From positions 4,120,267 to 4,184,266 of the forward strand of contig NZ_CP030287.1 of NCBI RefSeq assembly GCF_003287935.1: 64,000 nt of DNA, written 5' to 3'. The DNA comes from Streptomyces sp. ICC1 (GTDB lineage: Bacteria > Actinomycetota > Actinomycetes > Streptomycetales > Streptomycetaceae). A program made the position numbers and the translations under genes. The notes under the pieces were generated by a model. That model was not told where the DNA came from. It ran no database searches and saw only the letters and a program-made list of their open reading frames with translations. This document shows positions 1 to 64,000 of the stretch, one piece after another (position 1 is the first letter of the stretch; the number at the start of each line of letters is the position of its first letter).

Positions 1-403
1 ACTGCAGGGCCTTGATGTCCGCGATGACGTCGAAGGCCTCGGCCTCGTTGCGCCGGCGGCGGCTCTCGAAGTACGCGGGCAGCAGCGCGAGCATGTCCGT
101 CCGCACCTCGCTGACGGACTGCTGCAGTTCGCGGATGTCGTTCTCGGCGGGGGCGACCAGGTCCACCACGGCGGCGCCCGGGCTGATGGGCACCAGGGCA
201 TCGGGCTCGCCGGGCATCGGGCGCAACAGGTGCAGCCGCCGCAGGGTCTCCTCTATGAGTGTGGCGTGGTCGGCGCTGACCCCCAGTTCCTCGGCCACGT
301 CCGCCCGCACGTAGCGGCCGCGGAGAACCGCGTACCGATATGCGGACGCACTCGTATCGTCCAGCTTGGCGAAACCTGCCCCAGTGAGGGCATTTTCGGG
401 CAT
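1..403 (-). CDS. Helix-turn-helix regulator, N-terminal part (cut by window start)
   Basis: Reading leftwards from an ATG at 401-403 gives about 134 residues with no stop before the window edge, so this is the N-terminal part of a longer protein. Residues 20-60 (AYRYAVLRGRYVRADVAEEL) look like a winged-helix segment of the TrmB-like kind that precedes a C-terminal LuxR helix-turn-helix in many Streptomyces regulators of about 300 residues. A helical stretch follows (AENDIRELQQSVSEVRTDML) that may dimerise. The DNA-binding LuxR domain would lie outside the window, so the family call is inference. The gene diverges from a small secreted-peptide gene at 541, with a 15-bp palindrome between them. 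That arrangement suggests the regulator may act on, or respond to, the peptide. Confidence 0.65.
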   Translation of the reverse strand, partial: MPENALTGAGFAKLDDTSASAYRYAVLRGRYVRADVAEELGVSADHATLIEETLRRLHLLRPMPGEPDALVPISPGAAVVDLVAPAENDIRELQQSVSEVRTDMLALLPAYFESRRRRNEAEAFDVIADIKALQ

Positions 404-433
404 CTCGCTTTTCTCCCCCCGGTTGCGAGAACA

Positions 434-448
434 AGTTGCCAGGCAACT
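434..448. promoter_or_regulatory. 15-bp perfect palindrome in divergent promoter region
   Basis: AGTTGCC-A-GGCAACT lies 31 bp upstream of the regulator start (403) and about 85 bp before the peptide gene (541). A perfect palindrome in a 137-bp divergent spacer is a good candidate operator for the flanking regulator. No direct evidence of binding is available. Confidence 0.45.
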
Positions 449-540
449 TTACGACAGCGGGGAAGGGTTGGGTCCGCAATTGAAACTCGGCAGACTAATT
501 GACGTAACCACAACGGGCCTTACCAAACTTGGGGGTAAGT

Positions 541-711
541 ATGAACGGCCTTGGTCTTCGAAACATGGCAGCGACTCTTCTGATCGCGTTCGGCGTCGCG
601 GTGTCCGTGGGGGCGGGCTCCGTGCAGGCGATCACCACCGGGCCGGCGGTGAGCGCCGCCGTCGTGTCGGCCCCGCCGGTTCTGGTCCCGCTGGACGAGC
701 GCTGGGGCTGA
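541..711 (+). CDS. Small secreted peptide (56 aa) divergent from regulator
   Basis: ATG at 541 is preceded by a GGGGGT ribosome-binding site at 531-536; an in-frame ATG at 529 is less well placed. The protein has a basic start (MNGLGLRNM), a hydrophobic core (about residues 9-26, ATLLIAFGVAVSVGAG) and an Ala-X-Ala-like region, so it should be a signal peptide or a single membrane anchor. It ends in a short proline-rich tail closing with LDERWG. I do not recognise the family. Its small size, export signal, distinct C-terminus and position opposite a regulator fit a precursor of an extracellular signal, but this is inference. A strong terminator follows 23 bases after the stop, so it is a one-gene transcript. 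Confidence 0.6.
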   Translation: MNGLGLRNMAATLLIAFGVAVSVGAGSVQAITTGPAVSAAVVSAPPVLVPLDERWG

Positions 712-733
712 CGTTCCGCTTGACCCGTGCCGA

Positions 734-770
734 GAGCAGGCCCGCCACACTGGCGGGCCTGCTCTTTTTC
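734..770 (+). terminator. Intrinsic terminator after the peptide gene
   Basis: A perfect 14-bp stem (GAGCAGGCCCGCCA, loop CAC, and its complement, 734-764) is followed by TTTTTC. This is a textbook rho-independent terminator for the upstream small peptide gene. Confidence 0.9.
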
Positions 771-871
771 ACATCCCGGAAGGTGCCTTAAGTCGTTCAC
801 AAGCGGTGGGTGGAACTCTCTGGGTGTGGGTCCTCCGCTCCCGGTTCCCCCGACCGGTCGAGTCGCCCATT

Positions 872-915
872 AGCCCCGCCCTCGGAACCCCAAGTTCGAG
901 TGGCGGGGCTTTTTC
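872..915 (+). terminator. Second rightward terminator
   Basis: AGCCCCGCC (872-880) pairs with GGCGGGGCT (902-910), with further pairing of CTCGGAAC and GTTCGAG inside, and is followed by a T run on the plus strand. No coding gene ends just before it. It is either a backup terminator or the end of a short untranslated RNA starting after 770. On the minus strand no T run follows, so it does not look like the end of the regulator gene at 971. Confidence 0.75.
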
Positions 916-970
916 TTGCCCGTTTTCGCGCGGGCGATAAGCTCCCGAATGCATTCCGGTGTTCCGGCCG

Positions 971-3325
<2,355 letters not shown>

Positions 3326-3412
3326 GGCGGGTCTCCTCGGGTGCGCGTTCTCATTTCCGGAGAACGGGTGTACGTATTCGGCTGTAAATGCTGTCGGGGT
3401 GTCTTGTTTTAC

Positions 3413-3432
3413 TGTCAGGGTTTTCCCTGACA
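3413..3432 (-). promoter_or_regulatory. Inverted repeat upstream of the LuxR ATPase gene
   Basis: TGTCAGGG and CCCTGACA flank a 4-base A/T spacer, 88-107 bp upstream of the start codon at 3325, in a locally AT-richer leader. It could be an operator, possibly for autoregulation. It is too short of a T run to be a convincing terminator. Confidence 0.4.
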
Positions 3433-3602
3433 AGCGGCCTCCGACGGAGAGGACCGAAACTCGACGTTTGAATAACGGCAGGAGATGAATGAAGTTAGCC
3501 GGATCGGTGCGGCCGGTGTGGTGAATAGCTCGGTCCGGTACGGAAAACGACCGGAACCAGGCAGCGGGAGCATTCCGCTCTCGGCCGGCCCGGCCCGGAC
3601 CG

Positions 3603-3701
3603 CACGGCCGCCTCGGTCGCGTCGAGCGCGACGCCGTCGCGGGCGCGCCGGAGCGCGCGGCGCATCGAGTTGTCGGTCGGAGCGTCACTCGGAGTGGTCA
3701 T
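3603..3701 (-). pseudogene. fbiC: 5' remnant of fbiC (FO synthase, CofGH)
   Basis: From ATG at 3699-3701 the frame reads MTTPSDAPTDNSMRRALRRA followed by RDGVALDATEAAV. In my memory this matches the start of Streptomyces FbiC, the two-domain radical SAM enzyme making the 7,8-didemethyl-8-hydroxy-5-deazariboflavin core of coenzyme F420. After residue 33 the similarity stops abruptly and low-complexity sequence follows, so about 830 residues are missing. The remnant lies 41 bases downstream of an SDR 3' remnant read in the same direction, consistent with the ancestral order SDR-fbiC. It is either the scar of a chromosomal deletion or a broken duplicate; an intact fbiC may exist elsewhere. Confidence 0.7.
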
Positions 3702-3741
3702 GGGCCGAGCATACGATCCGCTCGCGCGGCCGTGGAGGGGC

Positions 3742-3828
3742 TCATCGCATCAGCTCACCGGCGTTGACCAGCAGCGACTGGCCGGTTATCGCTCGCGCCC
3801 GGTCGGAGGCGAGGAAGGGGGCGGCGTC
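3742..3828 (-). pseudogene. 3' remnant of a short-chain dehydrogenase gene
   Basis: The frame ending at the TGA at 3742-3744 reads PFLASDRARAITGQSLLVNA followed by GELMR. This is the characteristic C-terminus of SDR oxidoreductases (FLAS...ITGQ...VNAG). No SDR N-terminus (TGxxxGxG) or YxxxK lies upstream; the frame enters sequence that codes for the beta-propeller protein on the same strand in another frame. The junction lies around 3820-3840. With the fbiC fragment beside it, this marks a deletion or rearrangement point. Confidence 0.75.
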
Positions 3829-4703
3829 GGCGACGGCCCCGTCGGGCCGACCGGGATCGCCACGACCTTGCTCGCCACCCCCTCCGCCCCGAACATCAGC
3901 GTCGACCCGTCCGCCGTGTACGTCACCGACTCCGCCTGCCCCTGCCACGGCGCGGCCACCTGCTCCCCGTCCCCGGCCGGCCGGCCGTCCTTCCAGGGGT
4001 ACGTCTTCGCCCACAGGTACCCGCGCAGCGCGAGCCGCCCCCCGTCCGGGGAGAACGCCCCGTCGGTGACCCACGGCACGTCGCCGATCCGCCGGAAGGT
4101 GTTCGTACCGGACGCGGACAGCGCCGCCGGCCCCTCGTAGAGCCCGCCCGCCCGCTCGTCCTTGCTCGCGATGTACACCCGCCCGGTCACCGGATGGACC
4201 ATCAGCGCCTCCGCGTTGCGCGGCCCGTCCGCGTACTTCACGGTGAACTGCTCGGCCTTGAGGGTGACGTCGCCGAGCGTCTTCGGCTCCGGGAAGCGGT
4301 AGATCCACACGTGGTTCCAGGAGCCGCCCAGGTTGTCGCCGATGTCGCCGACGTACAGCTGCCCGTCCGGCCCCAGCGAGATCGCCTCGACGTCCCGCGG
4401 CTTGCCGATGCCCGTCAGGGTGACCCGTGCGACCGTCTTGCCGGTCGCGGAGTCCACGGCGTACACGTACGGGCCGTCGTCGCTGTCGTTGTGCGTCCAG
4501 TACACGCCCGGGTGGATCCGGCTGGCCGCGAGCCCGCTCGACTCCTTGATCCGGGGGTCGGTGATGGTGAACCCGGACGCGCCCGGGCTCGCGGCGGCGG
4601 TGGCCGCGGCGGCGGGGACCGCAGCGGCCGCCAGGACGAAGGCAAAGCCGGAGGCGGCGACCACGGCAACGGCGGCGGTCGACGGAAGCAGGCGCAGGCG
4701 CAT
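3786..4703 (-). CDS. Secreted beta-propeller-like protein, 3' end at a rearrangement junction
   Basis: 305 residues with a clear signal peptide (MRLRLLPSTAAVAVVAASGF, Ala-rich to about residue 38). The mature part reads like repeated propeller blades: SSGLAASRIHPGVYWTHNDS, RDVEAISLGPDGQLYVGDIG, NAEALMVHPVTGRVYIASKD, VTDGAFSPDGGRLALRGY. No catalytic motif is visible. The start ATG at 4701-4703 lies 76 bp from the divergent SGNH hydrolase gene. The last 15-20 residues are proline/serine-rich (PTGPSPTPPPSSPPTGRER) and overlap the SDR remnant in a different frame, so the natural C-terminus was probably lost and replaced. Function unknown. Confidence 0.75.
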   Translation of the reverse strand: MRLRLLPSTAAVAVVAASGFAFVLAAAAVPAAAATAAASPGASGFTITDPRIKESSGLAASRIHPGVYWTHNDSDDGPYVYAVDSATGKTVARVTLTGIGKPRDVEAISLGPDGQLYVGDIGDNLGGSWNHVWIYRFPEPKTLGDVTLKAEQFTVKYADGPRNAEALMVHPVTGRVYIASKDERAGGLYEGPAALSASGTNTFRRIGDVPWVTDGAFSPDGGRLALRGYLWAKTYPWKDGRPAGDGEQVAAPWQGQAESVTYTADGSTLMFGAEGVASKVVAIPVGPTGPSPTPPPSSPPTGRER

Positions 4704-4779
4704 GCCCCCAGCCTGCCAGCACGCACGGAGTGTCCGGCATCACAGGGGTCGCGATCGCGTGATCCGCGATGATGTCCGG

Positions 4780-5514
4780 ATGCGTTTCATGTGCGTCGGC
4801 GACTCCATGACCATCGGACGCGCCGGCGACTACACCTGGCGCTACCGGATGTGGCAGCACCTCAACGCGACCTTCGGCGGCCCGTACCGGATCGTCGGCC
4901 CGCGCCGCGAGCTGTACGACACCTTCTCGGACGCGCCCACCAGCCACGACTACGCCGACCCCGGCTTCCCCGAGCACGCCCGCCGCCACCTGGCCGGCTG
5001 GGGCGAGGGCTGGCAGCACATGGCCCCGCTCATAGGGCCCGCCGTCCGCGAAGCCCGGGCCGACGTGCTGCTCGTCTCCCTCGGCCTCATAGACCTGGGC
5101 TTCTACACCGCCGCCGGGGCCACCGCCGCCAACGCCCGCCGCTTCATCGCCGAGGCCCGCGCGGCCCGGCCCGGGATCCGGATGGTGCTGCTGCCCGTCA
5201 TCCCCAACGTCCGGGCCCAGGACGACGCGCCCTTCGCGGCGGAGGTCGCGCTCTTCAACGAACTGCTCGCGAAGGCCGTCGCCGACCTGTCGACCGACGC
5301 CTCGCCGATCCTGCTGGCCGCGCGTCCGGAGGCGTACGAGCTCCACCACGACACCTACGACGGCACGCACCCCAACGCCTCGGGCGAGCACCGGCTGGCG
5401 GGGGAGTTCGCGGCGGTCCTGCACCAGGCGTGGGGCATCGGCGGCCCGTACCGGCCGCAGCACCACCCCCACCGGGACTCGTCACACGCCCTTCACGGAC
5501 GGGTCCTGCCTTGA
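4780..5514 (+). CDS. SGNH/GDSL-family hydrolase
   Basis: 244 residues from ATG at 4780 (MRFMCVGDSMTIG). The block I motif GDSM carries the nucleophile Ser9; LGLID (about 101-105) stands in the place of the third block; DGTHPNASGE supplies Asp194 and His197 of the catalytic pair. No signal peptide is present, so the enzyme is likely cytoplasmic. The family hydrolyses esters of lipids, carbohydrates or peptides; the substrate cannot be read from sequence. The gene diverges from the beta-propeller gene and is followed within 20 bp by a MITE, so its 3' region may be changed by the insertion. Confidence 0.85.
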   Translation: MRFMCVGDSMTIGRAGDYTWRYRMWQHLNATFGGPYRIVGPRRELYDTFSDAPTSHDYADPGFPEHARRHLAGWGEGWQHMAPLIGPAVREARADVLLVSLGLIDLGFYTAAGATAANARRFIAEARAARPGIRMVLLPVIPNVRAQDDAPFAAEVALFNELLAKAVADLSTDASPILLAARPEAYELHHDTYDGTHPNASGEHRLAGEFAAVLHQAWGIGGPYRPQHHPHRDSSHALHGRVLP

Positions 5515-5534
5515 GCGCGCTCCAGGCAGTTGGC

Positions 5535-5697
5535 TAGTGCTGTGGCCGGAAAGGTTTGCCGGGTCGCGGTGTCCGGTGCGGTGCTTCGCAAGGCGGAGGG
5601 CCACGCCTCGTACTGGACGTACCGGTGTGGTCCGACAACGCGGCGAGGTGCCGTGCCGGGCGCCGCGACCCGGTGGACCTTTCCGGTCACAGCACTA
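5535..5697. mobile_element. MITE with 35-bp terminal inverted repeats, copy 1
   Basis: 163 bp bounded by TA on each side. The left arm starts TAGTGCTGTGGCCGGAAAGG and the complement of the right arm starts TAGTGCTGTGACCGGAAAGG; over 35 bases 31 agree. There is no room for a transposase. The intact paralogous reductase (start 6931) has GGCTTGGGTCCCATG in its leader, while here GGC-TA and TA-GTGACCCATG flank the element. This shows insertion at a TA dinucleotide with TA duplication, the pattern of IS630/Tc1/mariner-type elements. A second, left-truncated copy lies at 52854-52980. Confidence 0.85.
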
Positions 5698-5704
5698 GTG
5701 ACCC

Positions 5705-5869
5705 ATGAAGTACACGCAACTCGGACGCACCGGCCTCAAAGTCAGCCGACTTGTCCTCGGCACCATGAACTTCGGCCCCCAGAGCGGGGAGCCCGAGAGC
5801 CACGCCCTCATGGACACGGCACTCGACGCCGGCATCAACTTCTTCGACACCGCCAACCAGGCACGTTAA
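5705..5869 (+). pseudogene. Aldo/keto reductase, N-terminal fragment
   Basis: ATG at 5705 opens MKYTQLGRTGLKVSRLVLGT and runs 54 codons to TAA. It is close to the first 51 residues of the intact reductase on the opposite strand (start 6931), ending at DTAN just before the catalytic tyrosine. The rest of the gene resumes at 7199 after about 1.33 kb of inserted DNA. A MITE sits 7 bp upstream, so the promoter is also broken. The fragment cannot be an enzyme. Confidence 0.9.
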
Positions 5870-5886
5870 CGCCACCTTGAGTAGGA

Positions 5887-5923
5887 GGTGGTCGCCGCCC
5901 AGGGCGAAGGGACGGCGACCACC
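5887..5923 (-). terminator. Hairpin after the intact aldo/keto reductase
   Basis: GGTGGTCGCCG (5887-5897) pairs with CGGCGACCACC (5913-5923), an 11-bp stem about 20 bp past the stop of the leftward reductase gene. There is no clear T run, which is common for Streptomyces terminators. Confidence 0.6.
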
Positions 5924-5941
5924 GTACGTACGGCTACCTGA

Positions 5942-6931
5942 TCACCAGGCGAAGGCCTCCGGGGACGGTCCCGGGCCGGGGAAGATCTCCTCCAAGGCGG
6001 CCAGTACCTCCTCGCTCAGCTCCAGCTCCAGCGCCCGCAGGGCACTCTCCAGCTGCTCGGCGGTGCGCGGGCCGACGATGGGGCCCGTCACTCCCGGCCG
6101 GGTGAGCAGCCAGGCCAGAGCCGTCTCGCCGGGCTCCAGGCCGTGCTTGTCGAGCAGGTCCTCGTATGCCTGCACCTGCGCCCGTACCGAACTGTTGGCC
6201 AGCGCGTCCGCGGACCGCCCCGAGGCGCGGCGGCCGCCCTCGGTCTCCTTCTTGATGACCCCGCCCAGCAGCCCGCCGTGCAGCGGCGACCACGGGATGA
6301 CCCCGAGGCCGTACTCCTGGGCCGCCGGGATGACCTCCATCTCGGCCCGCCGCTCGGCGAGGTTGTAGAGGCACTGCTCGCTGACCAGGCCGACCATCCC
6401 GCGCCGGGCGGCCGTCTCGTTGGCCTGGGCGATCTTGTAGCCGGGGAAGTTGGAGGATCCGGCATAGAGGATCTTGCCTTGCTGGATGAGCACGTCGACG
6501 GCCTGCCAGATCTCCTCGAAGGGAGTCCGGCGGTCGATGTGGTGGAACTGGTAGACGTCGATGTGGTCGGTCTGGAGCCGCTTGAGGCTGGCCTCGACGG
6601 CCCGGCGGATGTTCAGCGCCGACAGCCGGTCCTCGTTCGGCCACGTCTCACCCTCGCGGGACATGGAGCCGTAGACCTTGGTCGCGAGGACCGTCTTCTC
6701 GCGCCGCCCACCACCCCCGGCGAACCAGGTGCCGATGATCTCCTCGGTGCGCCCCTTGTTCTCACCCCACCCATACACGTTGGCCGTGTCCACGAAATTC
6801 AGACCTGCGTCGAGGGCGGCGTCCAGGATTCCGTGGCTGGTCGGTTCGTCTGTCTGCGGACCGAAGTTCATTGTGCCGAGGACGAGTCGGCTGACCTTGA
6901 GTCCGGTGCGTCCGAGCTGCGTGTACTTCAT
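5942..6931 (-). CDS. Aldo/keto reductase (NADPH-dependent oxidoreductase)
   Basis: 329 residues from ATG at 6929-6931 (MKYTQLGRTGLKVSRLVLGT). The catalytic tetrad of the AKR superfamily is visible: Asp48, Tyr53 (DTANVYGWGENKG), Lys85 (VLATKVYG) and His130/131 (YQFHHID). SNFPGYKIAQAN and a GPIVGPRTAEQL phosphate-binding segment complete the fold. It resembles the YghZ/KAB-beta-like group and should reduce small carbonyl compounds; the substrate is unknown. It is intact but lies inverted inside a broken copy of a close paralogue (5705-5869 and 7199-8008), so it arrived by an inverted duplication or insertion. No ribosome-binding site is strong; the leader shares GCAGTTGGC with the broken copy. 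Confidence 0.9.
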   Translation of the reverse strand: MKYTQLGRTGLKVSRLVLGTMNFGPQTDEPTSHGILDAALDAGLNFVDTANVYGWGENKGRTEEIIGTWFAGGGGRREKTVLATKVYGSMSREGETWPNEDRLSALNIRRAVEASLKRLQTDHIDVYQFHHIDRRTPFEEIWQAVDVLIQQGKILYAGSSNFPGYKIAQANETAARRGMVGLVSEQCLYNLAERRAEMEVIPAAQEYGLGVIPWSPLHGGLLGGVIKKETEGGRRASGRSADALANSSVRAQVQAYEDLLDKHGLEPGETALAWLLTRPGVTGPIVGPRTAEQLESALRALELELSEEVLAALEEIFPGPGPSPEAFAW

Positions 6932-7198
6932 GGGACCCAAGCCAACTGCTTCGAGTCCACTCCAGGCAAGAGCGGCCCGCGCAGCCCTCGATTTACCCCC
7001 GCCTGGTGGCGGGACATGTGCCTCCCTTTCTTCGCGGGGGTGGGCCAGCCATGGCCGGCATGGTCCTCACAGGGCGCCCGGGACTTCTGACCCGGACTCG
7101 GTCTCGTGCAGTCGGGAGCGACGGCGGCGACCTGGCAGGAATCCTACTGAGCAGGGGAGCGCCCGTAGCGGGCCCTCCTGTCGTCCAAGGAGGAGACG

Positions 7199-8008
7199 TG
7201 CACCGAAGAGATCATCGGCACCTGCTCCGGCCAGGGCGGCGGCCGCCGCGAGAAGACGGTCCTCGCCACCAAGGTCTACGGCAGCATGGCCGCCGAAGGC
7301 GACCCGTGGCCCAACTACGACCGCCTGTCGGCGCTGAACATCCGGCGGGCCGTCGACGCCAGCCTCAAGCGGCCCCAGACCGACCACATCGACGTCTACC
7401 AATTCCACCACGTGGACCGCAACACCCCCTTCGAGGAGATCTGGCAGGCCATCGAGGTCCTGGTCCAGCAAGGCAAGATCCTCTACGCGGGCTCCTCGAA
7501 CTTCCCCGGCCGGAAGATCGCCCAGGCCAACGAGACCGCGGCGCGCTCCGGACGGCTCGGCCTCGTCAGCGAGCAGTGCCTCTACAACCTCGCCGAGCGG
7601 CGCGCGGAGCTGGAGATCATCCCGGCCGCCGAGGCGTACGGGCTCGGCGTCATCCCGTGGTCCCCGCTCCACGGCGGCCTGCTGGGCGGCGCCATCCGCA
7701 AGTCGGCGGAGTCGGGGCGCACGGCGACCGGCCGCTCGGCGGACGCGCTCGCGAACAGCACCGTACGGGCGCAGGTGCAGGGGTACGAGGACCTGCTGGA
7801 CAAGCACGGCCTGGAGCCCGGCGAGGTCGCCCTGGCCTGGCTGCTGACCCGGCCCGGGGTCACCGGGCCGATCGTCGGCCCGCGCACGCCGGAGCAGCTC
7901 GCGTCCGCGCTGCGGGCGGTGGAGCTGGAGCTGTCGCAGGAGGTGCTGGACGGGCTGGACGAGGTCTTCCCGGGGCCGGGACCGGCGCCGGAGGCGTTCG
8001 CCTGGTAG
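7199..8008 (+). pseudogene. Aldo/keto reductase, C-terminal fragment
   Basis: From about 7202 the frame reads TEEIIGTC and continues (GGGRREKTVLATKVYGSMAA ... PGPAPEAFAW) to TAG at 8006-8008, equivalent to residue 62 onwards of the intact paralogue. About ten codons including the catalytic Tyr segment (VYGWGENKGR) are missing between this part and the fragment at 5705-5869. The frame could be translated from ATG 7286, but that start has no ribosome-binding site and would lack the active-site Asp, Tyr and Lys. DNA between 6932 and 7198 shows no gene I recognise. A good AAGGAGG at 7187-7193 precedes a GTG that is out of frame. Confidence 0.85.
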
Positions 8009-8027
8009 TCGGGGACGGGCGGCGGGA

Positions 8028-8117
8028 CTACTGCCCGACGGCGGCGGCCACGGCGACGACGAGGAACATCAGCACGAGCACGCCCGCCATGACACGGTTT
8101 CTGGTCTTGGGATCCAC
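8028..8117 (-). CDS. 29-residue membrane peptide
   Basis: A GTG at 8115-8117 opens MDPKTRNRVMAGVLVLMFLV followed by VAVAAAVGQ and a TAG stop. It has a short basic start and a single hydrophobic span (about residues 9-27). I believe similar tiny proteins starting MDPK.RNR.MAGVLVLM are common in Streptomyces, but I cannot check. It lies 9 bp downstream of the end of thpR on the same strand and may be co-transcribed. Function unknown. Confidence 0.55.
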   Translation of the reverse strand: MDPKTRNRVMAGVLVLMFLVVAVAAAVGQ

Positions 8118-8126
8118 CCGTCGAGC

Positions 8127-8717
8127 CTAACGCGACCGGGCCCGCCCTTCGTACGGAGGGGCGGGCTCTCCCAGTTCCCAGGAGCCGACGACCTCGTAGC
8201 GGGGCTGCTCGCCGGGGACGCCGCCGGCCGGCAGGTTGCTGCGGACCAGGCTCAGCTCGCCGACCTGCCAGGGGGCGCCCTCGAAGGAGGCGAGCGACTC
8301 GCAGTAGGGCCGCACGTCGTCCGCCTCGTGGCGGAGCCGGCCGAGGGTGAGGTGGGGCGTGTACCGGTGGTGCTGGTCCATCGGGACCCCGGAGCGGCGC
8401 GCGGCGGCGTCGGCGCGCTCGGCGAGCATCCGCAGGGAGTCCAGGTCCCCGGCGGCGCCCGCCCACAGCGAGCGGTGGCCGAAGTGGCCGGAGCCGTGGA
8501 TCCGGAGCGGGAAGGGCGCGCTGCGGGTGGCCGCGCGGGCGAGGCGGGCGTGCAGTTCGGGGAGCAGTTCCTCGGGCACCTCGCCCATGAAGGCGAGGGT
8601 GAAGTGCCACCCCGCTTCCGCGGTCCAGCGCAGTCGGTCGTCGCGCAGTCCGTGCACGGCCCGGGCCAGCTCCGAGATGGCCGCCTCGGGCGGCATGACG
8701 GCTGCGAACAGTCTCAT
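8127..8717 (-). CDS. thpR: RNA 2',3'-cyclic phosphodiesterase (2'-5' RNA ligase family)
   Basis: 196 residues with the two diagnostic HxT motifs of the 2H phosphoesterase superfamily: HFTL at 38-41 and HLTL at 122-125, each in a strand-rich repeat. The start MRLFAAVMPP is typical of the family, as is the length. Members open 2',3'-cyclic phosphates on RNA ends; the ligase activity is weak and its role in bacteria is unclear. It acts in the cytoplasm. It lies between an MFS pump gene upstream and a tiny membrane ORF downstream, all leftward, with no sign of a shared pathway. Confidence 0.9.
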   Translation of the reverse strand: MRLFAAVMPPEAAISELARAVHGLRDDRLRWTAEAGWHFTLAFMGEVPEELLPELHARLARAATRSAPFPLRIHGSGHFGHRSLWAGAAGDLDSLRMLAERADAAARRSGVPMDQHHRYTPHLTLGRLRHEADDVRPYCESLASFEGAPWQVGELSLVRSNLPAGGVPGEQPRYEVVGSWELGEPAPPYEGRARSR

Positions 8718-8768
8718 GCCGCCGAGCCTAGCGGGGGTGGCCGGGTGCGGCCCCGTTGCCGGACGGGT

Positions 8769-10130
8769 CTACGCCGCCGTCGCCAGGTGGGCGCGGCCCG
8801 ACGGGACGAAGGTCACGCCGTGGCGGTTCACGCTGAGGCGGAGGTTGCCCACGCGGGACAGGACCAGGCCGATCGTGACCGCGGCGGCCAGCGAGACGAC
8901 GCCGCCCGCGGCCATGCCGATCCGCGCGCCGTACGTGTCCGTGACCCAGCCGACCAGCGGCGCGCCGATCGGGGTGCCGCCGGTGAAGACCATCATGAAC
9001 AGGGCCATCACCCGTCCCCGCATCTCGGGGTCGGTGGCCATCTGGACGCTGGAGTTGGCGGTGACGTTCACCGTCAGGCCGAAGACCCCGATCGGCACCA
9101 GGAGCGCCGCGAACAGCCAGAAGCCGGGCGCGAAGGCCGTCACCAGCAGCAGTACGGAGAAGAGCACCGCCGCCGTGACCAGCAGCCGCAGGCGGGAGTG
9201 GCCCCGCCGGGCCGCCAGCAGCGCGCCCACGAGGGAGCCCGCCGCGATGAGCGTGTTGAACAGCCCGTACGTGCCCGCGTCACCGTGGAACACCTTGCTG
9301 ACGAACGCCGACAGCCAGATCGGGAAGTTGAAGCCGAAGGTGCCGATGAATCCGACGAGCACGATCGGCCAGATCAGCTCGGGCCGTCCGGCGACGTACC
9401 GCAGGCCTTCCCGCAGCTGTCCCTTGGCGCGCGGCTGGACCTCGATCCGGTGCAGCTCGTGCGTCCGCATCAGCAGCAGGCCGATGATCGGGGCCGCGAA
9501 GGAGAGGCCGTTGAGCAGGAAGGCCCAGCCGGAGCCGACGGCGGTGATGAGGACACCGGCGATGGCCGGGCCGACGAGCCGCGCGGACTGGAAGTTGGCC
9601 GAATTCAGGCTGACCGCGTTGGCGACCTGGTCCTTGCCGACCATCTCGGAGACGAAGGTCTGGCGGGCCGGGTTGTCCACGACCGTGACCAGGCCGAGCA
9701 GGAAGGCGGCGAGGTAGACGTGCCAGACGCTCACGTGCCCGGCGAGGGTGAGCGCACCGAGTGCGAGGCCGGTGAGGCCCATCGCGGCCTGCGTGCACAG
9801 CAGGAGCGGGCGCTTGGGGAGCCGGTCGGCGAGTACGCCTCCGTAGAGGCCGAACAGCATCATCGGCAGGAACTGCAGGGCGATGGTGATGCCGACCGCC
9901 GAGGCCGAGCCGGTCAGGGAGAGGACGAGCCAGTCCTGGGCGATGCGCTGCATCCAGGTGCCGGTGTTCGAGACGACCTGTCCCGTGGCGAAGAGCCGGT
10001 AGTTCCGGATCTTCAGCGAGCTGAACATCCCCCGGCTACCGCCGGGAGGTGCCCCCAGGTTCTTGCCCGGGGCGCGCTTCGTGGTGGATGTATGGCCGGG
10101 GGCGGAGTCTGCTCCGGGTCCCGTACTCAA
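8769..10130 (-). CDS. MFS transporter (enterobactin-exporter/DHA3-like)
   Basis: 453 residues with about twelve hydrophobic spans after a cytoplasmic leader; the transported core starts MFSSLKIRNYRLFATGQVVS. GLYGGVLADRLPKRPLLL is the loop 2-3 signature of the MFS, and DPEMRGRVMALFMMVFTGGT is typical of the DHA3/MFS_3 group of drug or siderophore exporters. The gene is 25 bp downstream of a marR gene on the same strand and so probably in a two-gene operon under its control. It resembles the pump at 51524-52816 in layout. The substrate is unknown. Confidence 0.85.
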   Translation of the reverse strand: MSTGPGADSAPGHTSTTKRAPGKNLGAPPGGSRGMFSSLKIRNYRLFATGQVVSNTGTWMQRIAQDWLVLSLTGSASAVGITIALQFLPMMLFGLYGGVLADRLPKRPLLLCTQAAMGLTGLALGALTLAGHVSVWHVYLAAFLLGLVTVVDNPARQTFVSEMVGKDQVANAVSLNSANFQSARLVGPAIAGVLITAVGSGWAFLLNGLSFAAPIIGLLLMRTHELHRIEVQPRAKGQLREGLRYVAGRPELIWPIVLVGFIGTFGFNFPIWLSAFVSKVFHGDAGTYGLFNTLIAAGSLVGALLAARRGHSRLRLLVTAAVLFSVLLLVTAFAPGFWLFAALLVPIGVFGLTVNVTANSSVQMATDPEMRGRVMALFMMVFTGGTPIGAPLVGWVTDTYGARIGMAAGGVVSLAAAVTIGLVLSRVGNLRLSVNRHGVTFVPSGRAHLATAA

Positions 10131-10155
10131 AAGGGGTCGCCTCCTGGCGTCGTTC

Positions 10156-10593
10156 CTACAGGTGCGCGAGCTTGTCCAGGACGGGTGCGGCCTCGCGCAG
10201 CTTGGCCCACTCGTCCTCGGTCAGCTCGGCCGCGAGCCCCGCCAGGAAGGCGTTGCGCTTGCGACGGCTCTCTTCGAGCATCGCCTCGGCCTCCTCCGTC
10301 TGGCGGACCACCTTCTGGCGGCGGTCGTCGGGGTGCGCTTCGAGCGTGACCAGTCCCTTGGCTTCCAGCAGCGCGACGATGCGGGTCATCGAGGGCGGCT
10401 GCACGTGCTCGCGTCGGGCCAGCTCACCGGGGGTGGCCTGGCCGCAGCGGGCGAGGGTGCCGAGCACCGACATCTCGGTCGGGCTCAGCGATTCGTCGAC
10501 GCGCTGGTGCTTGAGGCGCCGGCCCAGCCGCATGACGGCGGAGCGGAGATCGTTCACGGCAGCGGCGTCGCCGCCATGGGAAAGGTCATGCAT
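10156..10593 (-). CDS. MarR-family transcriptional regulator
   Basis: 145 residues. The winged helix-turn-helix is at about 40-100: LSPTEMSVLGTLARCGQATP, then PPSMTRIVALLEAKGLV and the wing HPDDRRQK. Flanking N- and C-terminal helices would form the dimer. MarR proteins usually repress their own operon and a linked efflux gene and let go on binding a phenolic or oxidative ligand; here the linked gene is the MFS pump at 8769-10130. A candidate operator lies 8 bp upstream of the start. Confidence 0.9.
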   Translation of the reverse strand: MHDLSHGGDAAAVNDLRSAVMRLGRRLKHQRVDESLSPTEMSVLGTLARCGQATPGELARREHVQPPSMTRIVALLEAKGLVTLEAHPDDRRQKVVRQTEEAEAMLEESRRKRNAFLAGLAAELTEDEWAKLREAAPVLDKLAHL

Positions 10594-10600
10594 GTTCTTT

Positions 10601-10618
10601 AGAGTAACTCATTACCCT
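10601..10618. promoter_or_regulatory. Candidate MarR operator
   Basis: AGAGTAA-CTCA-TTACCCT, an imperfect palindrome of 7-bp arms with an AT-rich core, lies just upstream of the marR start (10593). MarR proteins usually bind 15-20-bp palindromes of this kind overlapping the promoter. Confidence 0.5.
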
Positions 10619-10713
10619 CCCTAAGGAACACCACTTATCTGCCGTCACTCGTACGGGTGAGTCGGCTCCGGAAAGTGACACGCGTCCATGCCCTGTGCCC
10701 CGACTCTTTCGGC

Positions 10714-10896
10714 ATGGGGACACATGTGCTGAGCATGCGCATAGACGGGGAGCTCCTCGACAGGCTCCGGACTCATGCCGCCAAACGCGGAATGAGCGTC
10801 CAGGACTATGTGGTCCGGACGCTCATTCGCGACGATTTCGACGAACGCTTCAAGGCGGCCGTCGACGAGACGGAGAAGTTCTACGGGCTCACGTGA
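10714..10896 (+). CDS. Small ribbon-helix-helix-like protein (60 aa)
   Basis: ATG at 10714 opens MGTHVLSMRIDGELLDRLRT, followed by AAKRGMSVQDYVVRTLIRDD. A beta strand (HVLSMRID) followed by two helices separated by RGMS is the ribbon-helix-helix pattern of CopG/Arc-type DNA-binding proteins and antitoxins. An upstream in-frame ATG at 10657 would add 19 residues without family character. No toxin gene is adjacent: the next gene converges from the other strand. It is probably a small regulator; the target is unknown. Confidence 0.7.
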   Translation: MGTHVLSMRIDGELLDRLRTHAAKRGMSVQDYVVRTLIRDDFDERFKAAVDETEKFYGLT

Positions 10897-10936
10897 GCCC
10901 GGCTCCTCCAGTGGGGCGGTGGGCGGGGGCGGGGTG

Positions 10937-12343
10937 CTACGTGAGGCCCAGCGCCGGCATCGCGTAGTAGAAGACGAACACCGCCGACACGACGTACATG
11001 GCGGCCGGGACCTCGCGGCCCCGGCCGGTCGCGAGCCGCAGTACGGCGAAGGACACGAAGCCGATGCCGATGCCGTTGGTGATCGAGTAGGTGAACGGCA
11101 TCATCACCATGGCCAGGAAGGCCGGGACGGCGATGGTGAAGTCGTTCCAGTCGATGTCCCGGACCGAGCCGGCCAGGATCAGGAAGCCGACCGCCACCAG
11201 GGCGGGGGTGGCGGCCTGCGAGGGGACCATCGTGGCGAGCGGGGTCAGGAACAGCGACACCGCGAAGAGGCCGCCGGTCACGATGTTCGCCAGGCCCGTG
11301 CGGGCGCCCTCGCCGACGCCCGCCGTGGACTCCACGAAGCAGGTGGTGGCCGAGGAGGAGCTCGCGCCGCCCGCGGCGACGGCCATGCCGTCGACGAACA
11401 GCACCCGGTTGATGCCGGGGAAGGAGCCGTCCGGCTTCGTCAGCTTCGCCTCGTCGCCGACGCCGAGGATCGTTCCCATGGCGTCGAAGAAGCAGGACAG
11501 CAGGACGGTGAAGACGAACAGGACGCCGGTCAGCATGCCGACCTTGCCGAAGCCGCCGAACAGGCTGACCTGGCCGATCAGTCCGAAGTCGGGGGCGGCC
11601 ACCGGGTTGCCCGGCCACTCGGGGACCGTCAGGCCCCAGGCGGTGTCCGGGAGCTTGGTGACCAGCTGGATGGCGAGCGCGGCGACGGTCATGGCCACGA
11701 TGGAGATCAGGATCGCGCCCGGCGTCTTGCGGATGATCAGGGTCAGCGTCAGCAGCACGCCGACCACGAAGATCAGTACGGGCCAGCCGTGCAGGTGGCC
11801 GTTGCTGCCGAGCTGGAGCGGGACCGTGGTGTGCGCGAGGTCGGGCATGCGGGTGACGAACCCGGAGTCGACCAGGCCGATCAGCATGATGAACAGGCCG
11901 ATGCCGATCGCGATGCCCTTGCGCAGGCCGATCGGGACGGCGTTCATGACCCGCTCGCGCAGGCCGGTGGCGACGAGCAGCATCACCACGAAGCCGGCCA
12001 GGACCACCATGCCCATGGCGTCGGGCCAGCTCATGCGCGGGGCGAGCTGGAGGGCGACGACGGTGTTGACGCCGAGCCCGGCCGCCAGTGCGATCGGGAC
12101 GTTGCCGATCACGCCCATGAGGAGGGTGGTGAAGGCCGCCGTCAGGACGGTGGCGGTGACCAGCTGGCCGCCGTCGAGCTGGTGGCCGTACATGTCCTTC
12201 GCGCTGCCCAGGATGATCGGGTTCAGCACGATGATGTAGGCCATCGCGAAGAAGGTGGCGAACCCGCCGCGGACCTCGCGGCCGATGGTCGAGCCGCGCT
12301 CGGAGATCTTGAAGTAGCGGTCCACGGGGGCCGACGTGCTCAT
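10937..12343 (-). CDS. NCS2-family purine permease (AzgA/PbuG-like)
   Basis: 468 residues from ATG at 12341-12343 (MSTSAPVDRYFKISERGSTI); the longer frame to 12397 has no supporting ribosome-binding site. It has many hydrophobic spans. Motifs of the AzgA branch of NCS2 are present: GGFATFFAMAYIIVLNPIIL, AAGLGVNTV, and SCFFDAMGTILGVGDEAKL, where the acidic residues bind purine. The branch imports adenine, guanine or hypoxanthine with protons; which one cannot be told. It is divergent from the DUF2530 gene, with a 135-bp shared promoter region, and convergent with the small RHH gene. Confidence 0.9.
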   Translation of the reverse strand: MSTSAPVDRYFKISERGSTIGREVRGGFATFFAMAYIIVLNPIILGSAKDMYGHQLDGGQLVTATVLTAAFTTLLMGVIGNVPIALAAGLGVNTVVALQLAPRMSWPDAMGMVVLAGFVVMLLVATGLRERVMNAVPIGLRKGIAIGIGLFIMLIGLVDSGFVTRMPDLAHTTVPLQLGSNGHLHGWPVLIFVVGVLLTLTLIIRKTPGAILISIVAMTVAALAIQLVTKLPDTAWGLTVPEWPGNPVAAPDFGLIGQVSLFGGFGKVGMLTGVLFVFTVLLSCFFDAMGTILGVGDEAKLTKPDGSFPGINRVLFVDGMAVAAGGASSSSATTCFVESTAGVGEGARTGLANIVTGGLFAVSLFLTPLATMVPSQAATPALVAVGFLILAGSVRDIDWNDFTIAVPAFLAMVMMPFTYSITNGIGIGFVSFAVLRLATGRGREVPAAMYVVSAVFVFYYAMPALGLT

Positions 12344-12478
12344 GGGGGTCCTGGTCCTCATTGGTGGTTTCATACGGCGAAAACGGGCCAAGCCCAAACC
12401 GTTTCAGTATGAACACATGAACGAAGGGCCGTCTATCTCCGCGCGTAGACCCTCCGCCGACCGGCCTATCCTTGTGCC

Positions 12479-12778
12479 ATGGCGAAATGGACTGCGCAGC
12501 ACGAGGCCCCCGAGCCCCTTGAGGGTCCGATCGTGGGGACCGTCATGGGCGGCACGATCCTGTGGTTCGCCCTCTTCGTCCTCCAGCTCCCCTTCTACGG
12601 GTGGTTCGCGGACCGGGACCTGCTGTGGTGGGTCTGGACCTGCGCGGCCGGCGGGGTCCTCGGCCTGATCGGCCTCTGGTACGTCCGCGGCCGCGATGCC
12701 GCCTTGAAGCGGCACGAGGCTGAGCTGGCCGCTCGAAGCGAGGCCCCCGGGCCGGGCCCGGCGCCCCACCCGGGCTAG
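12479..12778 (+). CDS. DUF2530 membrane protein
   Basis: 99 residues with two hydrophobic spans (about 22-40 and 52-70) separated by GWFADRDLLWWVWTCA, and a charged C-terminal tail. Length, the PLEGP start and the two-span layout match DUF2530, a small actinobacterial family usually found beside an NCS2 permease, as here. The function is unknown. Divergence from the permease suggests joint control. Confidence 0.8.
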   Translation: MAKWTAQHEAPEPLEGPIVGTVMGGTILWFALFVLQLPFYGWFADRDLLWWVWTCAAGGVLGLIGLWYVRGRDAALKRHEAELAARSEAPGPGPAPHPG

Positions 12779-12810
12779 CATCCGGGATCCCGCGCGGGTC
12801 CGCTGTGGCT

Positions 12811-12833
12811 GGGCGCGCAGTTCCCCGCGCCCC
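12811..12833. repeat. Common Streptomyces intergenic hairpin
   Basis: GGGCGCG and CGCGCCC flank CAGTTCCC. From memory, the sequence GCGCGCAGTTCCCCGCGCCC occurs in very many Streptomyces intergenic regions. Here it lies 32 bp after the DUF2530 stop and may act as terminator or RNA stabiliser. The rest of the gap to 12963 shows nothing clear. Confidence 0.55.
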
Positions 12834-12963
12834 TGACGGGCCGCCGTGCGGCCCCGGCCGCGGGCCGTGAGGGGCTACCCGAGGACGATTCGGCTCATCC
12901 GGAAGTCGGATCTTCAGACTTTTCGGCGGGTGGGGGAGTGAATAGCCCTTTACCGTCGGAACC

Positions 12964-15438
12964 ATGACGCAGCGGGCGAGCATCGAATCAGACGGACCAG
13001 AGCCGGGCGGCGGCAGCGGTCCGGCCGCCGGGACCGCCATCGACGCGGGGTCCGAGCTCGATCCCGTCCACCCGATCAAGCCGCCCGCGCCCCGGTTCAA
13101 GCCCGCGGGGCTGAGCACCGCCGAAGTCGCCGAGCGCGTCGCCCGCGGAGCCGTCAACGACGTCCCCGTGCGCAGCAGCCGCTCCACCACCGAGATCGTC
13201 CGCGCCAACGTCTTCACCCGCTTCAACGCCATCATCGGCGTCCTGTGGGTGGTCATGCTCTTCGTCGCGCCGATCCAGGACAGCCTCTTCGGCTTCGTGA
13301 TCATCGCGAACACCGGCATCGGCATCATCCAGGAGATGCGCGCCAAGAAGACCCTCGACGGCCTCGCCGTCATCGGCGAGGCCAAACCCAGCGTCCGCCG
13401 CGACGGCCGCACCGCCGAGATCTCCACCTCCGAGATCGTCCTCGACGACGTCATCGAGCTCGGCCCCGGCGACAAGGTCGTCGTCGACGGACTCGTCGGC
13501 GAGGCCGACGGACTGGAGATCGACGAGTCCCTCCTCACCGGCGAGGCCGACCCCGTCCTGAAGAAGCCCGGCGACCCGGTCATGTCCGGCTCGTTCGTCG
13601 TCGCCGGCGGCGGCGCCTTCACCGCCACCAAGGTGGGCCGCGAGGCCTACGCCGCCCAGCTGGCCGAAGAGGCCTCCCGCTTCACGCTCGTCCACTCCGA
13701 GCTGCGCTCCGGCATCTCCACCATCCTCAAGTACGTCACCTGGATGATGATCCCGACCTCCATCGGCCTGATCATCAGCCAGCTGATCGTCAAGGACAAC
13801 AACCTCAAGGACGCCATCGCCCGGACCGTCGGCGGCATCGTCCCGATGATCCCCGAAGGCCTCGTACTCCTCACCTCCGTCGCCTTCGCCATCGGAGTCA
13901 TCCGGCTCGGCCGCAAGCAGTGCCTGGTCCAGGAGCTGCCCGCCATCGAGGGGCTCGCCCGCGTCGACGTGGTCTGCCTCGACAAGACCGGCACCCTCAC
14001 CGAGGGCGGCATGGACGTCACCGAGTGCCGCCCGCTCGGCGGCGCGGACGCCGCGTACGTCAAGAAGGTGCTCGGCGCGCTCGGCGAGAGCGACCCGCGC
14101 CCCAACGCCAGCCTCCAGGCGATCATCGACGCCTACCCCGACAGCGCCGAGTGGCGCTGCACCGAGTCCCTGCCCTTCTCCTCCGCCCGCAAGTACAGCG
14201 GCGCCAGCTTCAGCGAGGGCGACGGCGAGAACAACACCTGGCTGCTCGGCGCCCCCGACGTGCTGCTCCCGGCCGGGGACCCGGCCCTGGAGGAGGTCAC
14301 CGACCTCAACGAGCAGGGCCTACGGGTCCTCCTGCTGGCCCGGGCCGCCCGCGAACTCGACGACCCGGCCGTCGCCACCGGCGTCAAGCCGACCGCCCTG
14401 ATCGTCCTGGAGCAGCGGCTGCGCCCCGACGCCGCCGACACCCTGCGCTACTTCGAGGACCAGGACGTCAAGGCCAAGGTCATCTCCGGAGACAACGCGG
14501 TCTCGGTCGGCGCGGTCGCCGGCAAGCTCGGCCTGCCCGGCGCGCAGAACACCGTCGACGCCCGCACCCTCCCCACCGACCAGGCCGAGATGGCCCGGGT
14601 CCTCGACGAGAACGCCGTCTTCGGCCGCGTCACCCCGCAGCAGAAGCGCGACATGGTCGCCGCCCTCCAGTCCAAGGGCCACACGGTCGCGATGACCGGC
14701 GACGGGGTCAACGACGTGCTCGCGCTCAAGGACGCCGACATCGGCGTGAGCATGGGCTCGGGCTCGGAGGCCACCCGGGCCGTCGCCCAGATCGTGCTCC
14801 TCAACAACAGCTTCGCCACCCTGCCCTCGGTGGTCGCCGAGGGCCGCCGCGTCATCGGCAACATCACCCGCGTCGCCACCCTCTTCCTCACGAAGACGGT
14901 CTACTCGGTGCTGCTGGCCGTCCTGGTGGTCTGCTCCCAGGTCGAGTACCCGTTCCTGCCGCGCCACCTGACGCTGCTGTCCACGCTGACCATCGGCATC
15001 CCCGCCTTCTTCCTGGCCCTCGCGCCGAACAAGGAGCGGGCCAAGCCGCACTTCGTGAAGCGCGTGATGCGCTACGCCATCCCCGGCGGCGTCATCGCGG
15101 CCGTCGCCACCTTCGTCACCTACGTGATCGCCCGCCACCACTACACCGGGCCCGACGCCCTCAAGGCCGAGACCAGCGCCGCCACGCTCGCGCTGTTCCT
15201 GACCTCGATGTGGGTCCTGGTGATCATCGCCCGCCCGTACACGTGGTGGCGCGTCGGCCTGGTCGGCGCGATGGGCGGGGCCTTCCTGATCGTCCTCGTC
15301 GTGCCGTGGCTCCAGGAGTTCTTCCAGCTCAAGCTGGAAGGCGCAGTGATGCCGTGGACCGCCGTCGCCATCGCCGCCGGCGCGGCCGCCCTGATCGAGT
15401 TCACCTTCCGCTGGGTGGACCGCAAGTTCCCGGCCTAG
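12964..15438 (+). CDS. ctpE: Cation P-type ATPase (CtpE-like)
   Basis: 824 residues. The phosphorylation site DKTGTLT has Asp340; ESLLTGEADPV is the actuator TGE loop; TGDGVNDVLALKDADIGV is the hinge motif. The membrane segment PMIPEGLVLLTS carries the PEGL variant seen in CtpE of Mycobacterium and related calcium-type pumps. The C-terminal part has several membrane spans ending near RWVDRKFPA. It should export a divalent cation, probably calcium, from the cytoplasm. The N-terminal 50 residues are Gly/Pro-rich with no metal-binding domain, which argues against heavy-metal pumps. The gene stands alone. Confidence 0.85.
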   Translation: MTQRASIESDGPEPGGGSGPAAGTAIDAGSELDPVHPIKPPAPRFKPAGLSTAEVAERVARGAVNDVPVRSSRSTTEIVRANVFTRFNAIIGVLWVVMLFVAPIQDSLFGFVIIANTGIGIIQEMRAKKTLDGLAVIGEAKPSVRRDGRTAEISTSEIVLDDVIELGPGDKVVVDGLVGEADGLEIDESLLTGEADPVLKKPGDPVMSGSFVVAGGGAFTATKVGREAYAAQLAEEASRFTLVHSELRSGISTILKYVTWMMIPTSIGLIISQLIVKDNNLKDAIARTVGGIVPMIPEGLVLLTSVAFAIGVIRLGRKQCLVQELPAIEGLARVDVVCLDKTGTLTEGGMDVTECRPLGGADAAYVKKVLGALGESDPRPNASLQAIIDAYPDSAEWRCTESLPFSSARKYSGASFSEGDGENNTWLLGAPDVLLPAGDPALEEVTDLNEQGLRVLLLARAARELDDPAVATGVKPTALIVLEQRLRPDAADTLRYFEDQDVKAKVISGDNAVSVGAVAGKLGLPGAQNTVDARTLPTDQAEMARVLDENAVFGRVTPQQKRDMVAALQSKGHTVAMTGDGVNDVLALKDADIGVSMGSGSEATRAVAQIVLLNNSFATLPSVVAEGRRVIGNITRVATLFLTKTVYSVLLAVLVVCSQVEYPFLPRHLTLLSTLTIGIPAFFLALAPNKERAKPHFVKRVMRYAIPGGVIAAVATFVTYVIARHHYTGPDALKAETSAATLALFLTSMWVLVIIARPYTWWRVGLVGAMGGAFLIVLVVPWLQEFFQLKLEGAVMPWTAVAIAAGAAALIEFTFRWVDRKFPA

Positions 15439-15484
15439 TCCGACCCTTTCGGATCTTGCCGCATCGCCCCGGGCCCCCGGCCGG

Positions 15485-16711
15485 TCAGGCCGCCAGCGCG
15501 TGGTCCCTGCGCACCGCGATGCGGGTGCGCAGGCCCAGGGTGGCGGCCGCGGCGAGCAGGCCGACGGCGAGGGCGCCCCACCACAGGGCCGTGGCGCCGA
15601 CGCCGGTGTACAGGGCGACGCCCACGGTGAGGGCGGAGAAGCGGGCGAAGCCCCAGGTCCAGGTGAAGGCGCCCTGGTAGCGGCCGCGGGCGGCGGCCGG
15701 GGCCAGATCGGCCACCACGGAGGCCGCGATGCCGGCCACGACCACCTCGCCGAGCGACCAGACGACCACCGAGACGACGTACCCGGCGAGGGAGTCGGCC
15801 AGCCCGGTCAGCGCGACGCCCACGGCGATCAGCGTGCTGCCGGCCGCCTGCACCGGGAGCTGCGGCAGATCGGCCAGCCGGGACGTGACGAACGGCTGCA
15901 GACCCACCACCAGCACGGCGTTGACCGCCGCCAGCGCCCCGTACACGGCCGGCGAGAGCCCGCTGTCGCGCACGGCCAACGGCAGCGCCACCTCGGTCAG
16001 CGAGTACACGAACAGCTGGATCCCGAACAGCGGGAGCAGCGCGAGCATGAGCCGGTCCCGCAGGACGACCCCGTATCCCAGGCCGCCCTTGTCCGACGCG
16101 GACGCCGGGGTACGGGCCGGCTCGCGCAGCCGGGTCGCGACGACGGCGGCGTACACGAGCGCCGTGCCGGCGTCGACGGCGAAGAGCAGCCAGTACCCGT
16201 GCGCGGCCAGGAAGCCGCCGAGCACTCCGGCCACGGCCGTGCCGATGTTGACCCCCCAGCCGAACAGCGCGTACGCCCGCTGGCGCCAGCCGGTGTCCAC
16301 CGCGTCGGCCAGCATCGCGTACGCGGCCGGCGGCACGACGGCCCCGGTGGCGCTGAGCAGCAGCGCGGCGGCGGCCATCGTCCAGATGCCCGGGGCCAGG
16401 AACAGCGCGCCCTGCGCGACGGCGGCGCCGACGAGGCCGATCAGCATGGTCGGGCGGCGGCCGATCCGGTCGGCCAGCAGCCCGCCGACGGCCGGGCCGA
16501 GCAGGTTGCCGGCGCCCAGCGCGGCCAGGACGTAGGAGACGCCCGAACCGGTGATGCCCCGGTCGGCGAGCAGGAAGACCAGGAACGGGGTGACGAGGTG
16601 GCCGAGCCGGTTGACGATCGTGCCGGCGAAGAGGGTCCACACGGTGGGCGGCAGTCCGCGGAAGGAGGAGAACATGCGAGGAGCCTGCGCCCGGACGCTC
16701 CGGCATTCCAT
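15485..16711 (-). CDS. MFS transporter divergent from an ArsR-type regulator
   Basis: 408 residues from ATG at 16709-16711; an internal ATG at 16675 (MFSSFRGLPPTVWTLFAGTI) is an equally likely start, as neither has a clear ribosome-binding site. About twelve hydrophobic spans are present, with the loop 2-3 signature GGLLADRIGRRPTMLIG and the C-half ARGRYQGAFTWTWGFA. It is probably a drug or metabolite exporter. The divergent ArsR-like gene starts only 60 bp away, so the shared promoter region is likely regulated by that protein. Confidence 0.85.
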   Translation of the reverse strand: MECRSVRAQAPRMFSSFRGLPPTVWTLFAGTIVNRLGHLVTPFLVFLLADRGITGSGVSYVLAALGAGNLLGPAVGGLLADRIGRRPTMLIGLVGAAVAQGALFLAPGIWTMAAAALLLSATGAVVPPAAYAMLADAVDTGWRQRAYALFGWGVNIGTAVAGVLGGFLAAHGYWLLFAVDAGTALVYAAVVATRLREPARTPASASDKGGLGYGVVLRDRLMLALLPLFGIQLFVYSLTEVALPLAVRDSGLSPAVYGALAAVNAVLVVGLQPFVTSRLADLPQLPVQAAGSTLIAVGVALTGLADSLAGYVVSVVVWSLGEVVVAGIAASVVADLAPAAARGRYQGAFTWTWGFARFSALTVGVALYTGVGATALWWGALAVGLLAAAATLGLRTRIAVRRDHALAA

Positions 16712-16770
16712 TGATTAAGGTGGGGCCGAATCCAATGGCAGTTTTCCCATGGGGCTACGGGGGCGGGAAC

Positions 16771-17757
16771 ATGGAATCCAGACTGGACTTCTCCACGGCG
16801 GACCTCGCACAGACCCGCTTCGCGGTGTCCCCGATGTGGGAGGTCGTCACCAGCTTCCGGCTGCTGCGCGACGAGGCCGAACCGCCCCTGCACCGCCGCT
16901 GGGCCGCCCAGGTGCGGCCCCGGCTGCTCCGCGCGGGCCTGGACCGGGGATGGCTCGCCGCCCTGATCCCGGGCGGCGGCTACCTCGCGGACTTCCTCAA
17001 CCCGACCCCCGCCGGCCCCTTCCCCGAACTCCCCGCCGAGCTGGCGGCCATCCGCTCCAGCACCCCGGAGCACGTCCGCTCCGACCTGGCCCTGCTGGCC
17101 GCGAAGTCGTCCCGCCCCGCGCCCCGGCTGCGGCTGCTCCACGACGAGCCCGAAGCCGCGCTGGAGAAGGTCACCGCCGAGATCGAGACGTACTGGGAAC
17201 TCGCGCTCGCGCCCTACTGGTCCCGCATCCGCCAACTCCTCGAATCGGACGTCTTCCACCGCGCCCGGCAGGTCGCCGAACACGGCTCCGCCCACGTCCT
17301 GAACGAACTCCACGAATCCGTCAGCTGGGACGCCGGAACCCTGAGCCTGGTCCGCCGGCAGTGCGCGCTGACCCGCGACAAGACCGGCTCCGGACTGCTG
17401 CTGGTGCCCTCCGCCTTCGCCTGGCCCCGCGTGCTGACCCGCTCGGTGGCCCCCGAGCCGCCCCAGCTCGCCTACCCCGCCCGGGGCATCGGCACCCTGT
17501 GGGAGCCCCGTACCAGCGAGGCCTCCGACGCGGTCGCCGGCGTACTGGGCCGCTCCCGGGCCCTGCTGCTCGCCGAGCTCGACACCCCGGCCTCGACCAC
17601 CCAACTGGCCGTCCACACCGGCCTGTCCGCCGCCGCGGTCTCCCAGCACCTCACGGCCCTGCGCAACGCCGGCCTGGTCACCGGCCACCGCACCGGCCGC
17701 TCGGTCCTCTACGCCCGCACGGCCGTCGCGGACGCGCTACTCGCCCCGACCAGCTGA
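16771..17757 (+). CDS. ArsR-family helix-turn-helix regulator with long N-terminal domain
   Basis: 328 residues from ATG at 16771 (MESRLDFSTADLAQTRFAVS), just after GGGGGCGGG. The last 70 residues form a winged helix-turn-helix: GRSRALLLAELDTPASTTQL, TGLSAAAVSQHLTALRNAGL, GRSVLYARTAVADALL. The first 250 residues are of the DUF5937-type region found in Streptomyces ArsR-like proteins; no metal-binding Cys pair is seen. It is divergent from an MFS gene, a common repressor/exporter layout. The signal sensed is unknown. Confidence 0.85.
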   Translation: MESRLDFSTADLAQTRFAVSPMWEVVTSFRLLRDEAEPPLHRRWAAQVRPRLLRAGLDRGWLAALIPGGGYLADFLNPTPAGPFPELPAELAAIRSSTPEHVRSDLALLAAKSSRPAPRLRLLHDEPEAALEKVTAEIETYWELALAPYWSRIRQLLESDVFHRARQVAEHGSAHVLNELHESVSWDAGTLSLVRRQCALTRDKTGSGLLLVPSAFAWPRVLTRSVAPEPPQLAYPARGIGTLWEPRTSEASDAVAGVLGRSRALLLAELDTPASTTQLAVHTGLSAAAVSQHLTALRNAGLVTGHRTGRSVLYARTAVADALLAPTS

Positions 17758-17889
17758 CCGCCGGGTCCGCCTGGCGCCGTGCGGAGCCCCCCCGCCGTTC
17801 GAAATGTCAGTGCGAGCTGGTAATCCTTCTGGAAGATTACGGCCGGTCACTTCGGCCGATGTCAGATTTCCCAGGGGGGGAAACACCAC

Positions 17890-19548
17890 ATGAAACTCGT
17901 TCGCGCACTACCGACAGCGGCCCTGGCCCTGGCGCTCGGCCTGTCGGCCGCGGCGCCGGCCGCGGCCGCGGGCCCCGTGGCGCCCAAGGTCACCGCGCCC
18001 CGCACCAGCCCCACCCCCGGCTTCGCCGGTGAAGGCACCTCCTCCGCCTGCTACACCAACCCGTACTCCGGGGCCGGTGCGGGCTGGATCGGCCTGGGCG
18101 ACGTCACGCTCAGTGCCAAGGTCGGCTCCCCGTCGGCCACGCAGTTCCAGACGACGTTCCAGCTCTGGGACACCGCGTACGGGGGCAAGCGCACCGACTT
18201 CGCGACGGGCTGGTCCGGTTCCGAAGCCCGTACGACCGTCTCCCGTGACCTGCTGAAGGACGGCGGCCAGTACGCCTGGCGGGCCCGCGCCACCGACGGG
18301 AAGCTGACCGGCGCCTACTCGGCCTGGTGCTACTTCCGCGTCGACCACACGCAGCCGACCGCCGAGGTCAGCACGGACGCGACGCCCAAGATGCAAGGTG
18401 TGGAAGCCACCTTCACTTTGAAGGGCACCGACACGGGATCGGAGATCGCCTGCGCCCGCTGGCAGACCACCCCGATCTTCGGCGTCGGCTGGAAGTGCTC
18501 GGACGAGGCCGTGGACTCCCACGTCGTGCGTCTGACGGACGGCGCGGCCGACATCAAGCTCAAGCCCGCCACCTGGGGCAGCCAGTACGTCTACCTCCAG
18601 ACGATGGACAACGCGGGCAACCTCGGCGAGGCCAACCTGTCGTACTACGCGCAGTCCAGCACCGCCCCCGCCGCCTTCGGTGACATCGACGCAGACGGGA
18701 AGCCGGACGTCCTCGTCCCGGACGCGGCCGGCAACCTCCGCAAGCCGGGCTCGAACCCGCTGGACACCGCCAGCGCGCGCGCCGCGGCCGCTCCGGGCGG
18801 CAGCGGGAGCTGGGCCGGGGTCCAGTACACCCACCGCGGTTCGCTGGGCGGCCGGCCGGTCGACGACCTGCTGGGACACGCCCCCGGCGCCGCCCATCTC
18901 TACTTCTTCCGCAACGACGGCGGTGGCCTGTTCACGGAGCAGGGTGCGACGACCGTCAGGAAGCCCAACACCTGCGTGAACGCGGCGTTCGAGCCCATCG
19001 TGTGCGCGGATCACGGCCTCGGCGCCGACTGGTCGAAGGTCACGCGGATCGCGGCGTTCGGCTCGCCCTCGGGCGACAGCCCGGTCGGGGCCAGCCTGCC
19101 GCGCACCTCGGTGCTGTTCGTCGAGAACGGCCGCCTGTGGCTGGTGCAGCGCGGCTCCGTCAACAATCTGGAGGCGGAAGCCGTCCTCCTCTCGGGCAAT
19201 GACACCCGCTGGGCGGGCTACGAGCTCCTCACCCCGGGCCGGGCGCAGGGCACGGACTTCCCCACCCTGTGGGCCCGTTCCACGGCGGACGGCACGATCC
19301 GCGCCCTCACCATGGGCGGGACGCCGGAGCTCCCGGACTTCTCCGCCTTCGCCGACCCGTCCGCCGGGCCGGTCCTGACCACTCTGGCCCCGGCCGGCCA
19401 CCCGCGCGTCGGCTCGGACGGCGACCTCACGGGTGACGGCCTCCCGGACCTCTGGTCCGCCGACGCCTCCGGCAAGGTCACGGTCTTCCCGGGTACGGGA
19501 ACGGCCGCACCGCACCCGACGGTGACGGGCTTCGGCCCGGCCGTCTGA
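17890..19548 (+). CDS. Secreted FG-GAP/VCBS-repeat protein
   Basis: 552 residues with a signal peptide (MKLVRALPTAALALALGLSA, cut near AAAA about residue 28). The first half contains Ig- or fibronectin-like segments (AYSAWCYFRVD, DNAGNLGEANLSYY) seen before FG-GAP domains. FGDIDADGKPDVLVPDAAGN and DLTGDGLPDLWSADASGKVT are Ca-binding FG-GAP repeats at the two ends of a partial propeller. Cysteines are few and paired. It is extracellular; adhesion or an accessory role is possible but no enzyme domain is visible. A GGGGGGG ribosome-binding site precedes the ATG. Confidence 0.85.
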   Translation: MKLVRALPTAALALALGLSAAAPAAAAGPVAPKVTAPRTSPTPGFAGEGTSSACYTNPYSGAGAGWIGLGDVTLSAKVGSPSATQFQTTFQLWDTAYGGKRTDFATGWSGSEARTTVSRDLLKDGGQYAWRARATDGKLTGAYSAWCYFRVDHTQPTAEVSTDATPKMQGVEATFTLKGTDTGSEIACARWQTTPIFGVGWKCSDEAVDSHVVRLTDGAADIKLKPATWGSQYVYLQTMDNAGNLGEANLSYYAQSSTAPAAFGDIDADGKPDVLVPDAAGNLRKPGSNPLDTASARAAAAPGGSGSWAGVQYTHRGSLGGRPVDDLLGHAPGAAHLYFFRNDGGGLFTEQGATTVRKPNTCVNAAFEPIVCADHGLGADWSKVTRIAAFGSPSGDSPVGASLPRTSVLFVENGRLWLVQRGSVNNLEAEAVLLSGNDTRWAGYELLTPGRAQGTDFPTLWARSTADGTIRALTMGGTPELPDFSAFADPSAGPVLTTLAPAGHPRVGSDGDLTGDGLPDLWSADASGKVTVFPGTGTAAPHPTVTGFGPAV

Positions 19549-19568
19549 GTAGTAGAGCAGCAATGAGT

Positions 19569-19596
19569 CCGGCGCCCCGCGGGAGTGGGGCGCCGG
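19569..19596. terminator. Bidirectional hairpin between convergent genes
   Basis: CCGGCGCCCC (19569-19578) pairs perfectly with GGGGCGCCGG (19587-19596), an 8-base loop between them. It lies between the stop of the FG-GAP gene and that of the leftward sacsin-like gene and can serve both. Confidence 0.8.
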
Positions 19597-19622
19597 AGTC
19601 GTTTCCCCGGTCGGACCGGCGG

Positions 19623-22600
19623 TCAGTCGAACCAGCGGTCGCGGGCCAGTTCTGACGTGCGGGAGGGGTCTTCCAGGAGGGCCGCCACCTCGAAGCGGCG
19701 GGGCCACTGGCCCGCCGCCCAGGCGAGGGCCGCCGCCACGCCCTCCAGGGTGGAGGCGTGGAGGGTGCCGTCCGGGGTGCGGCGCCAGTCGAGTTCGACG
19801 CCGCCCGCCAGGAGCTCCTCGTGCTCCACGTAGTGGGCCGGGGTGGCCGGGCCGAGGAGCTGGAGGACGGATTCGGGGGTCTCGTGCTCTTCGCCCTCGG
19901 TGCTGACCTCCGCCGGGACCGTCTCCGAGAGGCGGCGGACCTGGAAGAGCTCCGCCAGGTCGGCGGCCCGGGCAGGGGCCACCGGCAGGAGGGGGAGGCC
20001 GGCGGTGAGCGGGAGCAGGTCCGGGGCGTCCGCGATCACCGCGTCCGTCGCGTCGACCACCACGACCTCGCCGTCGACCACCGCGCGCAGCTCGTCGGGG
20101 AGGGTGACCTGGTCGGGGTCCAGGTCGGCCAGCGCCCCGTACAGGGCGTGCAGTTGGCGGCCGCCGACCTCGCGCTCCGGGTCGGCGAGGCGGCTCAGGA
20201 GCTCGGCCGCGCCGCCCGGTTCGTCCAGCAGGGCGGGCACGGTGGTGCGTACGCCCAGCGCCCGCAGGACCTGCTCGTCCTCGAAGCCGGTGGCGTCCGC
20301 CGGGGTGTAGAGCCCCGCCAGCAGCGGGTCGCCGCCCGCCGCGCGCAGGCCCGCCGGGCGGCGGCCGTCCAGGACCGGGTGGTCGCGCAGCCACCAGGCG
20401 GTGTACGGGCGCACGGACCGGGTGGTGCCGTCCGGGAGGAGGACGCGGACGGGCTGGGTGAGGGCGTCGCGGAAGGGCGGCTGGGCGAGCATGGCCAGCG
20501 CCTGGGGCCAGCAGTCGTCATCGACCAGGTCGAGGTCCCGTACGGCGACCAGCTCGGTGGCGACCGGCGGCACCGGGGTGTCGGGGAGCTGGTCCAGGAC
20601 GTCCTCGCACCACACGTCGACCGCGTCGAGCAGCCCGGCGTCGTCGGGTTCGGCGAAGTCCCCGTCGCGGGGCTCCAGTTCGTCCGGATCCAGGACCACG
20701 TCGGTGGCCCGGACCAGCTGGAAGGCGGCCAGGACGCCGACGGCCTCCAGGGTCCGCGCGTCCCAGCGTTCCACCAGCTCGGCGTCCACGTACGGGATCT
20801 CGTCCTCCCGGATGACGGAGGCGAGCGGGGAGCCGGGCAGCAGCAGCTCGCCGGCCGGGGTCGGCTCGCCGTCCTCGTCGGGCAGCGCGAGCGCGCCCAG
20901 CCACGGCTCGTCACCGGGCGCCAGCTCGGCGGCCCGCACCAGCCCGAGGACGATGTCGGCCAGCTCCTCGGCGTCGAGCCCGTCCTCGTCCCACACGTCC
21001 CCGGCGTCCAGGGAGGCCGCGACGGCCGCCCGCACCTGCGGGGTCGTCAGGACGGCGCGCGGGGAGGCCGGCAGCGCGCCGAGCTTCTCCAGCAGCGGGT
21101 GCGCCGCGTCCGGATGGGCCACCTTCAGGCCGAGCCGGGCCAGCTGCCGCGAGGCGTCCGCGTCCGGGGCGTCCACGCCGGGCAGCAGCAGGTGCCGGGG
21201 CCCGATCGCGGTGCGCCCGTCGGCCAGCGGCACCGGGAGCCCGGAAAGCCGGTCCGGGTCGACGCCCGCGAGGCTGTCGTAGAGCCGGTGCCACCACTCG
21301 GGGGTCCGCTCGATGCCGGCGATCCGCTCGATGGCGTCGCCCAGCGGCAGCCGGCCCACCCCGAGGGCGCGCAGCTCGGAGCGGCGCTCCAGCCCGGCGG
21401 GGAGCAGGGTCGGCAGCACCTCGGCGAGGACCCGTACGGTGTCGGCGCCCGCGCCCTCCACCACCTCGGCCTCGAAGGGGCGCAGCGCGGCGCGCTCCCG
21501 CGGCTCGCCCTCGGCCGGCTCCTCGGGTTCGGCGGCCGGGGCGAGGAAGGCCGTGCGGGGCAGGCGGGTGAGGACGGCCGCGCGCAGCGCCCCGTCGAGC
21601 TCGCCCTTGCCGAGCGGCCCGGGTACGAGGTCCACGAGCGCGGTGCTCACCGGGTCCCAGGAGCCGAGGAGTTCGGCGTAGGCGTCGGCGGCGCGCTCGA
21701 CGAGGAAGTCGGTGAGCGGCCCCGGCGCGGGGTGGCGGCGCGCGGTGTCCAGCGGCAGGGTCGCGATGAGCAGGGCCGGGATCCCGAGCGGCTCGTCGGT
21801 CGGGGTCGGCGCGTGCACCACGGGCGCGGTGGCCGGCCGGACCGGGGCGCCTTGGGCGTCGACGGGCACGGCCCAGGACACCGCCCAGGCGGGGCGCAGC
21901 CGTTCCTCGACGGGCCGGTCGGCGAGCAGCGCCTTCTCGATGGGGCCGCCGTGGCGGACGGTGCGCCAGCGGTTGGTGCCGGACGCGGAGTCCTCGATGA
22001 CGGTGTACGGGCCTTCGGTGCGGCGGCGCAGCGTCCGTACGGTCCCGGAGCCGCCCGCCGACGGGGTCTCGACGACGACCTCGGCCAGCCCGGGCAGGGT
22101 CAGCAGCAGGGCGTCGTCGATCGCGGCGAGCAGCCGCTCGACGAGGTCCTCGGCGGCGGTGTCGCGCAGGGGGAGGACCACGACGGTGTCGTATCCGTCG
22201 GGTGCGGTGCCCTCGGCGGGCAGCGGGAGGCGCAGCAGCGGGACGTGGCCGTCGCGGCGGCGCAGTTCGTCGCCGAGTCCGGGGCTGCCGACGGTCGCGC
22301 CGCGGGCCAGTTCGCGGGCCTCGGCCAGGGACCAGCGGACTCCGCCGTGACGGCCGAGGACGGCCGGTTCGTCCGAGACGGCGAGGACGGCGGCGAAGCC
22401 GACGCCGAAGCGGCCGACGCTGCCGGCGGAGTCGTCGCGCTTGGCGGAGGCGCGCAGGGTGGAGAGCGACTCCACGCCGGTGGCGTCCAGCGGGGCGCCG
22501 TTGTTGGCGACGGCGAGCACGGCGTGCCCGTCGGGCTGGTCGGTGCCCGCGTGCAGGGTGAGCCGCAGCCGGCCGGGGACCTTGGCGCGGGCGGCCGCGT

Positions 22601-22790
22601 CGGCGGCGTTCTGCGCGAGCTCGACGACGAGCCGGTCGCGGTAGCCGCCGAGCGCCAGGTCCTCCTCGGCGTTGGCGTCCTCGCGGAAGCGGGCGGGGCC
22701 CGCGCCCCAGGCGTCGAGCACCCCGCGCCGCAACCGGGCCGTGCCGAAGGGGTCCACGCCGTCCTGGGCCGCCGTCACTCGCACGCTCAC
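19623..22790 (-). CDS. Sacsin/Hsp90-like ATPase-domain protein
   Basis: 1055 residues from GTG at 22788-22790, chosen because GGAGG lies 7 bases upstream; longer frames run into non-coding leader. The N-terminal 200 residues carry GHKL ATPase motifs: N box ELAQNAADA (57-65), VANNGAPL (94-101) and GRFGVGF (126-132). This is the 'sacsin N-terminal ATP-binding-like' group in Actinobacteria. The remaining 800 residues are acidic and leucine-rich with no known domain. It is cytoplasmic; a chaperone-like role is inferred from the ATPase fold only. The gene stands alone and converges on the FG-GAP gene. Confidence 0.8.
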   Translation of the reverse strand: MSVRVTAAQDGVDPFGTARLRRGVLDAWGAGPARFREDANAEEDLALGGYRDRLVVELAQNAADAAARAKVPGRLRLTLHAGTDQPDGHAVLAVANNGAPLDATGVESLSTLRASAKRDDSAGSVGRFGVGFAAVLAVSDEPAVLGRHGGVRWSLAEARELARGATVGSPGLGDELRRRDGHVPLLRLPLPAEGTAPDGYDTVVVLPLRDTAAEDLVERLLAAIDDALLLTLPGLAEVVVETPSAGGSGTVRTLRRRTEGPYTVIEDSASGTNRWRTVRHGGPIEKALLADRPVEERLRPAWAVSWAVPVDAQGAPVRPATAPVVHAPTPTDEPLGIPALLIATLPLDTARRHPAPGPLTDFLVERAADAYAELLGSWDPVSTALVDLVPGPLGKGELDGALRAAVLTRLPRTAFLAPAAEPEEPAEGEPRERAALRPFEAEVVEGAGADTVRVLAEVLPTLLPAGLERRSELRALGVGRLPLGDAIERIAGIERTPEWWHRLYDSLAGVDPDRLSGLPVPLADGRTAIGPRHLLLPGVDAPDADASRQLARLGLKVAHPDAAHPLLEKLGALPASPRAVLTTPQVRAAVAASLDAGDVWDEDGLDAEELADIVLGLVRAAELAPGDEPWLGALALPDEDGEPTPAGELLLPGSPLASVIREDEIPYVDAELVERWDARTLEAVGVLAAFQLVRATDVVLDPDELEPRDGDFAEPDDAGLLDAVDVWCEDVLDQLPDTPVPPVATELVAVRDLDLVDDDCWPQALAMLAQPPFRDALTQPVRVLLPDGTTRSVRPYTAWWLRDHPVLDGRRPAGLRAAGGDPLLAGLYTPADATGFEDEQVLRALGVRTTVPALLDEPGGAAELLSRLADPEREVGGRQLHALYGALADLDPDQVTLPDELRAVVDGEVVVVDATDAVIADAPDLLPLTAGLPLLPVAPARAADLAELFQVRRLSETVPAEVSTEGEEHETPESVLQLLGPATPAHYVEHEELLAGGVELDWRRTPDGTLHASTLEGVAAALAWAAGQWPRRFEVAALLEDPSRTSELARDRWFD

Positions 22791-22908
22791 GCCGCTGCCT
22801 CCATGCTGTACCGCTCTGTGCCGCATCCGCCGAAGCCGGAAGCCGAAGCCGAATGCCGGGCCTTGAAGGTATCGCGTGCGGGAGCGGCGGCGGCCACGGG
22901 CCGGGCCC

Positions 22909-22937
22909 GCGTCCCACGGGCCGGTCACGTGGGACGC
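22909..22937 (-). terminator. Hairpin after the sortase operon
   Basis: GCGTCCCAC (22909-22917) pairs with GTGGGACGC (22929-22937), 30 bp past the stop of the leftward sortase gene. There is no T run, as is usual in this genus. Confidence 0.6.
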
Positions 22938-22966
22938 GACGGGTTCCGGGCGCGGGGCGCGGCGGG

Positions 22967-23602
22967 CTACTCCTGGCCGACGAGGTGCGCGAACACCACG
23001 ACGTTGGCGTCCCAGTGGCGGTCCTTGGTGAGGTCGCCGCCGCAGGTGATGAGGCGCAGCTCGGCCTTGCCGTGGGTGTCCCCGTAGACCTTCTCGGTGG
23101 GGAAGCCGTCCTTCTTGAAGGTGTCGACCGTGTCGACCTGGAAGACGGCGGTGCTGCCGTCGTCGCGGTGGACCTCGATCTTCTCGTCCTTCTTCAGCTT
23201 CTTGAGGTTGTAGAAGACGGCCTCGGGCACCTTGGGGGTGTCCATGTGCCCGACGATGGCGGCCGCGCCCTTCTCCCCGGGGGTCGGGCCCTCCTTGTAC
23301 CAGGCCGCGTCCATCGGCTTGGCGAAGTCGGGCTCCGTCATGACGCCCTGGGCGTCGAGTCCGACGGAGTCGAGCGGGGCGTCGACCTTGATGTCCGGGA
23401 TCACGATGCGGTCCGGGACGGAGGGCTTGAGCGCGGAGGCGGCCTTGGCGGACGCCGGGCTGTTCTTGACGGTGTCACCGCCGCCGGAGGAGCAGGAGGT
23501 GACGAGGACGACGGTGAGGGCCGACGCGCCCGCCAGGGCGGCCACGCGCAGGGCGCGGCCGCTCCGGCGGGGGGTGCGTTCGGGGGTGGACTGCTCAGCC
23601 AT
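22967..23602 (-). CDS. Class F sortase
   Basis: 211 residues. The sortase triad is present: His119 (AIVGHMD), Cys187 (LRLITCGGD) and Arg195 (DRHWDANV). An N-terminal hydrophobic segment ends VLVTSCSSGGG, which fits a lipobox with Cys37, so it may be a lipoprotein rather than a simple membrane anchor. Class F sortases are transpeptidases or peptidases of the actinobacterial surface with poorly known substrates. The start overlaps the stop of the upstream secreted-protein gene by 8 bp, so the two are translationally coupled. Confidence 0.9.
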   Translation of the reverse strand: MAEQSTPERTPRRSGRALRVAALAGASALTVVLVTSCSSGGGDTVKNSPASAKAASALKPSVPDRIVIPDIKVDAPLDSVGLDAQGVMTEPDFAKPMDAAWYKEGPTPGEKGAAAIVGHMDTPKVPEAVFYNLKKLKKDEKIEVHRDDGSTAVFQVDTVDTFKKDGFPTEKVYGDTHGKAELRLITCGGDLTKDRHWDANVVVFAHLVGQE

Positions 23603-24386
23603 GGTCAGCGGCGTCCGAGGGGACCCAGCCGAGGGGGGCCTGGCCGGTGTTCACGGAACCCTTGGGGGTCTTGTGGTCCTTCGGGTCGACCGGCTTCGGC
23701 TTCGGGGCCGGGGTCGGGTTGCCGGTCGCGTCGGTGGAGAACTTGACGGTGTCGAACTTCTTGCCGCCCGCGAAGGCGTCGACGCCGTAGTAGCCGGACT
23801 TGACGTTCTTGGAGACGACCGCGGTGCCGGTCCAGACGCCCTTGCCGTCGTTCTTCAGGTTGACCTGGCCGCCGAAGGCGTCGGACTTGATGAACGCGCT
23901 CTTCTCGTTCGGCGCCGTCTTGATGGTGACCTGGATCTTGTCGCCGGGCTTGCCGTTGTCCTTGGACAGGCTGACCGTGGACTCGGTCGGCTTGGGGGAG
24001 TCGGACGTGACGGTGAGCTGCGCGGTGGCCTGGATCTTCTTGCCGTCGGGGCCCGTGCCGGTGAGGGAGATCCCGTAGGTGCCGTCGGCGACCTTGGAGA
24101 CCGTGGCGGTGGCGCCGCGGCCGTCGGTCATCTTCACGTTGCCCAGGGCCGCGGAGGAGATGGACAGGTTCGTCGAGCCGTCCGGGACCTCCATGGACAT
24201 CCGGATGGAGTCGCCGGGCTTCGCGGTGGAGGTCGACAGCTTCAGGGCCACGGGCGCGGAGGGGGTCTCGGTGCTGGGGCTGCTCGACGCCGTCGGGGTG
24301 GAATCGGCGGCGAACGCGACGGTGGGGACTGCCAGGGCCATAGACGAGGCGAGGGCGATCGCCGAGAGGGTAAGTGCCTTGCGCAT
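23595..24386 (-). CDS. Secreted protein coupled to a class F sortase
   Basis: 263 residues from ATG at 24384-24386, with GGAGGAA just upstream. A signal peptide (MRKALTLSAIALASSMALAV, cut near AFA-A) is followed by a Thr/Ser/Pro-rich linker and two beta-rich repeats of about 80 residues (KLSTSTAKPGDSIRMSMEV and SLSKDNGKPGDKIQVTIKT), which look like Ig-type modules. The C-terminus is PKGSVNTGQAPLGWVPSDAA then DHG: there is no LPXTG, hydrophobic span or basic tail. So, despite its coupling to a sortase, it lacks a classical sorting signal and may be released. Function unknown. Confidence 0.85.
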   Translation of the reverse strand: MRKALTLSAIALASSMALAVPTVAFAADSTPTASSSPSTETPSAPVALKLSTSTAKPGDSIRMSMEVPDGSTNLSISSAALGNVKMTDGRGATATVSKVADGTYGISLTGTGPDGKKIQATAQLTVTSDSPKPTESTVSLSKDNGKPGDKIQVTIKTAPNEKSAFIKSDAFGGQVNLKNDGKGVWTGTAVVSKNVKSGYYGVDAFAGGKKFDTVKFSTDATGNPTPAPKPKPVDPKDHKTPKGSVNTGQAPLGWVPSDAADHG

Positions 24387-24614
24387 GGGGTTCCTCCTGA
24401 ACGGGCCGGGGTTCGTTCCCGGCACACCAGACATGAGGGACATCCTGGGGTGGTTGGTTGCGGCCCTCCGAGGGGCCGGGGAGGGCCCCTGCCGAAGGTC
24501 CCGCCGCATAAAGCCGCAGGCGGCAGCGGTGGTGGGGATCTTCCGTTTGCGGACTCTTTGCCCCGATTTTTGGGACCAAGGTCCCGGGTTTCCGGGTCGT
24601 GCGGCGGACTCTGT

Positions 24615-24647
24615 CCTTCAGGGCTCCTTCAGGGCTCCTTCAGGGCC
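24615..24647. repeat. 11-bp tandem repeat, three copies
   Basis: CCTTCAGGGCT occurs at 24615-24625 and 24626-24636, and once more as CCTTCAGGGCC at 24637-24647, with a degenerate fourth copy after it. It lies about 230 bp upstream of the secreted-protein start. It could be an array of activator sites or simple slippage. Confidence 0.8.
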
Positions 24648-24694
24648 CGTTCAGGACGGCCTCAGGGCCGACTCCGGCGGGATGCGGACAACGC

Positions 24695-24729
24695 GGAGCC
24701 CCCGGTGACGAAGTGTCACCGGGGGCTCC
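24695..24729 (-). terminator. serC terminator
   Basis: GGAGCCCCCGGTGAC (24695-24709) pairs perfectly over 15 bp with 24715-24729 around the loop GAAGT. It lies 74 bp past the serC stop and is the strongest hairpin of this region. Confidence 0.85.
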
Positions 24730-24802
24730 GGAGCGTGTCGGACGGGTCGGTCGGCCGACTCGGTCAGCCGGGTCGGCCAGCCGGGTCGGTCAGAGGGGTC
24801 GG

Positions 24803-29228
<4,426 letters not shown>

Positions 29229-29326
29229 CACCACCCGCCGTCCGCCGCCCACGACGCACCACACGCCACTCACCAAGCTCCAGTGACCACCCACCACCCG
29301 CCACCCCTCACGAGGAGGAACCACCC

Positions 29327-30610
29327 ATGCCCGTCCATCCCTCGACCACGCCGAGCGCGAGACACCGGGCCCGCCGGTCCGCGCTCGTCGCCGGACTCGG
29401 TGCGCTCGGCCTGCTGGGCGCCTTCACCATCGCCAACTCCCAAGCGGCGGAGGGCGGTGCGTCCGCCCTCGTGAGTGCCGCCGCACTGCCGACCTACGAC
29501 CACGTGGTCGTCGTCGTGTACGAGAACAAGCAGTACGGCGAGGTCATCGGCAGCGCCAACGCCCCGTACATCAACCAACTGGCGGGCGGCGGCGCGAGCC
29601 TGACCGGCATGAAGGCGCTGACCCACCCCAGCCAGCCGAACTACTTCAACCTCTTCTCCGGCGCCACCCAGGGAATCACCGGCGACGGCTGCTACACCCC
29701 CCAGTCGATGACCGCGCCCAACCTCGGCCAAGAGCTGATCGCGGCCGGCAAGACCTTCGCGACGTACAACGAGGACCTGCCCGCCGAAGGGTCCACCGCC
29801 TGCACCAACGGCCAGTACGCGCAGAAGCACAACCCGTGGTTCGCCTTCAAGAACGTGCCGCTCAACACGGGCAAGACCTGGGCCCAGTTCCCGCAGGGCA
29901 ACTTCGCGGCGCTGCCGAACCTGTCGTTCATCGTGCCCAACCAGTGCAACGACATGCACTCCTGCCCGGTCGCCACGGGCGACACCTGGACGAAGAACAA
30001 CATCGACGCCTACGCGCAATGGGCCAAGGCCAACAACAGCCTGCTGGTGCTCACGTGGGACGAGGACAACTACCTCGGCTCCAACCAGATCGCCACCGTC
30101 TTCTACGGGGCGAACGTCAAGACGGGCAAGTACGCCACAGCCTTCAACCACCACCACCTGCTGCGCACCTTCGAGGACCTCTTCGGCACGGGGCACGCGG
30201 GGAACGCGGCCAACGTCCAGCCGATCAGCGAGGTGTTCGGCGGCTCCACGGACCCGACCCCGACCCCGACGCCCACTTCCACGGCTTCGCCCACTCCGAC
30301 ACCCACGCCCACGCCCACCCCGACCCCGACTCCGACTCCGACTCCGGGTGATCTGAAGCTGGCCAACCCCGGTCCGCAGACCTGCAAGTTCAACCAGAAC
30401 TGCACCATCCAGCTCACCGCCACCGGCGGGAAGCCCCCCGTCCGCTACGCCGCCACCGGACTCCCCTGGGGCCTGACCCTCGACGCCAACACCGGCCGCA
30501 TCACCGGCAAACCCTGGAGCAGCGGCACCGTCCAGATCACCGCCACCGCCACCGACAGCACCGGAGCCGCCGCGGGCACCACCTTCCCCCTCACCATCAA
30601 CTGGTTCTGA
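29327..30610 (+). CDS. Secreted phosphoesterase (acid phosphatase family) with C-terminal Ig-like domain
   Basis: 427 residues from ATG at 29327, with GAGGAGG 8 bases upstream. A signal peptide (about residues 1-40, SALVAGLGALGLLGAFTIAN) precedes a PF04185-type catalytic domain: YDHVVVVVYENKQYGEVIGS, APYINQLAGGGASLTGM, THPSQPNYFNLFSGA, FIVPNQCNDMHSC and LTWDEDNY, the last giving metal-binding Asp residues. A Pro-Thr linker then leads to an 85-residue Ig-like domain (GKPPVRYAATGLPWGLTLDA). It should hydrolyse phosphate esters outside the cell, perhaps under phosphate control, though no PHO box was found. The next gene starts 11 bp downstream. Confidence 0.9.
   Translation: MPVHPSTTPSARHRARRSALVAGLGALGLLGAFTIANSQAAEGGASALVSAAALPTYDHVVVVVYENKQYGEVIGSANAPYINQLAGGGASLTGMKALTHPSQPNYFNLFSGATQGITGDGCYTPQSMTAPNLGQELIAAGKTFATYNEDLPAEGSTACTNGQYAQKHNPWFAFKNVPLNTGKTWAQFPQGNFAALPNLSFIVPNQCNDMHSCPVATGDTWTKNNIDAYAQWAKANNSLLVLTWDEDNYLGSNQIATVFYGANVKTGKYATAFNHHHLLRTFEDLFGTGHAGNAANVQPISEVFGGSTDPTPTPTPTSTASPTPTPTPTPTPTPTPTPTPGDLKLANPGPQTCKFNQNCTIQLTATGGKPPVRYAATGLPWGLTLDANTGRITGKPWSSGTVQITATATDSTGAAAGTTFPLTINWF
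30256..30345. repeat. Pro-Thr coding repeat in phosphoesterase linker
   Basis: A run of ACCCCG/ACGCCC-type hexamers encodes alternating Pro-Thr, the flexible linker between catalytic and Ig-like domains. Confidence 0.85.
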
Positions 30611-30621
30611 GAGAGGCATCC

Positions 30622-31920
30622 GTGTACCTGTCGACCAGCCGCGCCGCGGACATCGCCGCAGGCCCTCCGGCTCCGAAGGGCCCCCTGCGGGCCGTCCCCG
30701 GCACGGTGCTCGCGCTCGGCCTGGTCAGCCTGGTCACGGATGTCTCCGCCGAGATGGTCACCGCCGTCCTGCCGCTGTACCTGGTGACCGTGCTCGGGAT
30801 GTCCCCGCTCGCCTTCGGCGCCCTGGACGGACTGGTCCAGGGCGCCACCGCACTGCTGCGCCTGGTGGGCGGGCGGGTCTCCGACCGCACCCACCGCCGC
30901 AAACTCGTCGCCGGCACCGGCTACGCGATCTCCGCCGCGTGCAAGGCCGCCCTGCTGGCCGCCACCGCCCCCTGGTCGGTGGCGGTGGTGCTCGCCGCCG
31001 ACCGGACCGGCAAGGGCCTGCGCACCGCCCCGCGCGACGCGCTGATCTCGCTGTCCTGTCCGCCGGAGGAGCAGGGCCGCGCCTTCGGCGTGCACCGCGC
31101 GATGGACACGGCCGGCGCCCTGCTGGGACCGCTGGCCGCGTTCGGAGTGCTGTGGGTGGCGGTGGACGGGTACGAGGCCGTCTTCGCGGTGAGCTGCTGC
31201 TTCGCGGTGCTGGGGGTCGTGGTGCTGGCCCTGTTCGTACGCGAGAGCCCGGCGCCCGCGGCCGCGCCCGGCGCCGGGACGACCTCGGCCCGGGACCTCC
31301 TGCGGATCCCCGGCCTGCGGCGGCTGTGTCTGACCGCCGCCGCGCTCGGCCTGTTCACCGTCGGCGACGCCTTCCTCTACCTCCTGCTCCAACGCCGCCT
31401 GGACCTGCCGGTCGCGTACTTCCCCCTGCTGCCCGTCGGCACGGCGGCCGTGTTCCTGCTGGCCGCGCTGCCCGTGGGCCGGCTCGCCGACCGGCTCGGC
31501 CGCCACCGGGTCTTCCTCGGCGGACACCTGCTGCTGTCCGGCGCCTGCCTGCTGCTCCTGGCCCCGGTACCGCCCGGGCCCGTCCTCGTCCTCGGCGTCC
31601 TCGGACTGCTCGGCCTGTTCTACGCGGCCACGGACGGGGTGCTGATGGCAGCCGCCGGCCCGCTGCTGCCGGCCGGGCTGCGCACCACCGGACTCGCGGT
31701 GCTCCAGACCGCGCAGGCCCTGGCGCGGTTCGCGGGCTCCCTGCTGTTCGGGGCGGCCTGGACCCTGTGGGGACCCGGCCCGGCCCTGGGCGTCGCCGCC
31801 GGGGGACTGCTGCTGGTCCTGGCCGCCGTCGCGGCGGCCGGCCGCCGCCCGCGCGGGGGCCGGTCCCGCGCACCGCAGGGCGACCCGCCGGCGAACCGGC
31901 GGGCCGCCCGGGGCCGTTGA
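30622..31920 (+). CDS. MFS transporter
   Basis: 432 residues from GTG at 30622, 11 bp after the phosphoesterase stop and with GAGAGAGG before it. About twelve hydrophobic spans; LVSLVTDVSAEMVTAVLPLY and GGRVSDRTHRRKLVAGTGYA are loop 1-3 signatures, and AADRTGKGLRTAPRDALIS is typical of a group of bacterial MFS pumps of unknown substrate. Close spacing suggests co-transcription with the phosphoesterase, so it could handle a product of it, but this is weak inference. The C-terminus is Arg/Pro-rich and cytoplasmic. Confidence 0.85.
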   Translation: MYLSTSRAADIAAGPPAPKGPLRAVPGTVLALGLVSLVTDVSAEMVTAVLPLYLVTVLGMSPLAFGALDGLVQGATALLRLVGGRVSDRTHRRKLVAGTGYAISAACKAALLAATAPWSVAVVLAADRTGKGLRTAPRDALISLSCPPEEQGRAFGVHRAMDTAGALLGPLAAFGVLWVAVDGYEAVFAVSCCFAVLGVVVLALFVRESPAPAAAPGAGTTSARDLLRIPGLRRLCLTAAALGLFTVGDAFLYLLLQRRLDLPVAYFPLLPVGTAAVFLLAALPVGRLADRLGRHRVFLGGHLLLSGACLLLLAPVPPGPVLVLGVLGLLGLFYAATDGVLMAAAGPLLPAGLRTTGLAVLQTAQALARFAGSLLFGAAWTLWGPGPALGVAAGGLLLVLAAVAAAGRRPRGGRSRAPQGDPPANRRAARGR

Positions 31921-32203
31921 GATCCGGTCACTTGTGCGAGCCCGGCGCCTCCGGGGCGACGGCGTGGCGCATCCCGCCGGATACCCCGACGGGCCCGAGC
32001 CACGGCCCGCGGCCGGGTGGGGGACCGCCCGGGGAGCCCGGAGCGGCCGCCTCCGCGATCATGGCCGGATCCGCCCGGGTCCGCCCGGCGTCCCCGGAAC
32101 CCATCGCCGAAGATCCCTCAGCGGGCGCCGCCCTTGCCTTACGATCTCGGCGGACGGTCCCGTCCCGTGATCGCCGCCCACCCCGCACCCGTGGAGGTCA
32201 ACC

Positions 32204-33052
32204 GTGTTCCGGACGGCCAGAGGAAACCGCAGTCGCCGCAACAGCCTCCGCATCCGCGTCGCGGCCACCGCCGCCGCGGCGGGCGCCTTCCTCGTCGCCG
32301 GATGCTCCTCCTCCGGGGGCGGGTCGGGCGAAGCGGCCGGCGGAGTGCCCGTCGTGGAGAAGGGCAAGCTCACCACCTGCACCCACCTGCCCTACCCGCC
32401 GTTCCAGTTCGAGAAGGACGGCAAGGTCGTCGGTTTCGACGTGGCGCTCGTCGACCTGGTGGCGACCCGGCTGGGGGTCGAGCAGAAGATCCTCGACACG
32501 CCCTTCGAGAACTTCAAGACCGGCGCCTTCCTGAACTCGGGCGAGTGCGACCTCGCGGCGGCCGGCATGACGATCACCGACGAGCGCAAGAAGAACGTCG
32601 ACTTCTCCGTCCCCTACTTCGACGCGACCCAGGCACTGCTCGCCACCAAGAAGAGCGGCGTCACCTCGCTCGCCGACCTCAAGGCGAAGTCGAAGAAGCT
32701 GGGCGCGCAGGCCGAGACCACCGGCGAGAGCTACGCCAAGGCCCAGGGCTTCGACCCCGTCGCCTTCGAGAGTTCGGACGCGGTCCTCAACGGACTGCGC
32801 ACCGGCCAGGTCGACGCGGTCGTCATCGACTACCCCGTCGTCCAGGGCTGGCTGAAGGACCCGAAGAACGCGGCCGAGTTCACCCTCGGACAGAGCATCG
32901 ACACGGGCGAGCAGTACGGATTCTCGGTGAAGAAGGGCAACACCGCCCTCGTGGCCGCGATCGACAAGGCCATCACGGACGCCAAGGCCGACGGCACCTA
33001 CAAGAAGATCTACGAGCAGTGGATCGGCCCGCTGCCCCAGGCCGCGCCGTGA
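32204..33052 (+). CDS. Amino-acid ABC transporter, substrate-binding lipoprotein
   Basis: 282 residues from GTG at 32204, 6 bp after a GGAGG. A lipobox (FLVAGC, about residue 34) after a basic signal makes it a lipoprotein. The SBP_bac_3 fold shows in CTHLPYPPFQFEKDGKVVGF, DLAAAGMTITDERKKNVDFS and DGTYKKIYEQWIGPL. It binds a polar amino acid outside the membrane and passes it to the permease whose start codon overlaps its stop by 4 bp (GTGA). It is the first gene of a three-gene operon. The 283-bp gap before it shows no gene. Confidence 0.9.
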   Translation: MFRTARGNRSRRNSLRIRVAATAAAAGAFLVAGCSSSGGGSGEAAGGVPVVEKGKLTTCTHLPYPPFQFEKDGKVVGFDVALVDLVATRLGVEQKILDTPFENFKTGAFLNSGECDLAAAGMTITDERKKNVDFSVPYFDATQALLATKKSGVTSLADLKAKSKKLGAQAETTGESYAKAQGFDPVAFESSDAVLNGLRTGQVDAVVIDYPVVQGWLKDPKNAAEFTLGQSIDTGEQYGFSVKKGNTALVAAIDKAITDAKADGTYKKIYEQWIGPLPQAAP

Positions 33053-33849
33053 CCTCTCGGCTGACCCGCCGACAGCGCCGCGCACTCTCGCAGGGCCTGC
33101 AGTACGCCCTCTTCGCGGCGGTGCTGGTCCTGGTCGGCGTCAACGCCGACTGGGGCCGGCTGCAGAACCAGTTCGCCCAGAAGGACCTGGCGGTGCGGCT
33201 CTTCCCGGAGATCATCACCACCGCCCTGCGCAACACGGTCATCTACACGACGTCCGGGTTCCTCCTCGGCCTGGTCCTCGGCCTGGTCATCGCCATGATG
33301 CGGCTGTCCTCGGTGGCCCCGTACCGGTGGGTCGCCGGCGTCTACATCGAACTGTTCCGGGGCCTCCCGGCCCTGCTGATCTTCATCTTCGTGGGCGTGG
33401 CGGTGCCCCTGGCGTTCCCCGGTACGGAGATCCCCGGCGGCACGTACGGCAAGGTCGCGATCGGCCTCGGACTGGTGGCCGCCGCCTACATGGCGGAAAC
33501 GATCCGGGCCGGCATCCAGGCGGTGCCCAAGGGGCAGATGGAGGCGGCCCGCTCACTCGGCTTCTCGCACGCCCGGGCCATGGTCTCGGTCGTCATCCCG
33601 CAGGCGTTCCGCATCGTCATCCCGCCGCTCACCAACGAGCTGGTCCTGCTGTTCAAGGACTCCTCGCTCGTGCTGTTCCTCGGCGTGACGCTGCAGGAGC
33701 GCGAGCTGACGAAGTTCGGCCGGGACCTCGCCAGCCAGACCGCCAACTCCACCCCGATCCTGGTCGCGGGCCTGTGCTACCTCCTGGTGACCGTGCCGCT
33801 GAGCTTCGTGGTGCGCCGCCTGGAGGCCCGCGCGGACAAGGCCACGTGA
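33049..33849 (+). CDS. Amino-acid ABC transporter, permease
   Basis: 266 residues from GTG at 33049. Several membrane spans, with the EAA loop [20 protein letters not shown] that contacts the ATPase, and [20 protein letters not shown] typical of the HisM/GlnP group. A single permease gene implies a homodimer channel. It overlaps the binding-protein gene upstream and lies 7 bp before the ATPase gene. Confidence 0.9.
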
Positions 33850-33856
33850 GGACGAC

Positions 33857-34690
33857 ATGCCACAGGAGACACCAGCGGTGGACACGAAGGCCACGGACGG
33901 CCCCGAGATCGAGATCCGCGGACTGCACAAGTCCTTCGGCGCCAACCACGTCCTGCGCGGCATCGACCTCGAGATCGCCCGCGGCGAGGTGGTCTGCGTC
34001 ATCGGGCCGTCCGGCTCGGGCAAATCGACGCTGCTGCGCTGCGTGAACCTGCTCGAGGAGCCCAGCGAGGGCCGGGTCTTCGTCGGCGGCACGGAGGTCA
34101 CCGACCCGGACGTCGACATCGACGCCGTACGCCGCCGCATCGGCATGGTCTTCCAGCAGTTCAACCTCTTCCCGCACGTGAACGTCACCGGCAACCTCAC
34201 CCTGCCCCAGCGCCGGGTCCTGGGCCGGGACCGGACCAGGGCCGCGGCCGTGGCCGCGGAGAACCTCGAACGCGTCGGCCTCGCCGACAAGTCCGAGGCG
34301 TTCCCCGCCCAGTTGTCCGGCGGCCAGCAGCAGCGGGTGGCGATCGCCAGGGCCCTGTCGATGGGCCCGGAGGTGATGCTCTTCGACGAGCCGACCTCGG
34401 CGCTCGACCCCGAACTCGTCGGCGAGGTCCTGGCGGTGATGCGGGTACTGGCGGGCGAGGGCATGACGATGATGGTCGTCACCCACGAGATGAGCTTCGC
34501 CCGGGAGGTCGCCGACCGGGTCGTGTTCATGGACGGCGGCGTGATCGTCGAGCAGGGTCCGGCGGCGCAGGTGGTCGGGGACCCCCGGCACGAGCGGACC
34601 AAGGCCTTCCTCAACCGCATCCTGGACCCGGCGGGGACCGAGGCCCCCGGGGCCGCCGGCGAGGACCCGCGACCCGCTGAGAACCCCTGA
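33857..34690 (+). CDS. Amino-acid ABC transporter, ATPase
   Basis: 277 residues. Walker [10 protein letters not shown] (50-58), Q-loop FQQFNLFPH, signature LSGGQQQR (about 153-160) and Walker [14 protein letters not shown] followed by the H-loop TH are all intact. This is the GlnQ/HisP type powering polar amino-acid uptake. A 25-residue Glu/Pro-rich tail follows the conserved domain. It ends the operon; no clear terminator follows in the 60 bp before the next reading frame. Confidence 0.92.
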
Positions 34691-34751
34691 CAGAACGAAC
34701 CGTTCTCCTGGTTGGCGCGCGACCGGGTGAGGAGATCATTACTCTGCATGG

Positions 34752-35889
34752 GTGCTGTCATACGACGAGTTGACCCCGCCGGAGCGCGAGCTGTGGGACG
34801 CCTTCCCCGAGGGGCGTCGAGTCGACCTGCGCACAGGTGTGCCCGAGGCTGACGCTCCCTCCGCGGGTACTCGATGGGGTCCCGAACGCACGGTCCGCGC
34901 GGCCGTGGTGACGGCGTTGCTGCTCGGCGCGAACGACGGTCGGTCCGGTGGCGTAGCCGCCCTGCGACTCGCCGGGACGCGTATCACCGGCCGCCTCGAC
35001 CTGTCCGGGGCGGAGATCCGCCACACGTTCTCGCTGGAGGGCTGCCGGCTGGACGAGGCGGTGCGGCTGCACGGGGCCACGACCCGGACGATCGAGATCA
35101 CGGACAGCTGGGTTCCGGGGATCGACGCCGAACTCGCACGGATCGAGGGCGACCTGGATCTGAGGCGGTCGAGTGTCGAAGGTGGCTCCCTCGTACTCGT
35201 CAACGTCCGTATGGCCGGGAATCTCCTGCTCTCGGATGCCAAGATCTCGAGCCCGGAGGAGTGGGCAGTGCTCGCGGGTGGCCTCGTCCTGGACGGCGGC
35301 GTCTTCGCCCAGCGGCTCACCACACGAGGCGGGTTCCGGCTGCCTGGCGCACGGCGCGTCAGCAGCGGGCGCGGGCGAAACGCCGGTCAGGGACGAGGTG
35401 GCCCGTCGCCGGGCGTGGGTCCGTCGGAACCCCGGATATGCCCCGCAGCCGTACGAGCAACTCGCGGGCTGGTACCGGGGGATCGGCCACGATGACGACG
35501 CCCGCCGCGTGCTGCTGGCGAAACAGCGTCACCGACGCCTCACCCTGTCCCCGCCGGCACGGGCGTGGGGGCACCTGCTCGACGTGACCGTAGGGTACGG
35601 CTACCGGCCCTGGTTGGCAGGTGTCTGGCTCCTGACGTTGACGTTGCTGGGCACTCTGGTCTTCGGTACCGACTCTCCGACCTCGGTGAAGCCGGGTGAA
35701 GGCTTCCCGTTCCAGCCCCTGGTCTACACACTCGACCTCTTGATTCCCATCGGTGGTCTGGGACAGCGCGCGGGGTGGTACTGGTCGAACGACGTCATCC
35801 AGTGGCTGGCCTACCTGCTGATCGTCCTCGGCTGGATGCTCACGACCGCCGTCATCGCCGGTGTCACCCGCACCCTGCAGAAGAACTAG
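34752..35889 (+). pseudogene. Frameshifted membrane-associated 'oxidoreductase'-type protein
   Basis: GTG at 34752 opens LSYDELTPPERELWDAFPEG, then pentapeptide-like sheets (LRLAGTRITGRLDLSGAEIR). Around 35340-35395 the frame stops matching and the family continues one frame over: RNPGYAPQPYEQLAGWYRGI, LLAKQRHRRLTLSPPARAWG, then three membrane spans ending at 35889. From memory, intact Streptomyces homologues have about 450-550 residues with a longer repeat middle, so a deletion plus frameshift is likely. Neither half is complete. A sequencing error could explain the shift but not the short middle. Function of the family is unknown despite the usual name. The 251 bp after it shows no gene. 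Confidence 0.75.
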
Positions 35890-36140
35890 CGATCGACACC
35901 GTGCTCGGGGACCGCGGCTACCGACCGCTGCAGTTCTCGGTCCGTCGGCGGACCCGGCCCACCTGCGGCGCCGCCGTGGCCATGGGGCAGGATGGCAGCT
36001 CGTTCCACATGCGCGCGCGTGTGCGAACACGCCTCCGTGCACGACGAACTGACAGGTGACAAGGTGAAGACACACCTCATACGGCGGCCGGCAGCGCCCG
36101 CCGCCGCATCCCCGGTCCGACGAGGGGCGGAGGGCGTCCG

Positions 36141-37268
36141 TTGACCCGGGACCTCGTCCTGCACGACTGGCTGGTCGCCGGCATCGCGCTGGCCGCCGGC
36201 GCGGTCGGCGGCCTGCTCCTGCGGGCCCTCGTACGGTGGCTGGGCAAGCACGCCCTGCGGACCCGGTGGAGCGGCGACGACCTCATCGTCGGCGCGCTGC
36301 GCGCCCTGGCTCCGGGGGCGGCCGTCATCGCGGGCGCCGCGGTGGCCGCCTCGACGCTGCCGCTGAGCACGCGGGTCTCCGGCTGGGTGAACCAGTCGCT
36401 GACCGCGCTGCTGATCCTCATGGCCACGCTCGGCGCGGCCCGGGTCGTCGCCGGTCTCGTCCAGTCGGTGGCCCAGGCCCGGACGGGAGTGGCCGGTTCG
36501 GCCACCATCTTCGTCAACATCACGCGGGTCGTGGTGCTCGCGATGGGCTTGCTGGTCGCACTCGAAACCGTGGGCGTGTCCATCGCGCCCCTGCTGACCG
36601 CTCTCGGCGTGGGTGGTCTGGCGGTCGCGCTGGCCCTGCAGGACACCCTCGCCAACCTCTTCGCGGGCGTCCACATCCTCGCCTCCAAGACGGTGCAGCC
36701 CGGTGACTACATCCGGCTCACCAGCGGCGAGGAGGGGTACGTCGTCGACATCAACTGGCGCAACACCGTGGTCCGCAACCTCTCGAACAACCTGGTGATC
36801 ATCCCCAACGGGCGGCTCGCGCGCACGAACATGACCAACTTCACCCAGCCCGAGCAGCAGTTGTCGATCCTGGTCCAGGTGGGGGTGGGTTACGAGAGCG
36901 ATCTGGAGCACGTCGAGCGGGTGACCCTGGAGGTGGTCGACGGGGTGATGGCCGACATCAACGGCGCGGTCCCAGACCACGAGGGGGCCGTCCGGTTCCA
37001 CACCTTCGCGGACTCCAGGATCGACTTCACGGTGATCCTGGGCGTCGGCGAGTTCAGCGACCAGTACCGGATCAAGCACGAGTTCATCAAGCGGCTGCAC
37101 CGCCGGTTCCACGAGGAGGGCATCTCGATCCCCGCCCCCACGCGGACGGTCGAGCTCCGGCAGGACGACCTGCGGGCCGCACCCTCCGCGGCGGCCTCGC
37201 CGGTCCCGCACCAGCGCGAGGCCCCGGTCCAGGCCCCGGTCCAGGCCCTGGCGGACAGCGGACGGTAG
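36141..37268 (+). CDS. Mechanosensitive ion channel, MscS family
   Basis: 375 residues from TTG at 36141, with GGAGG about 7 bases before it. Three to four membrane spans precede the pore helix and beta domain: LLTALGVGGLAVALALQDTL, ANLFAGVHILASKTVQPGDY, INWRNTVVRNLSNNLVIIPN. These are hallmark MscS segments. The C-terminal 40 residues are low-complexity Ala/Pro/Gln. It should open under hypo-osmotic stress to release solutes. The gene stands alone and converges on the P450 gene, with a shared terminator. Confidence 0.9.
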   Translation: MTRDLVLHDWLVAGIALAAGAVGGLLLRALVRWLGKHALRTRWSGDDLIVGALRALAPGAAVIAGAAVAASTLPLSTRVSGWVNQSLTALLILMATLGAARVVAGLVQSVAQARTGVAGSATIFVNITRVVVLAMGLLVALETVGVSIAPLLTALGVGGLAVALALQDTLANLFAGVHILASKTVQPGDYIRLTSGEEGYVVDINWRNTVVRNLSNNLVIIPNGRLARTNMTNFTQPEQQLSILVQVGVGYESDLEHVERVTLEVVDGVMADINGAVPDHEGAVRFHTFADSRIDFTVILGVGEFSDQYRIKHEFIKRLHRRFHEEGISIPAPTRTVELRQDDLRAAPSAAASPVPHQREAPVQAPVQALADSGR

Positions 37269-37284
37269 CGGCCGGTAGCCGCCG

Positions 37285-37313
37285 GTCTCCCCGGGACGCG
37301 GCCCCGGGGAGAC
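37285..37313. terminator. Bidirectional terminator between mscS and P450
   Basis: GTCTCCCCGGG (37285-37295) pairs perfectly with CCCGGGGAGAC (37303-37313) around ACGCGGC. It separates the two convergent genes and marks the left border of the biosynthetic cluster. Confidence 0.85.
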
Positions 37314-37322
37314 GGGCCGGCG

Positions 37323-38753
37323 TCACACGTCCGGGCTGCCCGCCGCCCGGGCCGGCTCCGGCTCCGGCTGGTTCGCGTACGGGCAGCGCGGCGCGCGTGC
37401 GGTGATCGTGGCCACCATCCTGCCCGGGTTCAGCGTGAGCTGCGGCAGCCGCGGGAGGGTCAGGCTGCCGGGGTGGAGATCGACCTTCCAGTGGCTGAGC
37501 AGGGAAGCCAGCAGCAGGACGCCCTCGATGAGCGAGAACTCGTCGCCGATGCACTTGCGGGCACCGCCGCCGAACACGGTGACGGGCACCTTCGGCTGGC
37601 GGCCGGTCTGGATCCAGCGGTCGGGGTCGAAGCGCTCCGGGTCGGGGTAGAGCGACGGCAGATGGCTGATGAGGTACGGGCTGTAGGCCATGGTCGTCCC
37701 CTCCGCCACGGAGTACGGGCCCAGCTTGGCGTCCGACATCACCTGCCGGGTCAGGAACCAGCCGGGCGGGTACATGCGCAGGGCCTCGTTCAACACCTGC
37801 CGCGTGTACGTCAGTCGCGGAAGGTCCTCCCAGGTCGCGGTGCGGCCCCCGAGCACCGTGTCGATCTCCTCCGTCAGCCGTCCGAGGACCTCCGGGTGCA
37901 CGGCGGCCAGGTACAGGGCCCAGCCCACCGAGCCCGCCGTCGTCTCCGTGCCGGCCGAGTACATGGTCACGGCCTGGTCCACGAGTTCCTCGTCCGACAG
38001 GGCGGGGGAGTCGCTCTCCGGGTCGCGGGCCGAGATGAGCATGGACAGCAGGTTCGTCTCGTCGGTGGCGCCGCGTTCGCGGTGCTCGGCGACGAGGGAG
38101 GTCATGGTCTCGCGCACGCGCTTGGTGGCCTGGTCGTAGCGGACGTTGCCGGGCGTGGGCACCTTGCGCAGCGGCTTCGGCAGGAGGCTGTGCCGGGTGA
38201 AGCCCGACAGGAGGATGTCGAAGTCAGTGGCCAGACGGGTGTGGATGCCCCGCTCCAGGCGGGTGCCGAAGACTGCGGCGATGACCACGTCGGCGGCGAT
38301 CTTGCGGATCTCCACGCTCAGGTCGAGGGTCTGGCCGTCGCGCCAGCCGCCGAGGATGGCGTCCAGCCGCTCGGTCATGATGCCGGCGTAGCCGGGGAAC
38401 CGGGCCTGGTGGAAGGCCGGTTGTATGAGCCGGCGCTGGCGCCGGTGCTCCCCGCTCGGGCACGTGGCCAGCCCCTGTCCGCCCGCCTCGCGCAGCCGGT
38501 CGAAGAGCGGTCCGCCCTTGTCGAAGACGCGGTCCTGGACCAGGAACGAACGGGTCAGTTCGGGATCGCACACCACGACGATCGGCTTGCGGCCGAGCCG
38601 GATCTCCACCAGCGGACCATGAGCGGGCAGGCCCCGCAGGAAGGCCAGCGGTGCCCGCAGGAGCGCGGGCAGGTGCCCGAGGACGGGCGTCGCACCGGGT
38701 GCCTTCGGTACCGACGGAATGCTTTCCGTGTCACTTTTCATGTCGCCATCCAT
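37323..38753 (-). CDS. Cytochrome P450, cluster-associated
   Basis: 476 residues. I-helix AGTETTA, ExxR as EALR, and the heme loop FGGGARKCIGDEF with Cys401 are intact. The protein resembles the terpenoid P450 group (CYP170-like and eukaryote-like actinobacterial P450s) rather than the macrolide CYP105/107 group: it has an LHRRQRR-type segment (GEHRRQRRLIQPAFHQARFP). It likely hydroxylates the cyclised terpenoid of the adjacent cluster. It reads away from the main operon, with a shared 140-bp promoter region. No reductase gene is nearby, so it must use housekeeping ferredoxins. The start could also be the ATG four codons on. Confidence 0.85.
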   Translation of the reverse strand: MDGDMKSDTESIPSVPKAPGATPVLGHLPALLRAPLAFLRGLPAHGPLVEIRLGRKPIVVVCDPELTRSFLVQDRVFDKGGPLFDRLREAGGQGLATCPSGEHRRQRRLIQPAFHQARFPGYAGIMTERLDAILGGWRDGQTLDLSVEIRKIAADVVIAAVFGTRLERGIHTRLATDFDILLSGFTRHSLLPKPLRKVPTPGNVRYDQATKRVRETMTSLVAEHRERGATDETNLLSMLISARDPESDSPALSDEELVDQAVTMYSAGTETTAGSVGWALYLAAVHPEVLGRLTEEIDTVLGGRTATWEDLPRLTYTRQVLNEALRMYPPGWFLTRQVMSDAKLGPYSVAEGTTMAYSPYLISHLPSLYPDPERFDPDRWIQTGRQPKVPVTVFGGGARKCIGDEFSLIEGVLLLASLLSHWKVDLHPGSLTLPRLPQLTLNPGRMVATITARAPRCPYANQPEPEPARAAGSPDV

Positions 38754-38784
38754 TCTCTACTCGTTCTCAATCCTTCCTCCTAAT

Positions 38785-38836
38785 GTCTCATGCAGGGTTG
38801 CACCGCACTCGAGGCAACCTAGACCCTTCGTGAGAC
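38785..38836. promoter_or_regulatory. Nested inverted repeats in the P450/prenyl-synthase divergent region
   Basis: GTCTCA (38785-38790) pairs with TGAGAC (38831-38836), and inside it GGTTGC (38796-38801) pairs with GCAACC (38814-38819). The 140-bp spacer is AT-richer than its surroundings and must hold both promoters. The nested repeats are candidate operators for a regulator that is not encoded in the cluster itself. Confidence 0.4.
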
Positions 38837-38893
38837 TTGCCGGTCCTCTTCGCCTGAAAGACGGCATGGAGGTCTCGGGGGAAGGAACCGTCA

Positions 38894-39949
38894 ATGAAGG
38901 AGATATCGGCCCTGCTCGGAAGTGAATTTCCGACCGACGGCGGACTCGTTCAGATTCAAGAACGGCTCAAAGGCGACCTGGAGCGGGTCAGGGAAAGTCT
39001 CTACTCGCTCGCCGTGCCGCCGCACCAGAGGATCCACGAACCGATCATGTACGCCGTGGAGCAGACGGGCCGGCTGCTGCGGCCCACGCTCGTGCTCCTG
39101 TCCTCGTACCTCCTCGAGGGCGAGCCGGCCCGGGTCACGCCCCAGCGCGTGATCGACGGGGCGGCCATCGTCGAGATCCTGCACATCGCCACCCTGTTCC
39201 ACGATGATCTGATCGACGAAGCGCAGGTCAGGCGTGGTAGGCCCACCTCGAACGCCAAGTACGGCGGCGCCATCGCGCTGCTGACCGGGGACTACCTCCT
39301 CGCGCGCTGCATGCAGGCCGCGGCCTCCCTCGGCGCGTCCCGCATGATGACGATGGCGGAGACCCTGATCGACCTGTGCGTGGGCCAGATGCTGGAGACC
39401 ACCCAGCTCTTCGACTCCCTGCGCACCGAAGAGGAATACCTCACCTCGATTTCCGGAAAGACCGCGCGCCTGATCCGGACGGCCTCGCTCATGGGGGCGT
39501 CCCAGGCCGGCGGGGACATCGCGTCCCAAGAAGTGCTGGAGAATTTCGGACACAATCTCGGAATGGCATTCCAGATCTGGGACGACATCCTGGACATCTG
39601 CAGCCAGGAAACGGGAAAGCAGCCCGGAAGGGACGTTCTCAACGGCGTGTACACCCTTCCGGTGATCTACGCCGTAAGGGATTCCCCGGAGCGCATTCTT
39701 CCGGTATTGCGCGAGCAGCCGATTTCCCCGGCGCAGTGCCAGGCGATCATCGACGCCATGCACGAGTCCGGTTCGATCGGCCGGGCGGCCGACGTGGCGC
39801 AGCGCTACATGGCCCAGGCCCTGGACGCGCTGGAGTCCCATCCGTCCTTCGCGCACCGGGCTCCTCTCGTACGCAAGTGTCTGCGCGACCTGGTCGACGG
39901 GCTCGCGTCCCAGCACCCCGCTCAGGAAGCGCTCGTCGAGACGGTGTGA
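38894..39949 (+). CDS. Long-chain all-trans polyprenyl diphosphate synthase
   Basis: 351 residues. First Asp-rich motif DDLID (Asp104, 105, 108) and second DDILD (Asp230, 231, 234) are intact, as in IspB/HepT-type synthases. Residues just before the first motif are ATLFH; small residues (Ala, Thr) at positions -5 and -4, instead of Tyr or Phe, are known to allow long chains, so C30-C40 rather than C15-C20 is my inference. GGAAGGAA lies 6 bases before the ATG. It is the first gene of the operon and would make the prenyl donor for the UbiA-type enzyme at 40733. Confidence 0.9.
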   Translation: MKEISALLGSEFPTDGGLVQIQERLKGDLERVRESLYSLAVPPHQRIHEPIMYAVEQTGRLLRPTLVLLSSYLLEGEPARVTPQRVIDGAAIVEILHIATLFHDDLIDEAQVRRGRPTSNAKYGGAIALLTGDYLLARCMQAAASLGASRMMTMAETLIDLCVGQMLETTQLFDSLRTEEEYLTSISGKTARLIRTASLMGASQAGGDIASQEVLENFGHNLGMAFQIWDDILDICSQETGKQPGRDVLNGVYTLPVIYAVRDSPERILPVLREQPISPAQCQAIIDAMHESGSIGRAADVAQRYMAQALDALESHPSFAHRAPLVRKCLRDLVDGLASQHPAQEALVETV

Positions 39950-40016
39950 ACCGATCGCGCCGCAAGTGGTGTCCACGCTCAGCCGGTCCCGGCTGGGTCG
40001 ATCCCGGAGGGTTGTC

Positions 40017-40739
40017 GTGTCAGGGCTCCGAACCGATTTCATCAGCGATTACGATGGTCTCGCCGACCAGTGGTGGGACCCTAGAGGACCGCTAGCACCG
40101 CTCGGCTGGATCGCTCGCGCCCGCGCCGAGCACATCCCGCCCGCCGCGCGCGAGCAGGCCCGACTGCTCGATGTCGGCTGCGGGGGCGGCCTGTTCGGCC
40201 CCCACGTGGCCGGCAAGGGCTACCGCCTGGTCGGCGTCGACCTCTCGGCCAAGTCCCTCGAAGAGGCGCTGCGCCACGGCTTCGACGAGGTGGTCCGCAC
40301 CGACATCTCCGAACTCCCCTTCCCCGACGAGTCGTTCGACGTCGTCACGGCGGGTCAGTGCCTCGAACACGTACCGGATCCCTACGGGGTGGTGGCGGAG
40401 CTGTGCCGGGTCCTGCGCCCGGGCGGAACACTGGTCGTCGACACCATCGCCGACACCAGAATCGCGCGGCTGGTCTCCATCACCCTCGCCGAGAACCTGC
40501 CCCTGCCGGGCAGGCCGGCCCGCGGCACCCACGACCACCGCCTCTTCGTCAACCGCGAGCGCCTGGTGAAGGCCGCGCGGGCGCACGGGGTGGAGCTCGA
40601 GCTGCACGGCCTGCGCCCGAGCTTCCGCGACGGGATCGGCTACCTGGCCCGGCGCCGCGAAGGGGTCCGCATGGTTCCCGTCCGGTCCACCGGCGTTCTC
40701 TTCCTCGGGGCGGGCACCAAGGCGGGCCCCACATGGTGA
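40017..40739 (+). CDS. Class I SAM methyltransferase (UbiG-like)
   Basis: 240 residues from GTG at 40017, with GGAGG 7 bases upstream; the longer frame to 39966 lacks this. SAM motif I is LLDVGCGGGLFG (50-61), followed by GVDLS and PFPDESFDVVTAGQCLEHVP. The sequence reads like UbiG, the O-methyltransferase of ubiquinone synthesis (DYDGLADQWWDPRGPLAPLG resembles the UbiG start). In this cluster it could methylate a phenolic oxygen of the prenylated aromatic. The stop overlaps the start of the UbiA gene by 7 bp. Confidence 0.85.
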   Translation: MSGLRTDFISDYDGLADQWWDPRGPLAPLGWIARARAEHIPPAAREQARLLDVGCGGGLFGPHVAGKGYRLVGVDLSAKSLEEALRHGFDEVVRTDISELPFPDESFDVVTAGQCLEHVPDPYGVVAELCRVLRPGGTLVVDTIADTRIARLVSITLAENLPLPGRPARGTHDHRLFVNRERLVKAARAHGVELELHGLRPSFRDGIGYLARRREGVRMVPVRSTGVLFLGAGTKAGPTW

Positions 40740-41629
40740 CGACGGATCAGCGGCCGCCGGTCCGCGGCGCCGTGCGCACCTGGGTGGTCGGCGCCCGGCT
40801 CAAGACCCTGCCGGTGACGCTGGCGCCGATCGTGGTGGGATGGGCGGTCGCCCGCTCGCAGGGCCACTTCAGCTGGTGGCGCGCCGCCCTGACCCTGCTC
40901 TTCGGCCTGGGCTTCGTCCTGGGCACGAACTTCTTCAACGACTACAGCGACGGGGTGCGGGGGGCCGACGACGAACGGGTGGGCCCCGTCCGCCTGGTGG
41001 GATCGGGGCGGGCCTCGCCGCGCCAGGTCCTGCGCATGGGGCTCGCCCTGTACGGCGTCGCGGTCCTGGCCGGCGCGGTCATGGCGGTGACGATCTCCTG
41101 GTGGCTGCTCGCGCTGGCCGCGCTCTGCGCGGTCGGCGGCTGGTTCTACACCGGCGGGTCCCGGCCCTACGGCTACCTGGGACTGGGGGACGTCAGCATC
41201 TTCCTCTTCCACGGGGTCATCGCCGTGTGCGCCACCGCATTCATCCAGCTCGGCCGGGTGCCCCTGCTCGCCCTCGGCGCGTCGGTACCCATCGGCCTGC
41301 TCGCCGTCGCGCTGCTGACCACGAACAACCTCCGCGACATCCCGACCGACACCGCCGCGGGGAAGATCACCCTCGCGGTGCGGCTGGGCGACGGACGCAC
41401 CCGCGTGTACTACGCCCTGTGCGTCGCCGCCGCCTTCGCGTCCGGACTGCTCCTGGCGACCGCCCGGCCCTGGCTGCTGCTCCTGCTCGCCGCCGCCCCG
41501 TCCGCCGTCCTCCCGCTGCGGCGGGTGCTCGGCGGGGCGCGCGGCAGCGATCTGATAGCGGCGCTGGAGCAGACCTGCGTACTGCTCCTCGTGTACGGGG
41601 CCCTGCTGGCGACCGGACTGGTCCTGTGA
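40733..41629 (+). CDS. UbiA-family prenyltransferase, MenA-like
   Basis: 298 residues, about eight membrane spans. The two Asp-rich motifs for prenyl-diphosphate/Mg binding are NDYSDGVRGADDERVG (Asp70, 73, 79, 80) and NNLRDIPTD (Asp202, 206). The first is the specific signature of MenA, 1,4-dihydroxy-2-naphthoate prenyltransferase, which couples prenylation with loss of a carboxylate. As other menaquinone genes are absent and the operon makes an aminobenzoate, it probably prenylates that acid, perhaps with decarboxylation. It acts in the membrane. Confidence 0.88.
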   Translation: MVTTDQRPPVRGAVRTWVVGARLKTLPVTLAPIVVGWAVARSQGHFSWWRAALTLLFGLGFVLGTNFFNDYSDGVRGADDERVGPVRLVGSGRASPRQVLRMGLALYGVAVLAGAVMAVTISWWLLALAALCAVGGWFYTGGSRPYGYLGLGDVSIFLFHGVIAVCATAFIQLGRVPLLALGASVPIGLLAVALLTTNNLRDIPTDTAAGKITLAVRLGDGRTRVYYALCVAAAFASGLLLATARPWLLLLLAAAPSAVLPLRRVLGGARGSDLIAALEQTCVLLLVYGALLATGLVL

Positions 41630-43191
41630 CCGGCCGGAGCGGGACCCCGCGGACGCCGGACACCCCCGGGGCCGCGGTGGCCCCGGACCACGAAGTGCTG
41701 GTCATCGGCGCCGGGTTCTCCGGAATCGGCACGGCGATCGGCCTGCGCAAGGCCGGCATCGAGGACTTCGTGGTCCTGGACGAGCAGGACGACATCGGCG
41801 GCAGCTGGCACGCCAACCAGTACCCCGGCATCGCCGTGGACATCACCGCCTTCTCCTACTCCTTCGCCTTCGAGCCCTCCCCGTCATGGACCCGGGCGTT
41901 CCCTCCCGGCGCGGAACTGAAGGCGTACGCCCGGCACTGCGTGCGCAAGTACGGGCTGGGCGGCCACCTGCGGCTGAACGCGAGGGTCGTGCGCGCCGAG
42001 TACGACGGGGCCGCGCACGTGTGGACCGTCTTCCTGGCGGACGGCACCGCGACCACCGGACGGTTCGTCATCTGCGCCACCGGCTGGCTCACCAAGCCCA
42101 AGGCGCCCGACATCGAGGGACTCGACACCTTCAAGGGCGAGGTCGTGCACACGGCGCGCTGGGACCACTCCCTGGAGCTCAGCGGCCGCAACGTCGGGCT
42201 GATCGGCACCGGCGCCTCGTCCGTGCAGCTCGTCCCGGAGATCGCCCCCGACGTGGAGCGGCTCCACGTCTACCAGCGCACCCCCATCTGGGTGTTCCCG
42301 AAACCGGACTTCGCGATGCCGGCCGCCGTCAGCCGACTGTTCCGGTCGGCCCCGTGGACGCAGCGCCTGGTCCGGCTGTTCACGGACACGGTGACGGAGC
42401 TCAGCTTCGTGATCGCCATGATCTACCACCGCCGGTTCCCCTTCCTGGTGAAGGCCGGGGAAGCGCTGTCCCGGCGCCATCTGCGCCGGGAGGTGGGCGG
42501 CGATCCCGAGCTGATCAGGAAGCTCACCCCCGCCTACAAACTGGGCTGCAAGCGGCCGTCGTTCGGCAAGGGCTACTGGCGCGCCTTCACCCGGGACAAC
42601 GTCGAACTCGTCACCGAACGCATCGAGCGGATCACCGAGACCGGCATCCACACGGCGGACGGCGAGGAGCAGCTGCTCGACGTACTCGTGCTCGCCACGG
42701 GCTTCCACGTCCTGGAGAACCTGCCGCCCTTCCCGGTGCACGGCCCCGCGAACCGGGAGCTGAGGGAGTTCTGGCGGACCGAGCGCTTCCAGACGTACGA
42801 GGGCAGTTCGGTGAAGGGCTTCCCGAACCTCTGGTTCATCGTCGGGCCGTACTCGTTCACCGGCGGATCCTGGTTCGGAATGATCGACTACCAGGTCACC
42901 CACGCCCTGCGGGTGATCGGCGAGGCCCGCCGGCGGCGGGCCACGGAGGCCTCCGTCCGGCCGGAGGAGCACGACAAGTCCTTCCGCAGGACGCTGCGCA
43001 GGCAGCCGGGCACCGTGTTCCTCGACGAGAGCTGCCGGCGCGCGAACACCTACTACCTCGACGAGCGCGGGGACGCGCCGGCCGTCCGGCCGGCCACGCG
43101 GTACGAGGCCGCCTGGCGGGCCCGGCACTTCGACCTCGACCACTACCGGTACGACCACAGCTCCGGAGGCCGACGTGCGGATGCTCGCTGA
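41626..43191 (+). CDS. Flavin monooxygenase, Baeyer-Villiger type
   Basis: 521 residues from GTG at 41626, overlapping the prenyltransferase stop by 4 bp. FAD site GAGFSG (28-33), the type I Baeyer-Villiger fingerprint FKGEVVHTARW (169-179), and the NADPH site GTGASS (194-199) are all present. It could insert oxygen next to a ketone or hydroxylate an aromatic amine in the terpenoid product. The last 30 residues overlap the start of the next gene by 17 bp. Members of this branch are hard to tell from N-hydroxylating monooxygenases. Confidence 0.85.
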   Translation: MTGRSGTPRTPDTPGAAVAPDHEVLVIGAGFSGIGTAIGLRKAGIEDFVVLDEQDDIGGSWHANQYPGIAVDITAFSYSFAFEPSPSWTRAFPPGAELKAYARHCVRKYGLGGHLRLNARVVRAEYDGAAHVWTVFLADGTATTGRFVICATGWLTKPKAPDIEGLDTFKGEVVHTARWDHSLELSGRNVGLIGTGASSVQLVPEIAPDVERLHVYQRTPIWVFPKPDFAMPAAVSRLFRSAPWTQRLVRLFTDTVTELSFVIAMIYHRRFPFLVKAGEALSRRHLRREVGGDPELIRKLTPAYKLGCKRPSFGKGYWRAFTRDNVELVTERIERITETGIHTADGEEQLLDVLVLATGFHVLENLPPFPVHGPANRELREFWRTERFQTYEGSSVKGFPNLWFIVGPYSFTGGSWFGMIDYQVTHALRVIGEARRRRATEASVRPEEHDKSFRRTLRRQPGTVFLDESCRRANTYYLDERGDAPAVRPATRYEAAWRARHFDLDHYRYDHSSGGRRADAR

Positions 43192-43603
43192 GGTGCGCGG
43201 CAGGGACCGCGAGCTGTGCCTGTTCTACGGGATCTTCTCCGTGGCCGGCTCCCTGGTCATGGGGGCGCTGGCCGTCGACTTCGTGGTGGACAACATCCAC
43301 GACGGCGTCTTCGGCGTCATCCGCACCTTCATGCGCGACGCGCTGACGAACCCGGCGGCCCGGTTCATCTACGCCGACCTGTTCCTCATCTGGGCGGCGC
43401 TGGCGGGCTTCATGGTCGTCGAGGCCCGGCGGCACGGCATCCGCCACGTGTGGGCGTACATCATCGGCGCCCCGGCGCTGGCGCTGTGCGCGAGCTTCAC
43501 CGCCTTCATGTACGTCCGCCAGCTCAAGATCGCGGCCGCGCGCGGCGGGGGACCGAGCCCCGTCCCCGCGGCCTCCCACGAATTGACGAGAGGGATGCAG
43601 TGA
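43175..43603 (+). CDS. Small membrane protein, DUF2834-like
   Basis: 142 residues from GTG at 43175, 6 bp after GGAGG and overlapping the upstream gene by 17 bp. Three hydrophobic spans are seen (about 15-40, 62-85, 92-115). FIYADLFLIWAALAGFMVVE followed by ARRHGIRHVWAYIIGAPALA fits DUF2834. No catalytic motif is evident. Its embedded place in the operon, coupled to the cyclase gene by TGATG, argues it takes part in the pathway, perhaps as a membrane scaffold or an integral-membrane cyclase or isomerase, but this is speculation. Confidence 0.75.
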   Translation: MRMLAEVRGRDRELCLFYGIFSVAGSLVMGALAVDFVVDNIHDGVFGVIRTFMRDALTNPAARFIYADLFLIWAALAGFMVVEARRHGIRHVWAYIIGAPALALCASFTAFMYVRQLKIAAARGGGPSPVPAASHELTRGMQ

Positions 43604-45498
43604 TGACCACCGAGGCCACCGAGGCCATCGCGCTCACCGCGAGCGTCGACCGTTCACTGGCCCTGGCCGCCCGTACGCTCCGGGAGCGCCAGGACCCGGC
43701 CGGCCATTGGAAGGGCGACTTCGAGACCAGCCTCATCGGCGAATCCGGCGAGGTCATCCTGCGGCACTTCCTGCGGCTGCCCGACGACGGCACGGCCGCC
43801 GCCGCGGCGAGCACGATCCTCAGCGAGCAGACCGCCACGGGCGGATGGGCGTCCTACTACCAGGGGCCCGACGAGCTCCTGCTCTCCATCTTCTGCTACG
43901 TCGCGCTGCGGCTCGCCGGCCACGACCCGGACGAACCGGAGATGCGCGCGGCCGCCGGGTCGATCCGGGCAGGCGGCGGCATCGAGGGCGTCGACAACCT
44001 CCTCATGCTGGCCTGGCTGGCCCTGATCGGGCTCTGGCCGTGGCGCGACATCCCGCTGATCCCGGCGGAGATCGTCCTGCTGCCCAGCAGGTTCCCCGGC
44101 AACATCTACCAGTTCGGCGCCGCCGCCCGCGGCATCGTCGTCGCCAACAGCCTGTTCATGGCCGACCGGCCGGTGGTCCCCGCCGGCTTCGACATCGCCG
44201 AACTGTTCGCCAAGCCCAGCGCCCGGCGCAGGCTCCCCAGGCCCGCCGCCCTGCGCATCGGGACGACCCTCACCCACTGGTACGCCCGCCACCCGATCGG
44301 CTTCCTGCGCCGCCGGGCCGTCCGCAAGGCCGCGGACTGGCTCGTGCGCACCCAGGAAACGGACGGCAGCTGGGGCGGCAACTGGCCGCAGACCGCGAAC
44401 GTCGTCATGGGACTGGACGCGGTCGGCTTCGGACAGGACCACCCGGTCGTCAAGGCCGCGATGGAGGGCCTCGACCGGTACGTCGTCGAGAAGGACGGCC
44501 ACCGCCGGGTCGAGATGTGGACCTCGGTGGTCATGGACACCGCCCTCGGCCTGCACGCGACCGCGGCCGCCGGCGGCCCCGACACGAAGTCCGCCGCCGA
44601 ACCCGCGGTCCGCTGGCTGCTCGCCAACCAGGTCACGGAGCTCGGCGACTGGGCCGTGCTGACCAAGGACCCGGTCGCCGGCGGATGGCCGTACGAGTTC
44701 ACCAACAACGCCAACCCCGACGCCGACGACACCGCCTTCGCGGTGGCCGCGCTGCGCCGGTTCCACCCGCGCGGCAGCGACGCGGCCGTCGACGAGGCGT
44801 GCGAGCGGGCCGGCCGGTGGATGGAGTCCCAGCAGTGCGACGACGGCGGCTGGGCCGCCTTCGAACCGCTGCGCTGGAAGCTGCCCGGACGCGACAAGCT
44901 GGCCGCCATCGGATTCCTCGAGGCGCCCTCGGCCGACGTCACCGGGCACGTCCTGGAAGCCCTGGGCTCCGACGGCCAGGCCCGCACCCCCGCCGCCCTG
45001 CGCGGCATCGAGTGGCTGCGCGAGAACCAGCACGCCGACGGATCGTGGCCCGGCTGGTGGGCCTGCTACCACCTGCACGGCACGAGCGCGGCCGTCACCG
45101 GGCTCACCGCGTGCGGGATCCCGGGCACCGACCCGGCCGTGGCCCGGGCCTGCGAGTGGATCGTCGCGCACCAGCAGGACGACGGCGGCTGGGGCGAGGA
45201 CATCCGCGCCCTGCACGACCCGGCCTGGATCGGGAACGGCGCGAGCACCCCCTCGCAGACGGGCTGGGCGCTCCTCGCGCTCATCGCCGCCGGCCGCGCC
45301 GACAGCGAAGAGGTCCGCGCGGGCCTCGAGTTCCTGGTCCGCACCCAGCAGGAGGACGGCGACTGGGCCGAACCCTGGCACACCTGGGTCGTGCACCACG
45401 ACGGCCTGTACTGGCGCGACAGCCTGCTGCGCCTGATCTACCCCGTGATGGCCATGTCGGCGTACCTGGCCCGCACCGACGGTTCGGAGGAGCGATGA
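43603..45498 (+). CDS. Class II terpene cyclase, squalene-hopene cyclase-like
   Basis: 631 residues. The catalytic DxDD motif is Asp373-Ala-Asp375-Asp376 (NPDADDTAF), the general acid that protonates a terminal alkene. QW repeats are at QETDGSWGGNW, QCDDGGWAAF, QHADGSWPGWW and QQDDGGWGED. Length and layout match SHC, a membrane-associated alpha-alpha barrel. There are no hopanoid genes (hpnC, hpnD, shc partners) around; the operon instead offers a prenylated aromatic acid, so I infer it cyclises the prenyl chain of a meroterpenoid. Start ATG overlaps the previous stop. Confidence 0.9.
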   Translation: MTTEATEAIALTASVDRSLALAARTLRERQDPAGHWKGDFETSLIGESGEVILRHFLRLPDDGTAAAAASTILSEQTATGGWASYYQGPDELLLSIFCYVALRLAGHDPDEPEMRAAAGSIRAGGGIEGVDNLLMLAWLALIGLWPWRDIPLIPAEIVLLPSRFPGNIYQFGAAARGIVVANSLFMADRPVVPAGFDIAELFAKPSARRRLPRPAALRIGTTLTHWYARHPIGFLRRRAVRKAADWLVRTQETDGSWGGNWPQTANVVMGLDAVGFGQDHPVVKAAMEGLDRYVVEKDGHRRVEMWTSVVMDTALGLHATAAAGGPDTKSAAEPAVRWLLANQVTELGDWAVLTKDPVAGGWPYEFTNNANPDADDTAFAVAALRRFHPRGSDAAVDEACERAGRWMESQQCDDGGWAAFEPLRWKLPGRDKLAAIGFLEAPSADVTGHVLEALGSDGQARTPAALRGIEWLRENQHADGSWPGWWACYHLHGTSAAVTGLTACGIPGTDPAVARACEWIVAHQQDDGGWGEDIRALHDPAWIGNGASTPSQTGWALLALIAAGRADSEEVRAGLEFLVRTQQEDGDWAEPWHTWVVHHDGLYWRDSLLRLIYPVMAMSAYLARTDGSEER

Positions 45499-46913
45499 CC
45501 GGCGTGACGGTGGTCGGTGGAGGCCTCGCCGGAATGACGGCGGCCTGGGCCATCCGCCGGTACGGGATTCCGGTACGGCTGATCGAAGCCTCCCCGGAGC
45601 TCGGCGGGATGGCCGGATCACGGGTGATCGACGGCCGGGTCGAGGACCACGGGGTGCACATCTTCCCCGCCTGGTACCTCAACACCCTGAAGCTCGTCGG
45701 GGAACTGGGCATCGCGGGGAACCTGCGCGAGACCGGGAGCCTGCACCAGCTGGTGCCGGGCGAGTTCCCCTCCTTCCGGTCGGCGGTCACCCCCGTCGCC
45801 GACCAACTGCTCTTCTTCTACGGGGTGATCGACCTGCTCGCCCAGAAGTACGGGGCCCGCGACGAATCGCTCCACCGGTTCCTGCACAGCCGCTGGTACC
45901 TGACGCAGGCGGCGATCGCCGACGTGGAGCACCTCTTCGTCGCCTCCAGCGCCGCGGAGAGCCGGTCCGTGTCGGCGGCGAGCTTCCGGGGCAGCATCGC
46001 CGCCTTCGCACGCCACCCCGGCAAGGTGCGCATGCCCAGGGGAGACCTCCAGCAGTGGTTCATCGGCCCCTTCCGCAAGCGGCTGGAGGAGGCCGGCGTC
46101 GAGATCGTCACCGGCACGGAACTCCTGCAAGTCTCCGTGGACGGCGGCCGCCTGGACACCCTCACCGTCCGCGACGGCGACGGCGCCGCCGTGACCGAGG
46201 ACGTCGACGGCCACGTGGTGCTCGCGCTCCCGCACGGCCGGCTCTCCGGACTCGGCCCGGCCGTCACGGGCGCGCTCCAACCACCGCACGGTGTCGAGGA
46301 GTTGGTATCGCGCCCGCTGGGGGCGCTGCACATCTACCTGCGCAGGCGCCTGCCGGGCATGCCCGCGGAACACATCCGGCTCGTCGAATCGCCCCACGCG
46401 ATCACGCTCATCGACGTCGGCCAGGTCTGGGAGGGCCACGAGACCAGTCTCCTCAACTGCGTGGTCGGCCGCGTGTCACGGCTCGCGGACCTGTCCGAGG
46501 ACGAGGCGGTCAAGATCCTCGTGGAGGAGCTCATGACTTACGTGCCGGTCCTCACCTGGGACGACATCGAGCACGTCTGCTACCAACCGCACCACAAGGT
46601 GCCGTTCTTCGCGCCCGGACCCGGCTCCGACCGGCTCCGGCCGGCGAGTTCGACCGCGCTCGCCAACCTGCACGTCGCCGGCGACTTCTGCGCGGGCCCG
46701 CCCGGAGTCGCGGGCATGGAGGGCGCCGTGCGCTCCGGACTGGCGGCCGCCGAGTCGGTGCGCCGGGCCCTGCGCCCCGACGCGCCGCCCGTGCGGATCG
46801 AGCGGATCGGCGGGATCAGCCCGGTGCTCGCCCGGGCACTGCGCGTGGCGCTCGCCCCGTTCGCGGCGGGCATCCGGCTGCTGGCCGGGCGCACCCGGGG
46901 AGGCCGGCCGTGA
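45495..46913 (+). CDS. FAD-dependent amine-oxidase/phytoene-desaturase-like oxidoreductase
   Basis: 472 residues from ATG at 45495, overlapping the cyclase stop. FAD site GGGLAG (8-13) with the following [12 protein letters not shown], and the C-terminal [20 protein letters not shown] is the typical end of the phytoene desaturase/HpnE family. A long hydrophobic tail from about 420 on suggests membrane contact. It could introduce double bonds into the terpene or oxidise a hydroxyl. HpnE itself needs HpnC and HpnD, which are absent. Confidence 0.85.
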
Positions 46914-47680
46914 TCGCCGTCGTGACCGGCGCGGCCGGCGGGATCGGCGCCGCGGTGGCGCGGCTGCTCGCGGAACGGGGCATCACCGTGGCCGCCGTGG
47001 ACCTCGACCCCGGCCGGCTGTCCGCCGTCGTCGACGAGCTCACCGCCGACGGGCTGCCCGTATGGGCCCATCCGGCCGATGTCACCTCCTCCGCCGAGGC
47101 CGAGGCGGTGGTGGCGGAAGTGGAGCGGGTCGCGGGTCCCATCGGCTACCTGGTGAACGCGGCCGGAGTGCTCCTCCTGGCCGAATCGAGGGCGCTGACC
47201 GACCGGGACTGGCACAGCACCTTCGCGGTCAACACCAACGGCGTCTTCTTCATGTCCCGGTCGGTCGTCAACCGCATGATCCCGCGCCGCCAGGGCGCCA
47301 TCGTCACCGTCGGATCGAACGCGGCGAGCATCGCCCGGGGGGCCATGGCCGCGTACGCCGCCTCCAAGGCGGCGGCGAGCGCCTTCACCAAGTGCCTCGG
47401 CCTGGAGGTCGCGCAGTACGGAATCCGCTGCAACCTCGTCGCCCCCGGCTCCACGGACACCCCGATGCTGCACGGCATGCACTCCGGCGGGGACGCGGCC
47501 GCCGCGTCCGTCGCCGGGGACCACGCCGCGTACCGGGTGGGCATTCCGCTGGGCAAGGTGGCGAGCCCCCAGGACGTCGCGCACGCCGTCCGCTTCCTGC
47601 TGTCCGAGGAAGCCGGACACATCACCATGCACGACCTCACCGTCGACGGAGGGGCGACCCTCGGAGCGCAGGTGTACTGA
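46910..47680 (+). CDS. SDR, 2,3-dihydro-dihydroxybenzoate dehydrogenase-like (EntA/DhbA type)
   Basis: 256 residues from GTG at 46910. NAD motif TGAAGGIG (6-13), NAAG (83-86), catalytic Ser136, Tyr149 and Lys153 (AYAASKAA). The [20 protein letters not shown] stretch is typical of EntA/DhbA. In siderophore pathways this enzyme makes 2,3-dihydroxybenzoate; in operons with PhzE and PhzD homologues it oxidises trans-2,3-dihydro-3-hydroxyanthranilate to 3-hydroxyanthranilate. The latter fits its neighbours. It overlaps the genes on each side by 4 and 1 bp. Confidence 0.9.
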
Positions 47681-48345
47681 TGGCCGGACTGCCTTCCATA
47701 GCCCCCTACCCGATGCCGCTGCCCGGAGAGCTCCCCCCGGTCCTCGTGGACTGGCGGGCCGACCCGCGGCGCGCCGTACTCCTCGTCCACGACATGCAGG
47801 AGTACTTCCTCGAACCCTTCCCGCCGGACTCCTCACCCGGAGCCCCCCTCGTCCACAACGCGGCCCGGCTGCGCCGGCACTGCGCCGAACTCGGCGTCCC
47901 CGTCGCCTACACCGCCCAGCCCGGCGGGATGACGCCCGAGCAGCGCGGCCTGCTCGTGGACTTCTGGGGACCCGGCATGCGGACGGCGCCCGAACACCGC
48001 CGGGTCGTCGAAGCCCTCGAACCGGCGGCCGGAGACTGGCTGCTCACCAAGTGGCGCTACAGCGCGTTCTTCCGCACCGATCTGCTGGAGCGCATGCGCG
48101 CCGAGGGACGCGACCAGCTCGTCCTCTGCGGCGTCTACGCCCACGTCGGCGTGCTGATGACGGCGGTGGACGCCTTCACCCACGACATCCAGCCGTTCCT
48201 GGCGGCCGACGCCGTCGCCGACTTCTCCGCCGACCACCACCGCCTCGCCCTGGAGTACGCGGCGCAGCGGTGCGCCGCCGTCGTCACCACGGCCGCCCTG
48301 TGCGAGTCCCTGACGGCCGCGCCCGCGGCGCAGGGCGTACGGTGA
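47680..48345 (+). CDS. phzD: Isochorismatase family hydrolase (PhzD-like)
   Basis: 221 residues. VLLVHDMQ has the catalytic Asp38 and LTKWRYSAF has Lys124; GVYAHVG is the conserved turn. Asp38 and a lysine near 122 are the catalytic residues known for PhzD. It hydrolyses the enolpyruvyl ether of isochorismate or, as in phenazine pathways, of 2-amino-2-deoxyisochorismate, giving the dihydro-hydroxyanthranilate for the SDR upstream. It has no aryl-carrier domain, unlike EntB, which argues against a siderophore NRPS role. The start overlaps the SDR stop by one base. Confidence 0.9.
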
Positions 48346-50252
48346 GCGCCGCGATCCGGGCCGGGGCCGGCCCGTTCGAAGCCCCGGACCTGCTGGCACG
48401 CGTACTGGAGGGGACCGCGCCCGCCTTCGCCCTCCTGTACCGGCCGGAGGCCACCTCCCCGGACACCCTGGAGGTGCTGCTCGGCGAGACGTCCGCCCAC
48501 CGCACGCTCGCCGACCTGCCGCTCCCCGACACCTCGGCCCCGGGGGCCGGGCACGAACTGCTCGCCCTGCTGCCCTACCGGCAGATCACCGAGCGCGGGT
48601 TCGAGGCCCACGACGACGGCGAGCCGCTGATCGCGATGACGGTCACCGAGCAGCAGGCGCTGCCGCTCTCCGAGGCCCTGCGCAGGCTGCCGAACGAGCC
48701 GGTCAAGGTCGACCAGGACGCCTTCGACATCCCGGACGAGGAGTACGCGGACATCGTGCGCCGCGTGATCGCCGACGAGATCGGCACCGGCGAGGGCGCG
48801 AACTTCGTGATCAAGCGGACGTTCACGGCATGGCTCCCCGGCTTCTCCCCGAGCGGAGCCCTGTCCTTCTTCCGCCGGCTGCTGGAACGGGAGACCGGCG
48901 CCTACTGGACCTTCCTCGTCCACACGGGCGACCGCGTGCTCGTGGGCGCCACCCCCGAGCGGCACATCAGCGTGCGGGGCGGCACGGCCGTCATGAACCC
49001 CGTCAGCGGCACGTACTGCTACCCCGAGGGCGGCCCCACCCTCGACGGGCTGATGTCCTTCCTGACGGACCGCAAGGAGACCGACGAGCTGTACATGGTG
49101 GTGGACGAGGAACTGAAGATGATGGTCCGCGTCTGCCCCTCCGGCGCACGGCTCGTCGGCCCCCACCTCAAGGAGATGGCACGCCTCGCGCACACCGAAT
49201 ACCTCATCAAGGGCCACACCGACCGCGACGTCCGCGACATCCTGCGGGAGACGATGTTCGCCCCGACGGTGACCGGATCGCCGCTCGAGAACGCCGCCAA
49301 GGTCATCAAGCGCCACGAGCACTGCGGGCGCGGCTACTACAGCGGCGCGGCCGCCCTCATCGGGCGCGACGCCTCCGGCGGCCGGACCCTGGACTCCTCC
49401 ATCCTGATCCGCACCGCCGACATCTCGGCGGACGGCCGGCTGCGGATCGGCGTCGGCGCCACGCTCGTGCGGCACTCCGATCCCGAGTCCGAGGCCCGCG
49501 AGACGCGCGCCAAGGTGTCCGGGCTGCTCGCCGCGCTCGCCGAGCCCGCGCCCACCCGCTTCGCCGGCCATCCCGACGTCCGCTCCGCCCTGGCGGCGCG
49601 CAACGAGCTCGTCTCCGGATTCTGGCTGGACGAGCCGGACGGCAGGACCGCCCCGGCGGCCGAACCGGCCGGGCTCCGTGCGCTCGTGGTCGACGCCGAG
49701 GACACCTTCACGGTGATGCTCGCCCACCAGATCCGCTCGCTGGGGCTCGAAGTGACCGTACGGCGCTTCGACGAGGAGTACGACACCGCGGCGTACGACC
49801 TCGTGGTGCTCGGCCCGGGGCCCGGCGACCCCCGGCAGCTGCTGCGCCCGAAGATCGCCCACCTCTGGTCGGCGGTGTCCCGGCTGCTGGACGAAGGACG
49901 CCCCTTCCTGTCGGTGTGCCTGAGCCACCAGGTGCTGAGCGCCCGGCTCGGGCTCGGCCTGGCCCGCCGCCCGTCCCCGAACCAGGGCGTACAGCACGAG
50001 ATCGACCTGTTCGGCCGGCGCGAACGGGTCGGCTTCTACAACACGTTCGCGGCCCGCTCCGACAGCGACGTCATCGAGCACCCCGCCTTCGGCCGCACCG
50101 CCGTGAGCAGGGACCCGGAGACCGGCGAGGTGCACGCCCTGCTCGGCCCGCACTTCGCCTCGATGCAGTTCCACGCGGAGTCCGTCCTCACCCAGGACGG
50201 CCCGCGGATCATCGGCTCGCTGATCACGGAGGTGATGGGGCGGTGCGGGTGA
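48342..50252 (+). CDS. phzE: 2-amino-2-deoxyisochorismate synthase (PhzE-like)
   Basis: 636 residues from GTG at 48342. A chorismate-binding domain (about 1-420: [44 protein letters not shown]) is fused to a class I glutamine amidotransferase whose triad is Cys526 (SVCLSHQV), His611 and Glu613 (QFHAES). QFHAES instead of QFHPES is typical of PhzE. The two-domain order marks PhzE rather than EntC or TrpE: it makes ADIC from chorismate and glutamine without elimination of pyruvate. Coupled to the phzD-like and SDR genes it completes a route to 3-hydroxyanthranilate. Confidence 0.92.
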
Positions 50253-50286
50253 CAGTCGACCGGAGAGAAGGGACACCCAGCGCGCC

Positions 50287-51510
50287 ATGGCTCACGCACT
50301 CGTCGCCGGAGGCGGCATAGGCGGCCTGGCCACCGCCCTCTCCCTGGCCCGGCGCGGGCACCGCGTCACGGTCCTGGAGCGCGCGGACGGCTTCGCCGAG
50401 ATCGGCGCGGGCATCCAGCTCGGCCCGAACGCCTTCCACGCCCTGGACCTCCTGGGCGTCGGCCAGGAGGTGCGCGACCGGGCGGTGTTCACCGACGAAC
50501 TGCGCTTCATGGACGGCACGACGGGCGAGAAGGTCGCCGCCATGCCGCTCACCGGGCGCTACCGCCGCCGGTTCGCCAACCCGTACGCCGTGGTCGCGCG
50601 CGGCGACCTCCACCACCCGCTGCTCTCGGCGTGCCGTGCGGCCGACGGCGTCGAGCTCGTCGCCGGGGCCGGCGTACGGGGGTACGCGCAGGACGGGGAG
50701 CGGGTCACCGTCTCCGGCGCGGACGGCCGCACGTTCACGGGCGACCTGCTCATCGGAGCCGACGGCATCCGCTCGGCCGTCCGCGCCCAACTGGCCGGCG
50801 ACGGCCCGCCCCGGGTCAGCGGCCACACCATCTACCGGTCGGTGATACCGATCGCGAAGGTGCCGGGGGACCTGAGGTGGAACGCCGTGACCCTGTGGGC
50901 GGGCCCCGACTGGCACTTCGTGCACTACCTTATCGGCGGCGGCAAGCACCTCAACCTCGCCGCGACCCTCGACGACGGCGCCGTCGAGCCCGTGGCGGGA
51001 CGCCCGGCGCGCCGCGCCACCGTGCTGGAGCGCTTCCGGGAGCTCGGCCCGACCGGCCGGCGCCTGCTGGAACTGGGCGAGGACTGGCGGGAGTGGGTGC
51101 TCTGCGACCGCGATCCGGTCGACGTCTGGACGGACGGCCGGGTCGCCCTGATGGGCGACGCCGCCCACCCGATGCTCCAGTACGCCGCCCAGGGCGCCTG
51201 CCAGGCCCTGGAGGACGCCGTGGTCCTGGGCGAGGTACTCGCGGACACCGCCGGCGAGGACATAGCACGGAGCCTGGAGCGGTACAACGGGCGGCGGCGC
51301 GAGCGGACCGCGCGCGCCCAGCTGGTGGCCCGCGAGATGGGCACGCGGCTCTACCACCCCGCGGGCGCGGCCGCGCGGGCGCGCAACGCGATGCTGCGGT
51401 CCCTGACCGAGGAGGACCTGTACGAGAAGGTGTCCTGGCTGCACGGCCACCGCCTGACGGGGACCGCACCGCGTGCCGTGCCCGCCTTGAGCGGCGTTCG
51501 ACCGCCGTAG
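50287..51510 (+). CDS. FAD-dependent aromatic hydroxylase (salicylate/3-hydroxybenzoate hydroxylase-like)
   Basis: 407 residues. FAD site GGGIGG (8-13), the middle DG motif (LLIGADGIRSAVR) and the ribityl-binding GD motif LMGDAAHPMLQYAAQGACQA (Asp291) are intact. This is the class A single-component hydroxylase type that works on hydroxybenzoates, with or without decarboxylation. In this operon it could hydroxylate or oxidatively decarboxylate the 3-hydroxyanthranilate-derived ring. It begins 34 bp after the PhzE-like gene and has its own GGAG site. Confidence 0.88.
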   Translation: MAHALVAGGGIGGLATALSLARRGHRVTVLERADGFAEIGAGIQLGPNAFHALDLLGVGQEVRDRAVFTDELRFMDGTTGEKVAAMPLTGRYRRRFANPYAVVARGDLHHPLLSACRAADGVELVAGAGVRGYAQDGERVTVSGADGRTFTGDLLIGADGIRSAVRAQLAGDGPPRVSGHTIYRSVIPIAKVPGDLRWNAVTLWAGPDWHFVHYLIGGGKHLNLAATLDDGAVEPVAGRPARRATVLERFRELGPTGRRLLELGEDWREWVLCDRDPVDVWTDGRVALMGDAAHPMLQYAAQGACQALEDAVVLGEVLADTAGEDIARSLERYNGRRRERTARAQLVAREMGTRLYHPAGAAARARNAMLRSLTEEDLYEKVSWLHGHRLTGTAPRAVPALSGVRPP

Positions 51511-51523
51511 GCGAGAAGGTCTC

Positions 51524-52816
51524 ATGGTGAGACATTCCTTCCGGTCCCTGTCCGTCCGCAATTTCCGCTATTTCACCCTCGGGCAGGTGCTCTCGGTCAC
51601 CTGCGGCTCGATGATGTTCGTCGCCCAGGACTGGCTGGTCCTGTCGATGTCCGGCGACTCGGCGCAGACGCTCGGCCTGGTGACCGCGCTGCAGTTCGCC
51701 CCGGTCCTGCTGTGCAGCCTCTACGCGGGACGGCTCGCCGACCGGTACGACAAGCGCGCCCTGCTGGTCCTGGCCAACATCGCGGCGGGCACCCTGGCCC
51801 TGCTGATGGGACTCCTGCTGCTCTCCGGCGCCGAGCGGCTGTGGCACGTCTACGTCTTCGCCCTGGCCCTCGGCACGGTCAACGCCGTCGAGACCCCGGC
51901 CCGCATGTCCTTCGTGAGCGAGATGGTCGGCCCCGACCTGCTGCCCAACGCCTCCGCCATGAGCGCCGCGTACTTCAACGTGGCCCGCATCGCGGGGCCG
52001 GCGATCGCGGGCGTGGCGATCAGCGGCTTCGGGGTGGTGTCCGTGGTGCTGCTCAACGCGGTCAGCTACGTGGCCACGGTCACCGCGCTGCTGGTCATGC
52101 GCCCGCACGAGCTCCAGCGCCCCGAGGTCCGGGCGCACGACGCCAAGGTGTCCGACGGGCTGCGCTACCTCGCGGGCCGCCCGGACCTCGTCCTGCCGCT
52201 GGTCCTCGTCGCCTGCATCGGACTGCTGGGCTTCAACTTCCAGCTGGTCCTGCCGCTGCTGGCCAAGACGGTGTTCCACACCGGCTCGGCCTCGTTCGGG
52301 ATGCTGACCACCGCGCTGGCCGCCGGCTCGCTGGCCGCGGCCTTCGTGACCGCCGGCCGCAGCGGCAGGCCCTCGCACCGGCTCGTCCTCGGCGCGGCCC
52401 TCGCCTTCGCCGCCGTGGAGACCGCCGCCGGCCTGGTGACCGGCTACGCCGCGGCGCTGGCCCTGCTGGGGGCCACCGGGTTCGCGGCCGCCTACTTCGC
52501 CCAGGCCGCCAACCACCGGATCCAGTTGGGGAGCGACCCGCAGTACCGGGGCCGGGTGATGGCGCTGTACTTCCTCATCTTCCAGGGCTCCACCCCGGTC
52601 GGCGCCCTGATCTGCGGCTGGATCGCCGACCACTGGGGGGTGCGGGTCGTCCTCTGGGGCGGCGGGCTCGCCTCGCTGGCCGTGACCGTCGTCCTGGTCT
52701 TCGTGTCCGCGGCGTACCGCCCGTACCTCTCCGACGAGCCCCGGCCGCAGGAGCCCGGCCAGGACCCCCGGGACCGTCCGGGTGAGGAGCACAAGACCCG
52801 CGCGAGCACGGGCTGA
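51524..52816 (+). CDS. MFS transporter (cluster exporter)
   Basis: 430 residues, about twelve hydrophobic spans, starting 13 bp after the hydroxylase stop. SLYAGRLADRYDKRALLVLA is the loop 2-3 signature, and DPQYRGRVMALYFLIFQGST marks the same DHA3-like group as the pump at 8769-10130. As the last gene of the operon it is the likely product exporter and possible self-resistance gene. The C-terminus (PRPQEPGQDPRDRPGEEHKT) is charged and cytoplasmic. Confidence 0.85.
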   Translation: MVRHSFRSLSVRNFRYFTLGQVLSVTCGSMMFVAQDWLVLSMSGDSAQTLGLVTALQFAPVLLCSLYAGRLADRYDKRALLVLANIAAGTLALLMGLLLLSGAERLWHVYVFALALGTVNAVETPARMSFVSEMVGPDLLPNASAMSAAYFNVARIAGPAIAGVAISGFGVVSVVLLNAVSYVATVTALLVMRPHELQRPEVRAHDAKVSDGLRYLAGRPDLVLPLVLVACIGLLGFNFQLVLPLLAKTVFHTGSASFGMLTTALAAGSLAAAFVTAGRSGRPSHRLVLGAALAFAAVETAAGLVTGYAAALALLGATGFAAAYFAQAANHRIQLGSDPQYRGRVMALYFLIFQGSTPVGALICGWIADHWGVRVVLWGGGLASLAVTVVLVFVSAAYRPYLSDEPRPQEPGQDPRDRPGEEHKTRASTG

Positions 52817-52853
52817 CCCCACGGCGGCCCGCGGCCCCTCCCGGCGTTCCCCC

Positions 52854-52980
52854 GTCCGGTGCGGTGCATCGCAAGGCGGAGGGCCGCCGCTTGTACTGGA
52901 CGTACTTCGGTGGTCCGACAACGCGGCGAGGTGCCGTGCCGGGCGCCGCGACCCGGTGAACCTTTCCGGTCACAGCACTA
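52854..52980. mobile_element. MITE, copy 2 (left end missing)
   Basis: 127 bp closely related to the right three quarters of the element at 5535-5697: shared core from GTCCGGTGCGGTGC onward and an identical right end, CCTTTCCGGTCACAGCACTA. The left inverted repeat is absent, so it is truncated. Its right end abuts the narK gene, and the closing CTA, read from the minus strand, is the narK stop codon TAG. Confidence 0.8.
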
Positions 52981-54405
52981 GCTGGGAGCCTCGGCGCCCT
53001 TGCGGGCGTAGAACCACCAGCACACCACCAGGCAAGTGGCATAGAAGCCGATGAAGATCCACAGCGCGTTGGTGACGGCCATGGCCGCGAACATCGCGGG
53101 GATGAAGAAGAAGCCGTAGGCGGCGATGGCCGAGGAGAAGCCGGTGACGGCGCCCGCCTCCATCTCCGACTGCTTCAGCGCCGCGGCCTGCGCCTCGGGT
53201 CCCATGCCCTCGGCCTGCTTCATGTGCTGGTCCCGGAAGATCACCGGGATCTGCCGGAAGGTGGAGCCGTTGCCCAGGCCGGAGAAGGCGAAGGCCACCA
53301 GGAAGCCGATGTAGAAGGGCCAGAAGTCGCCCTCCTGGCCGCCGGACGGCAGCGCGAAGATCACCACGACCAGGGCCGCCGCCATGCCGATGAAGGACAG
53401 GATGGTGACCCTGGCTCCGCCGATCTTGTCCGAGAGCCAGCCGCCGCCCCAGCGCGTGAGCGCCCCGATGAACGGGCCGATCCAGGCGTAGGTGGTCGCC
53501 TGGTAGCCCTGCGCCTCGAAGTTGTTCTTGATCAGCAGGGGCAGGCCGGCCGCGAAGCCGATGAAGGACCCGAAGGTGCCGACGTAGAGCCAGGTCATCA
53601 GCCAGTTGTGCTTGCGCTTGAAGATGATCTTCTGCTGGCTGAAGGGGGCCGCGGCCACCTTGAGGTCGTTCATCAGGAACCACGCGAGCAGGGCCATGAT
53701 GACCAGCAGCGGCACCCACAGGAAGGCGCCGTTCTGCAGCCAGATGTCGGTGTTCTTCTTCCCGTCGTGCTGCGGGCCGCCCGCCGGGGCGCCCAGGATG
53801 GCAGCGGTCACCACCAGCGGGGCGACCAGCTGGACCACGCTCACGCCGAGGTTGCCGAGGCCGCCGTTGAGGCCGTTGGCACTGCCCTTCTCCCGCTTGG
53901 GGAAGAAGAAGCCGATGTTCGCCATCGAGGAGGCGAAGTTCGCGCCGCCGATGCCGCAGACGGCCGCGATCAGCGCCAGCTCCCAGTAGGGCGTGCCGGA
54001 GTCCTGGAGCGCGAAGCCCAGCCACAGCATCGGCACGACCAGGATGATCGTGCTGAACGCGGTGAACTTCCGCTCGCCGAAGATCGGCCCGATGAAGGTG
54101 TACAGGATCCGGAAGGTGCCGCCGGTGACACCGGGGATGGCGGTCAGCCAGAACAACTGGGACTTCGAGAAGCCGAAGCCGACGTCGTTCAGCTTGACCA
54201 CGGTCACCGACCAGACCTGCCAGACCACGAAGCCGAGCATCAGGGCCGGGATGGAGACCCAGAGGTTGCGCTGGGCCACCCGGTGCCCGGTGGACTGCCA
54301 GAACCCCTCGTCCTCGGGCCGCCAGTCGGCGATGGTGGCCCCCGGCTTGTAGCTCTCCGCGCGGTGCGAGCGCACCTTGGGCGGGGTGGGCGTGGGTATC
54401 GACAT
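52978..54405 (-). CDS. narK: Nitrate/nitrite transporter, NarK family (MFS)
   Basis: 475 residues from ATG at 54403-54405 (MSIPTPTPPKVRSHRAESYK). About twelve spans; the nitrate signatures GIGGANFASSMANIGFFFPK and GNGSTFRQIPVIFRDQ (second nitrate signature region with FSGLGNGS) are clear. It imports nitrate or exchanges nitrate for nitrite for the downstream molybdoenzyme in its operon. It is the last gene of the leftward operon and ends exactly in a MITE, which supplies the stop codon. The natural C-terminus may therefore be altered by a few residues (now RKGAEAPS). Confidence 0.92.
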   Translation of the reverse strand: MSIPTPTPPKVRSHRAESYKPGATIADWRPEDEGFWQSTGHRVAQRNLWVSIPALMLGFVVWQVWSVTVVKLNDVGFGFSKSQLFWLTAIPGVTGGTFRILYTFIGPIFGERKFTAFSTIILVVPMLWLGFALQDSGTPYWELALIAAVCGIGGANFASSMANIGFFFPKREKGSANGLNGGLGNLGVSVVQLVAPLVVTAAILGAPAGGPQHDGKKNTDIWLQNGAFLWVPLLVIMALLAWFLMNDLKVAAAPFSQQKIIFKRKHNWLMTWLYVGTFGSFIGFAAGLPLLIKNNFEAQGYQATTYAWIGPFIGALTRWGGGWLSDKIGGARVTILSFIGMAAALVVVIFALPSGGQEGDFWPFYIGFLVAFAFSGLGNGSTFRQIPVIFRDQHMKQAEGMGPEAQAAALKQSEMEAGAVTGFSSAIAAYGFFFIPAMFAAMAVTNALWIFIGFYATCLVVCWWFYARKGAEAPS

Positions 54406-54407
54406 GG

Positions 54408-54776
54408 TTACCGGTCCTTCGGGTCGAGGAGCCACAGTCCGATCACGGCGAGGAAGGACAGGATCAGGAATCCCGCTCCCCACCAGGCCGTGCCGGTGTT
54501 TCCCTTCATCCACTCGTTGACGGTCACGGTGAGCGCCCAGAGCTGGCCGATCACGACCGTGAGGGCCAGGACCAGCCGCGCGTTGAGCCTCGAGGAGCGC
54601 TCGGGCTCCTGCTCGGTGCCGGCTCCGGGGCCCGGGCCGGTGTGCCGGATCCGGGGGTCCCCGTACCCGCTGGTGGAGCGGATCTGGGGGTACCTCTCGC
54701 GCACCGGGCGGTTGAGCCGGGGCTCGGCACTGCCCGGGTGGTACTCCGGGCGGGGAGGCAGCGGCGCCTCGCTCAT
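54408..54776 (-). CDS. Small membrane protein of the nitrate operon
   Basis: 122 residues; ATG at 54774-54776 overlaps the Rieske stop by 4 bp. A Pro/Arg-rich cytoplasmic first half (about 1-65) is followed by two spans (about 70-88 LVLALTVVIGQLWALTV and 98-116 AWWGAGFLILSFLAVIGLW). I do not recognise the family. Its place between the Rieske and narK genes suggests an accessory role in the membrane complex. Confidence 0.75.
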   Translation of the reverse strand: MSEAPLPPRPEYHPGSAEPRLNRPVRERYPQIRSTSGYGDPRIRHTGPGPGAGTEQEPERSSRLNARLVLALTVVIGQLWALTVTVNEWMKGNTGTAWWGAGFLILSFLAVIGLWLLDPKDR

Positions 54777-55444
54777 GTGGGCCTCCTTTCGGGGGCTCCG
54801 GGGCGGCCCGCCCCGGGGCAGCGCACACTGGCTGATTCCAGCGGATGGTCCTCGCCGAACTGCCGGCAGAGCGCGTCCTTGGCCGGCTCTCCCGACCGGG
54901 CGGTGGCGACGGCCCAGACGCTGCCGTCGGCCTGCTCGGTCAGGAAGATCCTGGGCAGCGGGCGCGGCGGCGGGCCAGCCGTCACCTCGCCGGTGCGGGC
55001 GTCGAAGACGCCTTCGTGGCACGGGCAGTACAGCTCGCCGTCGGCGCCCCGGTCCTCGCGCCACAGCACGCCGCAGGCCAGGTGGGTGCAGACGGCGGAG
55101 TAGCCCACCAGGGAGCCGTCCCCGAGCCGCACGGCCAGGGCCCGGTCGTCCTCGCCGGGGAAGCGGAAGGCCACGGACTGGCCGGGGGCGAGCGCGTCGC
55201 TGACCTTCTTGGGCGCGGGCAGGGACTCGCTGTCGCCGTGCCGGTGCAGGATGCCAGCGGCGACGCCGACACCGCCGATGGCCAGGCCGCCGGAGACGGT
55301 GGCGACGATCCGCAGGTAGTCGCGGCGGGTGGTGAGGGAGTCGGCGCTGATCCGGTCGCGCAGCTGCTCGACCGCGGCGTCGGCGGCCGCGCCGTCGTCC
55401 TGGCCCTGACCCGGGTACGGAGGGGGCTGTTCGGTGACGCTCAT
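54773..55444 (-). CDS. Rieske 2Fe-2S protein
   Basis: 223 residues. A single N-terminal membrane span (about 43-66, LRIVATVSGGLAIGGVGVAA) anchors it, after a twin-arginine-like TTRRDYLRI, so the folded cluster domain is probably exported. Cluster ligands are Cys119, His121 (CTH) and Cys140, His143 (CPCH), and Cys124 and Cys142 can form the usual disulfide. It likely passes electrons between quinol and the molybdoenzyme. Both ends overlap neighbours by 4 bp. Confidence 0.92.
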   Translation of the reverse strand: MSVTEQPPPYPGQGQDDGAAADAAVEQLRDRISADSLTTRRDYLRIVATVSGGLAIGGVGVAAGILHRHGDSESLPAPKKVSDALAPGQSVAFRFPGEDDRALAVRLGDGSLVGYSAVCTHLACGVLWREDRGADGELYCPCHEGVFDARTGEVTAGPPPRPLPRIFLTEQADGSVWAVATARSGEPAKDALCRQFGEDHPLESASVRCPGAGRPGAPERRPT

Positions 55445-56040
55445 CGCACGTCCACTCCATTCACCTCTACGACGGGCAGGCCGCCGGGGACGGGCCACTG
55501 GACCTTGTCGGCGGGCACGACCATGGCCACGCCGGTCTGGACGACGACGTCGCCGAAGACGAAGGAGTCGGCGACTTGCACCCCGGGGCGCTCCGCCTGG
55601 AGCTCTTCGAGGGTTCCGTAGAAGAGGGCGCCGGTCGGGCAGACGGTCGCGCACATGGGGGCGAGGCCGTAGGCGGTGCGGTCGTAGCAGAGGTTGCACT
55701 TCATCTGCAGCTTCGCCTGGAGGTCGATCTTCGGAATGCCGAAGGGGCAGGCGTTGACGCAGTTGGAGCAGCCGATGCAGCGGGTGGTGTCGGCCTGCTG
55801 GACCACTCCGTCGGCGGTCACCAGGATCGCGTCGGCGGGACAGACCTCGGCGCAGGGTGCGACCGGGTCCTCGCAGTGCATGCAGACGCTCGGGAGGGAG
55901 GCGACGGACATGCCGGGGTCGGTGTAGTCCAGGTGGATCATGGACTTGCCGCGGTGCGAATCGCACTCGCGGCAGGCCGAGACACAGGCCTGGCAGCCGA
56001 TGCAGCGACCCGGGTCGATGAAGATCGTGCGGCCCATCAT
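55441..56040 (-). CDS. 4Fe-4S electron-transfer subunit (four clusters)
   Basis: 199 residues, ATG at 56038-56040 (MMGRTIFIDP; the next ATG is equally possible). Four CxxCxxCxxxC-type groups are visible: CIGCQACVSAC, CMHCEDPVAPCAEVCP, CIGCSNCVNACPFG and CNLCYDRTAYGLAPMCATVC. This is the DmsB/NrfC/FdnH-type small subunit that links a molybdoenzyme to its membrane partner. It has no signal peptide. Its start is 6 bp downstream of the molybdoenzyme stop. Confidence 0.93.
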   Translation of the reverse strand: MMGRTIFIDPGRCIGCQACVSACRECDSHRGKSMIHLDYTDPGMSVASLPSVCMHCEDPVAPCAEVCPADAILVTADGVVQQADTTRCIGCSNCVNACPFGIPKIDLQAKLQMKCNLCYDRTAYGLAPMCATVCPTGALFYGTLEELQAERPGVQVADSFVFGDVVVQTGVAMVVPADKVQWPVPGGLPVVEVNGVDVR

Positions 56041-56046
56041 GGCGGG

Positions 56047-58377
56047 TCAGCTCCTCTCCGCCGTGCCACGGCCCTGCGGGGACGTGGGGGGCAGGGGGTC
56101 GGTGCGGGAGACCTGGGTCTCCGGATAGGCCTCGTGGCCCGGTGCGGTGGGCGGCGCGGGGACCTCGTCGACCCGCTCGGCGGCCTCGATGCGCGCCGCG
56201 CAGACCTTGTACTCGGGGATCTTCGAGCGCGGGTCGAGGGCGTCGATGGTCAGGGCGTTCGCCGAGGTCGGGACGGGCCAGTGGTAGGGGATGAAGACCG
56301 TGTCGGGGCGGATGGCCTCGGTGACCAGCGCCGGGAACACCTCGCTGCCCCGGCGGGTGACCACCCGTACGGGGTCGCCGTTCCTGAAGCCGTGCGAGGG
56401 GTGGACCTCCACCCAGGGGCGGGGGGTCTGCTCGACGAGGGCTCCCAGGCGGCGGGTCTGGTTGCCGGAGAGGAAGTGCGCGACGGTGCGGCCGGTGGTG
56501 AGGGAGAGGGGGTACTCCTCGGTGTAGGGGTCCATCGGCGCGTGCCACTCGACGACCTGCATGTGGACCTTCCCGTCGGGGTGGAAGGTCTTGCCGCCCT
56601 CGAACAGCCGGGGCGTGCCCGGGTGGTCGGTGGAGGGGCAGGGCCACATGATCCCGCCGGTCTCCTCGAGGCGTTCGTAGGTGATGCCGTAGTAGTCGTT
56701 GACCGTGCCGGCGGAGGCGATGCGCAGCTCCTCGAACACCTCCCGGGAGCCGGGGAAGTCGAACTTGTCGCCGACGCCGAGCCGGCGGGCGAGCTCGCAC
56801 ATCACCCACGTGTCGGTGCGGACCCCGGCGGGCGGCTCCTGCGCCTTGTTGTGCTTGACGACGCGGGCCTCCGTATTGGCCATGACGCCCTCGTCCTCGG
56901 CCCAGACGGTGACGGGGAAGACCACGTGCGCGTTGTTCGCGGTCTCGGAGAGGAAGAAGTCGAACTGCGCGTGGAACTCGAGGGTGTCGTAGCCCTGCTT
57001 GACCGTCGCGTAGTTGGGGAGCGAGACGAAGGGGTTGTTGCAGATGCCGATGAGGCCTCGGATCTCGCTCCGCTGCATCTGCCAGACCATCTCCATCATG
57101 GAGGTGCCGGCGAGCGGGAGTTCGGACTCCTCGATGCCCCAGATCTGGCAGATCTGGCGGCGGTGCTCCTCGTTCATGATGGAGCGGCCTCCGGGCAGGA
57201 GGTCGGACTTCTGGCCGTGTTCGCGGCCGCCCTGGCCGTTGCCCTGGCCGGTGATGGTGCCGTAGCCGGCTCCGGGCTTGCCGAGGTTTCCGGTGGCCAC
57301 GCACACGTTGATGATGGACAGGCAGTTCTCGACGCCCTGCGAGTGGTGTTCGACCCCGCGCGCGTGGAAGGCCATGGCCTTGTCCGCGCCGGCGAACATC
57401 CGGGCGACCTGGACGATCTGCGAGGCGGGGACGCCGCAGATCTCCGCGGACCGGGCGGGCGGGTAGTCCTGGACGGTCTTCTTGACCTCGTCCCAGCCGG
57501 TGGTGTGCGCGGCGAGGTAGGCCTCGTCGGTCAGGCCCTCGCCGACGATCACGTTGAGCACGGCGTTGAAGAAGGCCGAGTCGGTGCCGGGCTTGATGGC
57601 GACGTGGACATCCGCGGTGCGGGCGATGGCCGTCTCGCGCGGGTCGACCACGATCAGCGAGGCCCCGCGGTCCCGGGCGCCCCAGATGTACTGGGTCATC
57701 ACGGGGAAGCACTCCCCCACGTTCGACCCGGCGATCAGCAGGCAGTCGGTGAGGAGGATGTCGGAGAAGGGGTTGGCGGCCCGGTCGATGCCGAAGGCGA
57801 GCTTGTTGGCGCCGGCGGCGCTGACCATGCACAGGCGGCCGTTGTAGTCGACGTGGCGGGTCTTGAGGGCGACCCTGCCGAACTTCCCCACCAGGTAGGT
57901 CTTCTCGGAGTACAGGCTGGCTCCGCCGAGCAGTCCGAAGGCGTCGTTGCCGTGGGCGCCCTGGATGCGGCGGATCTCGGAGACGGTGAAGTCGAGTGCC
58001 TCGTCCCAGGAGCACTCCTTGAACTCCTCGTCCCGCGTGCGCCGCATCAGCGGCGCGGTCAGCCGGTCGGGGTGGTTGACCTGCTGGTAGGCGTTGATGC
58101 CCTTGGGGCACAGCCGCATCCGGTTGATGTCGTGGTTGCGGGGCTCGACGCCGAAGACCTTGCCGCCCTTGTCGACGCGCAGGTACATGCCGCACTGCAC
58201 GCCGCAGAAGCAGCAGTGGGTGGGGACGAGGGTCTCGCCGTTCTGGTCGGCGTGCCATTTGTCGGCGGGGATGCCGCCGGCGTCGCGGAAGTTGCGGGTG
58301 CCGGGCGGGGCGATGGCCGGGTCGATGGAGATGGGTACGGGCCGGGACGCGGCCTTGGCGGGGTCCGTCGCGGTCAC
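56047..58377 (-). CDS. Molybdopterin oxidoreductase, nitrate-reductase type catalytic subunit
   Basis: 776 residues from GTG at 58375-58377. The N-terminal [4Fe-4S] ligands are Cys55, 58, 62 and 90. YNGRLCMVSAAGANKLAFG has the Mo-ligand candidate Cys183 in the position of NasA/NarB/NapA (RLCM), whereas formate dehydrogenases have Sec/Cys in a RV(C/U)HGPS context. No twin-arginine signal, so it is cytoplasmic. The NarK-type transporter supports nitrate as substrate; formate dehydrogenase is a second choice given the adjacent pfl genes. The start overlaps the gamma-like gene's stop. Confidence 0.88.
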   Translation of the reverse strand: MTATDPAKAASRPVPISIDPAIAPPGTRNFRDAGGIPADKWHADQNGETLVPTHCCFCGVQCGMYLRVDKGGKVFGVEPRNHDINRMRLCPKGINAYQQVNHPDRLTAPLMRRTRDEEFKECSWDEALDFTVSEIRRIQGAHGNDAFGLLGGASLYSEKTYLVGKFGRVALKTRHVDYNGRLCMVSAAGANKLAFGIDRAANPFSDILLTDCLLIAGSNVGECFPVMTQYIWGARDRGASLIVVDPRETAIARTADVHVAIKPGTDSAFFNAVLNVIVGEGLTDEAYLAAHTTGWDEVKKTVQDYPPARSAEICGVPASQIVQVARMFAGADKAMAFHARGVEHHSQGVENCLSIINVCVATGNLGKPGAGYGTITGQGNGQGGREHGQKSDLLPGGRSIMNEEHRRQICQIWGIEESELPLAGTSMMEMVWQMQRSEIRGLIGICNNPFVSLPNYATVKQGYDTLEFHAQFDFFLSETANNAHVVFPVTVWAEDEGVMANTEARVVKHNKAQEPPAGVRTDTWVMCELARRLGVGDKFDFPGSREVFEELRIASAGTVNDYYGITYERLEETGGIMWPCPSTDHPGTPRLFEGGKTFHPDGKVHMQVVEWHAPMDPYTEEYPLSLTTGRTVAHFLSGNQTRRLGALVEQTPRPWVEVHPSHGFRNGDPVRVVTRRGSEVFPALVTEAIRPDTVFIPYHWPVPTSANALTIDALDPRSKIPEYKVCAARIEAAERVDEVPAPPTAPGHEAYPETQVSRTDPLPPTSPQGRGTAERS

Positions 58378-59468
58378 TTGAACCCCTTCTTGACGTGGGT
58401 CAGGTAGGCGCTGCCGCGCAGGACGCGCTTGCAGCGCGGGCAGTACTCGGCCCACGCGTCGAAGTCGAGCTTCAGGTCCTTCATCGTGCCGCGCAGGTTC
58501 TCCACGTACGGGGCGGTGTCGATGGGCTCTTCGCAGCGCTTGCAGAGGAAGATCTGCTCGTCCTGGCGGGCCGTGTACTTGAAGAGCTGCATGCCGACGG
58601 CGGCCGGGCGCTGGACGATGTGGAAGAACTTCCCGAACGGGATGTAGATGAGGGTGAACACCACCGACACCATGTGCAGGATCGCGAGGAACTCGTATCC
58701 GCCGCCGTGCAGGAAGATCGACGAGAAGGTCAGCAGCAGACCGGTGACGGAGATCACGATCAGGCAGATCAGCGGGAGCAGGTCGTAGGCGAAGCGCTGG
58801 CCGGTCATGGCCCCGCGGTCCTTCATCCGGCGCCACAGGAAGTACGAGGCTCCGGGGATGACGAGGACGGCGGCGATGTCGAGGCCGTGGAACATCAGCC
58901 AGCCCAGGATGTTCAGCGAGTCGAAGCCGAGGACCTTGATGCCCCAGATCCGCATCTCGTACCCGGGTCCCGTCGCGCTGTCCCCGGTGAAGGTGAACCA
59001 GCCCCAGGTCAGCGGGAAGGTGATCGCCGCGGCGAGCAGGCAGCCCCAGAACATGAGCTGGTGGGCGATCCAGCGGGGCCGGGAGCGGGCGCCGAGGAAC
59101 TTCTGGAATCCGAGGTAGGTGGCGATCATCTTCGGCAGGGCGGTGGGTGCCTTGCGGAAGTTGTCGGCCGAGAAGAAACTGCCGAAGCCCTTCTTGAAGA
59201 GGCGTCGGGCTCCGGGGGCCGAGACCCACACCGTGTACCGGTAGGCCACGCCGAAGGCCAGGAAGACCGTGGCGACGGCGTACGGCAGCAGGGCGGAGTC
59301 GAAGTCCCGCAGCAGCCGGCTTCCGAGCACGATGGCGATGATGAGGAGGAGCGAGACGACGGTGCCGGCCAGGGTGGCCCGTGCGGTGACGGACCGCCCG
59401 GCGGGCGGCGAGGTCTCGGGCGCCGGTGGGGGCGGCGCGGCGTCGATGACATCTGAGGGCTCGGACAC
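58374..59468 (-). CDS. Membrane quinol-oxidising subunit, NarI/heterodisulfide-reductase-like
   Basis: 364 residues with seven or so hydrophobic spans, starting MSEPSDVIDAAPPPPAPETS. His-containing spans (RWIAHQLMFWGCLLAA, WLMFHGLDIAAVLVIPG, ILHMVSVVFTLIYIPFGKFF) are like the heme b ligands of NarI. The C-terminus has two CxxC pairs (LCKRCEEP and YCPRCKRV), a zinc- or Fe-S-binding knuckle not seen in NarI. It should link the quinone pool to the Fe-S and molybdenum subunits encoded next. First gene of the complex, 83 bp after the pflA stop. Confidence 0.8.
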   Translation of the reverse strand: MSEPSDVIDAAPPPPAPETSPPAGRSVTARATLAGTVVSLLLIIAIVLGSRLLRDFDSALLPYAVATVFLAFGVAYRYTVWVSAPGARRLFKKGFGSFFSADNFRKAPTALPKMIATYLGFQKFLGARSRPRWIAHQLMFWGCLLAAAITFPLTWGWFTFTGDSATGPGYEMRIWGIKVLGFDSLNILGWLMFHGLDIAAVLVIPGASYFLWRRMKDRGAMTGQRFAYDLLPLICLIVISVTGLLLTFSSIFLHGGGYEFLAILHMVSVVFTLIYIPFGKFFHIVQRPAAVGMQLFKYTARQDEQIFLCKRCEEPIDTAPYVENLRGTMKDLKLDFDAWAEYCPRCKRVLRGSAYLTHVKKGFK

Positions 59469-59551
59469 AGCACCACGCTAGGTGGTCTGTACCGATTAAG
59501 CCCGTTATGTAGAGCTCATCGGTGCGCCGTACGGGTGGCGGCCCCGGCGCC

Positions 59552-60379
59552 TCAGACCGCGTTCAGTCCCTGCGCGGCGAAGATCGCCTTCGCCTCGGCG
59601 ACCTGCCCGGCGGTCGGCGACGGCGTGTCGTGGAGGGTGAACTTCATGTCGAGCGCCTCCCACTTGCCCTCGCCGAGCTTGTGGAAGGGCAGTACGTCGA
59701 CCCGCGAGACGTTGCCGAGGGTGCCCGCGAAGGCGGCGACGCCCTCGATGTTCTCCCTGGCGTCGGTCAGCCCCGGCACCAGCACGAACCGCAGGTGCAC
59801 CTCCTTGCCGAGGTCGGCGAGGCGGCGGGCGAAGTCCAGGGTCGGCTCCAGCGGGCGGCCGGTGACGTGCCGGTAGGTCTCGCGGTCCCACGACTTGATG
59901 TCCAGCAGGACCAGGTCCACATCGCGCAGCAGCGCGTCGGTGGCGCGGGCCCCGAGGAAGCCGGAGGTGTCCAGGGCGGTGTGCAGCCCGAGGTCGTTCT
60001 TCATCCGGTGCAGCAGCTCGCCCGCGAAGACGGGCTGGAGCAGCGGCTCACCGCCGGAGATGGTGGCGCCGCCCCCGGAGGCGGCGATGAACTTGGTGTA
60101 CTTGCGGGCCTCGGCGATGACGTCGTCCGCCGAGGTGCGCTTGCCGTTGCGCATCCGCATGGTGTCGGGGTTATGGCAGTACAGGCAGGTCAGCGGGCAG
60201 CCGGACAGGAAGGTGACGAACCGGGTCCCGGGGCCGTCGACCCCGGTGGACAGGTCCCAGGAGTGCACCGTGCCCTCGCTCGGCCGCTGGGTCGCGGCGG
60301 CGGCGGGAGTCTGGCCGGCGCTGACGCTGATGGCGTTGGCGTGGCCGACGGGAAGGCTCGTACCGAAGAGGACGGTCAT
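59552..60379 (-). CDS. pflA: Pyruvate formate-lyase-activating enzyme
   Basis: 275 residues. The radical SAM cluster motif CPLTCLYC has Cys61, Cys65 and Cys68; SGGEPLLQP is the SAM glycine motif, and GRDFA-like ELDIKSWD/LLDIKS and LVPGLTD follow as in E. coli PflA. It makes the glycyl radical on PflB (Gly731) under anoxic conditions. It lies 109 bp downstream of pflB on the same strand with a GC-rich hairpin between. An N-terminal 35-residue extension (to VHSW) is longer than in E. coli. Confidence 0.93.
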   Translation of the reverse strand: MTVLFGTSLPVGHANAISVSAGQTPAAAATQRPSEGTVHSWDLSTGVDGPGTRFVTFLSGCPLTCLYCHNPDTMRMRNGKRTSADDVIAEARKYTKFIAASGGGATISGGEPLLQPVFAGELLHRMKNDLGLHTALDTSGFLGARATDALLRDVDLVLLDIKSWDRETYRHVTGRPLEPTLDFARRLADLGKEVHLRFVLVPGLTDARENIEGVAAFAGTLGNVSRVDVLPFHKLGEGKWEALDMKFTLHDTPSPTAGQVAEAKAIFAAQGLNAV

Positions 60380-60423
60380 GGCAGGTGCTCCAGCTTCCAG
60401 ATTCCGTGGACTGATCTGGTGAC

Positions 60424-60465
60424 GCGCGGTCCCGGGGCCGGGTGAGGGCCGGCCCCGGGCCGCGC
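60424..60465 (-). other. GC-rich hairpin between pflB and pflA
   Basis: GCGCGG(T)CCCGGGGCCGG (60424-60442) pairs with a 17-bp complement ending at 60465, with one bulge. It may slow or stop transcription after pflB, lowering pflA, or protect the upstream mRNA. No T run follows. Confidence 0.65.
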
Positions 60466-60488
60466 GTGCTCGTGGTCTCCCGTGAGGG

Positions 60489-62759
60489 TCAGAGAGAGCC
60501 GTGGAAGGTGCGGTTCAGCACGTCGAGCTGCTGAGCGCGCGTGAGGCGGACGAAGTTCACCGCGTAGCCGCTGACGCGGATGGTCAGCTGCGGGTAGTTC
60601 TCCGGGTGCTCCATGGCGTCCATGAGCGTGTCGCGGTTGAGCACGTTCACGTTCATGTGGAAGCCGTCGACCGCCATGTAGCCGTCGAGGACGCCCGCCA
60701 GGTTCTTGATCCGCTCCTCGGGAGTGCGGCCCAGGCCGTCGGGGGTGACGGTGTTGGTCAGCGAGATGCCGTCCTCGGCGTCCTCGTAGGGGAGCTTGGC
60801 GACCGACAGCGCCGAGGTGACGTAGCCGTGGGTGTCGCGGCCGTTCATCGGGTTGGCGCCCGGGGAGAACGGCTCGCCCGCGCGGCGTCCGTCCGGCGTG
60901 TTGCCGGTCTTCTTGCCGTAGACCACGTTCGAGGTGATGGTCAGGACCGACTGGGTGTGCTCGGCCTCGCGGTAGGTCGGGTGCTTGCGCACCTTCTTCA
61001 TGAACTCCTCGACGAGCCAGACGGCGATCGAGTCGACGCGGTCGTCGTTGTTGCCGAAGGCCGGGTACTCACCCTCGATGGTGTAGTCGGTGACCAGGCC
61101 GGTCTCGTCGCGCACCGCGGTGACCTTGGCGTGCTTGATGGCCGACAGAGAGTCCGCGGCGACCGAGAGGCCGGCGATGCCGCAGGCCATGGTGCGGCGC
61201 ACGTCGCGGTCGTGGAGCGCCATCTCGATGCGCTCGTAGGCGTACTTGTCGTGCATGTAGTGGATGACGTTCAGGGCGTGGACGTAGGTGTCGGCGAGCC
61301 ATTCCATCTGCTCGTCGAACTTGGCCATGACCTCGTCGTAGTCCAGCACGTCGGAGGTGATCGCACCGGTGGCCGGGCCGACCTGGGCGCCGGACTTCTC
61401 GTCGCGGCCGCCGTTGATCCCGTAGAGCAGGGTCTTGGCGACGTTGACGCGGGCGCCGAAGTACTGCATCTGCTTGCCGACGGGCATGGCCGAGACGCAG
61501 CAGGCGATGGCGGTGTCGTCGCCGAAGCGCGGGCGCATCAGCTCGTCGGACTCGTACTGCACCGAGGAGGTGTCGATCGAGACCCGGGCGCAGAACTCCT
61601 TGAAGCCCTGCGGCAGCTGGGGCGACCAGAAGACCGTCATGTTCGGCTCGGGGGCCGGGCCGAGGTTGTAGAGGGTGTGGAGGTAGCGGAACGAGGTCTT
61701 GGTGACCAGCGGACGGCCGTCCTCGCCCATGCCGGCGATCGACTCGGTGACCCAGGTGGGGTCGCCGGAGAAGAGCTCGTCGTACTCCGGGGTGCGCAGG
61801 AAGCGGACGATGCGGAGCTTGATGATGAAGTCGTCGACCAGCTCCTGGGCCTGCTCCTCGGTGAGGAGGCCGGCCTCGATGTCGCGCTGGAGGTAGACGT
61901 CGATGAAGGTGGAGGTGCGGCCGAGCGACATGGCCGCGCCGTTCTGCTCCTTCACGGCGGCCAGGTACGCGAAGTACAGCCACTGGATGGCCTCGCGGCC
62001 GGTGGTGGCCGGGCCGGAGATGTCGTAGCCGTAGGAGGCGGCCATCGCCTTGAGCTCGGCGAGGGCGCGGACCTGCTCGGAGAGCTCCTCGCGCAGGCGG
62101 ATCGTCTCCTCCAGCGAGCGGTTGCCCGCGGGGAGGGAGTTGATCTCCTCCTTCTCCTCCTTCTTGAAGGCGATGAGGCGGTCGACGCCGTAGAGGGCCA
62201 CGCGGCGGTAGTCGCCGATGATGCGGCCGCGGCCGTACGCGTCCGGCAGGCCGGTCACGATGCCGGCCTTGCGGGCGGCGCGGATGTCGGGGGTGTACGC
62301 GTCGAAGACACCGGCGTTGTGGGTCTTGCGGTACTCGGTGAAGACCTTCTCCAGGTCGTCCGAGACCGGGTAGCCGTAGGTCTCCAGGGCGCCGGCGACC
62401 ATGCGCCAGCCGCCGTACGGCATGATCGCGCGCTTGAGCGGGGCGTCCGTCTGGAGGCCGACGATCAGGTCCTTGTCGCGGTCGATGTAGCCGGGGGCGT
62501 GCGCGGTGATCGACGACGGGATGTCGTACGCGACGTCGTAGACGCCCTTCTCGCGCTCCTCGGGGAACTTGTCCGTGATCGCCTTCCACACGGCGGTGGT
62601 GCGCTCGGTGGGGCCGGCGAGGAAGGTGTCGTCACCCTCGTACGGCGTGTAGTTCTGCTGGATGAAGTCGCGGACGTCGATGGCGTCACGCCACAGACCG
62701 CCCTTGAAGCCGTTCCAGGCCTCGCCGTTCTTCGTGGTTTCCGCAGGGGTGGCAGTCAT
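60489..62759 (-). CDS. pflB: Formate C-acetyltransferase (pyruvate formate-lyase)
   Basis: 756 residues from ATG at 62757-62759 ([20 protein letters not shown]) after GGAAGG; an in-frame ATG 13 codons upstream (62796-62798) is an alternative. Active-site cysteines are Cys420-Cys421 ([12 protein letters not shown]) and the glycyl radical is Gly731 (RVSGYAVNF), both as in E. coli PflB (759 aa). It converts pyruvate and CoA to acetyl-CoA and formate, and the radical is destroyed by oxygen. It is unexpected in an obligately aerobic genus. Regulatory sites lie upstream: three DevR-like boxes and a Rex palindrome. Confidence 0.95.
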
Positions 62760-62844
62760 CGCCCGCACCTTCCGAGTCGCCTCATTGCTTGTATCCATTG
62801 CACGCCTTTTGATCGATCATTTGGCGCCGCGTTGGTCCTGAGCT

Positions 62845-62861
62845 GGGGCCCGAAAGTCCCC
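62845..62861 (-). promoter_or_regulatory. DevR/OsdR-like box A upstream of pflB
   Basis: GGGGCCCGAAAGTCCCC; on the gene strand GGGGACTTTCGGGCCCC. It shares the GGGAC...GG(G/C) layout of DosR/DevR boxes, known in M. tuberculosis and for OsdR of Streptomyces, which respond to low oxygen and nitric oxide. Confidence 0.5.
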
Positions 62862-62869
62862 TCATCCCC

Positions 62870-62885
62870 GACCCCAAGGGTCCCC
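62870..62885 (-). promoter_or_regulatory. DevR/OsdR-like box B upstream of pflB
   Basis: On the gene strand GGGGACCCTTGGGGTC, the same pattern as box A, 9 bp upstream of it. Confidence 0.45.
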
Positions 62886-62912
62886 CATCCCCGTTGACCT
62901 GGCACTTTGAGC

Positions 62913-62928
62913 AGGCCAAAGGTCCCTA
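62913..62928 (-). promoter_or_regulatory. DevR/OsdR-like box C upstream of pflB
   Basis: On the gene strand TAGGGACCTTTGGCCT, again the same pattern, close to the Rex palindrome at 62935. Three similar boxes in 84 bp fit a cooperative response regulator. Confidence 0.5.
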
Positions 62929-62934
62929 GTGCGC

Positions 62935-62952
62935 TTGTGAAAGCTTTCACAA
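62935..62952 (-). promoter_or_regulatory. Rex operator (18-bp palindrome)
   Basis: TTGTGAAAGCTTTCACAA is a perfect palindrome, matching the Rex operator form TTGTGAAxxxxTTCACAA known from Streptomyces coelicolor. Rex leaves DNA when NADH/NAD rises, so pflB would be derepressed under oxygen limitation. It is about 180 bp upstream of the pflB start and 49 bp past the transporter stop. Confidence 0.85.
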
Positions 62953-63000
62953 GAATCTCGGGGAGGACCGCGCACGACCCCTACGGGAGGGCCCGACCGG

Positions 63001-64000
63001 TCAGACAATCTGAACCAGGGCGAAGCCTGTGGATACCGCGACGCACGTCGTGACCAGGCCCGGCAGCATGAAGGATTGGTTGACGACGAAGCGGCCGACC
63101 CGGGTGGTGCCGGTCCTGTCGAAGTTGATCGCCGCGATGAAGGTGCCGTAGGTGGGGAGGAGGAAGTAGCCGTTCACGGCGGGCCACATCGCGATGAGGA
63201 GCGGGGCCGGGATACCGAGGGCGAGCCCGAGGGGCATCAGCGCCTTGGTGGTCGTGGCCTGGCTGAACAGCAGCGCGGAAAGGAGCAGCAGCATGATGGC
63301 GAAGAACCAGGGGTGGTCCTGCGCGACCCCGCCGAGCGCGCCGGTGATCCGGGCCTCGTTGGCGCCGATGAAGGACAGTCCGAGCCACGACAGCCCGAAG
63401 ACGCCGATGACGGCGACGAGCCCTGACTTGGCCACGTCCGTGCCCGGTATCCGCTTGGCGTCGACCTTGCACAGCAGCAGGATCAGCGCGGCCACGGCCA
63501 TCATCAGGATCTCGATGGTGGCGGGCATCGACAGGGGCCCCTTGGCGGTCTCGGGCCGCAGCGCCGGGCAGAGACCGCTGAGGACGACGGCGACGGTCCC
63601 GCCGAGGAAGAGGTACGCCGACCAGCGCGCCCGCGGCCGCAGCGGCGGGGCGGCTTCGGCCGGGGCGGGGGCCTCGATCTCACCGGCGGCCAGGCGCCGC
63701 AGGTACTCGGCGTCCTGCCCGAGCTCCTTGCCGACGCGGGACTGCACGGTGGCGGCGACGAGCACGCCGAGCAGCGTGGCCGGCACGGCGACGGCCATGA
63801 TCCTCGGCAGGTCCCAGCCGTCGCCGTCGAACATCACGATCATGGCGGCCATGGCGGCGGAGACGGGCGAGGCGGTGATACCGAAGGTGGCCGCGATGGA
63901 GGAGACGGCGATGGGCCGCTCCGGGCGGATGCCGCCTTCGCGGGCCACGTCGTGGATCACGGGGAGCAGGGGTTGAAGTGCTCTCCCGGCTGGAGCCGGG
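63001..64000 (-). CDS. Anaerobic C4-dicarboxylate transporter, Dcu family (cut by window end)
   Basis: The leftward frame is open through the right window edge, so the start lies outside. RPERPIAVSSIAATFGITAS followed by PVSAAMAAM is the hallmark segment of DcuA/DcuB (PF03605); long hydrophobic spans follow to FALVQIV at 63001. Dcu proteins exchange fumarate, succinate and malate or aspartate under anoxia. It reads toward pflB, about 240 bp away, and so sits with other anaerobic functions. About one third of the protein is missing. Confidence 0.85.
   Translation of the reverse strand, partial: PAPAGRALQPLLPVIHDVAREGGIRPERPIAVSSIAATFGITASPVSAAMAAMIVMFDGDGWDLPRIMAVAVPATLLGVLVAATVQSRVGKELGQDAEYLRRLAAGEIEAPAPAEAAPPLRPRARWSAYLFLGGTVAVVLSGLCPALRPETAKGPLSMPATIEILMMAVAALILLLCKVDAKRIPGTDVAKSGLVAVIGVFGLSWLGLSFIGANEARITGALGGVAQDHPWFFAIMLLLLSALLFSQATTTKALMPLGLALGIPAPLLIAMWPAVNGYFLLPTYGTFIAAINFDRTGTTRVGRFVVNQSFMLPGLVTTCVAVSTGFALVQIV

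What the first reader, a model, noticed from the sequence alone, without database searches (positions are those of the whole stretch)
37323..52816. Biosynthetic cluster for a probable aminobenzoate meroterpenoid
A 15.5-kb block holds a divergent P450 and a tightly coupled operon: polyprenyl synthase, methyltransferase, MenA-like prenyltransferase, Baeyer-Villiger-type flavoprotein, DUF2834 protein, SHC-like cyclase, desaturase-like flavoprotein, EntA-type SDR, PhzD-like and PhzE-like enzymes, aromatic hydroxylase and MFS pump. The gene set predicts a ring from chorismate, a prenyl chain, cyclisation of that chain, and several oxidations. I know of no characterised cluster with exactly this set. 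The product is inferred, not seen.
Basis: partly seen in the sequence, partly recalled or inferred. Interest (0 to 1): 0.85.

Follow-up and report, generated by a model that had tools for sequence, protein, structure and literature searches.

The report
Gene cluster for cyclised prenyl-aminobenzoate
A rare Streptomyces gene cluster appears to join a nitrogen-bearing aromatic ring to a long isoprenoid chain and fold the chain into rings; related bacteria have swapped the ring-supply and chain-folding genes like modules, which predicts an undescribed class of natural products.

Summary
In detail: 13 intact genes at 37323-52816, right edge pinned to 52816-52980 by homology breaks. The aminobenzoate reading is supported. 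PhzE-, PhzD- and DhbA-type genes specify the chorismate route to 3-hydroxyanthranilate (3-HAA). Five of 20 related loci carry tryptophan/kynurenine genes plus DUF6875 (a heme tryptophan-oxidising family) instead; this also predicts 3-HAA. A 3-hydroxybenzoate-6-hydroxylase homologue should then give 3,6-dihydroxyanthranilate, which has the OH/COOH pattern of MenA's normal substrate; MenA should prenylate it, probably with decarboxylation. The genome has futalosine-type genes, no MenD over cut-off and no second MenA match. The cyclase belongs to an SHC clade that keeps the proton-donor aspartates but has replaced cavity residues invariant in 89 next-best SHCs, so squalene is an unlikely substrate. 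Across 20 loci MT-MenA-BVMO-DUF2834 is the constant core, while ring supply and cyclase are both exchanged: one relative has an SHC-family protein without DxDD plus an epoxidase-like flavoprotein, another has no cyclase. Ten open-access literature searches listed no such cluster; MIBiG could not be searched. No product has been seen. The roles of BVMO, DUF2834 and HpnE-like proteins are unknown.

The parts
37323..38753 (-). cytochrome P450, nearest named model pentalenene oxygenase PtlI but far below its cut-off (389.8 vs 800 bits); divergently transcribed, 140 bp from the operon
   Evidence: found in 12 of 20 loci, all 12 with the SHC-clade cyclase
38894..39949 (+). trans-prenyl diphosphate synthase; both Asp motifs; Ala at position -5 of the first motif suggests a long chain (rule recalled)
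39966..40739 (+). UbiG-type SAM methyltransferase (TIGR01983 105.7 vs cut-off 102.95)
   Evidence: 20 of 20 loci, cut by the contig end in L007
40733..41629 (+). MenA-family prenyltransferase (NF004751 327 vs 264; TIGR00751 230 vs 102 bits); only MenA match in the genome
   Evidence: motifs in 20 of 20 loci
41626..43191 (+). Baeyer-Villiger-type flavoprotein monooxygenase, distant PtlE relative
   Evidence: fingerprint FxGxxxHxxxW[PD] in 19 of 20 loci (L010 has Y for the first F)
43175..43603 (+). DUF2834 small membrane protein, about three hydrophobic segments, conserved D68, E83, R85, R86, R115
   Evidence: weak all-helical model
43600..45498 (+). SHC-family type II cyclase with DxDD (D374-A-D376-D377) and remodelled cavity
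45495..46913 (+). HpnE/desaturase-like FAD protein (below HpnE cut-off); travels with the cyclase
   Evidence: 17 of 17 loci with the cyclase, 0 of 3 without
46910..47680 (+). DhbA/EntA-type SDR, predicted DHHA dehydrogenase (TIGR04316 320.6 vs 300 bits)
   Evidence: precedent Lim4, assigned by homology
47680..48345 (+). PhzD-type ADIC hydrolase
   Evidence: solved PhzD 297 bits; vibriobactin isochorismatase 212; no NCBIfam cut-off passed
48342..50252 (+). PhzE-type ADIC synthase
   Evidence: solved PhzE 772 bits; next 88
50287..51510 (+). 3-hydroxybenzoate 6-hydroxylase-like flavoprotein; residues aligned to H213, Y217, Q301 of the Rhodococcus enzyme kept
   Evidence: 13 of 13 homologues
51524..52816 (+). 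MFS exporter (EntS-like, below cut-off); accessory
   Evidence: 2 of 20 loci

Best explanation
A specialised-metabolite cluster for a nitrogen-bearing meroterpenoid. PhzE, PhzD and the DhbA-type SDR turn chorismate into 3-hydroxyanthranilate (inferred from close family membership and a characterised precedent). The 3HB6H-like flavoprotein adds a hydroxyl para to the first, giving 3,6-dihydroxyanthranilate (inferred). This has the 1,4-dihydroxy-2-carboxy pattern of MenA's normal substrate. The prenyl diphosphate synthase supplies a chain, probably long, and MenA attaches it, most simply by replacing the carboxyl group, giving a 2-amino-3-polyprenyl-1,4-hydroquinone (inferred). The UbiG-like methyltransferase, the BVMO-type enzyme and the DUF2834 protein modify the head group (inferred from which genes stay together; reactions unknown). 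The SHC-family cyclase protonates the chain through its DxDD motif and cyclises it; the HpnE-like protein and the P450 act on the chain or the cyclised terpenoid (inferred). The MFS protein may export the product.
For: Family membership. Ring supply: 9 of 20 loci have SDR-PhzD-PhzE-3HB6H, 5 of 20 have DUF6875 + alpha/beta hydrolase + luciferase-like monooxygenase (5 of 5), kynureninase (4 of 5) and tryptophan dioxygenase (3 of 5) instead; 3HB6H-like (13 loci) and luciferase-like (5 loci) genes never co-occur. DUF6875 proteins are reported as heme-binding tryptophan oxidisers including C-7 hydroxylases (PMC13307353), which predicts 3-HAA. Four of these five loci have DUF6875 and the prenyl synthase in one open frame. 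MenA is unique in a genome with futalosine genes and no MenD over cut-off. The cyclase clade keeps D374, D376, D377, D447, H451 and W489 (29 of 29) but lacks E45, R127, W169, I261, Q262, W312, F437, F601, Y609, Y612 (0 of 29) and F605 (1 of 29), all 89 of 89 in the control SHCs; the genome has another SHC (42%). Overlapping genes and homology borders.
Against: No metabolite was seen. Four loci (L003, L006, L012, L092) keep the 3HB6H-like gene without PhzD/PhzE; PhzD lies elsewhere in three of these genomes but not in S. albus. L116 has only the four core genes near DUF2834. L008 and L009 lack a dioxygenase, L011 a kynureninase and a prenyl synthase in the stretch held. The dioxygenase model is below its cut-off (291 vs 390.7). 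Y495 of SHC, recalled as part of the acid site, is His in 29 of 29. The cyclase just passes the hopene cyclase cut-off (434.7 vs 431.1). Decarboxylative prenylation, chain length and the order of steps are not shown. Sixteen of the 20 loci were collected through the cyclase.
Confidence: 0.7

Rival explanations
1. The product is a membrane quinone or lipid used by the cell itself (rhodoquinone-like aminoquinone or hopanoid-like lipid) rather than an exported metabolite.
For: MenA, UbiG and SHC families are quinone/hopanoid families; 3-HAA is the proposed head group of animal rhodoquinone (PMC7434440, passages); an anaerobic-type gene block lies next door.
Against: Rare: 6 of 392 Streptomyces genomes, this one included. 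The genome has its own futalosine genes and another SHC. The anaerobic block is far commoner (PFL in 62 of 199) and NarK is not near the cluster in L001-L013. An MFS gene is present here, but only in 2 of 20 loci.
Confidence: 0.12
2. MenA prenylates without losing the carboxyl group (as proposed for COQ-2 with 3-HAA), so the product is a prenylated hydroxyanthranilic acid rather than an aminohydroquinone.
For: Proposed rhodoquinone pathway gives 3-hydroxy-5-nonaprenylanthranilic acid (PMC7434440); BVMO or other enzymes could remove or keep the carboxyl later.
Against: The enzyme is MenA by two curated cut-offs, and the 3HB6H-like step would build MenA's substrate pattern (inference).
Confidence: 0.25
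3. Two unrelated pathways share the block: PhzE/PhzD for a phenazine or free 3-HAA product, and SHC/HpnE for a squalene-derived triterpenoid.
For: PhzE/PhzD pairs also occur outside such clusters; hopene cyclase cut-off just passed.
Against: Eight overlapping junctions; linkage kept across many loci; no phenazine-closing gene among the 13; cavity residues changed.
Confidence: 0.05

Closest known systems
Chorismate/DHHA pathway to 3-HAA (limazepine Lim4-Lim6; PMC5958127, abstract and one section read)
   Same: PhzE + PhzD + DhbA-type SDR; exchange with a kynurenine route is described within the same compound class
   Different: Lim feeds an NRPS; here a 3HB6H-like enzyme and MenA follow
Zigralone (zig) cluster (PMC13307353, main text read, reference list only in passages)
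   Same: Bacterial meroterpenoid with prenyl synthase, UbiA-type prenyltransferase, MTs, P450s; DUF6875 also occurs in the tryptophan-type relatives
   Different: Indole/quinolone head group, TPP enzyme and Pyr4-like membrane cyclase; here aminobenzoate and SHC-family cyclase
Hypothetical bacterial cluster for sponge merotriterpenoids/adociasulfates (PMC5618424, abstract and passages seen)
   Same: Long-chain prenyl synthase, UbiA-superfamily transfer to a hydroquinone precursor, proton-initiated type II cyclisation
   Different: That cluster is a hypothesis; no amino group; epoxidation before cyclisation is proposed there, as the variant L117 might do
Gromomycins (PMC12105684, abstract and passages seen)
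   Same: Streptomyces triterpenoid proposed to come from a hexaprenyl chain on a nitrogen-bearing head, cyclised by protonation
   Different: Guanidine head group; cyclase GroF is not an SHC-family protein as described there
Hopanoid squalene-hopene cyclase (A. acidocaldarius, 1gsz)
   Same: Full-length fold family; D374, D376, D377, D447, H451, W489 kept
   Different: Eleven cavity/substrate-site residues invariant in 89 controls are replaced (F605 in 28 of 29, the others in 29 of 29)
Longestin (KS-505a), Streptomyces argenteolus (only passages of a review seen)
   Same: Large cyclised polyprenyl chain on an aromatic acid
   Different: Structure described with O-succinyl benzoate and sugar; its gene set was not read here

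Membership tests
Chorismate/DHHA 3-HAA pathway | PhzE-type synthase, closer to PhzE than to anthranilate synthase | tested here: met
   772 vs 88 bits for the next solved relative
Chorismate/DHHA 3-HAA pathway | PhzD-type hydrolase rather than EntB-type | tested here: met
   297 vs 212 bits
Chorismate/DHHA 3-HAA pathway | DhbA-type dehydrogenase in the same operon | tested here: met
   TIGR04316 320.6 vs cut-off 300; overlaps PhzD
Chorismate/DHHA 3-HAA pathway | 3-HAA formed in vitro or in vivo | not testable with these tools
   needs enzyme assay
3-hydroxybenzoate 6-hydroxylase | curated score and aligned active-site residues (roles recalled) | tested here: met
   487.6 vs 459; H, Y, Q kept in 13 of 13
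MenA | curated score and Asp-rich motifs | tested here: met
   two MenA models over cut-off; motifs in 20 of 20 loci
MenA of menaquinone synthesis | genome makes dihydroxynaphthoate (MenD present) | tested here: not met
   0 MenD matches over cut-off; two MqnA/MqnD-family genes
Hopene-forming SHC | DxDD proton-donor motif | tested here: met
   29 of 29 in the clade
Hopene-forming SHC | cavity residues invariant in other SHCs (W169, Q262, W312, F601, F605, Y609, Y612) | tested here: not met
   kept in 0 of 29 (F605 in 1 of 29) against 89 of 89 controls
Hopene-forming SHC | curated family score | tested here: met
   TIGR01507 434.7 vs 431.1, a narrow pass
Baeyer-Villiger monooxygenase | FxGxxxHxxxW[PD] fingerprint and Rossmann motifs | tested here: met
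   19 of 20 loci; L010 has Y for the first F
Baeyer-Villiger monooxygenase | oxygen insertion next to a carbonyl | not testable with these tools
   substrate unknown
HpnE hydroxysqualene dehydroxylase | curated score | tested here: not met
   150.8 vs 283 bits
Known MIBiG cluster | gene-for-gene match to a characterised cluster | not testable with these tools
   MIBiG not available; ten literature searches listed none

The most novel reading that the evidence does not exclude
The cluster makes a bacterial merotriterpenoid: a long (about C30) chain on an aminohydroquinone, cyclised by an SHC-family enzyme that moved from squalene to aromatic-linked chains. The wider family is naturally modular: ring supply (chorismate or tryptophan) and cyclisation chemistry (protonation, epoxide opening, or none) are exchanged around a fixed MT-MenA-BVMO-DUF2834 head-group core, with DUF2834 as an unrecognised biosynthetic component.
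Probability: 0.35. Interest if true: 0.85.

Novelty: new variant of a known kind. Interest (0 to 1): 0.66.

Why it matters
If right, it gives a bacterial genetic basis for cyclised prenyl-(amino)hydroquinones of the kind that a 2017 review proposed for sponge merotriterpenoids, for which it knew no pathway (PMC5618424, passages). It supplies an SHC clade with the acid kept and the cavity rebuilt, useful for learning how type II cyclases change substrate. Two predicted routes to one precursor, swapped within one cluster family, make the predicted head group directly testable in named strains (for example S. albus NRRL B-1811, S. milbemycinicus NRRL 5739, K. purpeofusca NRRL B-1817, Wenjunlia vitaminophila DSM 41686).

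Tried and rejected
Squalene/hopene reading: rejected on the cavity residues, though the family cut-off is narrowly passed. Menaquinone role for MenA: rejected. Link to the neighbouring anaerobic block: set aside. Plasmid carriage: no match at E 1e-100 in 72,556 plasmid records. Promoter/terminator consensus scan: nothing above chance; a strong hairpin between MscS and the P450 (37270-37325) folds better than 195 of 200 shuffles, not followed further. DUF2834 structure: mean pLDDT 66, pTM 0.39, all helix, too weak for a fold search. Longestin and gromomycin were looked at as known products; neither description matches, but the longestin gene set was not read.

Limits. Loci L001-L013, L092, L098 and L101 (16 of 20) were found through the cyclase, so its presence there is by construction. 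The less biased sample is the DUF2834 search: 9 of 392 Streptomyces genomes including this one, 6 with the cyclase and 3 without; MT, MenA and BVMO genes lie beside it in 9 of 9. Eight of the eleven cyclase regions repeat L001-L013 (equal contig lengths) and were not counted twice. In one search, P0001 (99% identical to the window) and P0031 (partial) were left out of the clade and the 89 controls are the remaining best-listed hits. The Fisher values (0.0009 and 0.0001) ignore kinship and how the loci were found. Literature: most papers were seen as search listings only.
Full report
1. What is there. The block 37323-52816 lies in a 9.03-Mb single-contig genome (window = C1:4120267-4184266); its genus-mates and named relatives are Streptomyces. 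Codon-phase gene calling gave 13 clean genes. Corrected starts are 45495 for the HpnE-like gene and 47680 for PhzD. None of the 13 has an inner stop or a TTA codon, and all eight junctions from the methyltransferase to PhzE overlap.

2. Borders. L001 (Streptomyces sp. ISL-43) matches 35946-52819, and L098 matches 37363-51450. Three genomes without the cyclase clade that carry the right-hand nitrate/PFL block (L137-L139, 20 kb each) match the window only from 52980 rightwards. So the right edge falls between 52816 and 52980. MscS on the left is shared with L001 only among L001-L013, and the MFS gene is in 2 of 20 loci.

3. The aromatic acid. PhzD matches solved PhzD best (297 bits; vibriobactin-type isochorismatase 212). 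PhzE matches solved PhzE at 772 bits against 88 for the next. The SDR passes the DhbA/PaeA cut-off. The same three enzyme types make 3-hydroxyanthranilate in limazepine biosynthesis, where Lim6 and Lim5 were assayed and Lim4 was assigned by homology (PMC5958127). The next enzyme passes the cut-off of 3-hydroxybenzoate 6-monooxygenase; the residues aligned with H213, Y217 and Q301 of the Rhodococcus enzyme (catalytic roles recalled) are kept in 13 of 13 homologues. Para-hydroxylation of 3-HAA would give 3,6-dihydroxyanthranilate (inference).

4. Two routes predicted to converge. Related loci came from named genomes and from sampled genomes: 20 distinct loci with the window. Nine carry SDR-PhzD-PhzE-3HB6H (window, L001, L004, L010, L013, L098, L101, L117, L118). 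Four carry the 3HB6H-like gene without PhzD/PhzE, two of them with the SDR (L003, L006; L012, L092 without). Five (L002, L005, L008, L009, L011) carry none of these four genes in the stretch held but have a DUF6875 domain, an alpha/beta hydrolase (kynurenine formamidase by position, inferred) and a luciferase-like monooxygenase (5 of 5 each), kynureninase (4 of 5) and tryptophan 2,3-dioxygenase (3 of 5). L007 is cut by its contig ends and L116 has the core only. Families were scanned on L002 and L009 and carried to the others by similarity; the kynureninase passes its cut-off (250.3 vs 246.4), the dioxygenase does not (291 vs 390.7) though its Pfam match is strong. The 3HB6H-like gene (13 loci) and the luciferase-like gene (5 loci) never occur together. 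DUF6875 proteins are described as heme-binding proteins that oxidise L-tryptophan, some at C-7 (PMC13307353, which cites a preprint not seen here). A hydroxyl at indole C-7 becomes the 3-hydroxyl of kynurenine and anthranilate (established chemistry), so this set also predicts 3-HAA, with the luciferase-like enzyme in place of the 3HB6H-like one. Exchange of chorismate and kynurenine routes to 3-HAA has a precedent among pyrrolobenzodiazepines. In 4 of the 5 loci DUF6875 and the prenyl synthase lie in one open frame.

5. Results against a simple picture. PhzD lies elsewhere in three of the four genomes that keep only the 3HB6H-like gene; S. albus (L003) has none at E 1e-30, so its supply is unexplained. 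L008 and L009 lack the dioxygenase, L011 lacks kynureninase and prenyl synthase nearby. L116 stands alone with the four core genes.

6. Prenylation. The transferase is MenA by two curated cut-offs and the only match to itself in the genome at E 0.001. The genome has two MqnA/MqnD-family genes and no MenD over cut-off (five weak matches), so dihydroxynaphthoate is not expected as substrate. The predicted acid offers the same hydroxyl/carboxyl pattern, hence decarboxylative prenylation to an aminohydroquinone as the simplest proposal. Retention of the carboxyl group, as proposed for COQ-2 in rhodoquinone synthesis (PMC7434440, passages), is the main alternative. The cluster-type prenyl synthase has Ala at position -5 of the first aspartate motif in 14 of 14 loci where that motif was read (in L002 and L005 it lies beyond the locus end); the divergent synthase of L118 has Phe. 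By a recalled rule this means long and short chains.

7. The cyclase. Of the best 120 hits listed, 31 are 59-99% identical and the other 89 are at 41-44%. Aligned to A. acidocaldarius SHC, 29 clade members keep D374, D376, D377, D447, H451 and W489 in every case. E45, R127, W169, I261, Q262, W312, F437, F601, Y609 and Y612 are replaced in 29 of 29 and F605 in 28 of 29, while all eleven are the Aa residue in 89 of 89 controls. Y495, recalled as part of the acid site, is His in 29 of 29. The acid is kept and the cavity rebuilt; proton-initiated cyclisation of something other than squalene is expected. The genome has a second SHC at 42% identity. The clade is rare: 7 of 394 family genomes, 6 of 392 genus genomes and 2 of 394 in a class sample, this genome counted in each.

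8. The cyclase module is exchangeable too. DUF2834 was found in 9 of 392 Streptomyces genomes, 3 of them without this cyclase. L117 has the ring and core genes plus a 564-aa SHC-family protein without DxDD and a flavoprotein with a squalene-epoxidase domain match, suggesting epoxide opening (inference). L118 has the ring and core genes, an IdsB/GGPP-like synthase (below cut-offs) and no cyclase in the 20 kb held. L116 has the four core genes only. In a tree of the four core proteins L117 is sister to L004, which has the usual cyclase (support 83); L116 groups with the window, L001 and L098 (100); the tryptophan-type loci form one group with weak support (54). The HpnE-like gene is present in 17 of 17 loci with the cyclase and 0 of 3 without; the P450 in 12 of 17 and 0 of 3. 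So the P450 and HpnE-like proteins probably act on the chain, and MT, BVMO and DUF2834 on the head group (inference; 16 loci were collected through the cyclase).

9. What is not known. The reactions of the BVMO-type enzyme, DUF2834 and the HpnE-like protein; chain length; the product. DUF2834 is a small helical membrane protein with residues D68, E83, R85, R86 and R115 invariant in 13 sequences; its model is weak. Ten searches of the open-access library listed no cluster of this kind; closed papers and MIBiG were not searched. Verdict: a real, rare and, as far as could be searched, uncharacterised cluster family; a new variant of bacterial meroterpenoid clusters.

Noticed in passing
52978-63960, - strand: An anaerobic-type gene block in a Streptomyces chromosome: NarK, Rieske protein, 4Fe-4S protein, NasC/Fdh-like molybdoenzyme, PFL-activating radical SAM protein, pyruvate formate-lyase with glycyl radical domain, DcuA/B-type transporter. 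PFL homologues are in 62 of 199 Streptomyces genomes sampled, independent of the cluster.
   Followed up: partly
L117:15183-18172: SHC-family protein without DxDD beside a flavoprotein with a squalene-epoxidase domain match, in place of the usual cyclase and HpnE-like genes.
   Followed up: partly
L009:1304-2989 (also L002, L005, L008): Prenyl diphosphate synthase and DUF6875 (tryptophan-oxidising family) in a single open reading frame.
   Followed up: partly
G000:C1:2633339-2635195 (outside the window): A second PhzE homologue, 71% identical, in the same genome; its neighbourhood was not read.
   Followed up: no
L008:14670-16046 and L009:13410-14804: B12-binding radical SAM protein just downstream of the core genes in two tryptophan-type loci.
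   Followed up: no
19623-22778, - strand: A 1051-aa predicted protein with clear coding signal and no Pfam match at 1e-6.
   Followed up: no
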